Below, in pieces: positions 1 to 64,000 of a DNA stretch of 64,000 nt. The number at the start of each line of letters is the position of its first letter. Positions within the stretch are counted from its first letter, which is position 1. Position numbers and translations under genes: made by a program. Origin of the DNA: Solwaraspora sp. WMMD406 (GTDB lineage Bacteria > Actinomycetota > Actinomycetes > Mycobacteriales > Micromonosporaceae); assembly GCF_029626025.1 (NCBI RefSeq), contig NZ_JARUBF010000001.1, positions 4,526,001-4,590,000 on the forward strand. The letters are read 5' to 3'. The notes below the pieces were generated by a model. It made no database searches. It saw only the letters and a list, made by a program, of their open reading frames with translations, and was not told the DNA's origin.

Positions 1-526
1 CCCGCCACATCCAGGGTGGACCCACATCGACGAATCGCGCTCTGGCCAGACCCGTCCAGAGGATCGCGAACAACAGATAGGCCGCCACGGTCCCGAACCC
101 GACGTAGATCGCCTGCCCGCCGCCGAGGAACGGGACGAAGGCGCCGACCGCCGAAACCGCACCGGTGGTGATCTGGGTGACGATGTGCAGCACCAGGAAC
201 GTGATCGACATGATGCCGGTGGTGCGATGCGCGGATTGCAACAGCACTCGATGCCGGGGCAGCAGCACGATCCGGTCGGTCGCGAGCAGCCCGATCATGA
301 CGGTGATGCTCAGCGCGACGAGCGCGAACACGCCCCCGAAGAAGTCCATGAAGAAAAACGCGTAGACGTAGGCGATCCGGCCGGTGGGAGTCAGCATCGC
401 CAGGGCCCAGAAGGCCGCCAGTACCGACGCCGAGAGCGCCAGGACCGACAGTCGCGAGGGTTGCCGACCCCCGGAGAGTTCGGGCCTGGGGCCGGCGGGT
501 CGCTGGTTCTGCTTCGTCCGCGCCAT
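1..526 (-). CDS. Multi-spanning membrane protein with haem-ligand-like histidines (C-terminus outside window)
   Basis: The visible 175 residues begin with a basic N-terminus and contain at least four hydrophobic segments (about residues 26-46, 51-82, 103-125, 137-162). Between the second and third lies RHRVLLQSAHRTTGIM, and H100 and H114 are 14 residues apart on one helix face, as in ferric-reductase-like or b-type cytochrome membrane domains. The family name is an inference from this layout. The ATG at 526 is preceded by GAGGAG three bases upstream (GAGG at five); an in-frame ATG at 559 would add 11 residues and cannot be excluded. The gene runs off the left edge, so neither its full length nor any soluble domain can be judged. 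Confidence 0.72.
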   Translation of the reverse strand, partial: MARTKQNQRPAGPRPELSGGRQPSRLSVLALSASVLAAFWALAMLTPTGRIAYVYAFFFMDFFGGVFALVALSITVMIGLLATDRIVLLPRHRVLLQSAHRTTGIMSITFLVLHIVTQITTGAVSAVGAFVPFLGGGQAIYVGFGTVAAYLLFAILWTGLARARFVDVGPPWMWR

Positions 527-1031
527 ATGCTCCTCGATCTCCCGCTCGGTGCCATCCATGCGCTCGGTCGTCCGGGCTGTCCGCCCGGTCGCCGCGAGTG
601 CCTGCCCTTGGCGTGGCGCCGGAGAAACCGTACCGCTTCCCGGTCGTCCCACCCGCCCCAGCGCCCCGTCCCTCACCATCTACGTAGCGGAAGCGCGTAC
701 GGATGAACCGCTTCGAGATTTGCTTGTTCCCCGGACGTTCTGCCGGAATCGTCCCGCTACTTCCGGGTCCATCGACGGCCACCCCGCCTGTCTGGATAAC
801 AGAGAGTCACTGTCCGATCACGACAGATCATAAGTGGAAATTAAGACGCCCTTCCGGTTCCGCGAAGAGAGCGGAACCGGAAGGGCTGGTTCCCGGGTGA
901 GCGGCGGGAACCGGCTTGGCGCGATCCGAGCCATCGCCTGCGGTCGGACAGTCGCACCGCGCGGCCGACGATGACCGGGCGCCCGTGGGGTCAGCGGACC
1001 CGTAGTTGGTCGCCTGACCAGCCGGGTCGGG
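527..1031. other. Gene-free interval with one strong hairpin
   Basis: About 500 bases separate the membrane protein start from the end of the small secreted protein gene. Short open frames exist on the plus strand but none has a ribosome binding site or recognisable protein. The only clear structure is the perfect hairpin at 848-886. The part between 527 and 840 should hold the promoter for the leftward membrane protein gene, but no convincing -35/-10 pair could be assigned. Confidence 0.5.
848..886 (-). terminator. Perfect 16-bp stem, 7-base loop hairpin
   Basis: Positions 848-863 and 871-886 are exact reverse complements, with loop GAAGAGA. Read leftward, the stem is followed by GTCTTAATTT, a T-rich run that is unusual in this GC-rich sequence, so it most likely ends the leftward small secreted protein gene that stops at 1032, 145 bases upstream of the stem. 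Confidence 0.75.
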
Positions 1032-1487
1032 TCAACCGACCACCAACGAGCAGGTGGCCAGCGGTTCCAGACCCACCGGCCGCTGCGCCTGCCGACCGAT
1101 CGAGATCGCGATCCGGTCGATCGTCGCCGTCCGCTTACTCGCCAGCGGACCGAGGATCGCGTTGTTCACGAAGTTCGGACCACCCTGACCCTGGCTACTG
1201 GCCAACCGCGCGTTCGCCTCAGCCAGCTGCGTCTCCAGCAACCGCAGGTTCCGATCCACCTCCACCCGAGCCGCCGCCGGCACCGCCGGCAACCGATCGG
1301 CGACACTCGGACACTGGATCACACCGACCGAGGAGGACTCGGAGGTATCTGCAGCGGCGAGCCCGAGCCCGGCGCCCATGATCAGGGCCGCCAGTCCGAG
1401 GGTGCCGGCCACCTTCCACCGCCGCGAGTTCAACGGCGACGGACCGACCGGGTGGTCGACCCTACGCCGAGGAGAACGTGAGTACAT
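1032..1487 (-). CDS. Small secreted or membrane-anchored protein, unknown function
   Basis: 151 residues. A basic N-terminus (YSRSPRRRVDH) is followed by one hydrophobic segment at about residues 26-46 (KVAGTLGLAALIMGAGLG) ending in AAADTS, so it is exported or single-pass. The outer part has one Cys near residue 58 and one near the end (ATCSLVVG), with a helical region NARL...KRTATIDRIAISIGRQ between them. The same order of Cys, helix and ID/VDRI-type motif followed by Cys recurs in the gene at 8392-9027, suggesting two members of one family. ATG 1487 was chosen because it lies just before the signal region; much longer in-frame upstream extension lacks any such logic. Function is not recognised. 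Confidence 0.68.
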   Translation of the reverse strand: MYSRSPRRRVDHPVGPSPLNSRRWKVAGTLGLAALIMGAGLGLAAADTSESSSVGVIQCPSVADRLPAVPAAARVEVDRNLRLLETQLAEANARLASSQGQGGPNFVNNAILGPLASKRTATIDRIAISIGRQAQRPVGLEPLATCSLVVG

Positions 1488-2057
1488 GCGACTGACAACC
1501 CAACCCTTCTGGGAACAGTTGCCGGTGGCCGCGCCGCTCGATCGTCGGCTTACCGGCGGGTGGTTCCACCCGCGCCCGGCGACACCCCGAGCGTGGGGCC
1601 GCCGGACACTGCGTGAGACGTTCCGGTCGAGGCGTCGGCGATCTTCGCCGCCGTCTCGACCATGCATACGTCGGTCCCACGGGGACGGTTCAACCGGTCG
1701 CGCAGAACGTGAAACAGGCCGAGCCGCCGCAGGGGACACCGATGCCCGCCGCGCGAAACGGTCCCGGGGTACCCGGACACGACCCTTCGCGGGACGTCCA
1801 AGAATGAGGTGGGGCGACGCAGCCGACTCTTGCGGGAGACCGACGTTAAGGCGCGCCGCCCCGCTTAAGAACACTACTCCCGTACCCTGCGAAAAGGATC
1901 GCTGGACTCGCTGTAGCGATCGAGCAATTGCTTGGGTTTCCGGATTCCGGCGTTCGGCCGACGGCTGATCAACCACTCAGCCTGCCGCCGCGGGAGACCC
2001 ACGGGCGGGGCCCACGGGCGGGACCGCCCGTCGGGCGGAGATGCGACAATCACCACG
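1488..2057. other. Intergenic region, nothing recognised
   Basis: 570 bases between divergent genes. No open frame here has a plausible start and protein-like composition, no tRNA-like fold is visible and no strong hairpin was found. It presumably carries the promoters of both flanking genes. Confidence 0.4.
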
Positions 2058-2465
2058 ATGTCCGCGCCCGAAGCACCTGACCCGTTGACCCCGGACCTGC
2101 TCGCCTTCTGGCAGGAACGACATCTGTGCACGCTGACCACGTTGCGCCGCGACGGCAGCCCGCACGTGGTGCCGGTCGGAGTGACCTTCGACCCGGACAC
2201 CGGCACCGCCCGCGTGATCACCTCGGGACGGTCCCGCAAGGCCGCTCACGTCCGTGCGGCCGGCCCGGCCGGCGCCCGGGTTTCCGTCTGCCAGGTCGAC
2301 GGCCGGCGCTGGTCCACGCTCGAAGGCCGGGCCTGGGTGCGCGACGACCCGCAAGCCGTACGGGACGCCGAGCAGCGGTACGCCCGCCGCTACCGGGTTC
2401 CCCGGCCCAACCCCGACCGGGTCGTGATCGAGATCGCGATCGACCGCCGCCTCGGCAGCCTATGA
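2058..2465 (+). CDS. PPOX-class (F420/flavin-dependent) oxidoreductase
   Basis: 135 residues, the usual size for the split-barrel pyridoxamine-phosphate-oxidase-like family. The opening [20 protein letters not shown] and the strand [15 protein letters not shown], followed by [20 protein letters not shown], match the TIGR03618-type F420-dependent enzymes of actinomycetes, whose members reduce diverse substrates with F420H2. The physiological substrate cannot be read from sequence. ATG 2058 is preceded closely by no good Shine-Dalgarno, a leaderless-like arrangement also seen at the next two genes. It is separated from pirin by 35 bases and is probably co-expressed with it. Confidence 0.85.
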
Positions 2466-2500
2466 CGGCGGGCCGGCCGCACCGCGCGTAAGGTCGACGC

Positions 2501-3472
2501 ATGAGTACGGAGACGTCGGGAAGCATCCGGTACAACGCGACCGTGGTGGCCGGCGCACAGCCGGAGAGCATCCTGCTACCCGGCCACGACGTGCCGTTGG
2601 GCCGCTACACGACGGTCCGGCGGCTGTTGCCGCAGCGGCCCCGGCGGATGGTCGGCGCCTGGTGCTTCGTCGACCACTTCGGGCCCGACGACGTCGCCGG
2701 CCGGCCCGGCATGCAGGTCCCGCCGCACCCGCACACCGGGCTGCAGACGGTGACCTGGCTGGTCGACGGCGAGATCCTGCACCAGGACAGTCTGGGCAGC
2801 GTCCAGCCGATCGTGCCGGGGCAGCTCAACCTGATGACCGCCGGGCACGGGATCGCCCACTCGGAGCAGTCGCCGCCGGATCATCCGCCGGTGATGCACG
2901 GGTTGCAGCTGTGGGTGGCGTTGCCGGAGTCGGCCCGCCACGGCGCGCCCCGGTTCGAGCACCACGCCGCACTGCCGCAGGTCACCGCCGACGACGCGCG
3001 GATCACCGTCGTGGTCGGCGAGTACGCCGGCGCCCGGTCCCCCGCCGAGATGGCCAGCCCGATCGTCGGAGCACAGATCGACATCGACACCGACGCGCCC
3101 GTCGCGCTGACGCTGCGCGACGATTTCGAGTACGCCCTGCTGGCGATGTCCGGCACGGCCAGGGTCGACGGAGTGGAGCTGGCCCCGGGCGGGCTGCTCT
3201 ACCTGGGCGAGGGCCGGTCCGCGTCGACGGTGACCGCCGGCGGTGCCGCCCGGCTGTTCCTGCTCGGCGGCGAACCGTTCGACGAGCCCCTCGTCATGTG
3301 GTGGAACTTCGTCGCCCGCAGTCACGAGGAACTGGTGGCCGCCCGCGACGACTGGGCGGCCGGCCGGCGGTTCGGCACGGTCACCGGCTGCGTGGTCACC
3401 CCACTGCCGGCCCCGGAGATGCCGACCACCCGGATCAAGGCCCGCGACCGGCACGGCCGCACGGTCGACTGA
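2501..3472 (+). CDS. Pirin family protein
   Basis: 323 residues with the two cupin halves of pirins. The metal-site region is clear near residues 75-130: PPHPHTGLQTVTW, then GEILHQDSLGS and MTAGHGIAHSEQ, supplying the His and Glu ligands expected for the N-terminal cupin iron centre. The C-terminal half (about 170-300) is the degenerate second cupin. Pirins are non-haem iron proteins, some acting as quercetinases and others as redox-linked regulators; which applies here is unknown. It lies 35 bases after a PPOX-class oxidoreductase gene and 42 bases before an MFS transporter gene on the same strand, so a three-gene unit is plausible. Confidence 0.9.
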   Translation: MSTETSGSIRYNATVVAGAQPESILLPGHDVPLGRYTTVRRLLPQRPRRMVGAWCFVDHFGPDDVAGRPGMQVPPHPHTGLQTVTWLVDGEILHQDSLGSVQPIVPGQLNLMTAGHGIAHSEQSPPDHPPVMHGLQLWVALPESARHGAPRFEHHAALPQVTADDARITVVVGEYAGARSPAEMASPIVGAQIDIDTDAPVALTLRDDFEYALLAMSGTARVDGVELAPGGLLYLGEGRSASTVTAGGAARLFLLGGEPFDEPLVMWWNFVARSHEELVAARDDWAAGRRFGTVTGCVVTPLPAPEMPTTRIKARDRHGRTVD

Positions 3473-3514
3473 CAGCTGGCCGCCCCGTACGCCGACCGGG
3501 TGCATCATGTACGG

Positions 3515-4747
3515 ATGTCACAGTCACCACCGCTCGGCACGCCGTTCTGGCGGTTCTGGAGCGCCGCCAGCCTGGCCAACATCGGCGACGGGATCCGGGT
3601 CGCCGCGTTCCCGCTGCTGGCCCTGTCGCTGACCGGGGATCCGCTCGGACTGGCCGTCGTCGCCACCGCGCAGACCCTGCCCTGGCTCGTCGCCGGGCTG
3701 GCCGCCGGTGCGCTCGCCGACCGGGTCGCACCCCGTACGCTGCTCGCCGCCGCCGACACGGTGCGTGCCCTGATGCTGGTGCTCCTGGTCGCGACGGTGG
3801 CCACCGGCACCGCCACGATCGCGCTGGTCGCCGCCTGCGCTTTCGGTCTCGGCGTCGGCGAGGCGGTGCGGGACACCGCCGGCCAGGTGGCGGTGCCGAA
3901 ACTGGTGCCGCCGGCCGCGCTGGAGCGGGCCAACGGCCGGCTCACCGCCGGCACCATCGTCGGCAACGAGTTCGTCGGCCCACCGGTCGGCGCCGCGCTG
4001 TTCGTCGTCGGCGCGGCCGTACCGTTCGCGGCCAACGGGGCCAGCCTGGCGCTCGCCGTGATGCTGGTGCTGTCGTTGCCACTCAGCCTGGCCCGTACCA
4101 CCACTGCCATGGCCGCCGCCACGACCACCGTCACGACGGTCGGCCCGAGCATCCGGGCGGGGCTGCGTTGGCTCACCCGGCACCGGACGTTGCGCGCCCT
4201 GGCGCTGGTGGTCGCGGCGGTCGCCGCCGCCGACGCGGCATGGTTCGCGATCTTCCTGCTGTACGCCCGGGACGTGCTCGGTGTCGGCGCGCTCGGCTAC
4301 GGCCTGCTGCTGTCCGCCGGAGCCGGTGGCGGGCTGGCCGGCGCGTTCCTGGCCGACCGGCTGGTCGCCGGCCGGCGGCACCGGCTGGTGCTGGCCGTCT
4401 CCCTGGCGGTCACCGCCGGAGTGCCGGCGCTGCTTCTCGCCGTACCGCAGATCTGGGTGGCGGTGGTGGTGACCGTGGTCTCCTCCGGTGCGTTCGCGGT
4501 GCTGAACATCTGCGCGGCGACACTGCGGCAACGCACCGTACCGGACGGTCTGCTGGGACGGGTGACGGCGGCGTCCAAGACCCTGATCTACGGTGCCGCC
4601 GGCGGTGGCGCACTGCTCGGGGGCGCGCTGGCCGCTGGTGTCGGGTTGGCTGCCCCGTTCGGCTTCGCCGCTCTGGTGGCCGTGGTCGCGGCCACCGGCT
4701 GGTGGCTGGCCACCCGGGGCGACGTGCCGTCAGCCCGGCCGGCCTGA
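3515..4747 (+). CDS. MFS transporter
   Basis: 410 residues with about 12 hydrophobic segments. The N-terminus (FWRFWSAASLANIGDGIRVAAFPLLAL) and the loop motif ALADRVAPRTLLAAADTVRAL after the second helix, repeated in weaker form as AFLADRLVAGRRHRL after the eighth, are typical of the enterobactin-exporter/tetronasin-like MFS group in actinomycetes. A drug or metabolite efflux role is the usual family function but no substrate can be named. ATG 3515 (MSQSPPLG) was preferred over GTG 3500, which would add only five unusual residues. It is the last gene of the plus-strand run; the next gene converges on it. Confidence 0.88.
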   Translation: MSQSPPLGTPFWRFWSAASLANIGDGIRVAAFPLLALSLTGDPLGLAVVATAQTLPWLVAGLAAGALADRVAPRTLLAAADTVRALMLVLLVATVATGTATIALVAACAFGLGVGEAVRDTAGQVAVPKLVPPAALERANGRLTAGTIVGNEFVGPPVGAALFVVGAAVPFAANGASLALAVMLVLSLPLSLARTTTAMAAATTTVTTVGPSIRAGLRWLTRHRTLRALALVVAAVAAADAAWFAIFLLYARDVLGVGALGYGLLLSAGAGGGLAGAFLADRLVAGRRHRLVLAVSLAVTAGVPALLLAVPQIWVAVVVTVVSSGAFAVLNICAATLRQRTVPDGLLGRVTAASKTLIYGAAGGGALLGGALAAGVGLAAPFGFAALVAVVAATGWWLATRGDVPSARPA

Positions 4748-4856
4748 GCGCCGGAGCGGTCGACTGCCGGCGGTGGCCCGTACCCGTCCGGACCACCGTC
4801 ATCGATGGTCGTCGTTGTCCGGCCGGCTGGTCGAGGCGGACCTGCTCGCCCAGCGG

Positions 4857-5684
4857 TCAGATCCGCGCGGCGGTGAGGAACTCGTGAGCACCGCGTAGTC
4901 GGGTGGTCAGCCGGGCACGGGTACGGGCGCAGTCCAGCCGCAGCTCGGCCGGTCCGGGGACGTCGCTGGCGGCACGGAGGCCGGTGGGCAGCGCGGCCGG
5001 GTCGAGGCCGTCGCGGCGCGCGATGAGCACCCCGAGGTGGTGCCGGCTGAACGCGTCCGGGCCGGCGACGTGGTGGACCCCGGAGTACGGCGACCCGGCG
5101 AGTTCACACAGTGCTGCGGCGAGGTCGGTGACATGCACCGGGCACCGTACGTCGTCGGTGAACAGCACACCGGTGCGCACGCCGGCCGCCAGAGCGTGCA
5201 CATGTTGCTCGTGGACGGACTCGCCGTACCCGATGATCAGTGACGTCCGGGCGATGACGGCGTGAGGGGTGATCGCCGCGACCGCCGTCTCGGCGGCGGC
5301 CTTGGCCGCACCGTACGGCGTCGTCGGGTCCGGTGGGCAGGTCTCGTCGTAGGCGCCCGCCGCGCCGGCGAAGACCGCGTCGCTGGAGACGTGGACGAGC
5401 CGGGCCGCCACCGCCCCAGCGGCGAGGGCGACATGCGCGCCGCCGTCGGCGGTGCTCGCCCAGTCGTTCTGACGATAGGCGGCGTTGACGATCACGTCGG
5501 GTCGAGCCGTGGCGGCGACGCGGGCGACATGGTCGCGGCGGCGGACGTCGAGTGCGTGCCAGTCGAGGTCGCCGCCGGGCGGATGGCGGTGAAAGGTCGC
5601 GGCCACCTGGTGCCCGGCGCGCCGTGCCTGACGGACGATCTCCCGGCCGAGGAATCCGCTGCCGCCCACCACGAGAAGCCTCAT
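4857..5684 (-). CDS. NAD(P)-dependent SDR, RmlD-like sugar-nucleotide reductase family
   Basis: 275 residues. The start MRLLVVGGSGFLGREIV carries the GxxGxxG nucleotide-binding motif; DVIVNAAYRQND and LVHVSSDAVFAG follow, and PYGAAKAAAE supplies the catalytic Tyr and Lys of extended SDRs. The sequence pattern (VNAAY, SSDAVF, TPYGAAK) resembles dTDP-4-dehydrorhamnose reductase-like proteins, but no rhamnose pathway genes are nearby, so the substrate is open. It is transcribed leftward and starts 41 bases downstream of the response regulator gene, so it may be read through from that pair. It converges on the MFS gene. Confidence 0.82.
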   Translation of the reverse strand: MRLLVVGGSGFLGREIVRQARRAGHQVAATFHRHPPGGDLDWHALDVRRRDHVARVAATARPDVIVNAAYRQNDWASTADGGAHVALAAGAVAARLVHVSSDAVFAGAAGAYDETCPPDPTTPYGAAKAAAETAVAAITPHAVIARTSLIIGYGESVHEQHVHALAAGVRTGVLFTDDVRCPVHVTDLAAALCELAGSPYSGVHHVAGPDAFSRHHLGVLIARRDGLDPAALPTGLRAASDVPGPAELRLDCARTRARLTTRLRGAHEFLTAARI

Positions 5685-5725
5685 CCGAACACGGTAGGCC
5701 CGGCGATCCGCCCGCGTGTCGCGCG

Positions 5726-6400
5726 CTACGTCGGCCGGTCGAGGCCGGCCCGGACCCGGCCGGTCTCGTACGCCCAGATCGCGAGCTCCACCCGGTTGCG
5801 GACGCCGAGCTTGGCCATCAGGGCGGCGAGGTGGCTCTTGACCGTGCTGAGGCTGATGTGCAGCTCGCCGGCGATCTCGGTGTTGGTGCGGCCCCGGGCG
5901 ACGGCGACCAGCACCTGCTCCTCACGGTCGGTCAACGGATCGAGCGGCTGACGGGCCGGTCCCACCGGACCGGCGGCGGCGAAGGCGCCGAGCAGTCGGG
6001 TGGTGACCGCCGGCGCGATGAGTGCGTCACCGACGGCGGCGGCCCGGACGGCCTGGGTGAGCAGCGCCGTACCGGCGTCCTTGAGCAGGAAGCCCCGGGC
6101 ACCCGCGCGCAGCGCGGCGTAGACGTACTCGTCGAGGTCGAAGGTGGTGATGACGACCACGGCGAGCGGGTCGACGACGCCGGGTCCGGCGAGGCGGCGG
6201 GTGGCCTCGATACCGTCCACGTCGGGCATCCGGATGTCGAACAGGCACACGTCGGGGCGTAGCCGGTGGGCGAGGTCGACCGCGCGGCGGCCGTCGGCCG
6301 CCGCGCCGACGACGTCGATGCCGGGCTGGGCGTCGAGGATCATCGTCAGCCCGGTCCGGACGATCTCCTGGTCGTCGGCGACGACCACCCGGATGGTCAC
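5726..6400 (-). CDS. NarL/LuxR-family response regulator
   Basis: 224 residues. The receiver has the acidic pair in VVADDQEIV, the phosphorylated Asp in VCLFDIRMPDVDG, and the conserved Lys in FLLKDAG. The C-terminal HTH starts at LTDREEQVLVAVARGRTNTEIA and continues through LSTVKSHLAALMAKL. The GTG start at 6400 overlaps the kinase stop by four bases (GTGA), so the two proteins are translationally coupled. Likely targets include the divergent DUF2306 gene, an inference from position only. Confidence 0.93.
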   Translation of the reverse strand: MTIRVVVADDQEIVRTGLTMILDAQPGIDVVGAAADGRRAVDLAHRLRPDVCLFDIRMPDVDGIEATRRLAGPGVVDPLAVVVITTFDLDEYVYAALRAGARGFLLKDAGTALLTQAVRAAAVGDALIAPAVTTRLLGAFAAAGPVGPARQPLDPLTDREEQVLVAVARGRTNTEIAGELHISLSTVKSHLAALMAKLGVRNRVELAIWAYETGRVRAGLDRPT

Positions 6401-7563
6401 GTCCCGGCCCGGCCGGCCGGAGCGTGGCGGGGCAGGGCCACGGCGACGGTCCAGCCCCGGCCGTGGTCCGGACCGGCGTCGCAGGTGCCGCCGAGCAGCG
6501 CCGCCCGCTCGATCATGCCGACGATGCCGAAGCCACCGCCACCGGCGGGTCGGGCCGTGCTGGTGTCGCCGTCGTCGCTGACCCGCAGCCGCACCGCGTC
6601 GGCGTCGGCGTCGACGCGGACCTCGATCCGGGTGGCGTGCCGGGCGTGCCGGCGGGCGTTGGTCACCGACTCCTGGGCCAACCGGTAGACCGCTGTAGCG
6701 ACGGTCGACGGGATGTCGTCGAGGTCGCCGTGCAGGGCGATGTCGACGACCGGCCCGGGCTGGTCGGGGCTGGCGAGTCGGGCGATGTCACCGATTCCGG
6801 GGTTCGGGGTGAGGTCCGTCGGGTCCAGCCGCCCGGCCGGTTCGCCGTGGCGCAGGCCGCGCACCATCAGCCGCATCTCGGCCAGGGCGCGGGTCGCCTC
6901 GTCCTCGATCACGGCCAGCGCGTCGAGGGCGGCCGCCGGTCGGGTCGGTGCCACCGCGATGCCCGCCTGGGCGCGGATCGCCATCGCCGACACGTGGTGG
7001 GCCACCGTGTCGTGCAGGTCGCGGGCGAGTCGTTCGCGCTCGGCCGACTTTGCCTGGTCGAGTTCGCGGGCCCACAGCGTCGCCCGGTACCGCAGCGCGG
7101 TGGCGACGGCCATCGCGGCGGACACCACCACCGTCCCGCCGACCAGGTCGGCGAGGTCGAGGTGGCCCACCGCCGCCGACAGGCCCATCTTGGCCAGGAT
7201 GATCGCCGTACCGGCCACGATCTGCCGACCGGAACCCCAGCGGTACAGCGCGTACGGCAGGATCAGCAGGTAGACGCCGGTGACCAGCTCCGGTTCGTGG
7301 CCGACCAGCAGTGCGGCCACGGCGGTGACCGGGAAGGCGACGGCGACCATCAGCAGTGGCCTGGTCCGACGCCACAACAGGGTCGGCGCCAACACCAGGG
7401 CGATGATCATCGAGTACGTGGGCGACACCAGGTCGGTACGGAGCAGTCCTTCGACGGTCGCCGCTACACCGACCGCGCCGAGCAGCGCCGAGTCCCGCCA
7501 GACCCGCGTCGGTGGGTCGGCGACGGCGGGCTCGGCCCACACCGACCGCAGCAGCGCACGCAC
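6397..7563 (-). CDS. DesK-type sensor histidine kinase
   Basis: 388 residues. Several hydrophobic segments fill about residues 15-150, followed by the HisKA_3 dimerisation region ERERLARDLHDTVAHHVSAM with the phosphoacceptor His in DLHD, then the HATPase with N box (ESVTNARRHA), D box (VSDDGD) and the G-rich GGGGFGIVGMIERA. GTG 7563 was chosen because it begins MRALLRSVWAEP close to the first membrane segment; an upstream in-frame start at 7605 adds a short Gly/Pro-rich stretch. The kinase and regulator form one operon. The signal sensed by the membrane part is unknown. Confidence 0.9.
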   Translation of the reverse strand: MRALLRSVWAEPAVADPPTRVWRDSALLGAVGVAATVEGLLRTDLVSPTYSMIIALVLAPTLLWRRTRPLLMVAVAFPVTAVAALLVGHEPELVTGVYLLILPYALYRWGSGRQIVAGTAIILAKMGLSAAVGHLDLADLVGGTVVVSAAMAVATALRYRATLWARELDQAKSAERERLARDLHDTVAHHVSAMAIRAQAGIAVAPTRPAAALDALAVIEDEATRALAEMRLMVRGLRHGEPAGRLDPTDLTPNPGIGDIARLASPDQPGPVVDIALHGDLDDIPSTVATAVYRLAQESVTNARRHARHATRIEVRVDADADAVRLRVSDDGDTSTARPAGGGGFGIVGMIERAALLGGTCDAGPDHGRGWTVAVALPRHAPAGRAGT

Positions 7564-7694
7564 ACCGCGATCGTACGCAGCGGGCCGTGCCGGCGGACCG
7601 GCCACAAGTACGACGGGCGGCCCCGTCCAACGGCCGGGACGACACCGGCCCGTGCGGCGATGACCGGCGGCCGCGCCGCCGCGACGATCGAGCC

Positions 7695-8426
7695 ATGTTC
7701 ACACCCGTACCGAATCCACGGTCGACGTCACGTTCCGCCGGTCGCTCCACCGCCGCCAACTGGCTGATCCCCACCGGGCTGGTGCTGCTCAGCCTGGTAC
7801 CGGTGGTCGCCGGCGGCCTGCGGCTGGCCGAGCTGGCCGGCGGGCCGGCCATCGTGCCCGACGGCGACCGGGTCACCGCCACCCCGATGGCACTGGTGAC
7901 GCACATCGTCAGCGTCACCGTTTTCAGCCTCGTCGGCGCGTTCCAGTTCGCGCCGGGCGTGCGGCGACGCCACCGCGCCTGGCACCGGGCCGCCGGGCGG
8001 GTCCTGGTGCTCTGCGGGTTGCTCACCGCCGGGACCGGCCTGTGGCTGACCCTGTTCCTGCCGCCGGCAGCGGTCGACAGCGAGCTGCTGGTCGCCATCC
8101 GGGTGGTGGTGAGTGCGGCGATGGCGGCGTGCGTCGTGGTCGGTTTCGTCGCGATCCGGCGGCGCGACTTCGCCGCGCACCGGGCCTGGATGATCCGGGG
8201 GTACGCGATCGGGATGGGCGCGGGCACCCAGTTCTTCACCCAGCTGGCGTGGCTGGCCGTGATCGGCCCGGTGACGGCGTCGGGCCGGACCGGCACCATG
8301 GCCGCCGGTTGGCTGATCAACGTGGTGGTGGCCGAGTGGGTGATCCGGCGTCGCGCCGCCGGCCCTCGCCGACGACGCGACGCGGTACGGGTCAGCGGAT
8401 CCGCTCGACCACGACCCGCCGGATGA
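7695..8426 (+). CDS. DUF2306 family membrane protein
   Basis: 243 residues with about six or seven hydrophobic segments. The pairs RRRHRAWHRAAGRVLVL and RRRDFAAHRAWMIRGYAIGMGAG, with conserved His and Arg at membrane boundaries, are characteristic of DUF2306 proteins and resemble haem-binding cytochrome-like helices. Biochemical role is not established. It is divergent from the two-component operon (132 bases between starts), the common arrangement when such a system controls its neighbour. Its 3' end overlaps the convergent secreted protein gene by 35 bases. Confidence 0.82.
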   Translation: MFTPVPNPRSTSRSAGRSTAANWLIPTGLVLLSLVPVVAGGLRLAELAGGPAIVPDGDRVTATPMALVTHIVSVTVFSLVGAFQFAPGVRRRHRAWHRAAGRVLVLCGLLTAGTGLWLTLFLPPAAVDSELLVAIRVVVSAAMAACVVVGFVAIRRRDFAAHRAWMIRGYAIGMGAGTQFFTQLAWLAVIGPVTASGRTGTMAAGWLINVVVAEWVIRRRAAGPRRRRDAVRVSGSARPRPAG

Positions 8427-9027
8427 CGAACCTGCCCGGTTCCCGGACCTGTTCGAAGGCGGCATCGTTGAGCAGCACGCAACTGGCCGACGGGCTGGTC
8501 ACCGTGACGGTGACGCTCCGGTCGTTGTCGAGGTTGGTCACCCTGAGCACGGTGCCGATCGGGAAGGTGCCACTGGACGCCGCCGGGGCGGCGTCCTCGG
8601 TGAACAGGGTCACCGTCGAGCCGGCGCAGACGACCTCACCGGTCCCGGGCGCACCGGCGTCCGGCGCGGCACCGGTGTCCGTACCGCCGGTTGGTGCCGG
8701 TTGCGGCGCCGCCGGGGTGGTCGGGGCCGCGACCGAGGCGCCGGCCTGGACGTCGGCGGTGCAGCCGGCGGCGGCCCGCCGCTGCTGGATCAGGTCGACG
8801 ACGGCCTGCCGGTTGGCGATTCGGTCGACGGACAGGGCGTCCGGGTTGGCGCGCTGCTCGGCGATGAAGGTGAGGTTGTTGCGCAGCGCGGTGTCCAGGC
8901 CGGCGCAGTTCTCGCCCGCGTTGCCCAGCCCGGTGCCGACCGCGAGTCCGCCGCCGAGCAGGGCGGCGGCCGCCACCCCGATGAACACCTTGCGTGCCCG
9001 TCCGCTTCTGACGTCCCACCCGTACAT
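8392..9027 (-). CDS. Secreted or membrane-anchored protein with C-terminal beta-rich region, unknown function
   Basis: 211 residues. An N-terminal hydrophobic segment (KVFIGVAAAALLGGGLAVGTG, written here in part) directs export. A small helical module bounded by two Cys residues follows (ENCAGLDTALRNN ... VDRIANRQAVVDLIQ ... AAAGC), comparable to the module in the gene at 1032-1487. A Pro/Thr/Gly-rich spacer leads to a domain ending VRVNVT-like strands: STVTLFTEDAAPAAS, VLRVTNLDNDRSVTVTV, CVLLNDAAFEQVREPG, resembling RlpA/expansin-type double-psi-barrel pieces; that resemblance is tentative. The ATG at 9027 has a strong GGGAGGAG eight bases upstream. Confidence 0.7.
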   Translation of the reverse strand: MYGWDVRSGRARKVFIGVAAAALLGGGLAVGTGLGNAGENCAGLDTALRNNLTFIAEQRANPDALSVDRIANRQAVVDLIQQRRAAAGCTADVQAGASVAAPTTPAAPQPAPTGGTDTGAAPDAGAPGTGEVVCAGSTVTLFTEDAAPAASSGTFPIGTVLRVTNLDNDRSVTVTVTSPSASCVLLNDAAFEQVREPGRFVIRRVVVERIR

Positions 9028-9190
9028 GCGCCCGCTCCTCCCGGTCACCGCCGCGCGATCGCGGCCCACCCACCGGTACGGGCGGCGACGACGAGTGGAC
9101 CTGCGTTTCGACTGACGTTTCGCTCAAGAAGCCTCACATAAGCCGGTGGGCCGGCCGCCGGTGCGGCAGGACCCCGGCGGCGGGCCGGCC

Positions 9191-9212
9191 AGTCAGTCAG
9201 TCAGTCAGTCAG
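9191..9212. repeat. AGTC tetranucleotide repeat, 5.5 copies
   Basis: The run AGTC is repeated from 9191 to 9212 and enters the last bases of the SecD-like gene, whose stop codon lies at 9209-9211. Slippage here would mainly alter the stop or the last residues. Confidence 0.8.
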
Positions 9213-10348
9213 CGGACGGTCTCGACCGCGACGACCGTCAACCTGGCGGGCAGTACGCCGTGCGCCAGCGTCGCCGCGAGCGTCCGGGCGGTGTCGGCGC
9301 CGAAGGCACCCGACAAGGTCGCGTCGCCGCGCACTACGTAAGGGACGTTGGGCGCGCTGAGCACCGTGTTGTCCAGCACGATCGCGATCTGCTGGTCCTC
9401 GCCGCCGGGCTTGCCGGCCGCCACCGTCTCCTCGGTCAGGGCGGTCCACTTGGGCTGGCCGGTCTCGGTGAACCGCAGCTGGATCACCCAGTCGCCCGTG
9501 CTCTGGTGGAGCTCCGCCTCCGCCGAGGCCAGGTCGGCGCCGACGACCTTGGCGACGTCGAGCAGATATCGGGTGGCCTGCTCGGAGTCGCAGGCGGCGG
9601 TGGACGCGTCGAGACGGTCGAAGACACCGGCCGGCCGGCGTTCGAGCGTCGGGCAGGTGATCGCCGGCACCCGGTACTGCAGCTCCGGAGGCAGGGCCGC
9701 GACTTCGGCACAGGTGAGTCCGGTGTACGCCGCCACCGCCGGGTCGTCCAGCCGTACCGGCTCGGATTCCTCGCCGGGCAGGTCGAAGGCGGTGCCGAGT
9801 TTGTCCTTGGCGGAGGCGGCGACGGCGACCGGGTCGAGCCTACCCGGCGGGTCGTCCGTGCACTCCGTATCGGTCACGGGCGGTTCCTCGAGCCGGGTGG
9901 CGAGGACCCGCCGGAAGCTGAGGCTGCCCGGTGCCAGCAGCGCCTCGACCTGATCGCTCTGCTCGCTGGCAGCAGTGACCAGCAGGGTCTCGTCGCCGAT
10001 CGCGGTGACCGTCGGCCTGGTCAGATCGGACTCGACCATCCGGTCCTGCAGGATCTGCTTGGTCTGCTCCAGCGCGCTGGTCGACGGCCGGTCGCCGGCC
10101 GGGCTCGACACCCGTACGGTGATCGCGACGTCGCCGGTGGCCGGACGCCCGTCCCATCGACCGAAGACCAGATAACCGGCGGTCGTGCCGGCGCTGACGA
10201 CGACCACGGCCGCGAGCCCGAGTGCCAGCCACACCCGACGGCGGGAGATCCGATTCGGTGCCGGCTCGGGCGGTAGGTAACCTTCCGGCACATATCCCAG
10301 TCCGGGTGGCGCGACACGATAGTCTGGCGCTGGCTCCTCCGTGGACAT
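9209..10348 (-). CDS. Single-pass protein with SecD P1-head-like domain
   Basis: 379 residues. A Pro-rich cytoplasmic tail is followed by one membrane segment near residues 36-58 (VWLALGLAAVVVVSAGTTAG). The outer part shows the SecD/SecDF periplasmic P1 pattern: ALEQTKQILQDRM, LLAPGSLSFRRVLATR, and later IAIVLDNTVLSAPNVPYVV with SGAFGADTARTLAATL and HGVLPARL. True SecD has five further membrane helices after this point; here the protein simply ends, so it cannot be a SecDF pump by itself and may be a regulatory or accessory form. Its start lies only 28 bases from the divergent Hsp70-like gene. Confidence 0.82.
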   Translation of the reverse strand: MSTEEPAPDYRVAPPGLGYVPEGYLPPEPAPNRISRRRVWLALGLAAVVVVSAGTTAGYLVFGRWDGRPATGDVAITVRVSSPAGDRPSTSALEQTKQILQDRMVESDLTRPTVTAIGDETLLVTAASEQSDQVEALLAPGSLSFRRVLATRLEEPPVTDTECTDDPPGRLDPVAVAASAKDKLGTAFDLPGEESEPVRLDDPAVAAYTGLTCAEVAALPPELQYRVPAITCPTLERRPAGVFDRLDASTAACDSEQATRYLLDVAKVVGADLASAEAELHQSTGDWVIQLRFTETGQPKWTALTEETVAAGKPGGEDQQIAIVLDNTVLSAPNVPYVVRGDATLSGAFGADTARTLAATLAHGVLPARLTVVAVETVR

Positions 10349-10376
10349 GCGACCAGGGTACGGGAGGTACGCACGG

Positions 10377-12173
10377 GTGCGTCTCGGGTTGGACTTCGGC
10401 ACGTCCACCACGGTCGGCGTGTTGCACCGGCCCGGCGGCCCGGTGACCCCGCTGCTGTTCGACTCGTCGCCGTTGCTGCCCTCGGCCGTCCATGTCGGGC
10501 CGGACGCCACCGTGCTCACCGGAACGGACGCCGAACGGGCGGCGGTCGCCTATCCAGCCGGGCTGGAGCCCAACCCGAAGCGGCGGATCGACGACGAGAC
10601 CAGTTGGCTCGGCGAACGGGAGTACGCCGTCGTCGATCTGATCGCGGCGGTCTTGGCTCGGCAGTGGGCAGAAGCGTCCCGCGTCTGCGGCCGAGCGCCG
10701 TCGGCTGTCGTGCTGACCCATCCGGCCGCCTGGGCACGCACTCGGCTGACCGTGCTGTCCGAGGCGGCGCGACGGGCCGGACTGCCGCCGGTGACGCTGG
10801 TTCCCGAACCGGTCGCCGCGGCCGCCTACTTCGTCTCCGTCCTGGGTCAACGGGTTCCGAGTGGCCGGGCGCTGGTCGTCTACGACCTGGGGGCCGGCAC
10901 CTTCGACCTCAGTGTGGTGCGCGGCGGCGCCGCCGGGTTCGAGGTGATCGCCACCAGTGGCCTCGACGACGTCGGCGGGCTGGATCTCGACGCCGTCGTC
11001 GTCGACCACGCCCGGACCCTCACCGCCCGGGCCAGCTCCGGCTGGGCCCGGTTGGACTGGCCGCAGACCAGTGCGGACTCCCGGGCCCGGCGGGATCTGT
11101 GGTGGGGCGCGCGGGCGGCCAAGGAGCTGCTGTCCCGGCACCCCCACGCCGATCTGCACATCCCGATCCTCGACGTCGATCTGCACATCACCCGGGAAGA
11201 GTTCGAGAAAGCCGCCCAGCCGTACCTCGACCGTACGGTCACCGCCACGCTCGACCTGCTGCGCCGGGCGGGGGTGGCACCGGAACACACGGCGGGAGTG
11301 TTCCTCGTCGGAGGATCCAGTCGGGTGCCGCTGATCGCCGCGCTGCTGCACCGGCGACTCAGGATCCCGCCCACCGTGATCGATCAGCCCGAACTGGTGG
11401 TCGCACAGGGGTGCCTGTATGTACCGCCAGCGCCACCGGCCGTGCCTCGACCGAGCGGACCCGCGGCGCCGCCCGGACCACCGGCGTTCCCGCCGCCCGG
11501 ACCACCGGCGTTCCCGCCGCCCGGACCACCGGCTCCGGCCGCGCCGGTGTTCCCACCGACCACACCGCCAGCGGTCAACGGCGTCCCGCCGCGTGGGGTG
11601 CTGCCGGCGGACTTCCCGGTCCATCTCGTCGAGCTGGCGCTCGGCGACCGGGTCGGGTACACGGTCCGCACCTACGTCACCGACGACGACGGGTCGACGA
11701 GCGCGGTGTTCGCCAGTCGGCGGGCGCGGCTCCCGCTGTTTCCCCGTCCTGAGCAGGCCAGCGACCACGCCGCCGGCACCGATGACCACGACATGACCTC
11801 GGTGCTGCACTGGGAATCGTTGAGTTCGTCGATGGCCACGGCGTTCCTACCGCTGACGCCGGACAACCGGTACCGGCTCGATCTGGTGCCGGTCACGTTG
11901 GAACGGCACCCGAAGCAGTGGCTGATCGATCTGGTGATCGAGACGGGAAACGTGGCGCGCGAGCTGATCGCCGCGCTCGACATCGCCGACGGCCACCTGC
12001 TCCTGGGCGAGGGCACGTTGCTGGACCGACTCGACGACGCGCTGCGGGTGGCGAGCCGGATGCCGTTTCGACGTGGACGTCGTGAGCTGCTCGCCTTCGA
12101 TCAGGCGCGCGTGGTCGACCACTGGCGACACGTCGTCGCGATGATCGAAAACCGGATCGACTGGCAGAGCTGA
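10377..12173 (+). CDS. Hsp70-like ATPase with Pro-rich linker and unique C-terminal domain
   Basis: 598 residues. The actin-like ATPase has phosphate-1 LGLDFGTSTTVGVLH, connect and phosphate-2 VVYDLGAGTFDLSVV, and adenosine motif VFLVGGSSRVPLI. The usual DnaK substrate-binding domain is absent; after residue about 350 comes a Pro/Gly/Ala linker built from near-identical 24-base repeats (11471-11518), then a domain of about 190 residues (FPVHLVELALGDRVGYTVRTY onward) with no recognised relative. GTG 10377 follows GGGAGGT by eight bases. Such DnaK-like proteins of actinomycetes are often co-located with envelope or stress genes; the partner here may be the divergent SecD-P1-like protein. Confidence 0.85.
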   Translation: MRLGLDFGTSTTVGVLHRPGGPVTPLLFDSSPLLPSAVHVGPDATVLTGTDAERAAVAYPAGLEPNPKRRIDDETSWLGEREYAVVDLIAAVLARQWAEASRVCGRAPSAVVLTHPAAWARTRLTVLSEAARRAGLPPVTLVPEPVAAAAYFVSVLGQRVPSGRALVVYDLGAGTFDLSVVRGGAAGFEVIATSGLDDVGGLDLDAVVVDHARTLTARASSGWARLDWPQTSADSRARRDLWWGARAAKELLSRHPHADLHIPILDVDLHITREEFEKAAQPYLDRTVTATLDLLRRAGVAPEHTAGVFLVGGSSRVPLIAALLHRRLRIPPTVIDQPELVVAQGCLYVPPAPPAVPRPSGPAAPPGPPAFPPPGPPAFPPPGPPAPAAPVFPPTTPPAVNGVPPRGVLPADFPVHLVELALGDRVGYTVRTYVTDDDGSTSAVFASRRARLPLFPRPEQASDHAAGTDDHDMTSVLHWESLSSSMATAFLPLTPDNRYRLDLVPVTLERHPKQWLIDLVIETGNVARELIAALDIADGHLLLGEGTLLDRLDDALRVASRMPFRRGRRELLAFDQARVVDHWRHVVAMIENRIDWQS

Positions 12174-12184
12174 CGTCGGGTCGG

Positions 12185-12412
12185 TCAGCCGCCCGACGGC
12201 GCGGCCGGTGCGCGGACGACCAACCGGTCCAGCAGCTCGCGGCTGGCGGCGGCCACGGCCGCCACGGCGGCGTCGAACGCCTCGGCGTTGTGCGCGGCCG
12301 GTTGCCGGAATCCGGAGATCTTGCGGACGTACTGCAGCGCGGCGGCCTCGATGTCGGCCTCGGTGACGTCGGTGGCGTACGGCTCACGAAGGGTCTTGAT
12401 GCTTCGGCACAT
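12185..12412 (-). CDS. DUF2277 family protein
   Basis: 75 residues with the signature opening MCRSIKTLREPYATDVTEAD and the core AALQYVRKISGFRQPAAHNAEAF. The family is small, helical and of unknown role. ATG 12412 is chosen because MCRSIKTL is the invariant family start; upstream AGGA supports it. It converges on the Hsp70-like gene, with 11 bases between stops. Confidence 0.85.
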   Translation of the reverse strand: MCRSIKTLREPYATDVTEADIEAAALQYVRKISGFRQPAAHNAEAFDAAVAAVAAASRELLDRLVVRAPAAPSGG

Positions 12413-12491
12413 GCGTCCATCCTGCCGCATCATCGGCCGAGCCGGCGTCGGCGCCTGCCGACGCCGGCCCGGTCGGCCGCCGTCGATCTGA

Positions 12492-14239
12492 TCACTCCCG
12501 CGAGGCCGGCTGGTCGATCCGGTCGGCCGCAGGGTGTGGTTGGTCGGCCGTCTCGCCGGGCTGACCGTAGTACGCGTCGCGCATGATCGCCTGCATGTCG
12601 TCGAGCATCGGCATCCGGGGATTGGCCGGGGCGCACTGGTCGTCGTAGGCGTTCATCGCCTGCTGCGGCAGACTGGCGAGGAACGACGTTTCGTCGACGC
12701 CGACCGCCTGGAACGACGGCTCGATACCGACCGCGTCGCGCAACCGTTCCACGGCGGCGGCGTACGACTCGACGCCTTCCTCCGGTGTCGCCGCCGGCAG
12801 GCCGAGCATCCGGGCGATCTCCGCGAAGCGTTCCGGGGCCCGGTAGTGCTCGTACTTCGGCCAACCGGAGAGCTTCGTCGGCCGGGCCCCGTTGTAGCGG
12901 ATGACATGCGGCATCAGGATCGCGTTGGTCCGCCCGTGGGCGATGTGGAAAGTCGCACCGAGCGTGTGCGACATAGCGTGCACGATGCCCAGAAACGCGT
13001 TGCCGAAGGCCATGCCGGCGATGGTGCCCGCGTTGTGCATCTTCTCCCGGGCCTCGGGGTCGGCCGCGCCGTTGACGACCGCCCGCTCCAGATAGCCGAA
13101 GATCAGTCGGATCGCCTGCAACGCCAGTCCGTCGGTGTAGTCGTTGGCATAGACCGACACGTACGACTCGGTGGCGTGGGTGAGCGCGTCGAAGCCGCTG
13201 TCAGCGGTCACCACCGCCGGCAGGTCCGCCGCGAGCACCGGGTCGATGATCGCCACGTTCGGAGTCAGCGCGTAGTCAGCCAACGGATACTTCTTGCCGG
13301 TGACCGTGTCGGTGATCACCGCGAACGGGGTGACCTCGGCGCCGGTTCCCGACGTGGTCGGGATGCAGACCAGCTTGGCGAGCACGCCGGGTGCGGGGAA
13401 GGTGAAGGCACGCTTACGGATGTCGAAGAACTTCTCCCGCATGTCGGCGAAGACCACGCCGGGGTGCTCGTAGCGCAGCCACATCACCTTGGCGGCGTCC
13501 ATCACCGATCCACCGCCGAGGGCGATTATCGTGTCGGGCCGGAAGTGACGCATCTGCTCCGCGCCGGCGTCCACCGTACGGATGCTCGGCTCCGGCTCGA
13601 CCGTGTCGATGATCTGCAGGGCGACCCGCTCGGCGCGGCCCTGCAACACGGTGAGGATCCGGTCGACGAACCCGAGCCGGGTCATGGTCGCGTCGGTCAC
13701 CACGGTGACCCGGTGCACGTCGGGCATGTCGGCGAGGTACCGGATCGCGTGCGGCTCGAAGTAGATCTTCGGCGGAACCTTGAACCACTGCAGGTTGTTG
13801 GTCCGCCGGGCGACCCGCTTGATGTTGAGCAGATTCAGCGCGGTCACGTTGTTCGACACCGAGTTACGCCCGTAGCTGCAACCGGGGTGATCCCGCAGAC
13901 CACACCGGCCGGCTCGGCGATCTCCACGATGCCGCTGATGTCGTCGCGGCCGACCACCCCGACCGTCTTCATCCCGGCCATGCTGTGGGTGACGTGCTCG
14001 CAGGCGAACATGTTTTTGACCGCTTTGTCCTCGAACACGCCGCGGCCGGTCTCCGTCACGGCCAGCCGGGCCAGGTCGCTGTGCCGGCCCAGCGCCGCGA
14101 TCGACGCCTTGCCGACGATCGTGTCGACCCGTTCCTGGTCGAACTCGGCGTAGTCGTCGAGCGCCTTCGACGCCGCCGCGACCAGGGCATCGATCGCCAC
14201 CTGGGTCTCGGTCGGCGGGGCCGCCAGGACTGCGGTCAT
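12492..14239 (-). pseudogene. adhE: adhE remnant: aldehyde-dehydrogenase half mostly deleted, alcohol-dehydrogenase half present
   Basis: AdhE normally has about 870-900 residues: an acetaldehyde-CoA dehydrogenase half and an iron alcohol dehydrogenase half. Here ATG 14239 (GAGGTGAT upstream) opens MTAVLAAPPTETQVAID and runs to EPAGVVCGITPV, the start of the first half, then reads into a stop near 13844. A second frame resumes at 13880 or so with GCSYGRNSVSNNVTALN, which in intact enzymes is the linker before the second half. About 300 residues, including the catalytic Cys of the first half, are missing and the junction is out of frame. The second half continues intact (ALGGGSVMDAAKVMWL; His-rich GIVHAMSHTLGATFHIAHG) to 12492. 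No start signal is obvious for a free-standing alcohol dehydrogenase. Confidence 0.85.
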
Positions 14240-14388
14240 CCGGATCACCTCGTTCGGTCGGCACCGGCGGCACCCCGCCGCCGGCCCTCGACCTCATCGT
14301 CGACCCTGCGCCTGCCCACGCGCTGTTGCCGGTCGACCTCGATCGGCGGGACCTTCGTCCCGATCGGACGCCCGCGACCCGGGTGCGG

Positions 14389-15078
14389 TCAGTCGGCCGT
14401 CCGTGCCCCCGCCAGGGCCTGCGCCTTCGCCGGCCAGGTGGGCAGACTCGCCGTGGCGCGCATCCCGGCGGACCGCACGGCGGCCCGCAGCGTGGCCTCG
14501 TCGGTCTCGGCGAGCTGCTGATACGTACGGATCCCGGCTGACTGCAGGGCGGCGGCCATCTTGGGGCCGATCCCCTCGATGCGTCGGAAGTCGTCGGCGG
14601 GCGCGGATTCGGGTGACACGGCCTGGGTCGGCACCGCCGCGACCGGCTCGGCTGCTGCCACCGGCTCGGCCGGGACAGTGGGTTCGGCTGCTGCCACCGG
14701 CTCGGGCGCGGCGGGCGCCGCGGCAGCGATCGGTTCCGGTTGGGCCGGGCCGGCCGGCACCGCCGGGTCAGGCTCAGCCGGCTCAGGCTCAGCCGACTCG
14801 GATACCGCGACCGGTTCGTCGGTGACGGCGCTGGTGACGGGCGGGTCGGTGACCGCCGCGACGGCGGGCGCGTCCGTCACGGCCGGGGTCGACCCCACCG
14901 GCGGCGTACTCGTCACCGGGTCGGAGACCGCCTCGTCGCCGTTTGCCGTCCCTGGTTCGGCGGACTGCCCGGCGGACCCCGCCGACGGGGATCGACGGCT
15001 CATCACCAGCCAGCCCGCCGCCGCGCCGAGCGCAACGACGACCAGGAGTATCAGTACGTTCCCCGGGGACCAGTCCAC
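14389..15078 (-). CDS. Membrane-anchored protein with C-terminal helix-hairpin-helix domain
   Basis: 229 residues. A single N-terminal membrane segment (NVLILLVVVALGAAAGWLV) is followed by about 130 residues of Ala/Pro/Glu/Val-rich low-complexity sequence, then a compact domain DDFRRIEGIGPKMAAALQSA continuing through YQQLAETDEATLRAAV, the two-HhH pattern of DUF4332-like and ribosomal S13-like nucleic-acid or protein binding modules. GTG 15078 was chosen for its GGAGGT seven bases upstream; GTG 15093 is the alternative. The combination of a membrane anchor with a putative DNA-binding HhH is typical of a small actinobacterial family with no assigned role. Confidence 0.8.
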   Translation of the reverse strand: MDWSPGNVLILLVVVALGAAAGWLVMSRRSPSAGSAGQSAEPGTANGDEAVSDPVTSTPPVGSTPAVTDAPAVAAVTDPPVTSAVTDEPVAVSESAEPEPAEPDPAVPAGPAQPEPIAAAAPAAPEPVAAAEPTVPAEPVAAAEPVAAVPTQAVSPESAPADDFRRIEGIGPKMAAALQSAGIRTYQQLAETDEATLRAAVRSAGMRATASLPTWPAKAQALAGARTAD

Positions 15079-15231
15079 GGCAACCTCCAGCACCGAAGTC
15101 GGGATCGCGAAAGGGTTTCGTCAAGGCCTTGCCGCTGTCAACCTACGGGCTGAGGCATGACACTGCTGCGGCAGGTGCACCCGCTACTCGCTGCCAACCG
15201 GTCCGGAACGGTGCGTGTCACGAACCTGCCG

Positions 15232-16377
15232 TCACCGGCCGAAGAAGGGTTTGCGTCCACCGTGCCGGGCCAGCTCCGCCTGGTCTGCCGTGGTCAGCCG
15301 GACCCGGCCGGTGACCGCCCGTACCAGGTGTGCCCGGTCCCACCCGCGAGCCGCGCGCAGCGGCGCGCCGGTGTGTCCGAGTGCCAGTGCCACCACCACA
15401 TCCGCGCCGGGTCCGGTCAGACACGGCGGGAGACCGAGCGCGTCGGTGACGTCCAGGCCGTGTACGGCCGCCTCGACCACCCTGGTCGCCTGGAAGTCGG
15501 TGAGTGTCATCAGGTCGCCGTGCCTGGTCACCACGCGGCGATCGGCTGGTTGCGCCGCCACGAGTTCGGCGATCACGCTGGCGCGACGGGCCAGGTCGTC
15601 AACCAGGCGCTGAGGCGGTTCGGCATCGGCCAGCCGGCGCGCGTGGTCGATCCGGGCCGTGTCCTGTGCTGGTGCGAAACGGGCGTCGGCCACGTAGTAC
15701 CCGGCGGCGGAGACCAACTCCGTGTCGTCGCCGGTCTCCGCCGCCGGCGCGCTCCGGCCGGATCGGTGCTCGGCGGTACGAGGTGCGTCGAGCAGCTCGG
15801 TGGTCCGACCGAGCGCTGTCACCGTGTGGGCCAGCAACTCCCGGACCGTCCACGGTGCGCAGCGGGTGGGCCGGTCGAACTCGACGTCGGGGACGGAGCG
15901 CAGAAGCGCGACGAGCGCACCTGCCTCGGCGCGGTACGCGGCGTCCACCTCGGCGCGGCGCCAGACCCGTTCGACCACCCGGAACCGTTCGGCCACCACG
16001 AGGGTCTCGTCGTCGACGGTGAAGTCGGGGCGGCCGAGCGACGCCCGCATCTCGGCGGAGTGCCAGAACGACTCGTGCCCGGCACGCCACCGGGCGATCG
16101 TCCGGAACCCCTCGCCCTCGTCGACGGCGTGCGCGAGATCCACCTCGGCGAGGGGCAGCGTCCGTACCCGCGGGGTCTCCAGCACCGCGCACGGCTGGTC
16201 GGCGGAGTCGACCAGCAGGGTCCGATCCCCGGGTCGGGGCAGGGGTTCCCCGTCGAGGTCGTACTGCGGCGCCAGCCCGGTGGTCGCGGTCTTGTCCCCG
16301 GCCAGGATCGCGTCGACCAGACGATCGCGCAGCGGTCCGGGAAAGGCGAATTCGGCTTTCGGTAGTTCGATCACCAT
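15232..16377 (-). CDS. ASCH domain fused to maleylpyruvate-isomerase (mycothiol-type) domain
   Basis: 381 residues. Residues 1-140 or so form an ASCH module (MVIELPKAEFAFPGPLRDRL, DAILAGDKTATTGL, LVDSADQPCAVLETPRV, FWHSAEMRASLG), a fold linked to RNA or ligand binding. The rest resembles the DinB-like N-terminal domain of mycothiol-dependent maleylpyruvate isomerases: VEFDRPTRCAPWTVRELLAHTV, then RHGDLMTLTDFQATRVVEAAVHGLD. ATG 16377 follows GAGGAG by a few bases. I infer a two-domain enzyme or regulator; no substrate can be named. It is divergent from a GNAT gene with a perfect palindrome between. Confidence 0.82.
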   Translation of the reverse strand: MVIELPKAEFAFPGPLRDRLVDAILAGDKTATTGLAPQYDLDGEPLPRPGDRTLLVDSADQPCAVLETPRVRTLPLAEVDLAHAVDEGEGFRTIARWRAGHESFWHSAEMRASLGRPDFTVDDETLVVAERFRVVERVWRRAEVDAAYRAEAGALVALLRSVPDVEFDRPTRCAPWTVRELLAHTVTALGRTTELLDAPRTAEHRSGRSAPAAETGDDTELVSAAGYYVADARFAPAQDTARIDHARRLADAEPPQRLVDDLARRASVIAELVAAQPADRRVVTRHGDLMTLTDFQATRVVEAAVHGLDVTDALGLPPCLTGPGADVVVALALGHTGAPLRAARGWDRAHLVRAVTGRVRLTTADQAELARHGGRKPFFGR

Positions 16378-16411
16378 GGCTCCTCGCTCAGGTGGTCCGA
16401 CCGTACCGGCG

Positions 16412-16461
16412 ATCCGGATTGTTCCGGTGCCGGGCAGGCCCGGCACCGGAACAATCCGGAT
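16412..16461. promoter_or_regulatory. Perfect 23-bp inverted repeat, 4-base loop, in divergent intergenic region
   Basis: Positions 16412-16434 and 16439-16461 are exact reverse complements around CAGG. The element sits almost centrally between the two divergent starts, 34 bases from the minus start (16377) and 33 from the plus start (16495). A terminator makes no sense between two genes that diverge, so an operator, a transcript leader structure or a small mobile palindrome is more likely. Confidence 0.75.
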
Positions 16462-16494
16462 GACGATCTCGGTGCCGTACGCCACGATGTGGCG

Positions 16495-17052
16495 ATGACA
16501 TCGTCAGACCGACCCTCGGTTGCGCTGCACCCGATGACCCAGACAGAGTTCGACGACCGATTTCCCCGGTTGTTGGAGGGCTACGCCGCGAGCCTGGTGC
16601 GGTCCGGACGGGCCACCAACGCCACCGCGATAGCCGAATCACGACGTCAACACGACGAGTTGCTGCCGGCCGGGCTGGCCACCGAGCGCATGCTCTTCCT
16701 GATCGCGCGGGCGGCGGATGCCGCCGACGCGCCACCGGTCGGTTGGCTCTGGGTCGGACTGCCCGAGCCGGCAGAGCACGACCGGCCGGCCTGGATCTAC
16801 TACGTAGAGGTCGACGCGGGTCAGCGCGGCAACGGGTACGGACGGACCATACTGTCCACGATCGAACCGCTGCTCGCCGAACGTGGGGTGACCCGGATCG
16901 GGCTCAACGTCTTCTCGGACAATCCAGTGGCCCGCCGACTGTACGAGTCGATCGGATTCGCCGTCACCGCCCAGCAGATGATCAAGTCGATCGGTCCGGT
17001 CGCCGCGCGGGACGACATCGATCCGCTCGCCGGGCGGGACAGCGAGCTGTGA
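16495..17052 (+). CDS. GNAT family N-acetyltransferase
   Basis: 185 residues. The acetyl-CoA region is clear: WIYYVEVDAGQRGNGYGRTIL gives the V-x5-R/Q-G-x-G/A loop (QRGNGYG), and IGLNVFSDNPVARRLYESIGF is the C-terminal motif. Helices before residue 60 vary as usual. The acceptor is unknown. ATG 16495 follows a GTG at 16489 in the same frame, so either could be used. The gene is preceded by the 23-bp palindrome and converges on the DUF6510-type gene. Confidence 0.87.
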   Translation: MTSSDRPSVALHPMTQTEFDDRFPRLLEGYAASLVRSGRATNATAIAESRRQHDELLPAGLATERMLFLIARAADAADAPPVGWLWVGLPEPAEHDRPAWIYYVEVDAGQRGNGYGRTILSTIEPLLAERGVTRIGLNVFSDNPVARRLYESIGFAVTAQQMIKSIGPVAARDDIDPLAGRDSEL

Positions 17053-17126
17053 CGCCGGCTCCGAGAATCGGCGGCGGCCGGGCGTCCCGACCGGTGATCG
17101 CCCGCGCCATGCCTGACCCGCCCTGC

Positions 17127-17426
17127 TCAGCCGGGCGGCATCGCGATCCGTAGGCTCACCGCACCGTGCAGGTCGAGCCAGACCTCGTCGGGACCGCGCA
17201 CCAGGCGCAGCAGCACCCCGGCGCAATGCGGGCAGCGAGCGACCAGGCCCGGGGCGTTCGGATAGACCATCAGGGCCGCGAGCGGACCGGCCCGTCCGCA
17301 GCCGGCACAGCGGCCGACCGCGGTGGTGACGTCGACCGCGAAGATCTCGGTGAGCGGGCCGGCCAGCGCGTTGCCGTCCAGATGTCCCCCGTCACGCACC
17401 GCCGGGGCCGCCAGTTGTTCGGTCAT
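17127..17426 (-). CDS. DUF6510-like zinc-ribbon protein
   Basis: 99 residues with two CxxC pairs, VGRCAGCGRAGPLAAL and VARCPHCAGVLLRLV, about 30 residues apart, giving a probable zinc or iron site; flanking segments are beta-rich. The ATG has GGAGGT in CACCGGAGGTTGAG just upstream. It is the last gene of an operon with the flavin reductase and the sulfite-oxidase-like protein (1 base after the former), an arrangement that suggests a redox accessory role. Confidence 0.83.
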   Translation of the reverse strand: MTEQLAAPAVRDGGHLDGNALAGPLTEIFAVDVTTAVGRCAGCGRAGPLAALMVYPNAPGLVARCPHCAGVLLRLVRGPDEVWLDLHGAVSLRIAMPPG

Positions 17427-17427
17427 C

Positions 17428-18192
17428 TCAACCTCCGGTGGGTCCGAAACGCTCGGTACGGACACGGCGTGGACCGTGTCCGAGAGCGACGAGGATGTCC
17501 GCTGCCGTCTCGACGAAACCAGTCGGACCGCAGACGAAACACATCGGTGCCAGTTCCGCGGGCCAGCCGTGGCGGTTGAGGTGGGCGACCCCGAGCCGTC
17601 CCACCCGGCCCGGCCAGCCGTCCGGCGCGTGCCGGGTGTACACGTAGCTGACGTCCAACCCGGCATCGTCGCGTACCCGCCGGCGCAGCTCGTCGGCGTA
17701 GTAGGCGTCCTGCGCTGTCCGTACCGAATAGACCAGCCGGAACGGCACCCGGCTACCGGCGGCCCGGCGGGCACGTATCATCGCCATCAATGGGACGATC
17801 CCGGAACCGCCGGCGACCAGGAGCACCGGATCGGCGGCTTCGGAGCGCCAGACGAACCAGCCGCCCACGGGTCCGCGAATCTCCACCGGGTCCCCGACCG
17901 TGTACGGTCCGGTCAGGTATCCGGAGACCTCACCGTCGGGGACCTGCTGCACGGTCAGCTCGACCCGATCGCCGTCCGCCGGTCCGGCGATCGAGTAGCT
18001 GCGCTGCGCCTGGTAACCGTCGTCGGCGGTGAGTCGGACGTCGACGTGCTGCCCCGGCAGGTGGCCGGGCCACCCCGGGACGTCGAGGATCAGCGTACGA
18101 GCGGTGGGGGTTTCCGGGCGGGCCGCTGCCAGCCGCGCCACGCGCCACCCCAGCCGGCCGGTCAATCGCCCTGGTACCGCTGCTCGCGCCAC
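17428..18192 (-). CDS. FNR-type FAD/NAD(P)H oxidoreductase
   Basis: 254 residues. The FAD-binding RxYS motif occurs as QAQRSYSIAGPADGD, followed by PVGGWFVW and the NAD(P)-binding GGSGIVPLMAMIRA; the C-terminal CGPTGFVE matches the CGxxxF motif of ferredoxin-NADP reductase-like domains. There is no Fe-S domain, so electrons probably pass between NAD(P)H and another protein, most likely the sulfite-oxidase-like neighbour. Its GTG start at 18192 lies 31 bases inside the upstream gene, so translation is probably coupled. Confidence 0.88.
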   Translation of the reverse strand: MARAAVPGRLTGRLGWRVARLAAARPETPTARTLILDVPGWPGHLPGQHVDVRLTADDGYQAQRSYSIAGPADGDRVELTVQQVPDGEVSGYLTGPYTVGDPVEIRGPVGGWFVWRSEAADPVLLVAGGSGIVPLMAMIRARRAAGSRVPFRLVYSVRTAQDAYYADELRRRVRDDAGLDVSYVYTRHAPDGWPGRVGRLGVAHLNRHGWPAELAPMCFVCGPTGFVETAADILVALGHGPRRVRTERFGPTGG

Positions 18193-18764
18193 GGATCACC
18201 GTAGTCGTGATAGCCGGCGGTCTCCCAGAAGCCTGGTTCGTCATCGAGGAGCAGCCGGATCCCGTGTACCCACTTGGCCGACTTCCAGAAGTACAGGTGT
18301 GGCACCAGGAGCCTGGCCGGGCCGCCGTGCTCGGCGGGCAGGTCCTCGCCGTCGTAGCGGTAGGCGATCCAGGCCTGCCCGTCGGTCAGGTCGGCCAACG
18401 GCAGATTGGTGGTGTAGCCGCCGTACGAATGCGCGAGCGCGTACTCGGCGGCGGTCTCGACGTCGGCCAGCAGGGTGTCCAGTGAGACGCCTCGCCAGCG
18501 GGTGCCGAGCTTGGACCACTTGGTCACGCAGTGGATGTCGACCGTCACGTCGTCGCCGGGCAGGTCGAGCAGCTGCGCCCAGGTCCACCGGTGCTCCCGG
18601 CCGTCCTCGGCGGTGAGCACGAACTCCCAACCGGCGGTGTCGATGCGCGGTGTCGGACCGGCGGACAGCACCGGAAAGTCCTCGGTGAGGTACTGACCCG
18701 GGGGCAGGGTGACCGCACCGGGGGAACGCGGGCGGCCGTGGAAGCCGGGTGACACGATGCTCAC
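18162..18764 (-). CDS. Sulfite-oxidase-like (MsrP/YedY-type) molybdopterin oxidoreductase
   Basis: 200 residues. The core VDIHCVTKWSKLGTRWRGVSL holds the cofactor-ligating Cys and is typical of the Moco domain; GGYTTNLPLADL and AEHGGPARLLVPHLYFWKSAKWV follow. No Tat signal is visible, so it is probably cytoplasmic, unlike E. coli MsrP. GTG 18764 begins [18 protein letters not shown], the usual start in this small family. With the downstream flavin reductase and zinc-ribbon gene it forms a YedYZ-like pair in which a flavoprotein replaces the haem membrane subunit. Its leader contains the ten-copy decamer repeat. Confidence 0.88.
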   Translation of the reverse strand: MSIVSPGFHGRPRSPGAVTLPPGQYLTEDFPVLSAGPTPRIDTAGWEFVLTAEDGREHRWTWAQLLDLPGDDVTVDIHCVTKWSKLGTRWRGVSLDTLLADVETAAEYALAHSYGGYTTNLPLADLTDGQAWIAYRYDGEDLPAEHGGPARLLVPHLYFWKSAKWVHGIRLLLDDEPGFWETAGYHDYGDPWREQRYQGD

Positions 18765-18850
18765 CGGACAGTGGTACCACCCGCACGACCAGGTCCGCCA
18801 GCGATACCGGACTTTTTGACCCGTTGGTGCTCGCGCCGGGTCGCACGGTG

Positions 18851-18950
18851 CAGTGCGGTGCAGTGCGGTGCAGTGCGGTGCAGTGCGGTGCAGTGCGGTG
18901 CAGTGCGGTGCAGTGCGGTGCAGTGCGGTGCAGTGCGGTGCAGTGCGGTG
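18851..18950. repeat. Ten perfect tandem copies of a 10-bp unit
   Basis: The unit CAGTGCGGTG is repeated exactly ten times, with a partial copy before (GCACGGTG) and a degraded one after (CGATGCGG). It lies 87 bases upstream of the GTG start at 18764 and 43 bases downstream of the MazF-like stop, i.e. in the leader or promoter of the molybdenum-enzyme operon. The period is close to one helical turn. Confidence 0.97.
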
Positions 18951-18964
18951 CGATGCGGCCGAAG

Positions 18965-19004
18965 CGTCGGCCGTCACAGGTCGACGTCGGCCGTCACAGG
19001 TCGA
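18965..19004. repeat. Perfect 20-bp tandem duplication at the MazF 3' end
   Basis: A 20-base unit beginning CGTCGGCCGTCACAGG occurs at 18965-18984 and again at 18985-19004. The second copy holds the last codons and stop of the MazF-like gene, so the duplication also creates a second, silent copy of that end beyond the stop. Confidence 0.95.
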
Positions 19005-19308
19005 ACAGGTCGCGGACGGCTTCCTCGATCCGGGCCATGCTCGCGCCGGTGACCATGCCGACCCGTTCCGCACCGGAGCTTCCGGAGATCCGCCGCATCC
19101 GGTTGACCACCACCACGCCGGACAGCGGGTCGGTTTCGGCAAGCGGCACCACGAAGGGTGGCAGGGTGGTGGCACCCCGTTGCCGAACGATCGGCGCGCA
19201 GTAGGGTGCCGCCCGAGGGCGGTCGTTGTGGGTGTCACCGGACAGCACCACCACGCGGTAGCGCAGGTCGGAGCGCTCCCCGACGGTCCAGATCTCGCCG
19301 CGGTTCAC
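18994..19308 (-). CDS. MazF/PemK-family toxin
   Basis: 104 residues, the normal size. The start MNRGEIWTV is the family signature, followed by RYRVVVLSGDTHND, the strand that carries conserved catalytic Arg and Thr residues in MazF endoribonucleases, and by VPLAETDPLSGVVVVNRMRRI. MazF toxins cut single-stranded RNA at short sequences. ATG 19308 overlaps the antitoxin stop by four bases (ATGA). The cleavage site cannot be predicted. Confidence 0.9.
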   Translation of the reverse strand: MNRGEIWTVGERSDLRYRVVVLSGDTHNDRPRAAPYCAPIVRQRGATTLPPFVVPLAETDPLSGVVVVNRMRRISGSSGAERVGMVTGASMARIEEAVRDLFDL

Positions 19309-19556
19309 GCCGCGTCAGAGAGGTCGGACCAGCCGCATTCCAGGGTGTCGGCGAGCTGGTCGAAGGCGTCGAGCTCGGCACGTACCTCGGGGTTGGCGGC
19401 CAGCCACTCCTCGTGGGCCCGGTCGGCGTCGCGGCGGGCCTCGCGGCGGGCCGCCCGGTCGATCCAGTCGGAGAGAGTGACCCCTTCCCGCTCGGCAGCG
19501 GCGCGTGCCTGGGCCAGGGTCTGCGGACTCAGACGCAGGGTGACCATCTCTGCCAT
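19305..19556 (-). CDS. Ribbon-helix-helix antitoxin, MazE-like
   Basis: 83 residues. The N-terminal MVTLRLSPQTLAQARAAA followed by GVTLSDWIDRAARREARR is a ribbon-helix-helix DNA-binding pattern; the acidic tail (about 45-83) is expected to wrap the toxin. Such antitoxins usually repress their own operon. ATG 19556 gives MAEMVTLRL; ATG 19547 is three codons inside. It is the first gene of the toxin pair. Confidence 0.85.
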   Translation of the reverse strand: MAEMVTLRLSPQTLAQARAAAEREGVTLSDWIDRAARREARRDADRAHEEWLAANPEVRAELDAFDQLADTLECGWSDLSDAA

Positions 19557-19669
19557 TGGGCGATGGTACGTCCGGATGTCCTGGTACGCGGTACCGGGGC
19601 GGTCGGATGGTCGCCGGGTCGTACCGCCGCGAGGCCCGCCGCGACGCCGCCCGCCAGCGCCTTCCGACC

Positions 19670-19721
19670 CGCGTCGGCACGCGCCGTTCAGCACGCGCCC
19701 GCGTCGGCACGCGCCGTTCAG
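19670..19721. repeat. Direct repeat with 30-bp period at the sthA 3' end
   Basis: A 22-base unit (CGCGTCGGCACGCGCCGTTC plus two bases) occurs at 19670-19691 and 19700-19721, separated by CACGCGCC. The second copy covers the transhydrogenase stop codon. Confidence 0.9.
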
Positions 19722-21121
19722 TCGTGCAGTTGCGCCAGATGCCGCATCTTGTTCATCGCGTCCAACGCTGCGACCTTGTACGCCTCGGCGAGTGTCGGGT
19801 AGTTGAACACCGCGTCGACGAAGTAGTCGATGGTGCCGTGGCAACCCATCACCGCTTGTCCGATATGGACGAGTTCGGTGGCTCCGGTGCCGAAGATGTG
19901 CACGCCGAGCAGCTGCCGGGTGTCCGGGGCGACCAAGAGCTTGAGCATGCCGTACGAGTCACCGATGATCTGGCCACGGGCGAGTTCCCGATATCGGGCC
20001 ACGCCGACCTCGAACGGCACCCGGTTGTCGGTGAGCTGGTCCTCGGTGCTGCCGATGAAGCTGATCTCGGGGATGGTGTAAATGCCGATCGGCTGCAGTT
20101 GCGGCATGCCCCGCGCCGGCTCGCCGCAGGCGTGGTGGGCGGCGAGGCGTCCCTGTTCCATCGAGGTCGACGCCAGTGCGGGGAAGCCGATGATGTCCCC
20201 GACCGCGTAGATGTGCTCCGCGGTGGTCTGGAAGTTCTCGTTGACCCGCACCCGACCCCGTGAGTCGGCTTCCAGCCCGGCGCGCCCGAGATCGAGATCG
20301 GCGGCGACGCCTTGGCGGCCGGCCGAGTACATCACGGTGTCGGCGGCGATCCGCTTGCCGCTTTCCAGGACGGCGACCGCGCCACGGGGATGGCGTTGCA
20401 CCGAGGCGACCTCTTCGCCAAAGCGGAAGGTGACTGCTAGATCACGGAGATGGTATTTCAGTGCCTCGACGATCTCCAGGTCGCAGAACTCCAACATCCG
20501 GTCGCGCCGTTCGACGACGGTCACCTCGGTGCCGAGCGCGGCGAACATCGAGGCGTACTCGATGCCGATCACGCCGGCACCGACCACGATCATCGACTGC
20601 GGGACGTGCTCGAGATTGATGATCCCGTCGGAGTCGACGATCGTCCGTTCGTCGAAATCGACACTGGCCGGCCGCGCCGGCCGGGTTCCGGCCGCGATGA
20701 CGATCTTGTCGGCGGTGACCTTGTTGCCGTGACCGGTCGGATCGGTCACCACGACGGTGTGCGGATCGTCGAAGCGCGCGGTCCCGGTCATGATGCGCAC
20801 CCGGTTACGGGTCAACTGACTGCGCGTAACGTCGATCTCACGCCCGATCACATGCTGGGTCCGAGCGGCGAGATCACTGACCGTTATGTCGTCTTTCACC
20901 CGGTACGAACGGCCGTAGACCTCGCGCTGGTTGAGCCCCGTCAGGTAGAGCACCGCTTCCCGGAGGGTCTTCGACGGGATCGTCCCGGTGTTGATGCAGA
21001 CACCACCGAGCATGTGCGCGCGTTCGACGACCACCACCCGCCGGTCGAGCTTCGCCGCGGCGATCGCCGCCTTCTGTCCACTGGGGCCGGATCCGATCAC
21101 GAGCACGTCGACGTCATACAC
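19718..21121 (-). CDS. sthA: Soluble pyridine nucleotide transhydrogenase
   Basis: 467 residues, the expected length. [20 protein letters not shown] binds FAD, and [19 protein letters not shown] binds NAD(P). The position that holds CxxxxC in dihydrolipoamide dehydrogenases reads [17 protein letters not shown], so the second redox Cys is replaced by Thr, as in SthA, which interconverts NADH/NADP+ and NAD+/NADPH in the cytoplasm. The interface region ([32 protein letters not shown]) is also typical. GTG 21121 is used; there is no good Shine-Dalgarno. Confidence 0.93.
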
Positions 21122-21297
21122 ACCGACCAGTCTGCCAGCACCGGGTTTCGAGCCGCTTACGCGGCCCGTACCCATCTGGCCGTACTCGATGCGATGGATG
21201 GGTCGCCCCGTCCGGCGAACAGCCCAGTACGGCACAGCGCGCACCCGGACGAACACGATGTTCAACGACAAATGCCGGTACGGGACACCGAGGTCCA

Positions 21298-22488
21298 CTA
21301 ACCGGTCCGCCAGGCCCGGAACGCGGCCAGCGACACCCGCTCCACCATCTCCACCCCCTGTCCCAGGGTGTCGTGGTGGTCGGACAGGACAGCCACCAAC
21401 CAGTCGTTGTCCTCCTCGACGATCCGACCGATGCTGTTCACCAGCCACCGCCCGGCGTGCTCGTCGATCGTCACCCACCCGTTCTTCACCCAGACCTTCG
21501 ATCGGGACGACCCCGCCCCGGCAGTCACCCCCCACCGCTGTTCCGACACCACGCCGCTCATCAGCTCGAGCACGAAGTCGCGGTCCGCCTGCGACAGCGG
21601 CCCGTCGGCGGTGGTCAGGGTCCGCAGCAGACGGATCTGGTCAGCGGCCGTGGTCGTGGTGGTGCCCCACGCGGAACGCGGCCGCGTCTCGGTCATCCCG
21701 AACTCGTCGTTCGCGCTGCGCAGGCCGGACACCCCACCGATCGACGCGAACAGCTCACTGGCGGCGGAGTTGTCGCTGACCGTGATCATTCTCGTGGCGA
21801 GCCGGCGCCGGTCCGCGCCGAGCGCGGATCCCCCCATGTGCAGCAACAGAGCGGAGAGGATGTCGACCTTGACGATACTCGCGGTCTGGAAGACCTGGTC
21901 GGCACCGATCAGGAAGCCGGCACCGGTGGGCTGGTCGACCACGGCGACGCTGAGCTGACCGGCGGCTCCGGCCGTGTACCGCCGCACCTGCTCCGCGGCG
22001 CGGACGGCCCGCGCCCGTTGCCGCGCGACGGCGTCGTCTACCGTCTCCGGGCTCGGACCGGGAACTTCCCGCCCGGGTGCCACACCAGCGGCGACCCGTT
22101 GTCCGGTGCCGGTGGCTGACTCCGGCACGGACAGCCCGCCGTACCGGCTCCAGCCGTAACCGGCGGCACCAGCGGCCAACAGGCCGAGGGCACCGAGGCT
22201 CAGCACCGTACGTCGGGAACGTCCCGACTCCGGGCTGGCGTGCCGTCCGGGACCTCCGCTGCGGACATCCGTACCTCGGCGGGGCTGTTCACGACGGCGG
22301 GGCTGTTCACGACGGCGGGGCTGTTCACCGACGAACCCGCTGGATCCCCACGCGTCATCTGTCCGACCTCGCACTCGCGCCGCCCTCCGAGCGTCCCGTA
22401 CCGGCCCTGCGTCCACCGGTGGTACGGAGCCGCCGGACGGGTCGTTCAATCGCGGTCCGGTGTCTTCCGGCCACCGGGAACCGACCAT
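21298..22488 (-). CDS. Exported class-A-beta-lactamase-like serine hydrolase
   Basis: About 396 residues from ATG 22488. A long charged Arg/Gly/Pro-rich N-terminus (including three EQPRR repeats) precedes a Tat-like signal [20 protein letters not shown]. The catalytic domain has the SxxK-type [15 protein letters not shown], an SDN motif in [12 protein letters not shown], and a KxG-like VKNGWVTID before the last helix, so the active-site Ser and Lys are present. It could be a beta-lactamase, a D,D-peptidase or a protein of another function; the fold does not decide. The start is uncertain: each of three 14-bp repeats (22483-22524) carries an ATG, but only the one at 22488 is in frame; another in-frame start exists at 22563. 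Confidence 0.8.
22278..22331. repeat. Three 18-bp tandem units coding REQPRR repeats
   Basis: Units at 22278-22295, 22296-22313 and 22314-22331 (last one imperfect) encode Gln/Pro/Arg-rich hexapeptides in the cytoplasmic N-terminus of the serine hydrolase; copy changes would keep the reading frame. Confidence 0.9.
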
Positions 22489-22524
22489 CGGCACCCGACC
22501 ATCGGCACCCGACCATCGGCACCG
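22483..22524. repeat. Three 14-bp tandem units, each with an ATG on the minus strand
   Basis: The unit GACCATCGGCACCC is present at 22483-22496, 22497-22510 and (13 of 14) 22511-22524. Each carries CAT, so the minus strand has ATG at 22488, 22502 and 22516 in three different frames. The period of 14 is not a multiple of three, so copy number decides which upstream ATG is in frame with the hydrolase. Confidence 0.92.
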
Positions 22525-22653
22525 GCCACTCCGGGACCTGACGACGCGGGGGGACTCCGGCACGGCCCGGTGGACCAGGGGTGACGCCCGCCGGTCAGGT
22601 GGGCAACCAATAAGGTTGTTCCATCTCCCCGATCACGAACAGGCGGACCGACG

Positions 22654-23526
22654 ATGGCGGACACGGCTACTGTCAGCGCGTTGAGCGCCGGTGACCATGC
22701 CTGTCTGACCTTTTCCGACCAGGAAGAGCGGCTCGACCTGGTCGCGGCGTTCGTCCGCGCGGGCCTGCGGGCCGGGCAGAAGGTCGTGTGCTGGACCGAC
22801 TCGGTCAGCCCGGACGATCTGACCGGGGAACTCCACGACCGTTCGGTACGTCCTGGTTCGGCGTTGCGCCGTGGACAGCTACAGATCGGTTCGGCCACCG
22901 CGTCGCTGCTCGGCGGTGATCCGGCGGATGCCGGCACGATGGTACGGATGCTGGCCGAGGAGGTACGGCTGGCCACCCGGGAGGGATACCCGGGGCTACG
23001 GTTGACGGCCGACATGTGCTGGGCCACCCGGCCGTTCGCCTCCGCCGAGCAGTTGCTGGAGTTCGAGACGCTGGTGACCGACCTGCTGGCGCACGGCCAG
23101 CTCTGCCTGATCTGTCAGTACGACCGGGAACGGTTCGACGCGGTGACCCTCGCCTTCGCCGCACGGGTGCACCCCAAGACGGTGGCCGCGCAGGTGTACC
23201 TCGAACACCCGCTACTGCGCATCTGCCGGCAGTACAGTCCGGCGGGCGTACGGGTGGCCGGCGAACTGGACTACCGGCACAAGGACGTCCTCGAACTCGC
23301 GCTCGCCGAGTCCGTCCGGATCGACCGGCACGTGCACCTCAACCTGACCGGACTCGACTACATCGACGGCGCTTGCGCGAGCATCGTCGTGGCCGCCGCC
23401 CGTGCGCTGCCCCGGTCGCGCCGGATGACGGTAACCTGCCGGCGACTGGTGGGCACGGTGCTGTCCCTGGTGGGTGGGGATGACGTCAGCCAGCTTCGGG
23501 TACAGAGACGCCATGAGCAGCCCTGA
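22654..23526 (+). CDS. MEDS-domain sensor with STAS-like C-terminus
   Basis: 290 residues. Residues 1-180 or so match the MEDS (DcmR-type sensory) domain: AGDHACLTFSDQEERLDLVAAFVRAGLRAGQKVVCW (read in two pieces), ELLEFETLVTDLL and LICQYDRERFDAVTLAFAARVHPKTV. The last 85 residues resemble an anti-anti-sigma STAS-like module (VRVAGELDYRHKD, VHLNLTGLDYIDGACASIVV). In actinomycetes this arrangement is associated with stress-signalling partner switches. The gene overlaps the next one by 14 bases, implying coupled translation with an RsbW-like kinase. Confidence 0.87.
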   Translation: MADTATVSALSAGDHACLTFSDQEERLDLVAAFVRAGLRAGQKVVCWTDSVSPDDLTGELHDRSVRPGSALRRGQLQIGSATASLLGGDPADAGTMVRMLAEEVRLATREGYPGLRLTADMCWATRPFASAEQLLEFETLVTDLLAHGQLCLICQYDRERFDAVTLAFAARVHPKTVAAQVYLEHPLLRICRQYSPAGVRVAGELDYRHKDVLELALAESVRIDRHVHLNLTGLDYIDGACASIVVAAARALPRSRRMTVTCRRLVGTVLSLVGGDDVSQLRVQRRHEQP

Positions 23527-23980
23527 TCCGACCGCCGTCGACACCGACGGCCGGACCGACCTCGTACGGACGGAACCGGATCTCCTCGATCAGCCGTTCG
23601 ATCAGGACGGCCTGTACGGGTTGCGGGCCACGCTCAGTGCGCACGCGCCCCGGCTGCGCGTCTCCCAGGAAGAGACCGAGCATCTGCTGATCGTGGCCAG
23701 CGAGTTGGCCACGAACGCCATCCGGCATGGCGGCGGCACCGGCCGGCTGCGGCTGTGGCGGCACGGGGACTCGCTGTACTGCGAGGTGAGCGACCACGGG
23801 CCGGGCATCACGGATCAGCAGGTCGGGACCGTACCGCCGAACCAGTCCCGCACCGGCGGGCGAGGCGTGTGGATCTGCCGGCAGCTGTGCAGCGATCTGA
23901 CCATCGCCCACGGTCCTTCCGGCCAAGGGGCCGTCGTCACCGCGGTCCTGTCGGTCGGTGCTCCAGCGGCTCGACCGTGA
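23513..23980 (+). CDS. RsbW-like ATP-binding protein (HATPase_c_2)
   Basis: 155 residues. The ATPase fold shows the N box in EHLLIVASELATNAIRHGGG, the G1 box in VSDHGPGI, and the C-terminal GRGVWICRQLCSDLT. Such anti-sigma kinases bind or phosphorylate STAS antagonists; the upstream MEDS-STAS protein is the obvious partner. ATG 23513 was chosen from the family-like start MSSPDPT; it lies inside the upstream gene. The sigma factor it controls, if any, is not in this window. Confidence 0.88.
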   Translation: MSSPDPTAVDTDGRTDLVRTEPDLLDQPFDQDGLYGLRATLSAHAPRLRVSQEETEHLLIVASELATNAIRHGGGTGRLRLWRHGDSLYCEVSDHGPGITDQQVGTVPPNQSRTGGRGVWICRQLCSDLTIAHGPSGQGAVVTAVLSVGAPAARP

Positions 23981-24020
23981 CGACCGGACCTCGACGCGGC
24001 ACCACCGTGACGACCGGACC
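23974..24020. repeat. 17-bp direct repeat with 30-bp period after the kinase gene
   Basis: ACCGTGACGACCGGACC occurs at 23974-23990 and 24004-24020. The first copy contains the stop codon of the RsbW-like gene. Similar period-30 duplications occur at the sthA end. Confidence 0.85.
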
Positions 24021-24068
24021 CCGGCGCGACGCGCCCGACCGCATCCGACGGGTGCGCATCACCAGGGC

Positions 24069-25109
24069 TCAGACAGCGAGGATCGCGACGACCGCGAGGT
24101 ATCCGCCCAGGAGCAGGGTGCCCTCGAAGCCCAGCCGACCCCATCCTCGTACCTGCCGGACCAGCAGGCCGCCGAGCAGGATCGCGGTCATCAACAGGGC
24201 CGCGGCGGTCAGGAACAGCTCGTCGGGTCCGGCCGCGTGATAGAGCGAACCGCTCCGGTGGAACACGTCGCCGACGACCAGGTTGAGCGCGTCCAGGCAG
24301 TTGCCGCCGAGAACGGCGGCGACCGCGAGCGTCAGTGCCCCCCGGCGTACGGCGGCGATCGCGGTGATGGTCTCTGGCAACGCGTTGATCAGGCCCATCA
24401 GCACGCCCCCGACGAAACCGGCGCGCAGACCGGTGGCTTCGACGAGGCTCTCTCCGGCGAGCGCGATGGCCCATCCGCCAGCGGCGACGGTCGATCCGAT
24501 CAGGACGAAACCGAGCCAGAGTCGACGCAGTGGCGTACGGTCCAAGCCGCCGTGACCCGCCGGACGGTCGGGACGCGTCTCCGTGGTGTCGACCGCTTGC
24601 CAGTACGGCGTACCGTCGGTGGAGTGAATGATCATGACACCGCCCACATAGCAGCCGACCATGACCACTGACACCGGATGGATTCCGAGCAGAGTGCCGT
24701 CCGGGGTGTAGGTGCCGACGAGCGCGAGCGCGAGCAGCGCCACCAGCAGGCACCCGAACAGGAGATTGGAAAGGGACGCGGTCGCGTGTTCGAGGTTGAC
24801 CCGGCGATGGAACAGGTCGGCGACGGCGACCGCCGTGGTCTGCGCGGCGATCCCTCCGACCGCGTTGCTGTAGGCGAGCTGTGGCGCGTCGCCCGCAGCG
24901 GTGACAGCGGTCGTCACTATGCCGGACAGCGAGGTCACGAGCCCGAAGAAGACCGCGCCGAACAGCGCCTCGCCCCATCCGGTCCGGTCGGCGAGCGCGT
25001 CGCCGACCGCCACCAGCCGGATGCTGCCCACCACCGTGAGGGCCCCGGCGATAGCGAGGATCGCCACGCTCCAGGAGGCCGACAACACAGAATCCGACAT
25101 AAAAGACAT
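24069..25109 (-). CDS. CaCA-family cation exchanger
   Basis: 346 residues with ten or so hydrophobic segments arranged as two halves. The alpha-repeat-like motifs are GEALFGAVFFGLVTSLSGIV and GVLMGLINALPETITAIAAV, the second having the GxxxALPE pattern of Na+/Ca2+ exchangers. It therefore probably moves Ca2+ or another divalent or monovalent cation across the membrane. The first repeat has S in place of the usual E/P-x motif, so the ion is uncertain. Start choice is weak: ATG 25109 and 25100 and an ATG further out at 25172 are all in frame. The region upstream is AT-rich, probably the promoter. Confidence 0.78.
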   Translation of the reverse strand: MSFMSDSVLSASWSVAILAIAGALTVVGSIRLVAVGDALADRTGWGEALFGAVFFGLVTSLSGIVTTAVTAAGDAPQLAYSNAVGGIAAQTTAVAVADLFHRRVNLEHATASLSNLLFGCLLVALLALALVGTYTPDGTLLGIHPVSVVMVGCYVGGVMIIHSTDGTPYWQAVDTTETRPDRPAGHGGLDRTPLRRLWLGFVLIGSTVAAGGWAIALAGESLVEATGLRAGFVGGVLMGLINALPETITAIAAVRRGALTLAVAAVLGGNCLDALNLVVGDVFHRSGSLYHAAGPDELFLTAAALLMTAILLGGLLVRQVRGWGRLGFEGTLLLGGYLAVVAILAV

Positions 25110-25340
25110 GTTTTCATATGTCGACCCAGGTGGAGGGCATTGCCCCGCAGGTGACATCCCCGCCTCGACCAACCACCGAGAACTCCGGATAACACTCGAC
25201 CGCTCTCGTCCGAACTTGTCAGCGATCCCTCAGAAACACTTGCTATCTTCGGCAATCACCAAGATCCATTTTGGATCAACCGTCAACTCCGGGTCACCAC
25301 GGCGACATCGCCCGGAGACACGCCAGTGAAAGGAATGTAC

Positions 25341-26336
25341 GTGGTCTTCAAGAAGATGCTGGGAGCTCTCGGCATCGGCGCCCCCAGCGTCGACACCGTC
25401 CTGCCGAACCCCAACACCCGACCCGGCCTCGTGCTCGCCGGCCAGGTCAACCTCACCGGGGGAAGCCACGACGCCCGGCTCGACCAGGTCACGGTCAGCC
25501 TCGTCACCCGGGTGGAGGTCGAGGCCGGCGGCGAGGAACACGACGCGCTCGCGGAATTTCACCGAGTCGGGGTGGGCAGCGCCATCGCGCTCGGCCAGGG
25601 ACAGCACCTGTCGCTGCCGTTCCAGATCCTGATCCCGTGGGAGACCCCGGTCACCGACCTGTACGGCCACCGGCTGCACGGGATGACCATGGGCCTGCGC
25701 ACCGAGGTGGCCATCCCCGGGGCGATCGACCGAGGCGACCTCGACGCGGTCCATGTCCACCCCCTGCCGGTGCAGGAACGAATCCTGGAAGCCTTCGCCC
25801 GACTGGGCTTCACCTTCAAGGGCGCCGACCTGGAGTACGGCCGGCTGCACGGTGTGCCCCAGACGCTGCCGTTCTACCAGGAGATCGAGTACTACGCCGC
25901 ACCGCAGTACGCCTCCGGGATTCGGGAGGTGGAGCTGACCTTCGTCGCCAGCGAACACGGTGTCGACATCGTCCTGGAGTTCGACAAGCGAGGCGGCCTG
26001 TTCACACCGGGTCACGACTCGTACGGACGCTACCGCGTCAGCCACGCCGACACCGACCGGGTCGACTGGACCGCCCAGGTCGACGGTTGGGTACGCGAGG
26101 CCCTGTCCCAACGGCAGGGTCTGCTCGGCGGCCATGGCCACCCGGGATACGGACATCCGGGGTACGGACATCCCGGTCATGGTGGGCATCACCGCGGCGG
26201 CGGGATGGGTGGCGTCGTCGCCGGAGCGGTCGGCGGCGCGGCGCTGGGCTTCGCCGGCGGCATGGTCGCTGGCGAGGTGTTCGACTCCTTCGGTGGCGAC
26301 GACGACGGCGGCGGCGAGGAGTTCTCGGAGGAGTGA
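25341..26336 (+). CDS. spo0M: Spo0M (SpoOM) family protein
   Basis: 331 residues. The arrestin-like SpoOM domain is evident: GTG 25341 opens VVFKKMLGALGIGAPSVDTV, then GQVNLTGGSHDARLDQVTVSL and LPFQILIPWETPVTDLYGHRL, and LEFDKRGGLF. Spo0M modulates sporulation onset in Bacillus, and the actinobacterial homologues are widespread. The last 75 residues are Gly/His-rich (GHPGYGHPGYGHPGHGG), followed by a hydrophobic Gly-rich stretch and an acidic tail. AAAGGA sits six bases before the GTG; ATG 25335 is an alternative. A strong hairpin terminator follows. Confidence 0.88.
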   Translation: MVFKKMLGALGIGAPSVDTVLPNPNTRPGLVLAGQVNLTGGSHDARLDQVTVSLVTRVEVEAGGEEHDALAEFHRVGVGSAIALGQGQHLSLPFQILIPWETPVTDLYGHRLHGMTMGLRTEVAIPGAIDRGDLDAVHVHPLPVQERILEAFARLGFTFKGADLEYGRLHGVPQTLPFYQEIEYYAAPQYASGIREVELTFVASEHGVDIVLEFDKRGGLFTPGHDSYGRYRVSHADTDRVDWTAQVDGWVREALSQRQGLLGGHGHPGYGHPGYGHPGHGGHHRGGGMGGVVAGAVGGAALGFAGGMVAGEVFDSFGGDDDGGGEEFSEE

Positions 26337-26358
26337 TCGGCGGCGCAGGCCCTGGTAC

Positions 26359-26392
26359 GCCCGCGTCCGGCTGGAACCAGCCGGACGCGGGC
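26359..26392 (+). terminator. Perfect 16-bp stem terminator of spo0M
   Basis: 26359-26374 and 26377-26392 are exact reverse complements with the two-base apex AA, starting 22 bases after the spo0M stop. There is no strong T-run after it, as is common in actinomycetes. Confidence 0.8.
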
Positions 26393-26936
26393 ACCCTGGC
26401 CCCTACCAGTCGACGTAGCGAAACGCCACGAACGCCAGCGGCATCGACGATCGGTGATCGGCGACTCACGTCACGATGACACCCGTACGAGCTGGCGCGA
26501 CGGCCGGGAATAGCTGCAAAAATAGCAGCATCAGCAATGACGCACGGCAACAGCGATAGCTGTGACCTTCAATTCCCCGGTAGCGCGGCTCGACCAGACA
26601 GTTGTCGAAGCGTTTAGTCATCCGCCGTTCAGGAATGTCGCCAGGTACGGCCACTCGTTTATCGACGGGCCGGCCGAGAGCCTCATCGAGGGGCACGGCA
26701 CGCACTGCGGGCCGCGCCCTGCAGAGCCAGCGGCCGGCACAGATTACAAGAGATCGCCACGTAGTCGGTCGTTTAGTCCAACTCGGACAAAATAATTACG
26801 ACCAGTGCAGAGATTCATGGCAGTCACTCGCAGTCGACCATTGCGATGTCGACCGATATTGATTTAGCTTGGGACGAGCTGACCGCCATACACGGCCAAC
26901 CCGTTGCGAGCGGTGGCATTGGCACGACTGGCAAGG
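26393..26936. other. AT-richer intergenic region upstream of the AfsR-type gene
   Basis: About 540 bases with clearly lower GC than the surroundings, especially 26460-26860. No protein-like frame was found. A nested inverted repeat (GGTCGT 26767-26772 with ACGACC 26798-26803, enclosing GTCC/GGAC) may be regulatory. The region presumably contains the promoter of the AfsR-type regulator; foreign origin is possible but not shown. Confidence 0.5.
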
Positions 26937-29900
26937 GTGGCGACGTTGCGTATCCAGGTCCTCGGCCAGATCTCCGCCTGGCGCCACGGTATCCAGCTGG
27001 ATCTCGGACCGGCGGCTCAACGGGCCTTCCTGGGCCTCCTTGCGATCACGTGCGGCCAACCGGTACGGGAGGCCGAGATCAGGGCTGCCGTGTGGGCTGA
27101 CCGACGGCCACCGCCGACCGCCCGCAACGTGATCCAGACACACGTCAAACATCTCCGCCGGCTGTTGGAGCCCGACCGGCGGCCCCGTACCCCTAGTACG
27201 GTGCTACGGCAGGTCGGTGACGGCTACGCACTCCAACTCCCCGCAGCGGCCATCGACGTGATCAGATTCCGTCAGTTGGTCACCGCAGCGGTCGCCACCC
27301 AGCGTGGTGGCGACCCGCAGCACGCCGCCGATCAACTCGAACAGGCGCTGGCTCTCTGGCAGGGTCCCCCCTTGGCCGACATCCCGGTGCTGGCCGGCCA
27401 TCCCAAGGTCATCGCCCTCGTCGGTGAACGCCACGCCGCACTCGCCCGATACGGCGAGGTCATGATCGCCGCCGGACGCGCCGCCGACGCGATCCCGGCG
27501 CTGGAGGAGGCCGCCGCCGCGCAACCGCTCGACGAAGCGGCACAGGCTCGGCTGATCCGCGCCTGTCACGCCGCTGGCCGGCGGGCCAGAGCGTTCCGGG
27601 CGTACCACGACGTTCGACACCGGCTGGCCGAGGAACTCGGGGTGGATCCCGGAGCGGAGCTGACGGCGGCACACACCGCGCTGCTGCACGACGAGGAGCC
27701 GCAGGCGTCGCCGGGTCGCCGGGTGCCCCTCCCGCAGCCGCCGGATCATCGACCGGCTCTTCCCCGGCCGGGCACCGCCACGGCGGGCACCGCCGGGGCG
27801 CGACCGCGCCCACTGGTGCAGCACGACGAGCAGACAGGCACGAATCGGCGACCCGGGTCGGCCGTCGCACCCGCCCCGGCACAGCTTCCTGCGGACATCG
27901 CCGACTTCACCGGCCGGACCAGCGAGTTGAAGCAGCTCGACACGCTACTCGCCGACGCGTACCGACCGGCTGGTCCCACCAGCGGCGACCCGCCGGCGGT
28001 GGTCATCTCCGCGCTGTCGGGCACAGCCGGGGTCGGCAAGACCGCTCTCGCGGTCCGGTGGGCCCACCGGAACCGGGACCGCTTCCCGGACGGCCAGCTC
28101 TACGTGGATCTGCAGGGGTACGACGCGGAACAACCGGTCTCCCCGGGCCAGGCGCTCGCCGGATTCCTACGCGGACTCGGTCTCACCGGACCGGACCTGC
28201 CGCTGGATCCGGAGGAACGGGCCACCTGCTACCGCAGCCTGGTCGACGGCCGGCGGATGCTGATCGTCCTCGACAACGTGGCTTCCGCCGAACAGATCCG
28301 CCCGCTGCTGCCCGGATCACCGTCCTGTTTCGTGCTGGTCACCAGCCGCGACTCCCTGGCCGGGCTCGTCGCCCGGCACGGAGCTCGACGGATCGATCTC
28401 GACCCGCTGCCGTTGGCCGACGCGGTGGCGTTGATCCGCCGGTTGATCGGAGCCAGGGTGAGCGCCGAACACGCGGCGGCGGCCCGGCTCGCCGCGCAAT
28501 GCGCCCGGCTTCCGCTGGCCCTGCGGGTCGCCGCCGAGATGGCCGCGACCCGCCCCGGTACGCACCTGGTCGATCTGGTGCGCGAACTGGCCGATCAGCA
28601 CCGACGGTTGGACCTGCTGGACGCCGGTGGGGACCGGCGTACCGGCGTACGGGCGGTGTTCTCCTGGTCGTACCTGCATCTGCCGGCCGCCGCCGCCCGG
28701 GCGTTCCGGCTGGTCGGTCTGCATCCCGGTCCGGACGTCGAGCCGTACGCGGCGGCGGCGATCCTCGGCACCGACCTGCCGGACGCCCGGCGGCTACTCG
28801 AGCTGCTGGCTCGCGCGCACCTGCTGCAGCGCGGCACCGATCACCGCTATCGGATGCACGACCTGCTCCGCGCGTACGCCGTCGATCTAGCGCAGGCGCG
28901 CGACGCCGACGAGGACCGACGGCGCGCGATGACCGCCCTGTTCGATCACTATCTGTGCGCCACCGCCGCCGCGATGGATGTGCTGTATCCGGCCGAGCGG
29001 CACCGCCGGCCCGAGGTGACCGAATCTACGGCACCGGTGCCGTCGACGAGCGACGCCGGGGCCGCGCGGGGCTGGCTGGAGCAGGAGCGCGCCAATCTGG
29101 TGGCCAGCGTCGTACACGCCGCTGGTCGGGGCTGGCCGGAACACGCGCGGCGGCTGGTACTGACGGTGTTCCGCTACCTGGAGGGTGCGGGCCACTACCC
29201 GGACGCGGTGACCGTGCACCACCACGGTCTCCACGCCGCGCAGGCCACCGCCGACCGGAACTCCGAGGCACACATGATGACCAACATCGCCGTGGTCTAC
29301 GGGATGCAGGGGCATCGCCCGCTGGTCGCCGACCATCTGCGGCGGGCCCTGGCGCTGTACCGGCAGACCGGCGAACGCGCCGGTGAGGCGCGGGCGTTGG
29401 GCAACCTTGGCGTCTTCCATGGTCGGCAGGGCCAGTACGGCGTGGCCAGCACTCATTTGAAGCAGGCTCTGCGGTTGCTCCGCGAGACCGGGGAGACCCA
29501 CGGGGAGGCCATGGCGTTGGGCAATCTCGGCTGGGTCCACATGCTGGAGGGCCGGTACGGCGAAGCCGGCGAGTATCTCGGGCGGGCGGTCGACCTGTGT
29601 CGACGGATCGACCATCGGGTGGGACTGGCCTTCGCCTTGGATTCGCTGGGCCAGTTGCAGGCCCGTCTCGGACGGTTTCGCGACGCGGCCGAACACCACG
29701 GTCGGGCGTTGGCGATATACCGACAGACCAGTCAACCGGTCGGCGAGGCGTCGGCGCTGATCGGACTGGCCGACGCGCTGCTGCGGGTCGGTGATCCCTT
29801 AATCGCCCGCACCTACTACCAACGGGCGTTGGCGATCTCGGCCCAGATCGGCGACCGGGCGCAACAGGCACGGGCGCACGCCGGACTCGCCAGGGTGGGG

Positions 29901-30104
29901 CACCACCTGGCCGACGACGTATGGGAGCACTGGTGGCAGGCGCTGGCCCACTACAGCGCGATCGGTGCGCCGGAGGCCGACGAGATCCGCGCCCGGCTCA
30001 CCGCCGCCGACCGGCCGGAACCAACCCGGTCGCCGGGCGAACCGGAGCGTGTCGACCACGCGATCGACACGCCGCTGGTCACCGGGCCGGCACCGGGTCG
30101 GTGA
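26937..30104 (+). CDS. AfsR/SARP-family transcriptional regulator with NB-ARC and TPR domains
   Basis: 1055 residues. Residues 1-95 form an OmpR-type winged helix (LRIQVLGQISAWRHGIQLDL, VREAEIRAAVWADR), then the BTAD to about 245 (FRQLVTAAVATQRGGDP... LAEELGVDPGAEL). A Pro-rich linker leads to an NB-ARC with P-loop SGTAGVGKTALAVRWAHRNR near residue 362 and VLDNVASAEQI, and the C-terminus has TPR repeats (GNLGVFHGRQGQYGVAS, GNLGWVHMLEGRYGEAG). This is the domain order of Streptomyces AfsR, an ATP-dependent activator of secondary metabolism genes. GTG 26937 is preferred since it directly precedes the wHTH; earlier in-frame starts add a non-conserved stretch. It ends convergently with the glycosylation operon, overlapping it by 26 bases. 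Confidence 0.9.
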   Translation: MATLRIQVLGQISAWRHGIQLDLGPAAQRAFLGLLAITCGQPVREAEIRAAVWADRRPPPTARNVIQTHVKHLRRLLEPDRRPRTPSTVLRQVGDGYALQLPAAAIDVIRFRQLVTAAVATQRGGDPQHAADQLEQALALWQGPPLADIPVLAGHPKVIALVGERHAALARYGEVMIAAGRAADAIPALEEAAAAQPLDEAAQARLIRACHAAGRRARAFRAYHDVRHRLAEELGVDPGAELTAAHTALLHDEEPQASPGRRVPLPQPPDHRPALPRPGTATAGTAGARPRPLVQHDEQTGTNRRPGSAVAPAPAQLPADIADFTGRTSELKQLDTLLADAYRPAGPTSGDPPAVVISALSGTAGVGKTALAVRWAHRNRDRFPDGQLYVDLQGYDAEQPVSPGQALAGFLRGLGLTGPDLPLDPEERATCYRSLVDGRRMLIVLDNVASAEQIRPLLPGSPSCFVLVTSRDSLAGLVARHGARRIDLDPLPLADAVALIRRLIGARVSAEHAAAARLAAQCARLPLALRVAAEMAATRPGTHLVDLVRELADQHRRLDLLDAGGDRRTGVRAVFSWSYLHLPAAAARAFRLVGLHPGPDVEPYAAAAILGTDLPDARRLLELLARAHLLQRGTDHRYRMHDLLRAYAVDLAQARDADEDRRRAMTALFDHYLCATAAAMDVLYPAERHRRPEVTESTAPVPSTSDAGAARGWLEQERANLVASVVHAAGRGWPEHARRLVLTVFRYLEGAGHYPDAVTVHHHGLHAAQATADRNSEAHMMTNIAVVYGMQGHRPLVADHLRRALALYRQTGERAGEARALGNLGVFHGRQGQYGVASTHLKQALRLLRETGETHGEAMALGNLGWVHMLEGRYGEAGEYLGRAVDLCRRIDHRVGLAFALDSLGQLQARLGRFRDAAEHHGRALAIYRQTSQPVGEASALIGLADALLRVGDPLIARTYYQRALAISAQIGDRAQQARAHAGLARVGHHLADDVWEHWWQALAHYSAIGAPEADEIRARLTAADRPEPTRSPGEPERVDHAIDTPLVTGPAPGR

Positions 30105-31149
30105 CCGCCTCGGATACCGCGCCGGGGGGTGGCGCTGTCGCGCGGATCCGCCGACGATGCAGCACCTGCGCCAGCAGCAGCCCACCGGCACCGATCGCGA
30201 CGTCGCTGAGCACCGAGACCAGTCGGCTGGCCAGCACCACGGTGCTGGCCAGCGGCAGCGGCAGCACGGTGGCGAGGGCGAGGGCGAGCACCGCCTCGCG
30301 GACCCCGATACCGTCCGGCGCGACCATCACCAGCAGGCCGGCGACGGTCGCCAGCGCGAACCCCGCGACGCAGATCAGGTACGACCGGCCGGCCGGGGCG
30401 CCGGCGGTGACCGCCAACAACCAGAGGTGGTGCCCGGAGACGATCCACGACAGCGACTGGGTGACGATCGCCGATCGGATACCACGCGGTGACGCGGACA
30501 CCTCGGGTGCGGGCCGGCGCAGCAGCCGGGCGGCCAGCCGGATCATCCGGTCCAGCAGATCCGGCCGGACGAGCAACGCCACCACCGGCAACGCCGCTGC
30601 GAGCAGCCACCACATCCCGACCCCGGCGACCGAGGGACCCGCAGCGATACCGATGGTCAGACCGGTAAGGGCCACGATGCTCCAGCTCAGCATGAACACC
30701 GACGCCAGCCGGACCGGACCGACGTCGATCGCCTTGCCCATCCGCAGCAGCACCGGTAGGGCGACGAACCGGCCGGGCACGAACTTGACCAGGAATCCGA
30801 CGAAGAAGATCCGGGCGGCGGTCCAGGTGTCCACCCGCGCACCGAGATCCAGGAAGACCGCCCGCCAGGACAACACGCCGAAGACCAGTCCGACACAGTT
30901 GATCGCGAACGCCCCGCCGAGGGCCAGGTACACGGTCGCGGGGTTCAGTGACGCGGTCAGCTCCCGGACCGGTGTCCAGTCCTGGGTCCGCAACACGGTC
31001 ACCAGTCCGGCCGTGAGCAATCCGATGAACAGTACGACGAAGATCCGGTTGACCGCCCCTCGCCACCGTCGCCACCCGGTCGGCGATTCCGGGGTGATCG
31101 GTGGGGTCGGTGGATTCGGCGGGGTCGGCGGGGTCGGCGCTGCGCTCAT
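30079..31149 (-). CDS. LPG-synthase-TM (UPF0104) family integral membrane protein
   Basis: 356 residues, eight or so hydrophobic segments after a Pro-rich cytoplasmic N-terminus. WRAVFLDLGARVDTWTAARIFFVGFLVKFVPGRFVALPV (read as motifs GARVDTW, FLVKFVPGR) and LLVMVAPDGIGVREAVLALAL with PDGIGVRE are typical of the AglD/LPG-synthase TM family; no synthase domain is attached. Members are often found with glycosyltransferases and are thought to help lipid-linked sugar handling or flipping. The ATG at 31149 overlaps the upstream GT2 stop by four bases. It is the last gene of the minus operon. Confidence 0.85.
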   Translation of the reverse strand: MSAAPTPPTPPNPPTPPITPESPTGWRRWRGAVNRIFVVLFIGLLTAGLVTVLRTQDWTPVRELTASLNPATVYLALGGAFAINCVGLVFGVLSWRAVFLDLGARVDTWTAARIFFVGFLVKFVPGRFVALPVLLRMGKAIDVGPVRLASVFMLSWSIVALTGLTIGIAAGPSVAGVGMWWLLAAALPVVALLVRPDLLDRMIRLAARLLRRPAPEVSASPRGIRSAIVTQSLSWIVSGHHLWLLAVTAGAPAGRSYLICVAGFALATVAGLLVMVAPDGIGVREAVLALALATVLPLPLASTVVLASRLVSVLSDVAIGAGGLLLAQVLHRRRIRATAPPPGAVSEAVTDPVPAR

Positions 31150-32210
31150 CGGCCGGCTCCGGCCGGCACCGGATCCGGCCGGCCGTCCCGGGCCGCACGC
31201 GTGACGCCGACCGCCATCCCGGCGAGTTGGGTGGTGTGCATAAGGAAGTGCATCGCGACGAAGTACACCAGGAACCGGTTTCCCTTCCGGCGACGGACGA
31301 ATCGCAGCAGTCCACGGTCGACGTACCCGAAGGTCGCGAACGTGGCGGCCGGTAGCAGGGCCAGCCACCAGGAGAACCCGGCCAGTGGCAGGGTGAGCAG
31401 GGTGAGCCAGCAACTGGTCATCGCCGTCACCGCCGCGACGTCCACTCCGGACGCATTGCCATGATCGGGATCGGCCGGGCCGGCCCGGCGGCGGGGCGCC
31501 CGACGTCGACGTCGACCGGCGACGACGGTGGTGGCGAGCAGGCCGCCGTAGCCGATCGCCCGGCCGACATGTTCCCGCAGGTACGGCCACAGTCTGTCCA
31601 CGTCGTCGTGACGCCCGAGAACCTCCTCGCTCATCCAGATCTCGTAGCCGGCGGGCAGCCGGGTGCCGAACTCGATGTCCTCGGCGTCGCGCAGGTTCTC
31701 GTCGAAGCCACCGACTTGCTCGAAAACGTGCCGGGGAATCGCGGTCAGCGCGAACAGCGTCGCGTCGGCCGGTCCTGCGCCCTGACGCCGCCAGTAGTGC
31801 TCGAACAGGGTCTTGTAGACCTCGACCGGGCCGTCGACGGCGAGCGGCTCGGCGTCGTAGATCCCTTGTACCACTCCGCAACGCGGACGTCGGTCGAGGA
31901 CGGCCAGCGCGTTCGCGATGGCGTCCGGGGCCAGCGCGATGTCCGAGTCGACGAAGAACAGCACGTCGCCCACGGCCGCCGCCGCCCCGGTGTTGCGCGC
32001 GGCGGACACCCCACGATTGGTGGGCAGGGCGATCAGCCGGCAGTGCTGGCCGGCGGCGATCCGCCGGGACTCGTCGGTGCTGGCGTCGTCGACGACGATC
32101 ACCTCGACCGGCTGGTGGGTCTGCGCGTGCACCGCCGCCAGGCAGGCCGCCAGCGTCTTCGCCTTGTTGTGGTTCGGGACGACCACCGAAACGCGGGCAC
32201 CGCCGGTCAC
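31146..32210 (-). CDS. Membrane-associated family 2 glycosyltransferase (GT2-c)
   Basis: 354 residues. The GT-A domain opens with VSVVVPNHNKAKTLAACLAA and has the metal DxD in LFFVDSDIALAPDA and the acceptor-side EDIEFGTRLPAGYEIW with a later HDDVDRLW. Four hydrophobic segments follow from about residue 265. The paralogue at 39122 shares the EDxE, HDD and RLWPxLR patterns, so these two form one subfamily. Probable product is a polyprenyl-phosphate sugar, an inference from membrane association. Translation is coupled at both ends by ATGA overlaps with neighbours. Confidence 0.9.
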   Translation of the reverse strand: MTGGARVSVVVPNHNKAKTLAACLAAVHAQTHQPVEVIVVDDASTDESRRIAAGQHCRLIALPTNRGVSAARNTGAAAAVGDVLFFVDSDIALAPDAIANALAVLDRRPRCGVVQGIYDAEPLAVDGPVEVYKTLFEHYWRRQGAGPADATLFALTAIPRHVFEQVGGFDENLRDAEDIEFGTRLPAGYEIWMSEEVLGRHDDVDRLWPYLREHVGRAIGYGGLLATTVVAGRRRRRAPRRRAGPADPDHGNASGVDVAAVTAMTSCWLTLLTLPLAGFSWWLALLPAATFATFGYVDRGLLRFVRRRKGNRFLVYFVAMHFLMHTTQLAGMAVGVTRAARDGRPDPVPAGAGR

Positions 32211-33352
32211 AGTGAGACCGACACAAGCTGCGGGCGATGGTCGGACATGCTGTCCGGGTCACCGAACTCGTACCGGTGCACGGCCACACCGTCGGAGACC
32301 AGCACCCAGTCCAGCCGCCACAGCGATGTCTGCTCGGTGGGCCAGGACGCCGGATAGAACGACCGGTTGGTGGAGACGGCGTCGCGCAGCTCCGACGGCA
32401 GCCGCCGGGTGTCGCCCATCACCGAGGTCATGTTGAGGTCACCGGCGACCACGATCGGATTGTCGTTGGCGGCGACGTCGTCGGCCAGGACCCGCAGCTG
32501 CGGCAGCCGGCGCTCGCGCTGGTCGCGGATCGTGCGATGGAACTCGGCGCTCCACACGCTCGGACCACCGACCCACACCGGTACCGGCAGGTGCGCGTTG
32601 TAGGTCGACAGCACCCGATCGCCGACCCGCACATCGACTCGCAGTACCTGATACTGCCAGAAGTCGGTGAAGTCGGTTGGCGGCGGCGGGGCGTCCGGGG
32701 CCTCCAGCGGCGTGGACTCGACGATCGGAAACCGGGACAGGGTCACCAGCTCGCCGATCATCGCCACGTGGTAGCCGGGCAGTTCCCGACGCAGCCGGGC
32801 CAGGTCGTCGATCGGCACGAACTCCCCGTCGACCTCCGCCAGGTATTCCTGCAGCAGGTAGACGTCGGCCCGCTGCGCGCGCAGCAGGCGGTAGAAGTCA
32901 TCGGCCCGACCCGGTGGATGCCAGTAACCGGTGTTCCAGGAGACGATCCGCAGCGCGTCAGCCGGCACCTGCCCGGCCCCCCGCAGCGGGCCGGGCAGGT
33001 TGACCCCGGTCATCCCGATCCCGGCCAGCAACGCGGCCGCGCTCAGCAGCGCCGCCGGTCGGCGGGTCCGGCGGCAGCCGGCCGCGGCGGCCGCGAACAG
33101 CACCGGTACGGCCAAGAAGGTGATCGGCGGCAGCAACTCGGCCAGCAGCCACCACCAGACCCGGCCACGCAGCGCCAGGTGGACGAGAACGAACACCAGC
33201 CACAACGCCGAGCCGACCACGAAGATCCGGCCCAACCACCGCCGCCACCACCGACCCCATGGTCCCGGTCCCGCCCCGGCGGCGGGTGCGTCGGCGGCCG
33301 GCTGCCCGGAGGCGTCCGAGCGTCCGTCCAGGACCGGCGGTGGTGCCGTCAT
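32207..33352 (-). CDS. Membrane-anchored endonuclease/exonuclease/phosphatase (EEP) superfamily protein
   Basis: 381 residues. Three N-terminal hydrophobic segments (about 40-125) precede the EEP domain, with the catalytic set visible: IVSWNTGYW (N), VYLLQEYL (E), VVAGDLNMTS (D, N), and SMSDHRPQLVSV (D, H). EEP enzymes cut phosphodiesters in nucleic acids, phospholipids or inositol phosphates. Lying between glycosyltransferases and anchored by a membrane segment, a phosphodiesterase or pyrophosphatase acting on a lipid-linked intermediate is more plausible than a nuclease; that is inference. The ATG at 33352 overlaps the upstream stop by four bases. Confidence 0.88.
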   Translation of the reverse strand: MTAPPPVLDGRSDASGQPAADAPAAGAGPGPWGRWWRRWLGRIFVVGSALWLVFVLVHLALRGRVWWWLLAELLPPITFLAVPVLFAAAAAGCRRTRRPAALLSAAALLAGIGMTGVNLPGPLRGAGQVPADALRIVSWNTGYWHPPGRADDFYRLLRAQRADVYLLQEYLAEVDGEFVPIDDLARLRRELPGYHVAMIGELVTLSRFPIVESTPLEAPDAPPPPTDFTDFWQYQVLRVDVRVGDRVLSTYNAHLPVPVWVGGPSVWSAEFHRTIRDQRERRLPQLRVLADDVAANDNPIVVAGDLNMTSVMGDTRRLPSELRDAVSTNRSFYPASWPTEQTSLWRLDWVLVSDGVAVHRYEFGDPDSMSDHRPQLVSVSL

Positions 33353-34368
33353 GCGGTGACCTCCACGGGAAAGGTGCTGTCGTAGAGCTGCCGGAACGGC
33401 CGCGACAGCAGCCATTGCAGGACACCCACCCCGATCCCGGCGGTGATGGTCACGTTGACCAGGAAGTGCACCGCGACGAAGAACATCAGGAACCGAGCCC
33501 CCCGACGTCGGTAGGCCAGCAGGTACATCTGCTGGTCGACGGCGACCGACCCGGCGACCAACGCCAGCGGCGCGATCAGCCACACCGGACCGAACAGCGC
33601 GGGCAGTGCCGCCGCCGGCAGGGCCGCGGCAGCGGCCAGACTACCCCAGGCGCGCGAGGCGGTCTCGAACCCGGTGGCGAAGCGCCGGGCCCGGGCGTAC
33701 AGCGGAATCCGCAGCCGGGCCCGGTGGAACAGCTTGCGGAGCAACGGCACCAGCTGATGGTCGTGGTCGTGACGGCCCCGGACCCGGGAGGTCAACCGCA
33801 GCTGGTGGCGGCGGGAGATCCGGTAGCCGTAGTCGACCTCCTCGGTCTGCCTCAGCGCCGGGTTGAACGGACCGACCTCGTCGTACACCGTACGGCGGAT
33901 GGCGCACATCGCCGGGAACAGAAACGTCACGTCGCCTTCGCCACTGATCGACCAGTGGTGGTACTGCAGGCCGCGATAGCGGGCCACCAACGTGTCATGC
34001 AACAGCGGTTCCGGGTCCTCGATCCCGCACACCGCACCAATCCGTGGTTCGGCCTCGAGCAGCGCCACCGCCTCGGCGACCGCGTCGGGCGCCATCGCCA
34101 CGTCGGCGTCGAGGAAGAACAAAATCTCACCGGAGGCGTGGGCGACCCCGATGTTACGGGCACGACCGCAGCCGCCGTTGTCCGACAACGCGATCACCCG
34201 TACACCGGCCGCCTCGGCCACCGCCACCGAGTCGTCGGTGCTGTGGTCGTCGACGACCAGCACCTCGATCGCCGGGTAGGTCTGCTCCGCGACGGATCGC
34301 AGGCAGACCGACAACGAGTCGGCGTAGTTGTAGCTCGGCACGATCACCGACACGAGCGGCGTCGACAT
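33349..34368 (-). CDS. Membrane-associated family 2 glycosyltransferase (GT2-b)
   Basis: 339 residues. GT-A core: VSVIVPSYNYADSLSVCLRS, DxD in LFFLDADVAMAPDA, and EEVDYGYRISRRHQ with RGRHDHDHQLVPLLRKL. Four membrane segments follow, ending FFVAVHFLVNVTITAG and FRQLYDS. It is the closest relative of the gene at 34368-35378 (shared HDHDH, Y-G-F/Y-R and terminal FRxLYD), probably a tandem duplication. The ATG overlaps the GT2-a stop by four bases (ATGA). Confidence 0.9.
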   Translation of the reverse strand: MSTPLVSVIVPSYNYADSLSVCLRSVAEQTYPAIEVLVVDDHSTDDSVAVAEAAGVRVIALSDNGGCGRARNIGVAHASGEILFFLDADVAMAPDAVAEAVALLEAEPRIGAVCGIEDPEPLLHDTLVARYRGLQYHHWSISGEGDVTFLFPAMCAIRRTVYDEVGPFNPALRQTEEVDYGYRISRRHQLRLTSRVRGRHDHDHQLVPLLRKLFHRARLRIPLYARARRFATGFETASRAWGSLAAAAALPAAALPALFGPVWLIAPLALVAGSVAVDQQMYLLAYRRRGARFLMFFVAVHFLVNVTITAGIGVGVLQWLLSRPFRQLYDSTFPVEVTA

Positions 34369-35378
34369 CAGAGCGCCTCCGCCGGCTTGTCGTACAGCCG
34401 CCGGAACGCCCGCGAGGTGAGCCAACTGGCCAGCCCGGTGACCGCCGCGACCGCCATCACCACGTTGAGGAGGAAGTGCATGGCGACGAAGTATCCGACG
34501 AACAGCGGGTTGCGTCGGGCGGCGACGAACCGGTACATCGGCCAGTCGCAGCCCAGGTAGCCGACCGCGACGAGTGCCGGCACCAGCGCCCACCACGGCC
34601 CGAACAGCACCGGCAGGACCGTGCTGAGCACCACCGCCAGCGCCGCGACGCTGCTCCAGGCGCGGGGGCCGCTGCGCAGCCCGCCCGGGAAGTCCGGGTT
34701 CGCCGCGTACATCGGGATGTGCAGCATCGTGCGGGTGAACACCTTACGGATCAGCACGCCGAGTTCGTGGTCGTGGTCGTGCACGCCGCGTACCGCCGGG
34801 GTCAGCCAGATCTCGTAGCGGCGCGCCATCCGGAAGCCGTAGTCGGCGTTCTCGGTCTCCCGCAGTCGCGGATTGAATGGCCCGATCTCGGCGAACACCT
34901 CGGCCCGCATCGCCAGCAGGGCGGTGTACATCGTGTGGATCCGCCCCTCGTCGGCGATCAGCCAGTAGGACTGCTGCATACAGCGGTACTCCTCCAGCAG
35001 GCTGTCGCGGATCAGCGGCACCGGGTCGTAGTTGCCGCAGATCGCGCCGATCTCGGGTCGCTCGGTCAGCAGCGTCACCGCGTTGGCCACCGCGTCGGGT
35101 TTGGCGGCCACGTCGGAGTCGACGAAGAACAGGATGTCACCGTTGGCGTTGGCCGCGCCGAGGTTGCGGGCGACCGACGGTCCGCCGTTGACCGGCGTGC
35201 GCACCACCCTTACGCCATAGGACTCAGCGACCGCCACCGAATCGTCGGTGCTGCGGTCGTCCACGACGATGATCTCCATATCGGGGTACGTCTGGGCCCG
35301 CAAGGCGGTCAGGCACAGGCCGAGCGCGCGGGCGTAGTTGTAGTTCGGCACGATGACCGACACGAGTGGTTCAGGCAT
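34368..35378 (-). CDS. Membrane-associated family 2 glycosyltransferase (GT2-a)
   Basis: 336 residues. VSVIVPNYNYARALGLCLTA opens the GT-A domain; LFFVDSDVAAKPDA holds the DxD; ENADYGFRMARRYEIW and RGVHDHDHELGVLIRKVF are acceptor-side motifs. The C-terminal membrane part ends FVAMHFLLNVVMAV and FRRLYDKP. It follows the UbiA-like gene by 35 bases and overlaps GT2-b by one base pattern ATGA. The sugar and acceptor are unknown. Confidence 0.9.
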   Translation of the reverse strand: MPEPLVSVIVPNYNYARALGLCLTALRAQTYPDMEIIVVDDRSTDDSVAVAESYGVRVVRTPVNGGPSVARNLGAANANGDILFFVDSDVAAKPDAVANAVTLLTERPEIGAICGNYDPVPLIRDSLLEEYRCMQQSYWLIADEGRIHTMYTALLAMRAEVFAEIGPFNPRLRETENADYGFRMARRYEIWLTPAVRGVHDHDHELGVLIRKVFTRTMLHIPMYAANPDFPGGLRSGPRAWSSVAALAVVLSTVLPVLFGPWWALVPALVAVGYLGCDWPMYRFVAARRNPLFVGYFVAMHFLLNVVMAVAAVTGLASWLTSRAFRRLYDKPAEAL

Positions 35379-35413
35379 GGGCGGTCCACTTTCGGGTTTC
35401 ACGGCGACGGGTT

Positions 35414-36439
35414 TCACGACGACGGCTGGTGGTGGGCGGCGAACAGAGCGACGCCGACGACCGCCGCCAGCAGGGCGGTGGTCGCGACGATGAACCGGTC
35501 CCGCAGCAGGGTCCGCACCGGGTCGCCGCCGCCCCGACGGACCAGCACCGCCTGCAGGTAACGGGACACCCCGAACAGGGTCAGCGGCACCGCCGCCAGC
35601 AGCAACGCGTTGCGGTACACGCCGACCGGCGCCTCGGACCGCAGGTAGAGCAGGAAGCCGACGACCGCGACGGTCGCGTTCACGGTGAGCAGCTGGTCGA
35701 CCAGGCCGAGGTTGTAGCCGCGCAGGGCCGGCCGGTGCGTCGCGCCGGCGACCGCGAGTTCCTGCCGGCGTTTGCCGAGGATCAGCACCAGGCAGGTGGC
35801 GAAGACCGAGGTCAGCAGCCAGACCGCCACCGGCCCGCCGGTGGCGGCGTAGCCGAGCACGACCCGCAGCACGAAGCCGGCGGCGACGACGCAGATGTCC
35901 AACAGTGGTACGTGTTTGAGCCACCGGCTGTACGCCAGGTTCAGCCCCAGGTAGGCGGCCAGCGGCCACCAGGACATCGCCGGGCCGGCCGTGATCGCCA
36001 GGATCAGCAGCGCTCCGAGCACGGCGGCGAACAGGGCGGCGCCGGCCGGGGAGATCCGGCCGCTGGCGACGGGACGGGCGCGTTTGACCGGATGCCCTCG
36101 GTCCAGTCGTCGGTCGGCGACGTCGTTGACGGCGTACACCAGTGACGAGGCGAGGGTGAACAGCAGCACCGCCCAGCCGATCCGGGCCAGGGTGGTCGCC
36201 GACCAGACCGGGGCGTCGAGCAGCGCGAGCGGTACGGCGAACAGGTTCTTGATCCACTGCCGGGGGCGGGTCAGGGCGACCAGGTCCGCCGTGGCGCGGG
36301 TCAGGTGGCCGGCGAGCCGGGCCACTCGCCCGGACCTCCCGGGCCGGCCGGACCTCCCGGACCTCCCGGGCCGGCCGACGGTAGGTGGTGCCGGGGCGGG
36401 GGCCGGTGTCGGACCGGCCACCACGTCGACAGCGGTCAT
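35414..36439 (-). CDS. UbiA-family prenyltransferase, decaprenyl-phosphate phosphoribosyltransferase-like
   Basis: 341 residues, eight or nine membrane helices. The first Asp-rich motif is NDVADRRLDRGHPVKRARPV, of the NDxxDxxxD type followed by HPxKxxRP as in Mycobacterium DPPR synthase (Rv3806c), and the second lies in HVPLLDICVVAAGFVLRVVL. These two motifs coordinate Mg2+ and the phosphorylated sugar or prenyl chain. I infer transfer of a phosphosugar to polyprenyl phosphate. The short Arg/Gly repeats near residue 25-38 are unusual. ATG 36439 has GAGGAGGTG just upstream. No DprE1-like enzymes are seen nearby. Confidence 0.88.
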   Translation of the reverse strand: MTAVDVVAGPTPAPAPAPPTVGRPGRSGRSGRPGRSGRVARLAGHLTRATADLVALTRPRQWIKNLFAVPLALLDAPVWSATTLARIGWAVLLFTLASSLVYAVNDVADRRLDRGHPVKRARPVASGRISPAGAALFAAVLGALLILAITAGPAMSWWPLAAYLGLNLAYSRWLKHVPLLDICVVAAGFVLRVVLGYAATGGPVAVWLLTSVFATCLVLILGKRRQELAVAGATHRPALRGYNLGLVDQLLTVNATVAVVGFLLYLRSEAPVGVYRNALLLAAVPLTLFGVSRYLQAVLVRRGGGDPVRTLLRDRFIVATTALLAAVVGVALFAAHHQPSS

Positions 36440-36453
36440 GGGCACCTCCTCGG

Positions 36454-37497
36454 CTAGAAGAAGACCTTCGCGGCGCCCAGGACACCCTGGCGCCACGGGT
36501 CGCGGCTGGTACGCCCGTTGCTCGCCGCCACAGCGGGACCGCTCCACCGCGCGCGCCACCAGCGGAAGGTCTCCAGGACCGCGTCCTGGTTGCTGTATCT
36601 GGGGGTGAACCCGAGCCGTCGACCGGCTCGGCCGATGTCGACGTAGGAGTCGGCCATCAGCTTGTGCAGCAGCCGCCCGTACACCGGCGACAACCCGGTA
36701 CGCTCCAGCAGGCCCAGCGCGGCCCGGGCCGGACGGGCCGGTAGCGCCACTACCCGTTTGCCGTGACCGGCGGCGTCGAGCACCGCCTGGAAGTCGTCGC
36801 GGAGGGTGCCGAACTCGGCCGCCCCGATGTTGTACGTGTCGTTCGCCGTGTCGGCCGGGGCGTGCAGCGCGGTGACGACGGCGTCAACCAGATCGGCCAC
36901 GTGCAGCATCTGGATCCGGACGCCGCCGTCACCGAGGACCGGAAAATTGCGCCCTTCGTGCGCCCACTGGAACAGCATGGCGAACAGGCCCATCCGGCCC
37001 GGGCCGAGGAACGTCTTGGGCCGCAGCACCGTCAGGATCAGGTCGTCGTCGCGGTAGCTGACCGCCAGCCGCTCGGCGTCGGCCTTGGCCGTGCTGTAGC
37101 TGTCGACCGGGGCGTACGGATGGTGCTCCGGGGTCGGTACCTGCCGGGGCAGACCGTAGACCGCGGTCGAGGAGATGTAGACCAGCCGGGGAACCTTGGC
37201 GCTGCGGGCCGCGTCGAGCACCGTCCGGCTGCCCTCGACCACGATGGACCGGATCTGGTCGGCCGGGTAGCTGGGCAACGCGGCGGCGCAGTGCACCACC
37301 GCGTCGGCGCCGGCGAACGCCGCCGCGAGGACCGAGGGATCCCGGACGTCACCGATCAGGTGCCGGTAGCCGCTGTCGGCCACCTCGGCCGGTGGCTCGC
37401 GTAGGTCGACTCCGGCGACCGCGACGCCGTCGGATCGCAGCCGGGTCACCACGGCGGAGCCGAGCATGCCGGCGGCCCCGGTGACCGCGATCACCAC
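36454..37497 (-). CDS. NAD-dependent epimerase/dehydratase (extended SDR)
   Basis: 347 residues. Start VIAVTGAAGMLGSAVVTRL holds the GxxGxxG motif; VHCAAALPSY, VYISSTAVYGLP and the catalytic YSTAKADAE follow; LRPKTFLGPGRMGLFAMLF is the typical later segment. It most resembles sugar-nucleotide epimerases or dehydratases. In this operon it would provide an activated sugar for the UbiA-like or GT2 enzymes; substrate unknown. Its GTG start at 37497 lies inside the end of the aminotransferase gene (overlap of seven bases), so the two are coupled. Confidence 0.88.
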   Translation of the reverse strand: MVIAVTGAAGMLGSAVVTRLRSDGVAVAGVDLREPPAEVADSGYRHLIGDVRDPSVLAAAFAGADAVVHCAAALPSYPADQIRSIVVEGSRTVLDAARSAKVPRLVYISSTAVYGLPRQVPTPEHHPYAPVDSYSTAKADAERLAVSYRDDDLILTVLRPKTFLGPGRMGLFAMLFQWAHEGRNFPVLGDGGVRIQMLHVADLVDAVVTALHAPADTANDTYNIGAAEFGTLRDDFQAVLDAAGHGKRVVALPARPARAALGLLERTGLSPVYGRLLHKLMADSYVDIGRAGRRLGFTPRYSNQDAVLETFRWWRARWSGPAVAASNGRTSRDPWRQGVLGAAKVFF

Positions 37498-38906
37498 AGC
37501 GATCCCACCTTCTGCGCGACGAACCGGGTGAGCAGGCGGGTCAGGCCCTGGTCGAGAACGGTCTCCAGGCTGTCGAGGAAGTACTCGACGTCTGTGTCGC
37601 TGGCGACCAGCGGCGGGCCGACCACCAGTGGGCTACGGCCGTTGAGCGTGTAGTAGGTGTAGATGTCATGGTCCCGGTACAGCGCGCTGATCACGGCGGC
37701 GGTGATCAGCTTGGTGCGCAGCAGCGGATCCCGGGCCAGGCCGGCCGGGGCCAGTTTCGCGGCCAGGTCCAGCACCCGGGGTCCGCCGTCGACGAACACA
37801 CCCCACAGGGCCCCCGAACCGGTGACGTCGGCGACCGCCTCGGGATGCTGCTTGGCGATGCGGCGCAGGCCGGGGGCGAGCAGCCGCTCGATCCGCCGGG
37901 CCTGGGCGGGATAGTCGTCGTCGACGGCGATGTTGATCGCTTCGATCGCGGTCGCGCACTCTTCGCCGAACCCGTAGTAGGTGGTGGACGTCGAGTGCAG
38001 CAGGGCGTCGATCGGGCTGTCGTAGGCCCGCCGGAAGACCGGTTCGCGCGCCACGTACGCCGAGATCGACGACTTGCCGCCGCCGAAGGACTTGGAGGTG
38101 GTCAGCACGTCGGGCAGCAGGCCGGGGTAGCGCATGAAGTAGAACAGGCTGCCGGTCTTGCCCCAACCGGTGTAGATCTCGTCGAAGACGAGGACGATGT
38201 TCTGCTCCGTGCACAGTTCGCGTAGTCCGCGCAGGAATTCCTCGGAGCACCACCGCATGGTGGAGGCGCTGAAGGGTTCGATCAGGATGGCGTACACGTC
38301 GTTCGGATGCGCCGCGACCGCCGCCCGGACGGAATCGAGGTCGCCGTAGGAGAACGACACGACGCCGGGAATCCCGGGAAACGCGAAGTGGTTCTGCGCG
38401 CCGCCGGTGAGACTCCCCGATCCGAGCAACTTGCCGTGGAAGCTGATGTCGGCGCGCAGGATCGTGTTGCGCCGACCGCCATGATACTTGTAGGCCAGTT
38501 TGACCGCGCCTTCGACCGCCTCGGCCCCCGAGTTGGGCAGAAAGGACATGTTCAGGTCACCGGGCAGCACCTCGGCGAGATTGTGCGCCAGCGCCGCCAC
38601 GTACGGCGAGAAGTAGGTCTTGTGCACCTCCATCCGCCGCCGCTCCGCGAACCGACGCCGGGCCGCCATGATGCGGGGATGGTTGTGACCGTGGTTGAGG
38701 ACGCCGACGCCGCCGGTGAAGTCGAGCACGCGTCGACCGTCCCGCAGGTACAGGTACGCGCCGTCGGCGTGGTCGACGAGCTCGCGGCCGAAGCCGAAGG
38801 ACGTCATGAGGCCCACCTGGCTACGGTTGACGAACCGCCGGTAGAGGTCGTGCACCTCTTTGACGGACATTCCGTCGCAGTCATCGACGGTGAACAAAGT
38901 CGACAC
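37491..38906 (-). CDS. Class III (ornithine/4-aminobutyrate-type) aminotransferase
   Basis: 471 residues. PLP-fold motifs are complete: SGAEAVEGAVKLAYKYHGG, VLVFDEIYTGWGKTG with the cofactor-binding Asp242, and TTSKSFGGGKSS with Lys272 as the Schiff-base residue. Class III enzymes use amino donors such as glutamate to aminate aldehydes or ketones, including keto-sugars. Here it starts the minus operon; amination of a sugar or prenyl intermediate is a reasonable inference but a non-sugar amine cannot be ruled out. The GTG at 38906 has GGAGAAAGG upstream. Confidence 0.9.
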   Translation of the reverse strand: MSTLFTVDDCDGMSVKEVHDLYRRFVNRSQVGLMTSFGFGRELVDHADGAYLYLRDGRRVLDFTGGVGVLNHGHNHPRIMAARRRFAERRRMEVHKTYFSPYVAALAHNLAEVLPGDLNMSFLPNSGAEAVEGAVKLAYKYHGGRRNTILRADISFHGKLLGSGSLTGGAQNHFAFPGIPGVVSFSYGDLDSVRAAVAAHPNDVYAILIEPFSASTMRWCSEEFLRGLRELCTEQNIVLVFDEIYTGWGKTGSLFYFMRYPGLLPDVLTTSKSFGGGKSSISAYVAREPVFRRAYDSPIDALLHSTSTTYYGFGEECATAIEAINIAVDDDYPAQARRIERLLAPGLRRIAKQHPEAVADVTGSGALWGVFVDGGPRVLDLAAKLAPAGLARDPLLRTKLITAAVISALYRDHDIYTYYTLNGRSPLVVGPPLVASDTDVEYFLDSLETVLDQGLTRLLTRFVAQKVGSLW

Positions 38907-39053
38907 GCATCGACCCTTTCTCCAGAGCGATCGGAATGAGCTGGATCATCGATCCACGGATCTCCTGCCGCGAGTCGTTGAAATTGTGCCGGAACCGGTT
39001 GGACACGAACTGGATGGCGACTGAAGTACGACTGGACGTCTGTCAATGTCCAC

Positions 39054-39082
39054 TTGCCGGTTGAGGCGAATGTGGCTACCGT
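39054..39082 (+). promoter_or_regulatory. Candidate promoter of the plus operon
   Basis: TTGCCG (39054-39059) and TACCGT (39077-39082) are spaced by 17 bases, fitting the TTGnnn-17-TAnnnT actinobacterial housekeeping pattern; the expected transcript start is about 30 bases before GTG 39122. Its weight is limited because such motifs are frequent by chance. Confidence 0.4.
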
Positions 39083-39121
39083 CTCGCACAGCTAGGGACG
39101 GGGAACTCTCGTGCCACACCC

Positions 39122-40144
39122 GTGATCGACAAGGTGGTGTCCGTGCTCCCGGACGTATCCGTCGTCATTCCCGCCTACAACAGCGACCGCACGCTCCGCG
39201 CCTGCCTGTCGGCGGTCTTCGCCCAGACACACCCCCCGGTCGAGGTGATCGTGGTCGACGACGCCAGCACCGACCAGACTCGTGAGGTCGCCCGGCGGTT
39301 CCCGGTCACCCTGCTCGGCACACCGGTGAACCGGGGGCCCGCCGCCGCCCGCAACCGGGGTATCCAGGCCAGTCGCGGCGAGGTGATCTTCTTCGTCGAC
39401 GCCGACTGCGCGCCCTCGCCGGACGCCGTCGCCGCCGCGCTGCGGGTGCTGACCGAGACGCCCGACGTCGACTGTGTACACGGGATCTACCTGACCGAGC
39501 CGCTCTACGACGACGGCCCGATCGAGGCGTACCGGCTGCTGCACGCCCACTACTGGCGAATGCGCAACACGGGTCGGGTCCGGACGGCGATCTTCGCCCT
39601 CTGCGCGGTCCGCCGCTCGGTCTTCGACGACGTGGGCGTGTTCGACGAGAACCTCCGCGCGTCGGAGGACGTCGAACTCAGCGACCGGATCGCCGCCCGG
39701 CACGGCATCTGGCTGTCCCCCGAGGTGACCTGTCGGCACGACGACGACAGCCGGCTCTGGCCGATGCTGCGCAAGCAGTTCGGCCGCTCACAGCTGCTGG
39801 TACCGGTCGCGGTCCGCGAACGCGGGCCGGCCGGGCTGCGCGCAAACCGGCCCGCCGGGGTCCTGGCCACCGCCGTCGCGGTCGCCACGCTTCCGCTGGC
39901 GGCGCTGACCCCGGTGCTGCTCGCCCTGCCGGTGCTGGCCGTCGCCGGGTTCGCCCTGGCGGATCCGGGGCTCGCCGGCTTCGTACGCCGGGAACGCGGC
40001 CTGGCGTTCCTCTGCTTCTTCCTCGCCGTCCACTTCCTGGTCCACCTGGCGATCGTCGGCGGAGCCGCCATCGGCGGGCTGCGGTTCCTCGTCGACCGCG
40101 ACTTCGGTCCGAGCCGCGAGCTGGCGGTCGGGGCGGGCCGGTGA
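39122..40144 (+). CDS. Membrane-associated family 2 glycosyltransferase (GT2-d)
   Basis: 340 residues. VSVVIPAYNSDRTLRACLSA, DxD in IFFVDADCAPSPDA, and EDVELSDRIAARHGIWLS with HDDDSRLWPMLRKQFG are present; membrane segments follow, ending FFLAVHFLVHLAIVGG. Its paralogue in the opposite operon is the GT2 at 31146. It begins the plus operon and is coupled to the deacetylase by a GTGA overlap. It probably makes a polyprenyl-phosphate sugar that the deacetylase and GT-C enzyme use. Confidence 0.9.
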   Translation: MIDKVVSVLPDVSVVIPAYNSDRTLRACLSAVFAQTHPPVEVIVVDDASTDQTREVARRFPVTLLGTPVNRGPAAARNRGIQASRGEVIFFVDADCAPSPDAVAAALRVLTETPDVDCVHGIYLTEPLYDDGPIEAYRLLHAHYWRMRNTGRVRTAIFALCAVRRSVFDDVGVFDENLRASEDVELSDRIAARHGIWLSPEVTCRHDDDSRLWPMLRKQFGRSQLLVPVAVRERGPAGLRANRPAGVLATAVAVATLPLAALTPVLLALPVLAVAGFALADPGLAGFVRRERGLAFLCFFLAVHFLVHLAIVGGAAIGGLRFLVDRDFGPSRELAVGAGR

Positions 40145-40851
40145 ACGCCGTACCACGGCTGCGGGCGCGGGCGCTGGAGGCCGCGTTCCTCGGCGTACGG
40201 ACCTACCACCGACTTCGGCCGACGACCCCTGCGGGGCGCGGCGGTCGGCCCGTCTTCCGGGTCGCCCCCGGCACCATCGCCCTCACCATCGACGACGGCC
40301 CCGATCCCCGGTGGACACCGGCCGTGCTCGACCTGCTCGCCGCCCACGGCGTACCGGCGACCTTCTTCCTGATCGGCGACCGGGTCGCCGAACACCCGGC
40401 CCTGGCCCGACGGATCGCCGACGCCGGACACGAGATCGGCAACCACTCGATGCGCCACCCGATGCCGTTCGCGGCCCTGCCCAGCGGCCTGATCAACGCC
40501 GAGATCGGTCAAGCCCAGCGGCGCATCACCGACGCCACCGGCACCGCGCCCCGGCTGTTCCGGGCACCCAGCGGCGGCTGGTCCGCCAACGTGCTGGCGG
40601 CGACCGCCGACGCCGGTCTGACCCCCGTCGACTGGACGGTCAACTCCAGCGACTGGAAGGAGCCCGGGGTCGGCCGCGTCACCCGGGCCCTGGCCCGCAG
40701 CGGCTCCGGACACGTCCTGCTCTGCCACGACGGTGGCGGCGACCGCTCGCAGACGGTGGCCGCGCTGTCCGTGGTTATTCCCCGGTTGCTGCGCCGTGGG
40801 CTCCGGTTCGTCGCGGTACCCGCGCACCCCGCCGCCGGTCGGGAAACGTGA
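40141..40851 (+). CDS. CE4 (NodB-type) polysaccharide deacetylase
   Basis: 236 residues. CE4 motifs are complete: IALTIDDGPDPRW (catalytic and metal Asp), HEIGNHSMRHP (H-S-x-x-H metal site), RLFRAPSGGWS, VDWTVNSSDWKE and VLLCHDGGGDRSQTV. Family members remove N-acetyl groups from GlcNAc, peptidoglycan or lipid-linked amino sugars. There is no clear signal peptide; a hydrophobic-poor N-terminus suggests action on a cytoplasmic-face lipid-linked substrate, in line with its GT2 and GT-C neighbours. Its stop overlaps the methyltransferase start as TGATG. Confidence 0.9.
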   Translation: MNAVPRLRARALEAAFLGVRTYHRLRPTTPAGRGGRPVFRVAPGTIALTIDDGPDPRWTPAVLDLLAAHGVPATFFLIGDRVAEHPALARRIADAGHEIGNHSMRHPMPFAALPSGLINAEIGQAQRRITDATGTAPRLFRAPSGGWSANVLAATADAGLTPVDWTVNSSDWKEPGVGRVTRALARSGSGHVLLCHDGGGDRSQTVAALSVVIPRLLRRGLRFVAVPAHPAAGRET

Positions 40852-41492
40852 TGCCACGTCCGGCGTTGCACCTGGCCGCTCGGGTGGTCAACTGGCCGCT
40901 GACGGTGTTGATCCGGCCCTATCCTCGGCTGAACGCGCTCGTGTGGGACCTGCAGTACGCGCTCGGTCTGTGGCGCTATCTCGACACCTCCCCGGACAGC
41001 GGGCCGCTGGATCTGGTCCGCCGTCACGTTCCGTACCCCAGGATCCTGGATCTGGGCTGCGGAACCACGGCGAACCTCGCGCTGCCCCCGGGGCGGTACC
41101 GCCACTACCACGGGGTGGACATCAGCCGGGCGGCGATCCGTCGCGCCAGGTCGTTGCGCCGCCCCGACGCCACCTTCGAGGTCGCCGACGTGCTGCGCTA
41201 CCGAGGCACCGAGACGTACGACGCGATCCTGTTCCGCGAGGTGCTGTACTACTTCCCGCCGGACCAGGCGGTCGGGCTGCTGCTACGGGCCGCCGGCATG
41301 CTCCGCCCCGGCGGCCGGATCCTGATCTGGGTCTACGACACGTCCAGCCCCACCAGTCAGGAACTGGTCGCCCGGATCCGGGACTGTGGGCTGGTCGTCC
41401 ACGAGGAGTCGATCGACAGCGTGGCGCGGCGCCCGGCGATGACGGTCGTCCTCGGCGTACCCGGTCCCAGTCCCGCCGGGTTCGCGTCGTGA
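40851..41492 (+). CDS. SAM-dependent methyltransferase
   Basis: 213 residues. A long N-terminal helical part (residues 1-65) precedes motif I RILDLGCGTTANLALPPG, then VDISRAAIRRARSL, and a later FREVLYYFPPDQAV, matching class I Rossmann methyltransferases. The gene overlaps the deacetylase stop by one base and the GT87 start by four, so it is part of the operon. The target could be a sugar hydroxyl or the lipid carrier; no specificity signature is visible. Confidence 0.88.
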   Translation: MPRPALHLAARVVNWPLTVLIRPYPRLNALVWDLQYALGLWRYLDTSPDSGPLDLVRRHVPYPRILDLGCGTTANLALPPGRYRHYHGVDISRAAIRRARSLRRPDATFEVADVLRYRGTETYDAILFREVLYYFPPDQAVGLLLRAAGMLRPGGRILIWVYDTSSPTSQELVARIRDCGLVVHEESIDSVARRPAMTVVLGVPGPSPAGFAS

Positions 41493-42715
41493 CCGATCAG
41501 GTGACCCGCGCCCGGATCGCCGGCGGACAGTGGATCGAGCCGGCGGTCGTGCTCGCCGTGGCGACGGCGGCCGGCACCCTCGCCGCGGCGGTCTACCAGC
41601 TGACCGGGCTGTTCTGGGGCGATCTGGCCACCTATCGGGCCGGCGCAGAGGCTGCCGGCCTCGGCGACGGGCACCTCTACCAGGCCGCCTACCGGGGCAC
41701 CGACGGCATCGCACTCGGCTTCACCTATCCACCGTTCGCCGCGTTGCTGCTGCGACCGCTGGCCGCTGTCGGGATGCCGGTGGCGATCGCCGGCTGGACC
41801 CTGCTCAGCGTCGTGGCGTTGGTCGCGGTGATCCGGCTGGTGGTCCGCGAAACGGGTGTCCCGCGTCGACTGTCCACCCGGTGGACCGTGCTCTCCACCG
41901 TCGCCGCGCTGCCCGTCTTCGCGGTCTCCGGGCACCTGCAGGTCGGTCAGGTGGGGCTGCTGCTGATGTGGCTAGTCCTGGTCGACCTGCTCGCCGGACG
42001 GAACAGCCGGTGGTACGGAGTCGGCGTCGGTCTGGCCGCCGGCGTCAAGCTCACCCCGCTCATTTTCATCGGCTATCTGGTGCTGACCGGCCGATGGCGG
42101 GCGGCGGCCACCGCCCTGGCCACCTTCGCCGCGACCGTCGGCGTCGGGTTCGCCTGGCGATCAGCGGACTCCGCCTGGTTCTGGGGCGGCGGCCTGTTCG
42201 ACACCGCCCGGGTCACCGCGGACCCGCGTACGGTGCTGAATCAGTCGTTGGCCGGCGCGGTGGCCCGCATCGACGACGTGGGCGAGTCGGGACCGGTCTG
42301 GCTGGCCTGCGCCGGGGTGGTCGCCGTCGCCGGGATGGCGCTCGCGGTCTGGGCCAGCCGGGCCGGATCCGAGCTGGTGGCGGTGCTCGTCTGCGCCGGC
42401 ACCGGGCTGTTGGTCTCCCCTGTCTCCTGGCATCACCACTGGGTCTGGTGGGTACCGACACTGGTCGCGCTCGCCGTGGCCTGCTGGCGAGCGCGACACC
42501 GGGGCGGGGCCGTCGCGCTCAGCGTCGTCTGGCTCACCCTGGTGGGCAGCACCGGTTGGGTGTTGGCCAGCCCCGGCGGGTGGGACCTGCACTTCACCGG
42601 GGCGGGCCTGGTCTACAGCAACCTGTACGTGCTGCTGGCGCTGGCCGGGTTCGGCGTGGCGGCGTGGTTGCTGCACGACGGCCGGGCTGCACGACGGCCG
42701 GGCGCCTCGCCGTGA
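41489..42715 (+). CDS. GT87-like GT-C glycosyltransferase (polyprenyl-phosphate-sugar dependent)
   Basis: 408 residues, 10-12 membrane helices. LTGLFWGDLATYRAGAEAAG with the acidic residues near the end of the first outer loop and FTYPPFAALLLRPLA are characteristic of the GT87/PimE-like family, as is the late SPVSWHHHWVWWVPT. GT-C enzymes use polyprenyl-phosphate sugars to glycosylate extracytoplasmic acceptors. It is the final gene of the plus operon; its GTG start overlaps the methyltransferase stop (GTGA). Confidence 0.9.
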   Translation: MTDQVTRARIAGGQWIEPAVVLAVATAAGTLAAAVYQLTGLFWGDLATYRAGAEAAGLGDGHLYQAAYRGTDGIALGFTYPPFAALLLRPLAAVGMPVAIAGWTLLSVVALVAVIRLVVRETGVPRRLSTRWTVLSTVAALPVFAVSGHLQVGQVGLLLMWLVLVDLLAGRNSRWYGVGVGLAAGVKLTPLIFIGYLVLTGRWRAAATALATFAATVGVGFAWRSADSAWFWGGGLFDTARVTADPRTVLNQSLAGAVARIDDVGESGPVWLACAGVVAVAGMALAVWASRAGSELVAVLVCAGTGLLVSPVSWHHHWVWWVPTLVALAVACWRARHRGGAVALSVVWLTLVGSTGWVLASPGGWDLHFTGAGLVYSNLYVLLALAGFGVAAWLLHDGRAARRPGASP

Positions 42716-42746
42716 CGATCGTCGATAGGCTGACATCCGGAGAACG

Positions 42747-45230
42747 TCAGCCGCGGTCCACCTGGTGCCCGAGGACCTGTGGGGCGAGCAGCACCGCCGT
42801 ACCCGAGCCGTCCCGGCGCGGATCGACGGCCGGCAGGGCCACCGATTCGCCGGCCTCGGTCGCGCCCACCGGCCGTGGGCCGATCCAGGCCAGTTCCAGT
42901 CCGGATTCGTCCTTGAGGAAGCGCTGCGCGCGGACTCCCCCGGTCGCCCGGCCCTTGGCCGGGTACTGGGCGAACGGCGTCACCTTGACCCCCCGACCGG
43001 TCGACGTGACGACCATCGGCTCACCGTGCTGCGGATCGTCGGTCCGTACCGCGCCGAAGAACAGCACCTCGGCACCGGCGGTGAGGTGGATCCCGGCCAT
43101 GCCGCCGCCCTTGAGCCCTTGTGGACGGACCAGCGTCGCGGGGAACCTCAGCAACGCGGCGTCGGTGGTGACGAACGCCAACGTCTCCGTCCCGTCGGTC
43201 AGCCAACTGGCACCCACCACCTCGTCGCCGTCGCGCAGGCCGATCACCTCGAACTCGTCGGAACGCACCGGCCACTCCGGCGCGCAGACCTTCACCACTC
43301 CCCGACGGGTGCCCAGGGCCAGACCGGGGCTGTCCTGCCGGGCCACCGGCACCAGCCCGACCACGTGTTCGCCGGCCCGTAGCGCGACGAGTTCGGCGGC
43401 GGCCATGCCGCCGGACAGCGACACCGTGCCGGGCCGGTCCGGCAACACCGGCAACGGCAGCACCTCGGTCCGGATCGCCCGGCCGGCGTTGGTCACCAGC
43501 AGAACCTGACCGCGTGCGGTCGCCGGGACCACCGCCCGAATCGCGTCGTGTCGGGTCCGGCCGGGTCGGCGGGCACCGTCGATCGACTCCTCGGACTGCG
43601 CGACGGTCCGGGCCACCAACCCGGTCGCCGACAGGATCACCTGGCACGGATCGTCGGCCACTTCCAGTGGGCCGGCCGGCGCGGAGGCCGCGAGGACCTC
43701 CTTCAGATCGCCATCGATCAACGTGGTCCGCCGAGGGCTGGCGAACTGCTTGGCCACCGCCGCCAACTCGTCGGAGACGACCTTACGCAGTACCTGCGGG
43801 TCGTCGAGGATCCGAGACAGCTCGGCGATCTCGGTTCGCAGCCGGTCCTGCTCGGCTTCCAACTCGATCCGGTCGAAGCGGGTCAGCCGGCGCAACGGTG
43901 TGTCGAGGATGTAGCCGGCCTGGACCTCGGAGAGCCCGAACTCGGCCATCAAGGCGTCGCGGGCGGCCCGGGCGTCGTCGCTGGCCCGGATCAGCCGAAC
44001 CACCCGGTCGATGTCGAGCAGCGCGATCAGCAGACCGTCGACCAGGTGCAGTCGTTCCTGACGCTTTCTGCGCCGGTAGGCGCTGCGTCGGGAGACGACC
44101 TCGTAGCGGTGGTCGAGGAAGGCTTCGAGGAGTTCCTTGAGGCCGAGAGTACGGGGTTGGCCGTCGACCAGGACCAAGTTGTTCACGCCGAACGACTGTT
44201 CCATCGGGGTGAGCCGGTAGAGGTCGGCGAGCAGCGCCTGGGGGTTGACGCCGATCTTGCACTCCACCACCAGCCGGGTGCCGTTCTCCCGGTCGGTCAG
44301 GTCCTTGACGTCGGCGATGCCCTGCAGCCGCTTGGTCTTGTTGACCTCTTCGGTGATCTTCTCGATGATGCGTTCGGTGCCGACGCCGTACGGCAGTTCG
44401 GTGACCGTGATCGCCTGCCGCCCCCGGCTGCCCTCCACCTGGCCGATCTGCACCTTGGCGCGCATCCGCACCACACCGCGGCCGGTTTCGAAGGCCCGGC
44501 GTACCTCGTCGAGACCGAGCAGCAGTCCTCCGGTGGGCAGGTCCGGTCCGGGTACGAACTCCATCAGCTTGTCCAGGTCGGCGTCGGGGTGGCGGATCAG
44601 CCACCGGGCCGCCGTGACGACCTCGCCGAGGTTGTGCGGGATCATGTTGGTCGCCATCCCGACCGCGATCCCCGACGCCCCGTTTACCAGCAGGTTGGGA
44701 AACGCGGCCGGCAGCACCTTGGGCTCGGTCAACGATCCGTCGTAGTTGGGTTTGAGGTCGACGGTGTCCTCGTCGAGCTCACCGACGAGCAGCATCGCCG
44801 GCTGGGACATCCGCGCCTCGGTGTACCGGCTGGCCGCCGGGCCGTCGTCGGGCGACCCGAAATTGCCGTGCCCGTCGATGAGCGGCACGTTGAGCGAGAA
44901 GCCCTGCGCGAGCCGGACCATGGCGTCGTAGATCGCGGTGTCCCCGTGCGGGTGGTACTTGCCCATCACGTCGCCGACCACGCGGGCCGACTTGACGTAG
45001 CCGCGGTCCGGGCGATAGCCCTGCTCGCTCATCGAGTAGAGGATCCGGCGGTGCACCGGCTTGAGCCCGTCACGGGCGTCCGGCAACGCCCGGGAGTAGA
45101 TCACCGAGTAGGCGTACTCCAGGTAGGAGTCCTGCATCTCGGTGGCCAGCGAATTGTCCAGCACCCGCGCACCGGCCTGGTCGAAGGCGGCCAGGTCGAT
45201 CCGGGGCGGTCTGCTCTTGCTACGTGCCAT
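42747..45230 (-). CDS. parC: DNA topoisomerase IV subunit A (ParC / gyrase-A-like)
   Basis: 827 residues. The breakage-reunion domain starts [20 protein letters not shown]; the quinolone-region helix is [20 protein letters not shown] and the catalytic Tyr136 is in [11 protein letters not shown]. Six-blade pinwheel repeats fill the C-terminal third (from about residue 520). In actinomycetes gyrA lies near oriC; this second set, paired with the B-type subunit immediately upstream, is the topoisomerase IV-like ParC studied in Streptomyces. Its gene follows parE by 38 bases. Confidence 0.92.
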
Positions 45231-45268
45231 CTGGGTATCAGCGCTTTCCTCGGTCGAGCAGGTGCTGC

Positions 45269-47326
45269 TCAGGCATCGATGCTTTCCTGGTCGACCCGGC
45301 CGGCCGAATCGATCAGCCAGTTCCGGCGGGGCTCGACCTTCTCCCCCATCAGCAGTTCCAGGGTACGGTCGGCCACGTCCGCGTCGTCCAGAGTGATCCG
45401 GCGTACCGACCGGGTGGCCGGGTTCATCGTGGTCTCCCAGAGTTCGTCGGCGTCCATTTCGCCCAGTCCCTTGAACCGGGGCACCGGGGTGACCACCTGT
45501 CGACCGGCGCGTTCCAGCCGGCGTACCGTCTGGTCCATCTCCGCCTCGGTGAAGGTGAAGATGGTCTCCGCGTTGCGACCTTTGGTGACGATCTTGTGCA
45601 GCGGGGGCATCGCCGCGTACAGCCGGCCGGCCTCGATCACCGGGCGCAGGTACTTGGCGAACAGCGTGATCAGCAGGGTACGGATGTGCGAGCCGTCCAC
45701 GTCCGCGTCAGCCATCAGGATCACCCGGCCGTAACGCATCGTGGTCAGGTCGAAGGTCCGGCCGGTGCCGGCCCCGAGGACCTGGACGATCGCCGCCACC
45801 TCGGCGTTGCGCAGGGTGTCGGCCAGGTTGGCCTTCTGCACGTTGAGGATCTTGCCCCGGATCGGCAGCAGCGCCTGGTACTCGGCGACCCGGGCCATCC
45901 GCGCCGAGCCGAGCGCGCTATCACCCTCCACGATGAACAGTTCGCTGCGCTCGACGCCGGTGGACCGGCAGTCGACCAGCTTGGGTGGCATGGACGCGCC
46001 TTCCAGCGCGGTCTTGCGCCGGGCGGCGTCCTTCTGCTGTTTCTGGGTCAACCGAACCCGGGCCGCGTCGACGACTTTCTGCAGGACCGTGCGGGCTTCG
46101 CTTCGGGTCTTGCGGTCCTCGACCCAGGATTTGACGTGCCGCTCCACCACGGCCTGCACGACGCGGGTGATGCCCGCGGTGGACAACTCGTCCTTGGTCT
46201 GCGAGGTGAACTGTGGCTCAGGGATCCGGACGTGGACGACGGCGGTCATCCCTTCCAGCACGTCGTCGACGGTGGGCGGGTCCTCCTTGGGCTTGAGTAG
46301 TCCCCGGGTGTTGCGCACCGCCTCGACGATCGCCCGGGCCACGCCCCGCTCGAATCCCTTACGGTGCGTACCGCCGTGGACGTTGCGGATCGTGTTGGTG
46401 AAGCACTCGACGATCCGTTCGTATCCGGTGCCCCAGGCGAGCGCGATCTCGATCTCGGCGCGGCGTTCGACGTCGGGCTGCATGACGCCGTTGGCGTCCG
46501 CCGCGTTCTCCTTGTAGCTGCCGGTGCCGTTGATCAACAGGGTGCCGGAGACCGGCTTGTCCCCGGTCGGGGTGAGGAAGTCCACCATCTCCACCAGCCC
46601 CTGTGGGTGGTGGTACACCTCCTCGACCGGCTCGGTGCCGGTGGCGTCCCGCAACACGTAGGTGACCCCGGGGACCAGGAACGCGGTGTTTCGCAGTCGG
46701 GCCCGGACGGCGGCCACGTCCAACGCGGCACCCGAATCGAAGTAGCGGGCGTCGTACCAGTAGCGGATGGAGGTGCCGGTGGCCGCGCCACGCTTCATCC
46801 GGCCGGTGTCCCGCAGCCCGGATTCGGGGGTGAACCCGGCGGCCGGGCCAGGTCCGTCGAACACTCCGGGGACGCCGCGCTGGAACGACATCTCGAACAC
46901 CCGGCCGGCGCGCTTGACCTGTACGTCGAAGCGCAGCGACAACGCGTTCACCGCCGAGGCGCCAACACCGTGCAGGCCACCGGACGCCTTGTAACCGGAG
47001 CCGCCGAACTTGCCGCCGGCGTGCAGTCGGGTCAGCACCAGTTCGACACCGGACAGGCCGGATCGGGTGTTGATGTCGGTCGGGATGCCCCGTCCGTCGT
47101 CGTCGATCTGCACCGAGCCGTCGGCGTGCAGGGTCACCTCGACCCGGGTGGCGTGCCCGGCGATCCCCTCGTCGGTGGAGTTGTCGAGGATCTCGTTGAG
47201 CAGGTGGCCGACGCCCCGGCTGTCGGTCGAGCCGATGTACATGCCCGGGCGCTTGCGGACCGCGTCCAGCCCTTCCAGATGTGTGAGGTCGTCCGCTCCG
47301 TAGAGCGTCTCAGGTTGTGCAGTCAA
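45269..47326 (-). CDS. parE: DNA topoisomerase IV subunit B (ParE / gyrase-B-like)
   Basis: 685 residues from TTG 47326. The ATPase has the GHKL elements in [30 protein letters not shown] and [22 protein letters not shown] is seen in [15 protein letters not shown] and [13 protein letters not shown]. The protein makes a heterotetramer with ParC and decatenates or relaxes DNA using ATP. TTG 47326 ([19 protein letters not shown]) follows GGGGAG by nine bases and is preferred; GTG 47383 is the alternative. Confidence 0.92.
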
Positions 47327-47535
47327 CGCGTCGAACTCCCCGGTGCCGGCAGGTGGGCCACGCCCGGTGGCAGGCGGGACCACACGGCGACCCGCAGGTC
47401 ACCGCCCGGAGAGCCTAGCTGCCGCGACCGACACCATGACGCCGACCTAGCGAACGGCAACGGCCGGTGTCGACGCCGATTCCGATCGGGCCGGCGGGTA
47501 CGCGGCCCCGATGGCGCGGTGGTCTCCGCACGTGG

Positions 47536-47574
47536 CGGAGCCGGTGCGCGAGACGAGCTCGCGCACCGGCTCCG
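47536..47574 (-). terminator. 17-bp perfect stem terminator of the xylanase gene
   Basis: 47536-47552 and 47558-47574 pair exactly with loop ACGAG. It begins 26 bases after the xylanase stop on the minus strand. The same hairpin could also limit read-through from the other direction. Confidence 0.82.
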
Positions 47575-47599
47575 TACGGTACTACGTGAGCTGGATCGA

Positions 47600-49108
<1,509 letters not shown>

Positions 49109-49133
49109 CTATGGTCGAAGTAATGCTGCCCAG

Positions 49134-49178
49134 ATGCTAACGGAAGTTTTCCGGTAACTCAACGGCAACACTGTTGCC
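49134..49178 (-). promoter_or_regulatory. Xylanase promoter with operator-like palindromes
   Basis: On the minus strand TTGAGT (49162-49157) and TAGCAT (49139-49134) are spaced by 17 bases. The spacer contains the palindrome CGGAAAACTTCCG (49153-49141, arms CGGAA/TTCCG), and immediately upstream of the -35 lies GGCAACAGTGTTGCC (49178-49164, arms GGCAAC/GTTGCC). This placement suits repression by a LacI- or GntR-type regulator. Neither matches the CebR-type box TGGGAGCGCTCCCA that I recall for actinobacterial cellulases. Confidence 0.6.
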
Positions 49179-49617
49179 CAGCACAGCGCGACCAACCCAC
49201 CCCAGGACGTGACGACACCGAGGACTTCGTCGCTCACCCGGAGGTCAATGGCTACCGAAAGTTCCGCGCGCCGCCACCCACCGCAGTGGGCAGCATGCGG
49301 CGGGCAGCATCAGGAGCGGCCCAGCGCCATCGCCGGTCCGGTCGGTGACGTGAGGAGCGACGATCCACGCTCGCCGATCCGGCGTCGAAGCCGGGGTCCG
49401 CAGTGGCGACACACCACGATCCCCGACTCGACCGGGTACCACCCGAATCGAAACATCCCACAAGGTGTATAGGTCACCGATCACCCCTCAGGGAGGATTG
49501 TGTCCGTGATGCGGGTGGTAGCCAGGTGATGTTCACCGCCATCACAATCGAACATTGGTGGATGCGGGACGGAGTGGATAACTTCGAGCCTCAGGGTGGA
49601 CGACGGGTGGAGGCTGG
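49179..49617. other. Leader region of the olefin operon
   Basis: No protein-like frame was found. GATTGTG (49496-49502) pairs with CACAATC (49543-49549) and encloses a smaller hairpin with GGTGA/TCACC arms; a GGAGG-rich stretch (49491-49496) lies at its edge. This may be a structured 5' leader of oleA, but no known riboswitch pattern was recognised. Confidence 0.4.
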
Positions 49618-50640
49618 ATGACGCATGGCAATGCCGTGTATCGCTACACGAACACAGCGATATTGTCGGTCGCGGCCCTGGAGGCACCGGTCGTCGTCAC
49701 CTCCGATCAGTTCGACGACCAGCTGAGCGAGACCTATCGTCGGCTACGACTCCGGCCAGGGATGCTGGAGCGGATCGCCGGGATCCGCCAACGGCGTTGG
49801 TGGCCGGAGGGCTTCAGTTTCGCCGACGCGGCGGCGATGGCCGGAGCCAAGGCACTGTCCGAGGCAGGCGTCGACGCCCGCGACGTCGGTCTACTGATCA
49901 ACACGTCCGTGTCGCGCAGCTATCTGGAGCCGTCGACGGCGGTGGAGATCCACCACACCCTGGAGCTGCCACCGTCGGCGTTGAACTTCGACATCGCCAA
50001 CGCCTGCCTCGGGTTCGTCAACGGAATCCAGGTCGCCGCCAACATGATCGACGCGGGTCAGATCCAGTACGCGCTGGTCGTGGCCGGGGAGAGTTCCCGG
50101 GAGGCACAGCAGGCGACGATCGACCGGCTCCGTGGCCGCGACTCCACCCGGAACGACGTCCGGGAGCAGTTCGCCACCTTGACCCTCGGTTCCGGCGCGG
50201 CCGCGATGGTGCTGGCACCAGCGGACACCCATTCACACGGTCACCGCCTCATCGGCGGCGTCGGCCGCGCCGCGACGCAGCACCACAGGCTGTGTGTCGG
50301 GGACAATACCCGCATGCGGACCGACGCCAAGGGCCTGCTCGACGCGGGTGTGGAGCTCGCCGAGGCCACCTGGGCACTCGCCGGATCATGGGGATGGGAC
50401 ACCATGGAACTCTACGTGATGCATCAGGTCTCGGTGGCCCACACGCGCGGTATCGTCGACCGGCTCGGCCTCGACCCGCGACGAGTCCCGGAGACGTTTC
50501 CGCTGCTGGGAAACATCGGCCCGGCCTCACTGCCGTTGACACTGGCCCACCACGCCGAATCACTCCGGCCCGGGGACCGGGTGTTGTGCATGGGAGTCGG
50601 CTCCGGCTTGAACACCTGCGCGCTGGAGATCGTGTGGTGA
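49618..50640 (+). CDS. oleA: OleA, thiolase-fold acyl-CoA condensing enzyme
   Basis: 340 residues. OleA carries out non-decarboxylative Claisen condensation of two fatty acyl-CoAs to a beta-keto acid, the first step of long-chain olefin formation. The catalytic Cys130 is in DIANACLGFVNG, the His in YVMHQVSVAHTRG and the Asn in LLGNIGPASLPLT; INTSVSRSYLEPSTAV is typical of OleA. The ATG at 49618 follows GGAGGC by two to four bases. It starts a three-gene operon. Confidence 0.95.
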   Translation: MTHGNAVYRYTNTAILSVAALEAPVVVTSDQFDDQLSETYRRLRLRPGMLERIAGIRQRRWWPEGFSFADAAAMAGAKALSEAGVDARDVGLLINTSVSRSYLEPSTAVEIHHTLELPPSALNFDIANACLGFVNGIQVAANMIDAGQIQYALVVAGESSREAQQATIDRLRGRDSTRNDVREQFATLTLGSGAAAMVLAPADTHSHGHRLIGGVGRAATQHHRLCVGDNTRMRTDAKGLLDAGVELAEATWALAGSWGWDTMELYVMHQVSVAHTRGIVDRLGLDPRRVPETFPLLGNIGPASLPLTLAHHAESLRPGDRVLCMGVGSGLNTCALEIVW

Positions 50641-53225
50641 CCGGCCGACCCTCGGCGTCGTCACCCGGACTGCCCGGACTGGACAGTGCCTGGTCACGGT
50701 GGGTCACCGCGGTGGACAGCCAGGGCGTACGGCGTACCTGGCACGTTCTGGACACCGCCGCCACGACGAACCCGGCGGACCCGGTCCGAACCATCGGGAC
50801 GCTGTTGTGTGTCCACGGCAACCCCACCTGGTCGTACCTGTGGCGGCACCTACTGGCCCGGTTCGACCGGCCGGACGCACCGCCATGGCGGGTGGTCGCC
50901 GTCGACCATCTCGACATGGGCTACTCCGAGCGCACCGGCACGGTACGCGGGCTGGCGCAGCGGATCGACGACCTCACCACGGTCACCGACGCGCTGGGTC
51001 TGACCGGGCCCGTGGTCACCGTCGGACACGACTGGGGCGGATCCATCTCGTTGGGCTGGGCACTGCGTCACCGCGACCAGCTGCGCGGCGTGGTGCTGAC
51101 CAACACGGCCGTGCACCAGCCAGCTGGATCGCCGGCCCCCGCCCTGATCCGGCTGGCCGGACTTCCCGGTGTGCTACCCGCTGTGACCGTGTGGACACCG
51201 ACCTTCCTGCGGGCCGCCCTCGCGTCGGCGTACCCGCGGCTGCCAGCCCCGGTCCGGGAGGGCTACCTCGCTCCCTACCCGACGGCGCGGCGCAGAACGG
51301 CGATCGGCGGTTTCGTCGCCGATATCCCGTTGCGACGCGACCATCCGAGCTGGCCGGCGCTGTCCGAGATCGCAAGGGACCTGCACATGTTGGCGCCCAC
51401 ACCGGCGCTGCTGCTGTGGGGACCACGCGACCCGGTCTTCGGTGACGCGCACCTGCGGGATCTGCGTACCCGGCTGCCACACGCGCGCCTGCACCGGTTC
51501 GAAGACGCGGGTCACCTGCTTCCCGAGGACGCCGACGTCGCTGGAGCGATCTCCCAGTGGCTGGCCGATCTGGACCACCCGCCCACCGCCCCGCCGGCAC
51601 CACCGGAACCGGCCGCACCCTGGCGTCCCTTGTGGACCGCACTGGCCGAACGGGCCGAACGGGCCGACGACCGCGCGGTCGCGCTGGTCGAACTTGCCCA
51701 CCGGGGCCGACGGGTCAGCTGGTCACTGCTGTGGCGGCGAATCCGGCAGATCGCCGCCGGCCTGTCCGCCTCCGGGGTGCGTCCCGGCGATCGGGTGGCG
51801 CTGCTCGTTCCACCCGGCGCCGACCTCACCGCCGCCGTCTACGCGTGTCTGCGCGTCGGCGCGGTGATCGTGGTGGCCGACCCGGGGCTGGGCCTGGCCG
51901 GGATGAGCCGCGCACTGCGCAGCGCCGACCCGGCGTACCTGGTCGCCGTCGGACGCGGGCTCGCCCTCGCCACGGCCATGCGGTGGCCGGGACGGCGGAT
52001 CGGGGCCGGCGTGGGGGCCGCCGCGATGGGCGCGCTCACCCTCGGCGGGCTCGCCCGTCTCGGTGCCGGCACGGCGCGACTACCGGCAGCGCCCGGCCCG
52101 GACGACGAGGCGGCGGTCCTGTTCACCTCCGGCTCCACCGGGCCGGCCAAGGGCGTCGTCTACACCCACCGCCAACTCGCCGCGATGCGGGACGCCCTGG
52201 TCCAGCTCGGGGTCACCGCCGATACCGGGATCGTCGCGGCGTTCGCGCCGTTCGCCCTGTTCGGGCCGGCGCTCGGAGCGCCGTCGGCGATCCCCGACAT
52301 GAACCTGGCCGCACCCCGGACGTTGACCGCCGCCGCGCTGGCCGACGCGGCGGCCGCGATAGACGCTACGACGGTCTTCGCCTCGCCCGCCGCGCTGCGC
52401 AACATGGTCGACACCAGCGAAGCGGTGGACGATCGACAGCGCACCGCGTTGGAGCAGGTGACGTTGCTGCTCAGCGCCGGTGCGCCAGTGCCCGCCGCGC
52501 TGCTCACCCAGACCCGGACGGTGATGCCCAAGGCACAGCCGCACACCCCGTACGGGATGACGGAAGTCCTTCCGGTCACCGACATCACCCTCGACGAGAT
52601 CCTCGACGCCGGGCCGGGTGACGGAGTCTGCGTCGGCCGACCGTTGCCCGGTGTCGAGGTGGCGATCGCCGCCCTGGACCCGACCGGCACACCCGCCGAC
52701 CGACCCGGCCACGAGCCGGGCGTGACCGGCGAGATCATGGTCCGGGCCAGGCACGCCAAGCATCGTTACGACGCGCTCTGGCTCACCGAACGGCACAGCT
52801 CCCGCAACCCGGGCTGGCACCGTACCGGCGACGTCGGCCAGTTGGATCCCACCGGCCGGCTGTGGGTACAGGGCCGGCTGGCCCACATCATGGTCACGTC
52901 CGACGGTGTACTCAGCCCGGTCGGCATCGAACAGCGGATCGAGACGGTGCCGCAGGTGGCCCGGGCCGCCGTGGTAAGTGTCGGACCGCCCGGCGCCGCG
53001 CGGGTCGTGGTCGTCGCCGAGACCCGGCCCGGGGTACGCCGTCCCCGGCTGGCGAGCCGGGAACTCACCGAGGCCGTCCGCGCGGTCGCCGACCCGCCGA
53101 TCGCGGCGGTGCTGGTGGTCCCCGCCCTGCCCACGGACATCCGGCACAACTCGAAGATCGACCGTACCCGGCTGCGTCGCTGGGCGCAGCGGGTGCTCGC
53201 CGGCGGAAGGTTCAGCGGCCTGTGA
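50637..53225 (+). CDS. oleBC: OleBC fusion: haloalkane-dehalogenase-like hydrolase + beta-lactone synthetase
   Basis: 862 residues. Residues 1-310 form the OleB alpha/beta hydrolase with Asp nucleophile in VTVGHDWGGSISLG (Asp132) and His in EDAGHLLPEDA, as in haloalkane dehalogenases; OleB opens the beta-lactone to the olefin and CO2. A Pro-rich joint (DHPPTAPPAPPEPAAPW) leads to OleC, an AMP-binding enzyme with FTSGSTGPAKGVVYTHR near residue 495 and GDVGQLDPTGRLWVQGR. OleC makes the cis-beta-lactone from the beta-hydroxy acid. Separate in many bacteria, the two are fused in actinomycetes such as Micrococcus. The GTG start overlaps oleA (GTGA). Confidence 0.93.
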   Translation: MTGRPSASSPGLPGLDSAWSRWVTAVDSQGVRRTWHVLDTAATTNPADPVRTIGTLLCVHGNPTWSYLWRHLLARFDRPDAPPWRVVAVDHLDMGYSERTGTVRGLAQRIDDLTTVTDALGLTGPVVTVGHDWGGSISLGWALRHRDQLRGVVLTNTAVHQPAGSPAPALIRLAGLPGVLPAVTVWTPTFLRAALASAYPRLPAPVREGYLAPYPTARRRTAIGGFVADIPLRRDHPSWPALSEIARDLHMLAPTPALLLWGPRDPVFGDAHLRDLRTRLPHARLHRFEDAGHLLPEDADVAGAISQWLADLDHPPTAPPAPPEPAAPWRPLWTALAERAERADDRAVALVELAHRGRRVSWSLLWRRIRQIAAGLSASGVRPGDRVALLVPPGADLTAAVYACLRVGAVIVVADPGLGLAGMSRALRSADPAYLVAVGRGLALATAMRWPGRRIGAGVGAAAMGALTLGGLARLGAGTARLPAAPGPDDEAAVLFTSGSTGPAKGVVYTHRQLAAMRDALVQLGVTADTGIVAAFAPFALFGPALGAPSAIPDMNLAAPRTLTAAALADAAAAIDATTVFASPAALRNMVDTSEAVDDRQRTALEQVTLLLSAGAPVPAALLTQTRTVMPKAQPHTPYGMTEVLPVTDITLDEILDAGPGDGVCVGRPLPGVEVAIAALDPTGTPADRPGHEPGVTGEIMVRARHAKHRYDALWLTERHSSRNPGWHRTGDVGQLDPTGRLWVQGRLAHIMVTSDGVLSPVGIEQRIETVPQVARAAVVSVGPPGAARVVVVAETRPGVRRPRLASRELTEAVRAVADPPIAAVLVVPALPTDIRHNSKIDRTRLRRWAQRVLAGGRFSGL

Positions 53226-54217
53226 AGATCCTGGTCACCGGTGCCAGCGGCATGCTCGGCGGTGCCGTCGCCACCGCCCTGCGAGCACGTGGCGACGCCG
53301 TACGCGTCCTGCAGCGTCGACCCAGCGGCCTGACCGAGGTCGACGAACGACGCGGCGACATCACCGATCCGGCGGCCGTCCGCGCCGCCGTCGACGGGGT
53401 CGACGCCGTGATCCACCTGGCCGCGAAGGTGTCGATGGTCGGCCCGTGGCACCAGTTCGAGCGGACCAACATCGGCGGTACGGCCACCATGCTGGACGCC
53501 GCCCGGGCGGCCGGCGTGACGCGGTTCGTCCACGTCTCCTCGCCGTCGGTCGCCCATCACGGTGTCGGTCTGGTCGGTGTCGGTGCCGACGAGGCCGACC
53601 CGCAGCGGGCCCGGGGCCACTACGCCCGCAGCAAGGCGTTGGCCGAGTTGCGGGCGTTGGCCGCCGACGCGCCCGACTTCGCCGTGGTGGCGGTCCGCCC
53701 GCACCTGGTCTGGGGACCCGGCGACACCCAGTTGGTGGGCCGGATCGTCGAGCGGGCCAGAGCCGGCCGGCTGGCCCTGGTCGGCCAGGGCACCGCACTG
53801 ATCGACACCACGTACGTGAGCAACGCCGCCGACGCGCTCGTCGCCGCGCTGGACCGCGCACCCGAGGCGGACGTACACGGGCAGGTCTTCGTGGTGACCA
53901 ACGGTGAACCCCGGACCGTACGGGAACTCGTCGACCGGATCTGCGTCGCCGCCGGCGCCGCGCCGCCGAAGCGCCGAGTGCCGGTTGCCGTGGCCAAGAC
54001 GGGCGGTGCCGTGGTGGAGCGGCTCTGGTCGGCGCTTCGGCGCGCCGACGAGCCACCCATGACCCGGTTCCTGGCCGAGCAGTTGTCCACCGCGCACTGG
54101 TTCGATCAACGCCGGACCCGGCAGGCGCTGGGCTGGTCGCCGCAGGTCACCCTCGACGAGGGCTTCACCCGGCTGGCGATGGCGTACCGGCGCGGCGTCG
54201 ACGCACCCTCCCGGTGA
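53222..54217 (+). CDS. oleD: OleD, NADPH-dependent beta-keto acid reductase
   Basis: 331 residues. KILVTGASGMLGGAVATAL holds the GxxGxxG; FVHVSSPSVAHHG and GHYARSKALAELRAL supply the Ser and Y-x3-K. WGPGDTQLVGRIVERARAGRL is the substrate-side segment typical of OleD and 3-beta-HSD-like enzymes. It reduces the beta-keto acid made by OleA to a beta-hydroxy acid for OleC. The GTG start at 53222 overlaps oleBC by four bases. Confidence 0.94.
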   Translation: MKILVTGASGMLGGAVATALRARGDAVRVLQRRPSGLTEVDERRGDITDPAAVRAAVDGVDAVIHLAAKVSMVGPWHQFERTNIGGTATMLDAARAAGVTRFVHVSSPSVAHHGVGLVGVGADEADPQRARGHYARSKALAELRALAADAPDFAVVAVRPHLVWGPGDTQLVGRIVERARAGRLALVGQGTALIDTTYVSNAADALVAALDRAPEADVHGQVFVVTNGEPRTVRELVDRICVAAGAAPPKRRVPVAVAKTGGAVVERLWSALRRADEPPMTRFLAEQLSTAHWFDQRRTRQALGWSPQVTLDEGFTRLAMAYRRGVDAPSR

Positions 54218-54263
54218 GACGCTCCCGGCGGGTGTCGCTCGTGGGCGGCACGGCATGCCCTGA

Positions 54264-55850
54264 CTACTCCCGCCAACCGGTCAGCTCGATCCCCTTGGCC
54301 AGTTCGACCCGGAAACCCAGCGCGACCTCACCACTCTCGCCCGGCGCGAGCGACAGCCGCCAGGTCAGCTCACCCAGCTCCGTACGCTCGACCGGCGGCG
54401 GCACGACGGTCGTCTCCCGCACCACCACCGACTCGTCACGCGACACCGGGAGCTGATCACGCACCTCGACGATCGCCGGGCGGGGCGTGTGGTTGGCGAC
54501 GGTGACGCGGTACTCCACCTCCCGCCGCCGGGTCGACCCGAGCGTGGCCTTGGACTCGACGCGCCGGTGCAGTTTGCGCTCCACCCGCAGCCGGTCGTCG
54601 ACGCCCAGCGCCAGTTCGGTCTCCTCACCCGGCGCCCACATCGGCAGCGTGGTCGACGCGACGAAGTCGGCGTCGTGGAACACCGCGGCCGGACCGGGGA
54701 GCAACGTGTGCTCCGACGTGTTGCCGACCGTTGCCCGCAGGTGCGCCTCGGCGGCGCGGACCGGTGCGGTGACGTGGTCCAGCCGGACCGGCAGTTCCAG
54801 CACCGCGATGGTGGCCCGGTGCGCGCTACCGTCGGCCGGCACCGCCACCGGGCGGGCCGGGCGGTAGGTGGCGGCGCTGACCCCCTGCTCGACGTCGGCG
54901 ACGCTTTCCCGTAGCCGGGGCGGGGCCGCCGCCGAACGAGCCGGGCCGCCGGCTGCCATAGCGCCGGGGGCCGGCATCTTGGCCATCATGTCCGCCGACA
55001 TCGTGCGCGAGGGCGCCGGCCGGAGCCGATCGAGATACCAGGGCGACAATTCGGGTACGCCGGTCGTCGCCGCTGGCCGGGCGGTGGACAGGCGAAGGTC
55101 GCACTCCGGCCAGTCCTCCCCGGTGGTCTGGCTGACCATCCCGAACCAGGTGACGGTCATCGTGGCGTCGACCAGTCGCAGGTCGTAGGAGGGTTGCCAG
55201 CTCGCCCCCTGCACCAGGTAGGTCAGCTCCAGCTCGACCTCGGCCTCGGCCTCGGCCTCGTCGATCTCCACCGCCACGGTTACCTCGACGGCCAGCCGAT
55301 CCGGCTCCCGCTTGCCGTGCGCGGCGTCGAGGTCGCGTCCGACCACGGCCAACTCCTCCGCCAGCTCGGTCCGCCGACGGGTCAGCCCGCGCCGGCGGGC
55401 ACGCGAGTCGGCGAGCTGAGCGGCCACCGAGTCGGTGAAGGCGGCCACGTCGCTCAGCGCGGCGTCGCCAGCGGCCAACGCCCGGGCGTATGTACTGCCG
55501 GCCCGCTCGGCCAGCCGGGTGAGGAACTGTCCGCGCTGCTCCTCGATCCCGTCCGCGTCGTCGACCTCGGCCAACTCGTCGGTCAACTCACGACGACGCT
55601 GTTCCAGGCCGACGACCTGCGGGTCGCTGCTGCGGGCCTGCCGCCAGGTGGTCACGTCCACGCCGAGCACGGTGGCCGCCCCCCGACCGCCGACCCGGAC
55701 CGAGTCCCGCCGAAGGCCGAGCGGGAGTGGCGCGACGCGTACCCGATGCTGGCCGGCGGCCAGCCTGGCACCGCCTCGCCGGGTCACCCGGGCCCGGTCC
55801 GGATAGACGGTGACGCCGACGATGGGTGCGTCGATCTCTACGGTGTTCAC
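54264..55850 (-). CDS. MuiA-type protein (DUF4140/DUF4139)
   Basis: 528 residues. The N-terminal part (VNTVEIDAPIVGVTVYPDRARVTR) and coiled-coil stretch (about 85-180) are DUF4140-like; the C-terminal DUF4139 shows LTYLVQGASWQPSYDLRL, TGEDWPECDLRLSTARPA and PGEETELALGVDDRLRVER. Mucoidy inhibitor A family proteins are widespread, with no agreed biochemical role. GTG 55850 starts at VNTVEID; an upstream ATG at 55898 would add unlikely residues. It converges on oleD. Confidence 0.85.
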   Translation of the reverse strand: MNTVEIDAPIVGVTVYPDRARVTRRGGARLAAGQHRVRVAPLPLGLRRDSVRVGGRGAATVLGVDVTTWRQARSSDPQVVGLEQRRRELTDELAEVDDADGIEEQRGQFLTRLAERAGSTYARALAAGDAALSDVAAFTDSVAAQLADSRARRRGLTRRRTELAEELAVVGRDLDAAHGKREPDRLAVEVTVAVEIDEAEAEAEVELELTYLVQGASWQPSYDLRLVDATMTVTWFGMVSQTTGEDWPECDLRLSTARPAATTGVPELSPWYLDRLRPAPSRTMSADMMAKMPAPGAMAAGGPARSAAAPPRLRESVADVEQGVSAATYRPARPVAVPADGSAHRATIAVLELPVRLDHVTAPVRAAEAHLRATVGNTSEHTLLPGPAAVFHDADFVASTTLPMWAPGEETELALGVDDRLRVERKLHRRVESKATLGSTRRREVEYRVTVANHTPRPAIVEVRDQLPVSRDESVVVRETTVVPPPVERTELGELTWRLSLAPGESGEVALGFRVELAKGIELTGWRE

Positions 55851-55922
55851 GGCGGCGAGGATAGTCGAGCCGCGCTCGCGCCCCCCGTTCGACGGCAACG
55901 TGGCGGGCGGCAGCTGGCGCGC

Positions 55923-57041
55923 TCAGTGCTCGGGCGCGACGGCTGACCGCCACTCCTCGGCCGGGGTGAGCGGGACGGGTGTGGGGCGTTCGACCGTCGT
56001 CGTCAGTTCGACCCGCCGGCCATCGGCGGCCGACCGGAGCAGGGCGGTCATGACGTCGAGTACGTGCAGTGCCACCTCGCCGCTGGCCCGGGGCGGACGC
56101 GTTTCGGCCGCCCGTACCAGGTCGATCAGGCCGACCCCCCGGGCGGCGGCGACGTAGCCGGCCCGCGGTGCGAGCGTGTGCCATCCTGGATCACCGAGCG
56201 CGAGATGGCGGACCTCGCCGTCGAAGGTGTTCGGATCGGGTACGGCGAGGGTGCCCTCCTCCCCCAGCACCTCAATCGGCGCGGCCGTCGTCGCGACACC
56301 GTCGAAGCTGGTCGTGAGGGTGCTCAGGGCACCACCGGCGTGTTCCAGCACACCGGTCACATGAGTCGGCACCTCGACCGGGATCCGCTGCCCGAGGCGG
56401 GGACCCGAACCGATGATCCGGGTCTCCCGCAGCTGGCTGGCCGCCCCGATCACGGCACGGACCGGCCCGAGCAGGTGGATCAGCGCCGAGATGTAGTACG
56501 GCCCCATGTCCATCAGCGGGCCGCCGCCCGGGGCGTAGTAGAAGTCGGGGTCAGGGTGCCAGCGCTCGTGTCCCGGAGTGACCAGGACGGCCGACGCGGA
56601 CAGTGGGCGCCCGATCAGTCCATCGTCGATCGCCGCCCGGGCGGTCTGCGTACCGGTGCCCAGCACGGTGTCCGGCGCGCAACCGACGCGGACGCCGGCC
56701 GACACCGCCCGGTCGATGATCGACCGGCCCTCGGGGAAGGTGACGGTGAGCGGCTTCTCGACATAGACGTTGCGGCCGGCGTCGATCGCCGCGTCGGAGA
56801 TCTCGGCGTGCGCCGCCGGGATCGTCAGGTTGAGTACCGTCGCCACGTCGGGGTGGTGCAGCAGCCGTTCGACGCTCACCGCCGCGGTGCCGGGGATCGT
56901 GGCGGCGGCGGCGACAGCCCGGGCAGCGTCCAGGTCGGCCACCGCGACGACCCGCACCGTGGGATGGTCGACGAGCGTTTTCAGGTACGCGCGGGAGACG
57001 ACCCCGAGGCCTACGACGCCGACGCCATGCGGGTCGCCCAC
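55923..57041 (-). CDS. Gfo/Idh/MocA-family oxidoreductase
   Basis: 372 residues. HGVGVVGLGVVSRAYLKTL gives the nucleotide-binding GxGxxS/A-type turn; VYVEKPLTVTFPEGRSII holds the EKP motif with the catalytic Lys, and YYAPGGGPLMDMGPYYISAL the D-x-x-H/Y region of the C-terminal domain. Usual activity is NAD(P)-dependent oxidation of a sugar or cyclitol. GTG 57041 follows AAAGGGG and lies inside the ThuA-like gene, so the pair is coupled. Confidence 0.9.
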   Translation of the reverse strand: MGDPHGVGVVGLGVVSRAYLKTLVDHPTVRVVAVADLDAARAVAAAATIPGTAAVSVERLLHHPDVATVLNLTIPAAHAEISDAAIDAGRNVYVEKPLTVTFPEGRSIIDRAVSAGVRVGCAPDTVLGTGTQTARAAIDDGLIGRPLSASAVLVTPGHERWHPDPDFYYAPGGGPLMDMGPYYISALIHLLGPVRAVIGAASQLRETRIIGSGPRLGQRIPVEVPTHVTGVLEHAGGALSTLTTSFDGVATTAAPIEVLGEEGTLAVPDPNTFDGEVRHLALGDPGWHTLAPRAGYVAAARGVGLIDLVRAAETRPPRASGEVALHVLDVMTALLRSAADGRRVELTTTVERPTPVPLTPAEEWRSAVAPEH

Positions 57042-57721
57042 ACCATGCCCCTTTCGATGACGGTACGCACACCCGGGTGTTCCAGCACGTCGAGGCTGTG
57101 TCCCGGAGTGGTCACGACGATCCGACCCGCTCCCCAGTTCCGGGTCCAGATCGCCGGCGAAGTGACCGGCCGCTGCCACGGATGCCACGCCCGCGTCGGG
57201 TGGGTGGTGGTGGCCAGCACCTCGATCAGGTCGTCGTGCAGCACCCAGTACTGCTCGGTGACCAGGTCGAAGTCGGCGATCCCGGCGGTGATCGGGTGGG
57301 TCCGGCCGAGGTCGGTGATCGTGATCGAGTGCGGCAGGAAGTTGTCCGTCTCCGCGCCGCTGCGTTCGCACGGCTGGATGCCCGGGTGGGTGGCGAACTG
57401 GCCACCCACCAGGTGTAGGTAGTCGGAGCTGGCACGGAACGAGTCGACGATGCCGCCGTGCCAGCCGGTGAAACCCGTACCGGCGACGATCGCCGCGCCC
57501 AGACCCGCCACCTGCTCCCCGGTGATCCGGGACATCGTCACGCACTGCACGATCAGGTCGGTGTCGGCCAGTTCGGCGGCGTCGGCGTAGATCTCCGCCG
57601 ACTCCTCCACCCGTACCGCGTAGCCGTTGCGTTCGAGGAACGGGATGAACAAGTCTGTCGCTTCGACCGGCCGGTGCCCCTCCCACCCGCCGCGGACCAC
57701 AAGGGCTCTGCGTCGCGTCAC
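57011..57721 (-). CDS. ThuA-like family protein (glutamine-amidotransferase-like fold)
   Basis: 236 residues. ALVVRGGWEGHRPVEATDLF, VAGTGFTGWHGGIVDSFRAS and NFLPHSITITDLGRTHPITAG match ThuA-like proteins found with Gfo/Idh/MocA dehydrogenases in disaccharide catabolism. The active Cys of amidotransferases is absent (TGFTGWHGG), as usual for this family. GTG 57721 has GGGAG upstream. The 31-base overlap with the next gene and shared theme support a function in carbohydrate use. Confidence 0.87.
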   Translation of the reverse strand: MTRRRALVVRGGWEGHRPVEATDLFIPFLERNGYAVRVEESAEIYADAAELADTDLIVQCVTMSRITGEQVAGLGAAIVAGTGFTGWHGGIVDSFRASSDYLHLVGGQFATHPGIQPCERSGAETDNFLPHSITITDLGRTHPITAGIADFDLVTEQYWVLHDDLIEVLATTTHPTRAWHPWQRPVTSPAIWTRNWGAGRIVVTTPGHSLDVLEHPGVRTVIERGMVWATRMASAS

Positions 57722-57929
57722 ACCTGCTCCCTCCCACGGGTCCGGCACCCGGGCCACCGTCGCTGCCCGGTCGACGCCCGAGCGTTCGACCATCGACAAC
57801 CGTACCCGGGCCGCCGCCCTGGGCGGTTATCCCCGCCAGGCTGACAAGACCTCCGAAGGACCCCACACCACATCCACTTTGGTCGAGTCGATCTGGGGCG
57901 ACAAGCCGCTGAGGGAGATGATGCAAGCC

Positions 57930-58215
57930 CGCAACGGCCGTACTCGAATCCGGGTACCTGGGTGGCGCCCGCCGTCAGGTCGGCGAGGTCGCGCGGGTCA
58001 AAAGGACTGCCGAGCCATTTGACGGAACCCGCGAAGTAGACGTTCCCTGCCACCGGTGCCCGGTCTGCGCCGACGATGTCGATCTCCGGATCGAACTTGC
58101 GGTTCCACCAACCTCCAACCGCCTGCACGTCCGACCAGGGCAGGCTTCCGGCGATCGCGGCGAGTTCCAGGGACTCCCGGATGAGCGGTTCAACGGCGCG
58201 GCCACGCCATCCCTT
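57930..58215 (-). pseudogene. C-terminal remnant of a DUF234-type AAA ATPase
   Basis: A minus-strand frame reads KGWRGRAVEPLIRESLELAA, then AVGGWWNRKFDPEIDIVGAD, VAGNVYFAGSVKWLGSPFD and QVPGFEYGRC. This is the C-terminal DUF234 region of archaeal-type AAA ATPases found in many actinomycetes. Immediately upstream there is a stop (58216-58218) and no ATPase domain, so this is a decayed tail beside tRNA-Pro. It ends before the ThuA-like gene starts. Confidence 0.75.
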
Positions 58216-58374
58216 TCAGCGCCGCTGGACGAGTTTGAATGCCGCTTCCGGTCGGCCTCGACGGGTCTGGTCCTGGGCGCTACAAGAATCGCTAGGCCCG
58301 TCGGCCCCCAGGCGGTCCCCAGCTACGCGCGGTCTAGATCAGCAATCCCCTACCGGAGCACGATGCGCTAGAAG

Positions 58375-58413
58375 CCGCTGACCAGGGCCTATCCCCTGGT
58401 CAGCGGTTTCTTT
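58375..58413. terminator. 13-bp perfect hairpin with T-run on the plus side
   Basis: CCGCTGACCAGGG (58375-58387) pairs with CCCTGGTCAGCGG (58394-58406) around CCTATC and is followed by TTTCTTT on the plus strand. It lies 9 bases downstream of the leftward tRNA-Pro gene, so it probably terminates that tRNA, while the T-run suggests it also works in the other direction. Confidence 0.8.
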
Positions 58414-58421
58414 AGCAAGTG

Positions 58422-58495
<74 letters not shown>

Positions 58496-58589
58496 CCGCC
58501 AGCAGGCCTACGCCCCGGCAGCCGCTACAGCGTAGCGCACCGGCGATCGAGACACCGCATCGGCCCGCGCCGGCAGAGTCAGCCGAGGG

Positions 58590-59990
58590 TCAGCCGTGCG
58601 CCTTGCCCCGCCCGCCCGGGCCGACCTGCTTACGTGGCCGGACCGACACCTCGATCGGGGTGCCTTCGTACCCGAACTCCTCCCGCAGCTTGCGCTCGAC
58701 GAAGCGCTGGTAGCCGGCGTCGAGCGGGCCGGTGGTGAACAGGACGAACCGGGGTGGTGCGATGCCGGCCTGGGTGGCGAAGAGAATTCTGGGTGCCCGC
58801 CCCCCGCGTACCGGATGAGGGGTGGCCTGTGCCAGGGCGGTGATCCACTGGTTGAGCTGACCGGTCGGCACCCGGGTCTCCCAGCTGGCCAGAGCGGTGC
58901 GCAACGCGGGCGCGAGCCGCTCCACCGATCGACCGGTCTTGGCCGAGATGTTGACCCGGATCGCCCACGGGATACGCCGCAGGTCCCGTTCGATCTCCTT
59001 CTCCAGGTAGTAGCGCCGGTCCGCGTCGACCAGGTCCCACTTGTTGAAGGCGATCACCAGGGCCCGGCCCGCCTCGACGACCATCGACAGGACCCGCTGA
59101 TCCTGTTCGCTCAGCGTCTCGCTCGCGTCGAGCAGGACGACCGCGACCTCTGCGGCTTCGATCGCCCCGGCGGTACGCAGACTCGCGTAGTACTCGGTGC
59201 CGCTCGCCCGGTTGGATCGCTTGCGTAGTCCCGCCGTGTCGACGAACTGCCACGGCTCGCCGCCGATCTCCACGATGCTGTCGACCGGGTCGACGGTGGT
59301 GCCGGCGACCGCGTCAACCACCGCGCGGTCCTCGTGCGCGAGCCGATTGAGCAAGCTGGACTTGCCGACGTTCGGCCGGCCGACCAGAGCCACCCGACGG
59401 GGTCCACGCGGGCCGCCCTCGCTGATCGGGGGCGGGTCCGGCAACGCGTCGAGTACGGCGTCGAGCAGGTCGCCCGAGCCCCGTCCGTGCAGGGCGGAGA
59501 CCGGGTACGGCTGACCGAGCCCGAGCGACCACAGCGAGGTGGCCTCGACCTCGATGGCGGCGTTGTCGGCCTTGTTGGCGATCAGCAAAACCGGTTTGGC
59601 GCTGCGGCGCAGCATCTTGACGGCCGCCTCGTCGACGTCGGTCGCCCCGACCATGGCGTCGACGACGAACAGGACCACGTCGGCGGTCGCCACCGCCACT
59701 TCGGCCTGGGCCGCGATGGCCGCCGCCCGGTCCCGGGCGTCCGGCTCCCAGCCGCCCGTGTCGACGACGGTGAACTGTCGACCTGACCATTGGGCGTCGT
59801 AGGGGACCCGGTCCCGGGTGACGCCCGGGGTGTCTTCCACCACCGCCTGCCGGCGGCCGATGATCCGGTTGACCAGAGTGGACTTTCCGACGTTGGGTCG
59901 GCCCACGACGGCGACGACCGGTACCGGGGCGCTGGGCTCGGCGGTCCGGGCCACCCCGACCGGCTCGTCGGCGACACCGTCGGCGATCAT
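58590..59990 (-). CDS. der: Ribosome-associated double GTPase Der (EngA)
   Basis: 466 residues. Two tandem GTPase domains: first with [21 protein letters not shown] and NKAD; second with [18 protein letters not shown] and NKWD. The C-terminal KH-like domain ends [20 protein letters not shown]. Der is needed for 50S ribosome maturation. The ATG overlaps the cmk stop by four bases, so it is co-translated with cmk. Confidence 0.97.
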
Positions 59991-60667
59991 CGGGCGGTCC
60001 GGTCATGGAGCAGATCACGCAATCGGGCCACGACCTCGTCGATGCCCATCTCGGTGGTGTCCAGCGCGACCGCGTCCGGGGCCTGCTGCAACGGGTCGGC
60101 GGTGCGGGTCGAGTCGAGCCGGTCACGGCGGGCGAGCGCTTCGGCGGTCGCGGCGACGTCCGCGGCGGTCTCCGCGCTGCGCCGGTGCGCGCGGGTCTCG
60201 GCGGATGCGGTGAGGTAGACCTTGAGGTCGGCGTCGGGCGCCACCACCGACCCGATGTCACGTCCTTCGACCACGATCGGCGCGTGCGCCGCGATCAGCG
60301 CCCGCTGTTCGACGACGAGCATTTCCCGTACGGCGGGTACGGCGGCGACCGCCGAGACGGCCGAGGTGACCTCGGATCCTCGGATCTCGTCGTCCACCGC
60401 GACCCCGTCGGCGACCACATGGGGTGCCGCCGGGTCGGTACCGATCGACAGCGTGACGTCAGCGGCGACCTTTTCGACGCCGTCGGCGTCGTGCGGGTCG
60501 ACGCCGGCCCGCAGCACCGCCCAGGTGACCGCCCGGTACATCGCCCCGGTGTCCAGGTAGCGTGCGCCGGCGACGCTCGCCAGTCGCCGGGAAACGGTGG
60601 ATTTGCCAGATCCGGACGGACCATCTACCGCGACCACGAAGTTCCCGGTCCGCGCCTGCTCAACCAC
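59987..60667 (-). CDS. cmk: Cytidylate kinase
   Basis: 226 residues. P-loop [34 protein letters not shown] and [20 protein letters not shown] are family signatures; the NMP-binding insertion is present. It phosphorylates CMP/dCMP. AGGAGG at 60675-60680 is only one base from GTG 60673 but seven from GTG 60667, so 60667 is the likelier start; the alternative adds two residues. Confidence 0.95.
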
Positions 60668-60767
60668 CGTCACTCCTCCTCGCCTGCATCGTCGTTCCCA
60701 GTCGTCCCACCAGGTACCGCGTACCGCTCACCCTGGGGTGCCCACCGAACCGGTCCATCATGCCTGG

Positions 60768-61508
60768 TCAGCCATCCGTCGCCGCGAAGAGGGCGGAGAC
60801 CTCGGGATTGCCGAGCCGGCGGGTGCGGCCGGGCCTGAGGTCGCCGAGGCGGATCGGCCCGATGGCGGTGCGGATCAGCCGCGAGACGGGATGCCCGACC
60901 TCGTCGAACAGTCGCCGGACGATGTGGTTGCGCCCTTCGTGCAGCACGACCTCGACCTGCGCAGTCCGCCCCAGAGTGTCCAGCAACGTGTACTTGTCCA
61001 CCTTGGCTACCCCGTCGGCCAGTTCGACGCCGGCAAGCAACCGGCGTCCCACCACGCGGGGCAACGGACCGGCCACCTCGCACAGGTACGTCTTCGGCAC
61101 ACCGTACGAGGGATGCATCAGTCGGTGGGCCAGGGTGCCGTCGTTGGTCAGCAGCAACAGGCCCTCGCTGTCGGCGTCGAGTCGACCGACGTGGTAGACC
61201 CGCTCGTCGACCCGGTCCAGGAAGTCGGCCAGCGCGGTGCGGCCCTTCTCGTCGGCCATCGTCGAGACCACCCCACGAGGCTTGTTCATCGCCAGGTACA
61301 CCAGCCTGCTGTCGGTGACGATCCGCTCACCGTCGACGTGGATGACGCTGACCTGCGGATCGACTTTGTCGCCGAGCTGCGCCACCCGACCATCCACTGT
61401 GACCCGCCGTCGGAAGATCAGATCCTCACAGGCTCGTCTGGAGCCGATCCCGGCCGCGGCCAGCACCTTCTGCAGGCGCTGCGCACCGCTGTTGTCATCG
61501 CTGGGCAT
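60768..61508 (-). CDS. rluB: RluB-type 23S rRNA pseudouridine synthase
   Basis: 246 residues. An S4-like N-terminal domain (RLQKVLAAAGIGSRRACEDL) precedes the RsuA/RluB/E catalytic core with Asp in VGRLDADSEGLLLLTNDG and the later YLAMNKPRGVVST. Bacterial RluB modifies a base in the peptidyl-transferase region of 23S rRNA. The ATG at 61508 lies 14 bases inside scpB, and 101 bases separate it from cmk. Confidence 0.94.
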   Translation of the reverse strand: MPSDDNSGAQRLQKVLAAAGIGSRRACEDLIFRRRVTVDGRVAQLGDKVDPQVSVIHVDGERIVTDSRLVYLAMNKPRGVVSTMADEKGRTALADFLDRVDERVYHVGRLDADSEGLLLLTNDGTLAHRLMHPSYGVPKTYLCEVAGPLPRVVGRRLLAGVELADGVAKVDKYTLLDTLGRTAQVEVVLHEGRNHIVRRLFDEVGHPVSRLIRTAIGPIRLGDLRPGRTRRLGNPEVSALFAATDG

Positions 61509-62355
61509 CGGCTATCTCTTCCACGTCGTCGGGCAGGAACGGAGCGAGCGAAGGCAGCTCGTCGACGCTGTCCAAGCCCAGTTTCTCCAGGAACAGCGGG
61601 GTCGTACGGTAGAGGTAGGCACCGGACTGGGGCTCGGTCCCGCACTCTTCGATCAGCCCCCGGGACACCAGCGTACGGATCACTCCGTCACAGTTGACAC
61701 CCCGGATCACCGATACCCGCGAGCGGGTCACCGGCTGTTTGTAGGCCACGACCGCCAACGTCTCGAGCGCCGCCTGAGTCAGCCGGACCGACTGCCCGTC
61801 CAGGACGAACCGTTCGACGTAGGCAGCGTATTCCGGCCGGGTGTAGAGCCGCCACCCGCCAGCCGCCCGACGCAGGTCGAACCCGTGCCCGGCAGCGGTG
61901 TAGCCGGCGGAGATCCGGCCCAGTTCCGCGGCGATCCGCTCGGTCGGCTCCTCCAGCACCTGCGCGAGTACCACCTCGGAGACCGGTTCGTCGACGACGA
62001 GCAGAATCGCCTCCAGCGCCGCCCGAAGATCCAGCGGTACGGACGGGTCCGGCTCGCCGAGCGGACCGGACGGCGCCAACGGGTCGGGCTCGGCCGGCAC
62101 CGTCGTCCACGCCGGCGCGGTGAGTTCAGCCTCGGACGAGGCAGGTGGCACGGCGAGTTCAGGATCGGCCCAAGGCTCTGCGGGCTCGGCCCGAGCAGCA
62201 GACTCGGCCTCGACCCGATCAACGGACTCGGCCGGGGCGACGGACTCGACCCGGCCAGCCGGTCCGTCGGCCTGCGGCGGCGTCGACCGGGCCCATGGCG
62301 GTACCCACGCGGCAGCCTGTTCGGCGAGCGAATCAGGCTGCTCGTCACTGCTCAC
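61495..62355 (-). CDS. scpB: Condensin kleisin partner ScpB
   Basis: 286 residues. The winged-helix core starts near residue 105 (LRAALEAILLVVDEPVSEVVLAQ) and includes ALETLAVVAYKQPVTRSRVSVIRGVN and the second wing. ScpB binds kleisin ScpA in the SMC condensin. The first hundred residues are Ala/Glu/Pro-rich and unique to actinomycetes. The GTG at 62355 overlaps scpA by four bases. Confidence 0.95.
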   Translation of the reverse strand: MSSDEQPDSLAEQAAAWVPPWARSTPPQADGPAGRVESVAPAESVDRVEAESAARAEPAEPWADPELAVPPASSEAELTAPAWTTVPAEPDPLAPSGPLGEPDPSVPLDLRAALEAILLVVDEPVSEVVLAQVLEEPTERIAAELGRISAGYTAAGHGFDLRRAAGGWRLYTRPEYAAYVERFVLDGQSVRLTQAALETLAVVAYKQPVTRSRVSVIRGVNCDGVIRTLVSRGLIEECGTEPQSGAYLYRTTPLFLEKLGLDSVDELPSLAPFLPDDVEEIADAQR

Positions 62356-63272
62356 TGCGTCGTCTCCTTCGTCCGCGGCGGTTCCGGCGGCAGCGCATCG
62401 GGCGACGCGGCTGGCCGCTCCGGCGATCCCGCGTACTCGTCGATGGTGAGCTCCGCTCCCCCGTCGGTTCCACCTGTCCAGCTGACGGTCAGCTCACCAA
62501 GGGCCTGATCCTGACTGAAGCCGACCAGGCCTTCCCGGTAGAGCTCCAACAGCGCCAGGAAGCGGGCCACGATCTCCAAGGTGGACTCGCAGTCCAGGCA
62601 GAGTACCTGAAACGACGCCGAACCCATCCGGCGCAACCGGTCGCGCAACACGGTGGCGTGTTCCCGGACGCTGACCCGTACCTGATGGACGTGATCGACC
62701 GAGACGACCGGGACCGGGCGCGGGGTCATCGCCTTGAGCGCGAGCTTGGCCAGTCGCTCCGGTCCGATCCCGAGCACCAGCTCGGGCAGGGCTTGCGCGT
62801 AGCGCGGTTCGAGGGTGACCGACCGGGGGTAACGCCGCCCGCCGACCGCCTCCAAGCCGGCGATGTGCGCGGCGGCCTCCTTGAACGCCTTGTACTGCAG
62901 CAACCGGGCGAACAGCAGGTCCCGGGCCTCCAACAGGGCGAGGTCGTCCTCGTCCTCCACCTGCGCGGCCGGCAGCAGCCGGGCGGCCTTGAGATCGAGC
63001 AGAGTGGCGGCGATGACCAGGAACTCACTGGCCTCGTCGAGGTCCCAATCGTCACCCATCGCCCGGATGTAGGCGATGAACTCGTCGGTCACCTGATGCA
63101 GGGCCACCTCGGTGACGTCGAGCTTGTGTTTACCGATCAGCTGCAGGAGCAGGTCGAACGGGCCGGTGAAGTTGGCGAGGCGGACGGTGAAGCCGGAACC
63201 CTCCACGACCGGTGCGGCCACCGCCTCGGTGGCCTGCTCGGGGGCTACGGCATCGGCTGTCGGGGCGCTCAC
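62352..63272 (-). CDS. scpA: Condensin kleisin ScpA
   Basis: 306 residues. The N-terminal kleisin region TVRLANFTGPFDLLLQLIGKHKLDVTEVAL is clear; the middle is EASEFLVIAATLLDLKAARLLP, and the C-terminal winged helix has FLALLELYREGLVGFSQDQALGEL. It bridges SMC heads with ScpB. GTG 63272 (VSAPTADAVA) is the best start; the upstream in-frame start at 63308 adds twelve residues without a conserved pattern. Confidence 0.94.
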   Translation of the reverse strand: MSAPTADAVAPEQATEAVAAPVVEGSGFTVRLANFTGPFDLLLQLIGKHKLDVTEVALHQVTDEFIAYIRAMGDDWDLDEASEFLVIAATLLDLKAARLLPAAQVEDEDDLALLEARDLLFARLLQYKAFKEAAAHIAGLEAVGGRRYPRSVTLEPRYAQALPELVLGIGPERLAKLALKAMTPRPVPVVSVDHVHQVRVSVREHATVLRDRLRRMGSASFQVLCLDCESTLEIVARFLALLELYREGLVGFSQDQALGELTVSWTGGTDGGAELTIDEYAGSPERPAASPDALPPEPPRTKETTQ

Positions 63273-63315
63273 CAGTCGACCGTAGTGCACCTGCGTGGCG
63301 GGCCACACCGGCAGG

Positions 63316-64000
63316 TCAACGCTCCGCCTGTTGTGCGATCACCTCGCGGGCCAACTGCCGGTAGTTGCGGGCACCGGACGAGGCCGGGTCGAGGCTGGTG
63401 ATCGGAGCGCCCGCGACGGTCGACTCCGGGAACTTGACGGTCTTGGTGATCACCGTCTGATAGACCTTGTCACCGAAGGCCTCGACGACCCGCTGCAGGA
63501 CCTGACGGCAGTGCGTGGTCCGGCTGTCGTACATGGTGGCGAGGATGCCTTCGAGCTCCAGGTCGAAGTTGAGCCGCTCCCGGACCTTGTCGATCGTGTC
63601 GAGCAGCAACGCCACGCCACGCAGGCTGAAGAACTCACACTCCAGCGGGATCAGTACGCCGTGCGCGACGGTCAACGCGTTGATGGCGAGCAGACCGAGC
63701 GACGGCTGGCAGTCGATCAGGACGTAGTCGTACTCCTTGCGGATCGACTTGAGCACCCGGGCCAGGGCCATCTCCCGGGCGACCTCGTTGACCAGCTGGA
63801 TCTCGGCGGCCGACAGGTCGATGTTGGCGGGCAGCAGGTGCAGACCGGCGACGTCGGTCTTGATCAGGACGTCTTCGGCGGTGACGTCGTCCTGCATGAG
63901 CAGGTTGTAGACCGACAGGTCGAGATTGTGGGGATTGACGCCGAGACCGACCGACAGCGCGCCCTGCGGGTCGAAGTCCACCAGCAGGACCTTGCGACCG
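63316..64000 (-). CDS. parA: ParA/MinD-type chromosome-partition ATPase (N-terminus outside window)
   Basis: The window holds the last 227 residues. VLLVDFDPQGALSVGLGVN contains the second conserved ATPase segment, YVLIDCQPSLGLLAINAL is the Walker-B region and VTKTVKFPESTVAGAPITSLD the C-terminal signature. The Walker-A (deviant KGG-K) lies beyond the right edge. The ParA-ScpA-ScpB-RluB order is conserved in actinomycetes, so this is the SMC-linked copy rather than the oriC-linked ParA. Confidence 0.92.
   Translation of the reverse strand, partial: GRKVLLVDFDPQGALSVGLGVNPHNLDLSVYNLLMQDDVTAEDVLIKTDVAGLHLLPANIDLSAAEIQLVNEVAREMALARVLKSIRKEYDYVLIDCQPSLGLLAINALTVAHGVLIPLECEFFSLRGVALLLDTIDKVRERLNFDLELEGILATMYDSRTTHCRQVLQRVVEAFGDKVYQTVITKTVKFPESTVAGAPITSLDPASSGARNYRQLAREVIAQQAER

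Follow-up and report, generated by a model that had tools for sequence, protein, structure and literature searches.

A SARP-linked actinomycete gene cluster that probably builds an amine-containing sugar chain on a membrane lipid from activated ribose

In a 64,000-nt stretch of the Solwaraspora sp. WMMD406 genome (the window), we characterized a locus of two divergent operons that probably takes activated ribose as the starting point for an amine-containing sugar chain built on a membrane lipid. The locus is best read as a new version of the polyprenyl-phosphoribose pathway. We put at about even the chances that it is a SARP-controlled cluster from a widespread, patchy actinomycete family, making a 5-phosphoribosyl pyrophosphate (PRPP)-primed, polyprenyl-linked aminopentose glycan that is flipped and processed outside; both the aminopentose and the product at this locus are what we infer.

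A preliminary description had placed 12 genes at positions 30079–42715, and Pfam searches recovered all of them, in two divergent operons and with the families it had named; GC content by codon position supported a coding ORF at every one of the twelve gene positions. On the minus strand lie genes for an LPG_synthase_TM (PF03706) membrane protein, a putative lipid-linked sugar flippase (30079–31149), GT2c (31146–32210), an EEP-family (Exo_endo_phos) hydrolase with N-terminal membrane helices (32207–33352), GT2b (33349–34368), GT2a (34368–35378), a UbiA protein (35414–36445, or starting at 36439), an extended SDR of the epimerase/dehydratase type (36454–37497) and a class III PLP aminotransferase (37491–38906). 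The plus strand encodes GT2d (39122–40144), a CE4 polysaccharide deacetylase (40141–40851), a class I SAM methyltransferase (40851–41492) and a GT87 GT-C glycosyltransferase (41489–42715). Coupling by short overlaps, described as nearly complete, holds for 3/3 plus-strand junctions (1–4 bases) and for 5/7 minus-strand junctions (1–7 bases), the exceptions being GT2a–UbiA, where a start at ATG 35378 leaves 35 bases between the genes and a start at GTG 35417 makes them overlap by 4, and UbiA–SDR, where 8 or 14 bases intervene. A regulator gene (26904–30104, plus strand) and a set of promoter repeats (38997–39036) also belong to the locus.

Gene order is conserved well beyond this strain, a point on which the preliminary description had said it could fail: all twelve genes are present in 7/7 genomes of the genus, and in the six others their order is kept together with the SARP-type regulator and a gyrA-like neighbour. 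The minus-strand operon represents a variant of a broader cassette that many soil and marine actinomycetes share, among them Streptomyces, Micromonospora, Salinispora and Herbidospora. In 80 loci, the best 80 of 149 aminotransferase relatives, the SDR gene adjoins the aminotransferase gene on the same strand in every case, LPG_synthase_TM occurs in 76, and aminotransferase, SDR, UbiA, GT2, membrane EEP and LPG_synthase_TM occur together in 69. The CE4, methyltransferase and GT87 genes, previously placed at the centre of the pathway, are present here but in only 13, 11 and 9 of the 80 loci, respectively; they are add-ons to the conserved aminotransferase–SDR–UbiA–GT2–EEP–LPG_synthase_TM unit. 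In a set of 61 relatives the genes show a nested occurrence, with 18 aminotransferases, 17 with an SDR and 18 with UbiA, and three SDR–UbiA pairs without an aminotransferase. The core is incomplete in 11 loci, 9 of them on short or cut contigs; the other two are L117, with a GT4 in place of GT2, and L072, which is uncut and carries aminotransferase and SDR genes with no UbiA found. L072 counts against our best reading, as does L037, where aminotransferase and UbiA genes occur without SDR. Within the class the cassette is patchy (6 of 394 genomes, our own included), two genomes (G004 and G005) carry it three times each, and MFS or MMPL exporter genes adjoin some copies. SDR homologues from another class of the phylum are not cassette members, the seven loci fetched being without other cassette genes. 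In a Nonomuraea gerenzanensis plasmid record, the corresponding stretch carries no annotation.

The earlier UbiA/DPPR-synthase-like label was confirmed at the level of the subfamily by NCBIfam and by a sequence match to PDB 8j8j (E 6.6e-31), although the score against the NCBIfam equivalog, 165 bits, is under the cut-off of 207 and counts against our best reading. Seven residues of the PRPP site, the equivalents of Lys28, Tyr70, Asn73, Asp77, Tyr138, Lys143 and Lys208, are identical in 73/73 cassette homologues (73 of 75 UbiA sequences were used); their roles are taken from work on the mycobacterial decaprenyl-phosphate phosphoribosyltransferase (PMC10994848). The Gln135 and Tyr157 positions are changed, the former being Asn or Ser in 73/73 cassette proteins and Gln in 4/6 SDR-less relatives. 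UbiA is thus most likely, on these residues, the PRPP-dependent enzyme that loads the sugar on polyprenyl phosphate, and lipid entry is likely to be phosphoribosyl transfer by UbiA rather than a GT2 step. The locus resembles the mycobacterial Rv3806c/UbiA (DPA) pathway in subfamily, PRPP-site residues and the presumed polyprenyl-phosphoribose first product; it differs in pairing the SDR with a class III aminotransferase and in that the genome has no DprE1-grade ORF. The DprE1 FAD oxidase is absent among the twelve genes (Pfam), and genome-wide the three ORFs with an ALO domain score 93, 69 and 56 bits against a cut-off of 500, which rules out a canonical arabinan locus. To our knowledge, PRPP-derived polyprenyl-phosphate pentoses are known only as donors for arabinan-type glycans.

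The aminotransferase matches PF00202 (class III, 207.7 bits) with an additional weak PF00155 match, and its PLP residues are kept in 82/82 aminotransferase-like proteins from the 80 loci, L058 and L078 each having a distant second one. The SDR has the YxxxK motif in 79/79 homologues (42 of which were aligned), its structure model (pLDDT 88.4) has a GalE-like fold in a fold search, and it scores 87 bits against HpnA (NCBIfam cut-off 368). Both proteins have conserved C-terminal tails, with aminotransferase Trp471 in 80/82 (two gaps) and SDR Phe347 in 79/79, that could be membrane contacts; the Trp is absent in L037. We propose that UbiA would first move 5-phosphoribose from PRPP to polyprenyl phosphate, a step strongly indicated by its residues. 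After loss of the 5-phosphate, for which no cytoplasmic enzyme was identified, a point against our best reading, the SDR, as a putative lipid-linked pentose oxidase, would oxidise a single hydroxyl group of that sugar, and the aminotransferase would convert the carbonyl to an amine, yielding polyprenyl-phospho-aminopentose. Since class III aminotransferases often use terminal aldehydes, we guess that the amine is at C5. The hopanoid side-chain pathway (PMC12583986) likewise has an aminotransferase, HpnO, acting on isoprenoid-lipid-bound ribose, in ribosylhopane; at this locus the ribose would instead be expected on a phosphodiester, coming from PRPP via UbiA.

Alternatively, because the SDR model is that of a generic, GalE-like sugar-nucleotide SDR, with a fold closest to UDP-sugar epimerases, and because the cassette of a paralogous locus (L033) contains a UDP-glucose/GDP-mannose dehydrogenase gene as well as one more epimerase/dehydratase, the SDR and aminotransferase could act on nucleotide sugars. 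They would then make a cytosolic nucleotide-linked amino sugar that a GT2 adds to polyprenyl-phosphoribose, the amine sitting on a later sugar; the need of the window's four GT2 enzymes for donors speaks for this. This is the strongest competitor, yet we consider it rather unlikely: UbiA lies within 4 kb of 20/20 SDR copies in the 61 relatives, no nucleotidyltransferase was found among the window genes (Pfam), and the conserved tails of both enzymes could be membrane contacts.

For the lipid-linked aminopentose that we favour, further sugars would be added on the inner leaflet by membrane-anchored GT2 enzymes, and the LPG_synthase_TM protein (38.9 bits; Pfam cut-off 33.4) would flip the glycolipid, a role suggested by its family and by its fusion to a GT2 in a single ORF (L029:4737-6584). 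Outside, GT87 may attach a sugar carried by a polyprenyl-phosphate donor, and the EEP hydrolase would cleave a phosphate ester in the lipid-linked glycan, thereby trimming the glycan or setting it free. The EEP catalytic domain is probably outside the membrane: hydropathy-based topology predicts this for 50/57 three-helix homologues, although 41/113 homologues show two helices only, which counts against this placement. The same arrangement, an EEP domain behind N-terminal helices and predicted outside, describes VanJ-type membrane EEP hydrolases, to which we liken the protein by description. Its AlphaFold2 model has a pLDDT of 92.8 and was used in a fold search; a PDB sequence search gave two chance-level matches only. 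The position of D371 is Asp in 83/112 proteins (112 of 113 homologues counted; an alignment covered 46 of 111), and the copies with altered catalytic residues count against our best reading.

The regulator is of the AfsR/SARP type, with Trans_reg_C (28.6 bits; cut-off 26.2), BTAD (120 bits; cut-off 22.1), NB-ARC and TPR domains (Pfam); its start is uncertain, TTG 26904 being needed for the DNA-binding domain to be included. It stands beside the cassette in 6/6 other genus genomes, and a BTAD protein occurs in 33/80 loci. The divergent promoter contains four direct repeats with an 11-bp period (GGTTGGA, AACTGGA, GACTGAA and GACTGGA), a putative SARP operator and the sole chain of at least three units in the window. 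Chains of 3–5 units occur in the window, in 6/6 genus loci and in 3/3 Salinispora loci. The window repeats were equalled by 0/200 shuffles in a search with no preset motif; a further 0/300 was obtained with a motif picked after viewing the alignment and with shuffles preserving base content only. Counting against our best reading, chains of at least three units are absent from eight other divergent promoters of the sub-type, which have one or two units (L040, L041, L049, L050, L051, L060, L064 and L095; two-unit chains in 6/8). Likewise, none of 11 other cassette promoters was as strong as the window in the shuffle test without a preset motif, the nearest being L049, L117, L027 and L029, with 3, 12, 20 and 24 of 200 shuffles as good. 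The linked regulator and repeats suggest control as in antibiotic clusters: PMC5930380 describes direct heptamers with 4-bp spacers, also an 11-bp period, in a promoter of SARP-LAL clusters such as PimR/pimM. The likeness lies in the linked SARP-type regulator and the period; the heptamer differs, and no polyketide or peptide synthase was found among the twelve genes (Pfam).

The likely product is a specialised amino-oligosaccharide or glycolipid rather than a general wall polymer; the patchy occurrence and the adjoining MFS/MMPL exporter genes fit such a compound. A structural glycan of the wall or envelope, such as an arabinan- or mannan-like polymer decorated with aminosugars, would be close to what was originally envisaged, and the presence of the twelve genes throughout the genus speaks for it. 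So does GT87 (Pfam, 160.8 bits), which is near PimE (PDB 9dm5, a PimE-like structure, E 1.6e-29; NCBIfam PRK13375, 198 bits, cut-off 413); PimE makes envelope glycolipids. We nevertheless regard such a polymer as improbable, given the scarcity of the cassette in the class, its triple occurrence in two genomes, the SARP regulator with its SARP-like putative operator, and the neighbouring exporters.

The preliminary description had likened the locus to the Arn (4-amino-arabinose) and Francisella Nax/Flm systems, which make a polyprenyl-phosphate-linked amino sugar and use a deacetylase and a GT-C enzyme. That logic is supported in outline: the pathway would use a polyprenyl-linked sugar and include the formation of an amine, CE4 looks cytoplasmic, and a GT-C enzyme is present. 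The Arn/Nax route is not supported, failing on three of four features (aminotransferase, GT2 and GT-C) in NCBIfam, Pfam and PDB comparisons. The twelve genes include no DegT/DnrJ-type aminotransferase (ArnB), the class III enzyme being found instead (Pfam), and GT87 replaces ArnT/NaxT-type GT-C enzymes, which we take to be GT83 and which were not found at the locus, GT87 being the only GT-C family matched among the plus-strand genes; UbiA, EEP and LPG_synthase_TM are additional. GT2c, GT2b, GT2a and GT2d score 27.3, 34.2, 20.6 and 22.9 bits against the ArnC model PRK10714 (cut-off 529), 24.6, 28.8, 31.5 and 36.5 bits against PpgS (cut-off 370), and 91–121 bits against MftF (GT2d 121; NCBIfam cut-off 280). 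By these scores the four are MftF/EpsD-like, unlike ArnC/PpgS, and a mycobacterial PpgS-type (galactosamine) system is ruled out. In a tree of GT2 proteins from 25 of the 80 loci, cut to 340 residues and with the fused ORFs of L040 and L041 misplaced, GT2a and GT2b fall in group I and GT2c and GT2d in group II. Hydropathy gives GT2a, GT2b and GT2d two C-terminal hydrophobic stretches each, and GT2c a C-terminal hydrophobic stretch.

For CE4, in which the domain is present, the best of eight NCBIfam matches, all under cut-off, are NodB (159 bits) and PdaB (150), followed by peptidoglycan/PgdA-type models; none is named ArnD. With no clear signal peptide seen (hydropathy) and NodB best, a peptidoglycan deacetylase role is not favoured. 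The earlier caution about peptidoglycan deacetylases and mannosyltransferases is borne out in part, by the PdaB and peptidoglycan deacetylase matches and by GT87. The methyltransferase has weak NodS similarity (22.5 bits; Pfam cut-off 24), and GT2d, CE4 and methyltransferase hint at a Nod-factor-like chain, acting as NodC, NodB and NodS. In our best reading, GT2d of this sub-type would attach an N-acetylated sugar, which CE4 would then deacetylate and the methyltransferase modify with a methyl group. An Arn/Nax-like scheme, in which a GT2 makes a polyprenyl-phospho-N-acyl sugar that CE4 deacylates and GT87 transfers, agrees with the overlapping GT2d–CE4–methyltransferase–GT87 operon, the missing signal peptide and the paired C-terminal stretches typical of ArnC-type enzymes, but the GT2d scores and the lack of an ArnD match make it very unlikely.

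More broadly, and tentatively, the cassettes may specify an unrecognised class of specialised actinomycete metabolites, amino-oligosaccharides built on polyprenyl phosphate, in which the first sugar is a PRPP-derived pentose, oxidised and transaminated on the lipid, and the product is then flipped and released outside by the membrane EEP hydrolase, with sub-types arising by swaps of GT2/GT4, CE4, methyltransferase, aldo-keto reductase and exporter genes; we give this less than an even chance. No description of such a cluster was found in the literature searched, outside which most subscription journals fall. The locus raises the question of whether a class III aminotransferase acts on a sugar held on polyprenyl phosphate. 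Its product may belong to a type of bacterial sugar compound that has so far been overlooked. A transaminase added to the PRPP entry reaction would be a new amino-sugar route, and the cassette would provide a new genome-mining handle beyond polyketide, peptide and aminoglycoside searches.

All twelve genes that the preliminary description had read in two divergent operons proved to be real, each with a Pfam assignment. The minus-strand operon, transcribed from 38906 to 30079, encodes in this order a class III aminotransferase, an extended SDR, a UbiA protein, GT2a, GT2b, an EEP hydrolase, GT2c and an LPG_synthase_TM protein (LPG_TM), and the plus-strand operon (39122 to 42715) encodes GT2d, a CE4 protein, a methyltransferase and a GT87 protein. 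Judged from start codons, overlaps of 1–7 bases occur at 5 of the 7 minus-strand junctions and at all 3 plus-strand junctions. Just beyond the cluster lies a predicted plus-strand regulator gene (26904–30104) with Trans_reg_C and BTAD domains, a domain make-up that is that of AfsR/SARP regulators. The cluster also adjoins a minus-strand gyrA/gyrB-like pair (42747–47383) that scores below the gyrase equivalog cut-offs and perhaps encodes topoisomerase IV or a second gyrase. Ordinary neighbours are a GH10 xylanase gene with CBM2 (47600–49051, minus strand) and a Spo0M gene (25341–26336, plus strand). At 49618–54217 (plus strand), a KAS III-like gene, a fused alpha/beta-hydrolase and AMP-ligase gene and a 331-aa ORF make up what we take to resemble an OleA-OleBC-OleD olefin or beta-lactone set.

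Aminotransferase orthologues 89–90% identical are present in all six other genomes of the genus, where gene order is unchanged throughout the twelve genes, the regulator and the gyrA-like neighbour; copies 75–77% identical occur elsewhere in the strain's own genome (locus L032) and in two related genomes (G004 and G005). A pattern scan of named genomes matched 178 times; in 149 cases the match encodes a relative of the aminotransferase, and the best 80 of these 149 were kept. Their hosts include Salinispora, Micromonospora, Plantactinospora, Phytohabitans, Actinoplanes, Streptomyces, Kitasatospora, Nonomuraea, Herbidospora, Actinosynnema, Amycolatopsis, Kibdelosporangium and others. Homologues of the aminotransferase (80), SDR (80), GT2 (78), UbiA (76), LPG_TM (76) and EEP (74) recur across these best 80 of 149 loci, with all six core families complete in 69, whereas the other genes are counted as BTAD 33, CE4 13, methyltransferase 11 and GT87 9. 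An aldo-keto reductase gene, absent from the twelve window genes, accompanies 49 of the same 80. Occurrence is patchy: of 394 genomes sampled from the class, 6 carry the cassette (the strain's own among them), versus 7 of 7 in the genus. Our literature search found, among the papers listed, nothing similar to this cassette. Upstream of the cassette at three loci (L090:7114–8187, L115:6340–7410 and L116:7230–8300) lies a family represented at L090 by an ArgC-like semialdehyde dehydrogenase.

The UbiA protein scores up to 165 bits against the NCBIfam decaprenyl-phosphate phosphoribosyltransferase models (cut-off 207), 164 bits against PRK08238 (cut-off 351) and at most 45 bits against other UbiA families. 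Residues for PRPP, magnesium or pyrophosphate have been assigned in the solved enzyme 8j8j (Nature Microbiology, PMC10994848). Seven PRPP-site residues are kept in the cassette enzyme, the equivalents of Lys28, Tyr70, Asn73, Asp77, Tyr138, Lys143 and Lys208 being identical in 73 of 73 UbiA homologues, whereas two positions are changed: the Gln135 position holds Asn in 55 proteins and Ser in 18, and Phe replaces Tyr157 in all 73, as that paper also reports for some mycobacteria. Gln135 is retained in four of six SDR-less UbiA proteins of relatives.

Comparison of 61 relatives by coordinates yielded 18 aminotransferase orthologues (E < 1e-200), 20 SDR and 21 UbiA near an SDR or aminotransferase. 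The SDR is present with 17 of the 18 aminotransferases and UbiA with all 18, and UbiA lies at most 4 kb from the SDR in 20 of 20 cases. Three SDR–UbiA pairs occur without such an aminotransferase (in genomes G007 and G015 and, as a third copy, in the strain's own genome), and six more UbiA (179–197 bits) occur without an SDR at the SDR threshold used. This nesting, a correlation and not proof, would be expected if UbiA acted first, the SDR on the UbiA product and the aminotransferase last. The third copy (L126, C1:2763000–2782900), which lacks a class III aminotransferase, also holds GT4, GT2, EEP, LPG_TM and a BTAD regulator, and the G015 locus (L137) has a similar layout. A search for SDR homologues matched 33 genomes, 30 of them outside the class; at seven such loci (L128–L132, L134 and L135) a 42–47% identical SDR stands without UbiA beside other genes, at L129 adjoining zwf/opcA and 6-phosphogluconate dehydrogenase genes.

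All 79 SDRs keep the catalytic YxxxK motif, and all 82 aminotransferases keep the PLP lysine and aspartate. Because the SDR structure model is nearest to GalE-type epimerases, a nucleotide-sugar role is possible for this enzyme. We infer that the SDR and aminotransferase would act on a lipid-linked pentose. HpnO and sugar-aldehyde transaminases belong to class III. A precedent for aminotransferase action on lipid-bound ribose is HpnO, which works on ribosylhopane (PMC12583986). Conserved C-terminal tails carry Trp471 in 80 of 82 aminotransferases, with two gaps (the L037 enzyme lacks the tail Trp), and Phe347 in 79 of 79 SDRs, where the tail is a low-confidence region of the model; both tails may contact the membrane or a partner.

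Each GT2 protein has a catalytic domain followed by hydrophobic stretches, one in GT2c and two in the other three, and all four are closer to MftF and EpsD, below both models' cut-offs, than to polyprenyl-phosphate-charging enzymes (NCBIfam). A GT2 tree of 25 loci, covering Micromonosporaceae, Streptomycetaceae, Streptosporangiaceae and Pseudonocardiaceae, separates a/b, mostly beside UbiA, from c/d, often beside LPG_TM; a single ORF at one cassette locus (L029:4737–6584) joins GT2 to LPG_TM, the latter half scoring 25.6 bits, below the cut-off of 33.4. Near its N-terminus the EEP protein carries three hydrophobic stretches, as do 57 of 113 copies, and the positive-inside rule predicts the EEP domain outside in 50 of these 57. 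Structures matched by its model (pLDDT 92.8) include TDP2, neutral sphingomyelinase and a mannosyl-6-phosphatase among other EEP enzymes, so the protein may either cleave a phosphodiester or remove a phosphate. For CE4, the closest NCBIfam models are NodB (159 bits, cut-off 240) and PdaB (150 bits, cut-off 237), and the hydropathy profile showed no signal peptide; GT87 matches PimE. The GT2d–CE4 neighbourhood, retained across the window's sub-type, suggests addition and then deacetylation of an N-acetyl sugar. Adjoining the aldo-keto reductase at the cassette end of 12 Streptomyces loci is a further family, whose member at L086:16749–18896 is an MMPL-family transporter, which suggests a lipid-like product.

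The intergenic region (38907–39121) contains four heptamers with an 11-bp period (38997–39036), the sole chain of at least three units on either strand of the 64-kb window. Chains of 3–5 units also occur at six of six genus loci and three of three Salinispora loci; chains of at least three units were absent from the eight other sub-type loci tested, which have two units (six loci) or one (two loci). A shuffle test without a preset motif covered 14 stretches (the window promoter, two other window stretches and 11 other cassette promoters) with 200 shuffles each. None of 200 shuffles equalled the window promoter repeats, against 200 and 179 for the two other stretches of the window; for the other cassette promoters the counts were 3 (L049), 12 (L117), 20 (L027), 24 (L029) and at least 107 for the remaining seven. 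SARP operators follow an 8-base spacing rule; read along the minus strand, a candidate -10 box (CACAAT) comes 8 bases after the final heptamer. Work on PimR describes SARP operators as heptamers with 4-bp spacers (PMC5930380).

Gene content, synteny, the nesting of genes, intact catalytic residues and promoter repeats are the observed part of the picture. The best reading of the locus is that it represents one sub-type of an aminosugar cassette, linked to a SARP regulator, primed with PRPP and working on a polyprenyl carrier; its product, which may be an amino-oligosaccharide or glycolipid, would be flipped and cleaved on the outside.
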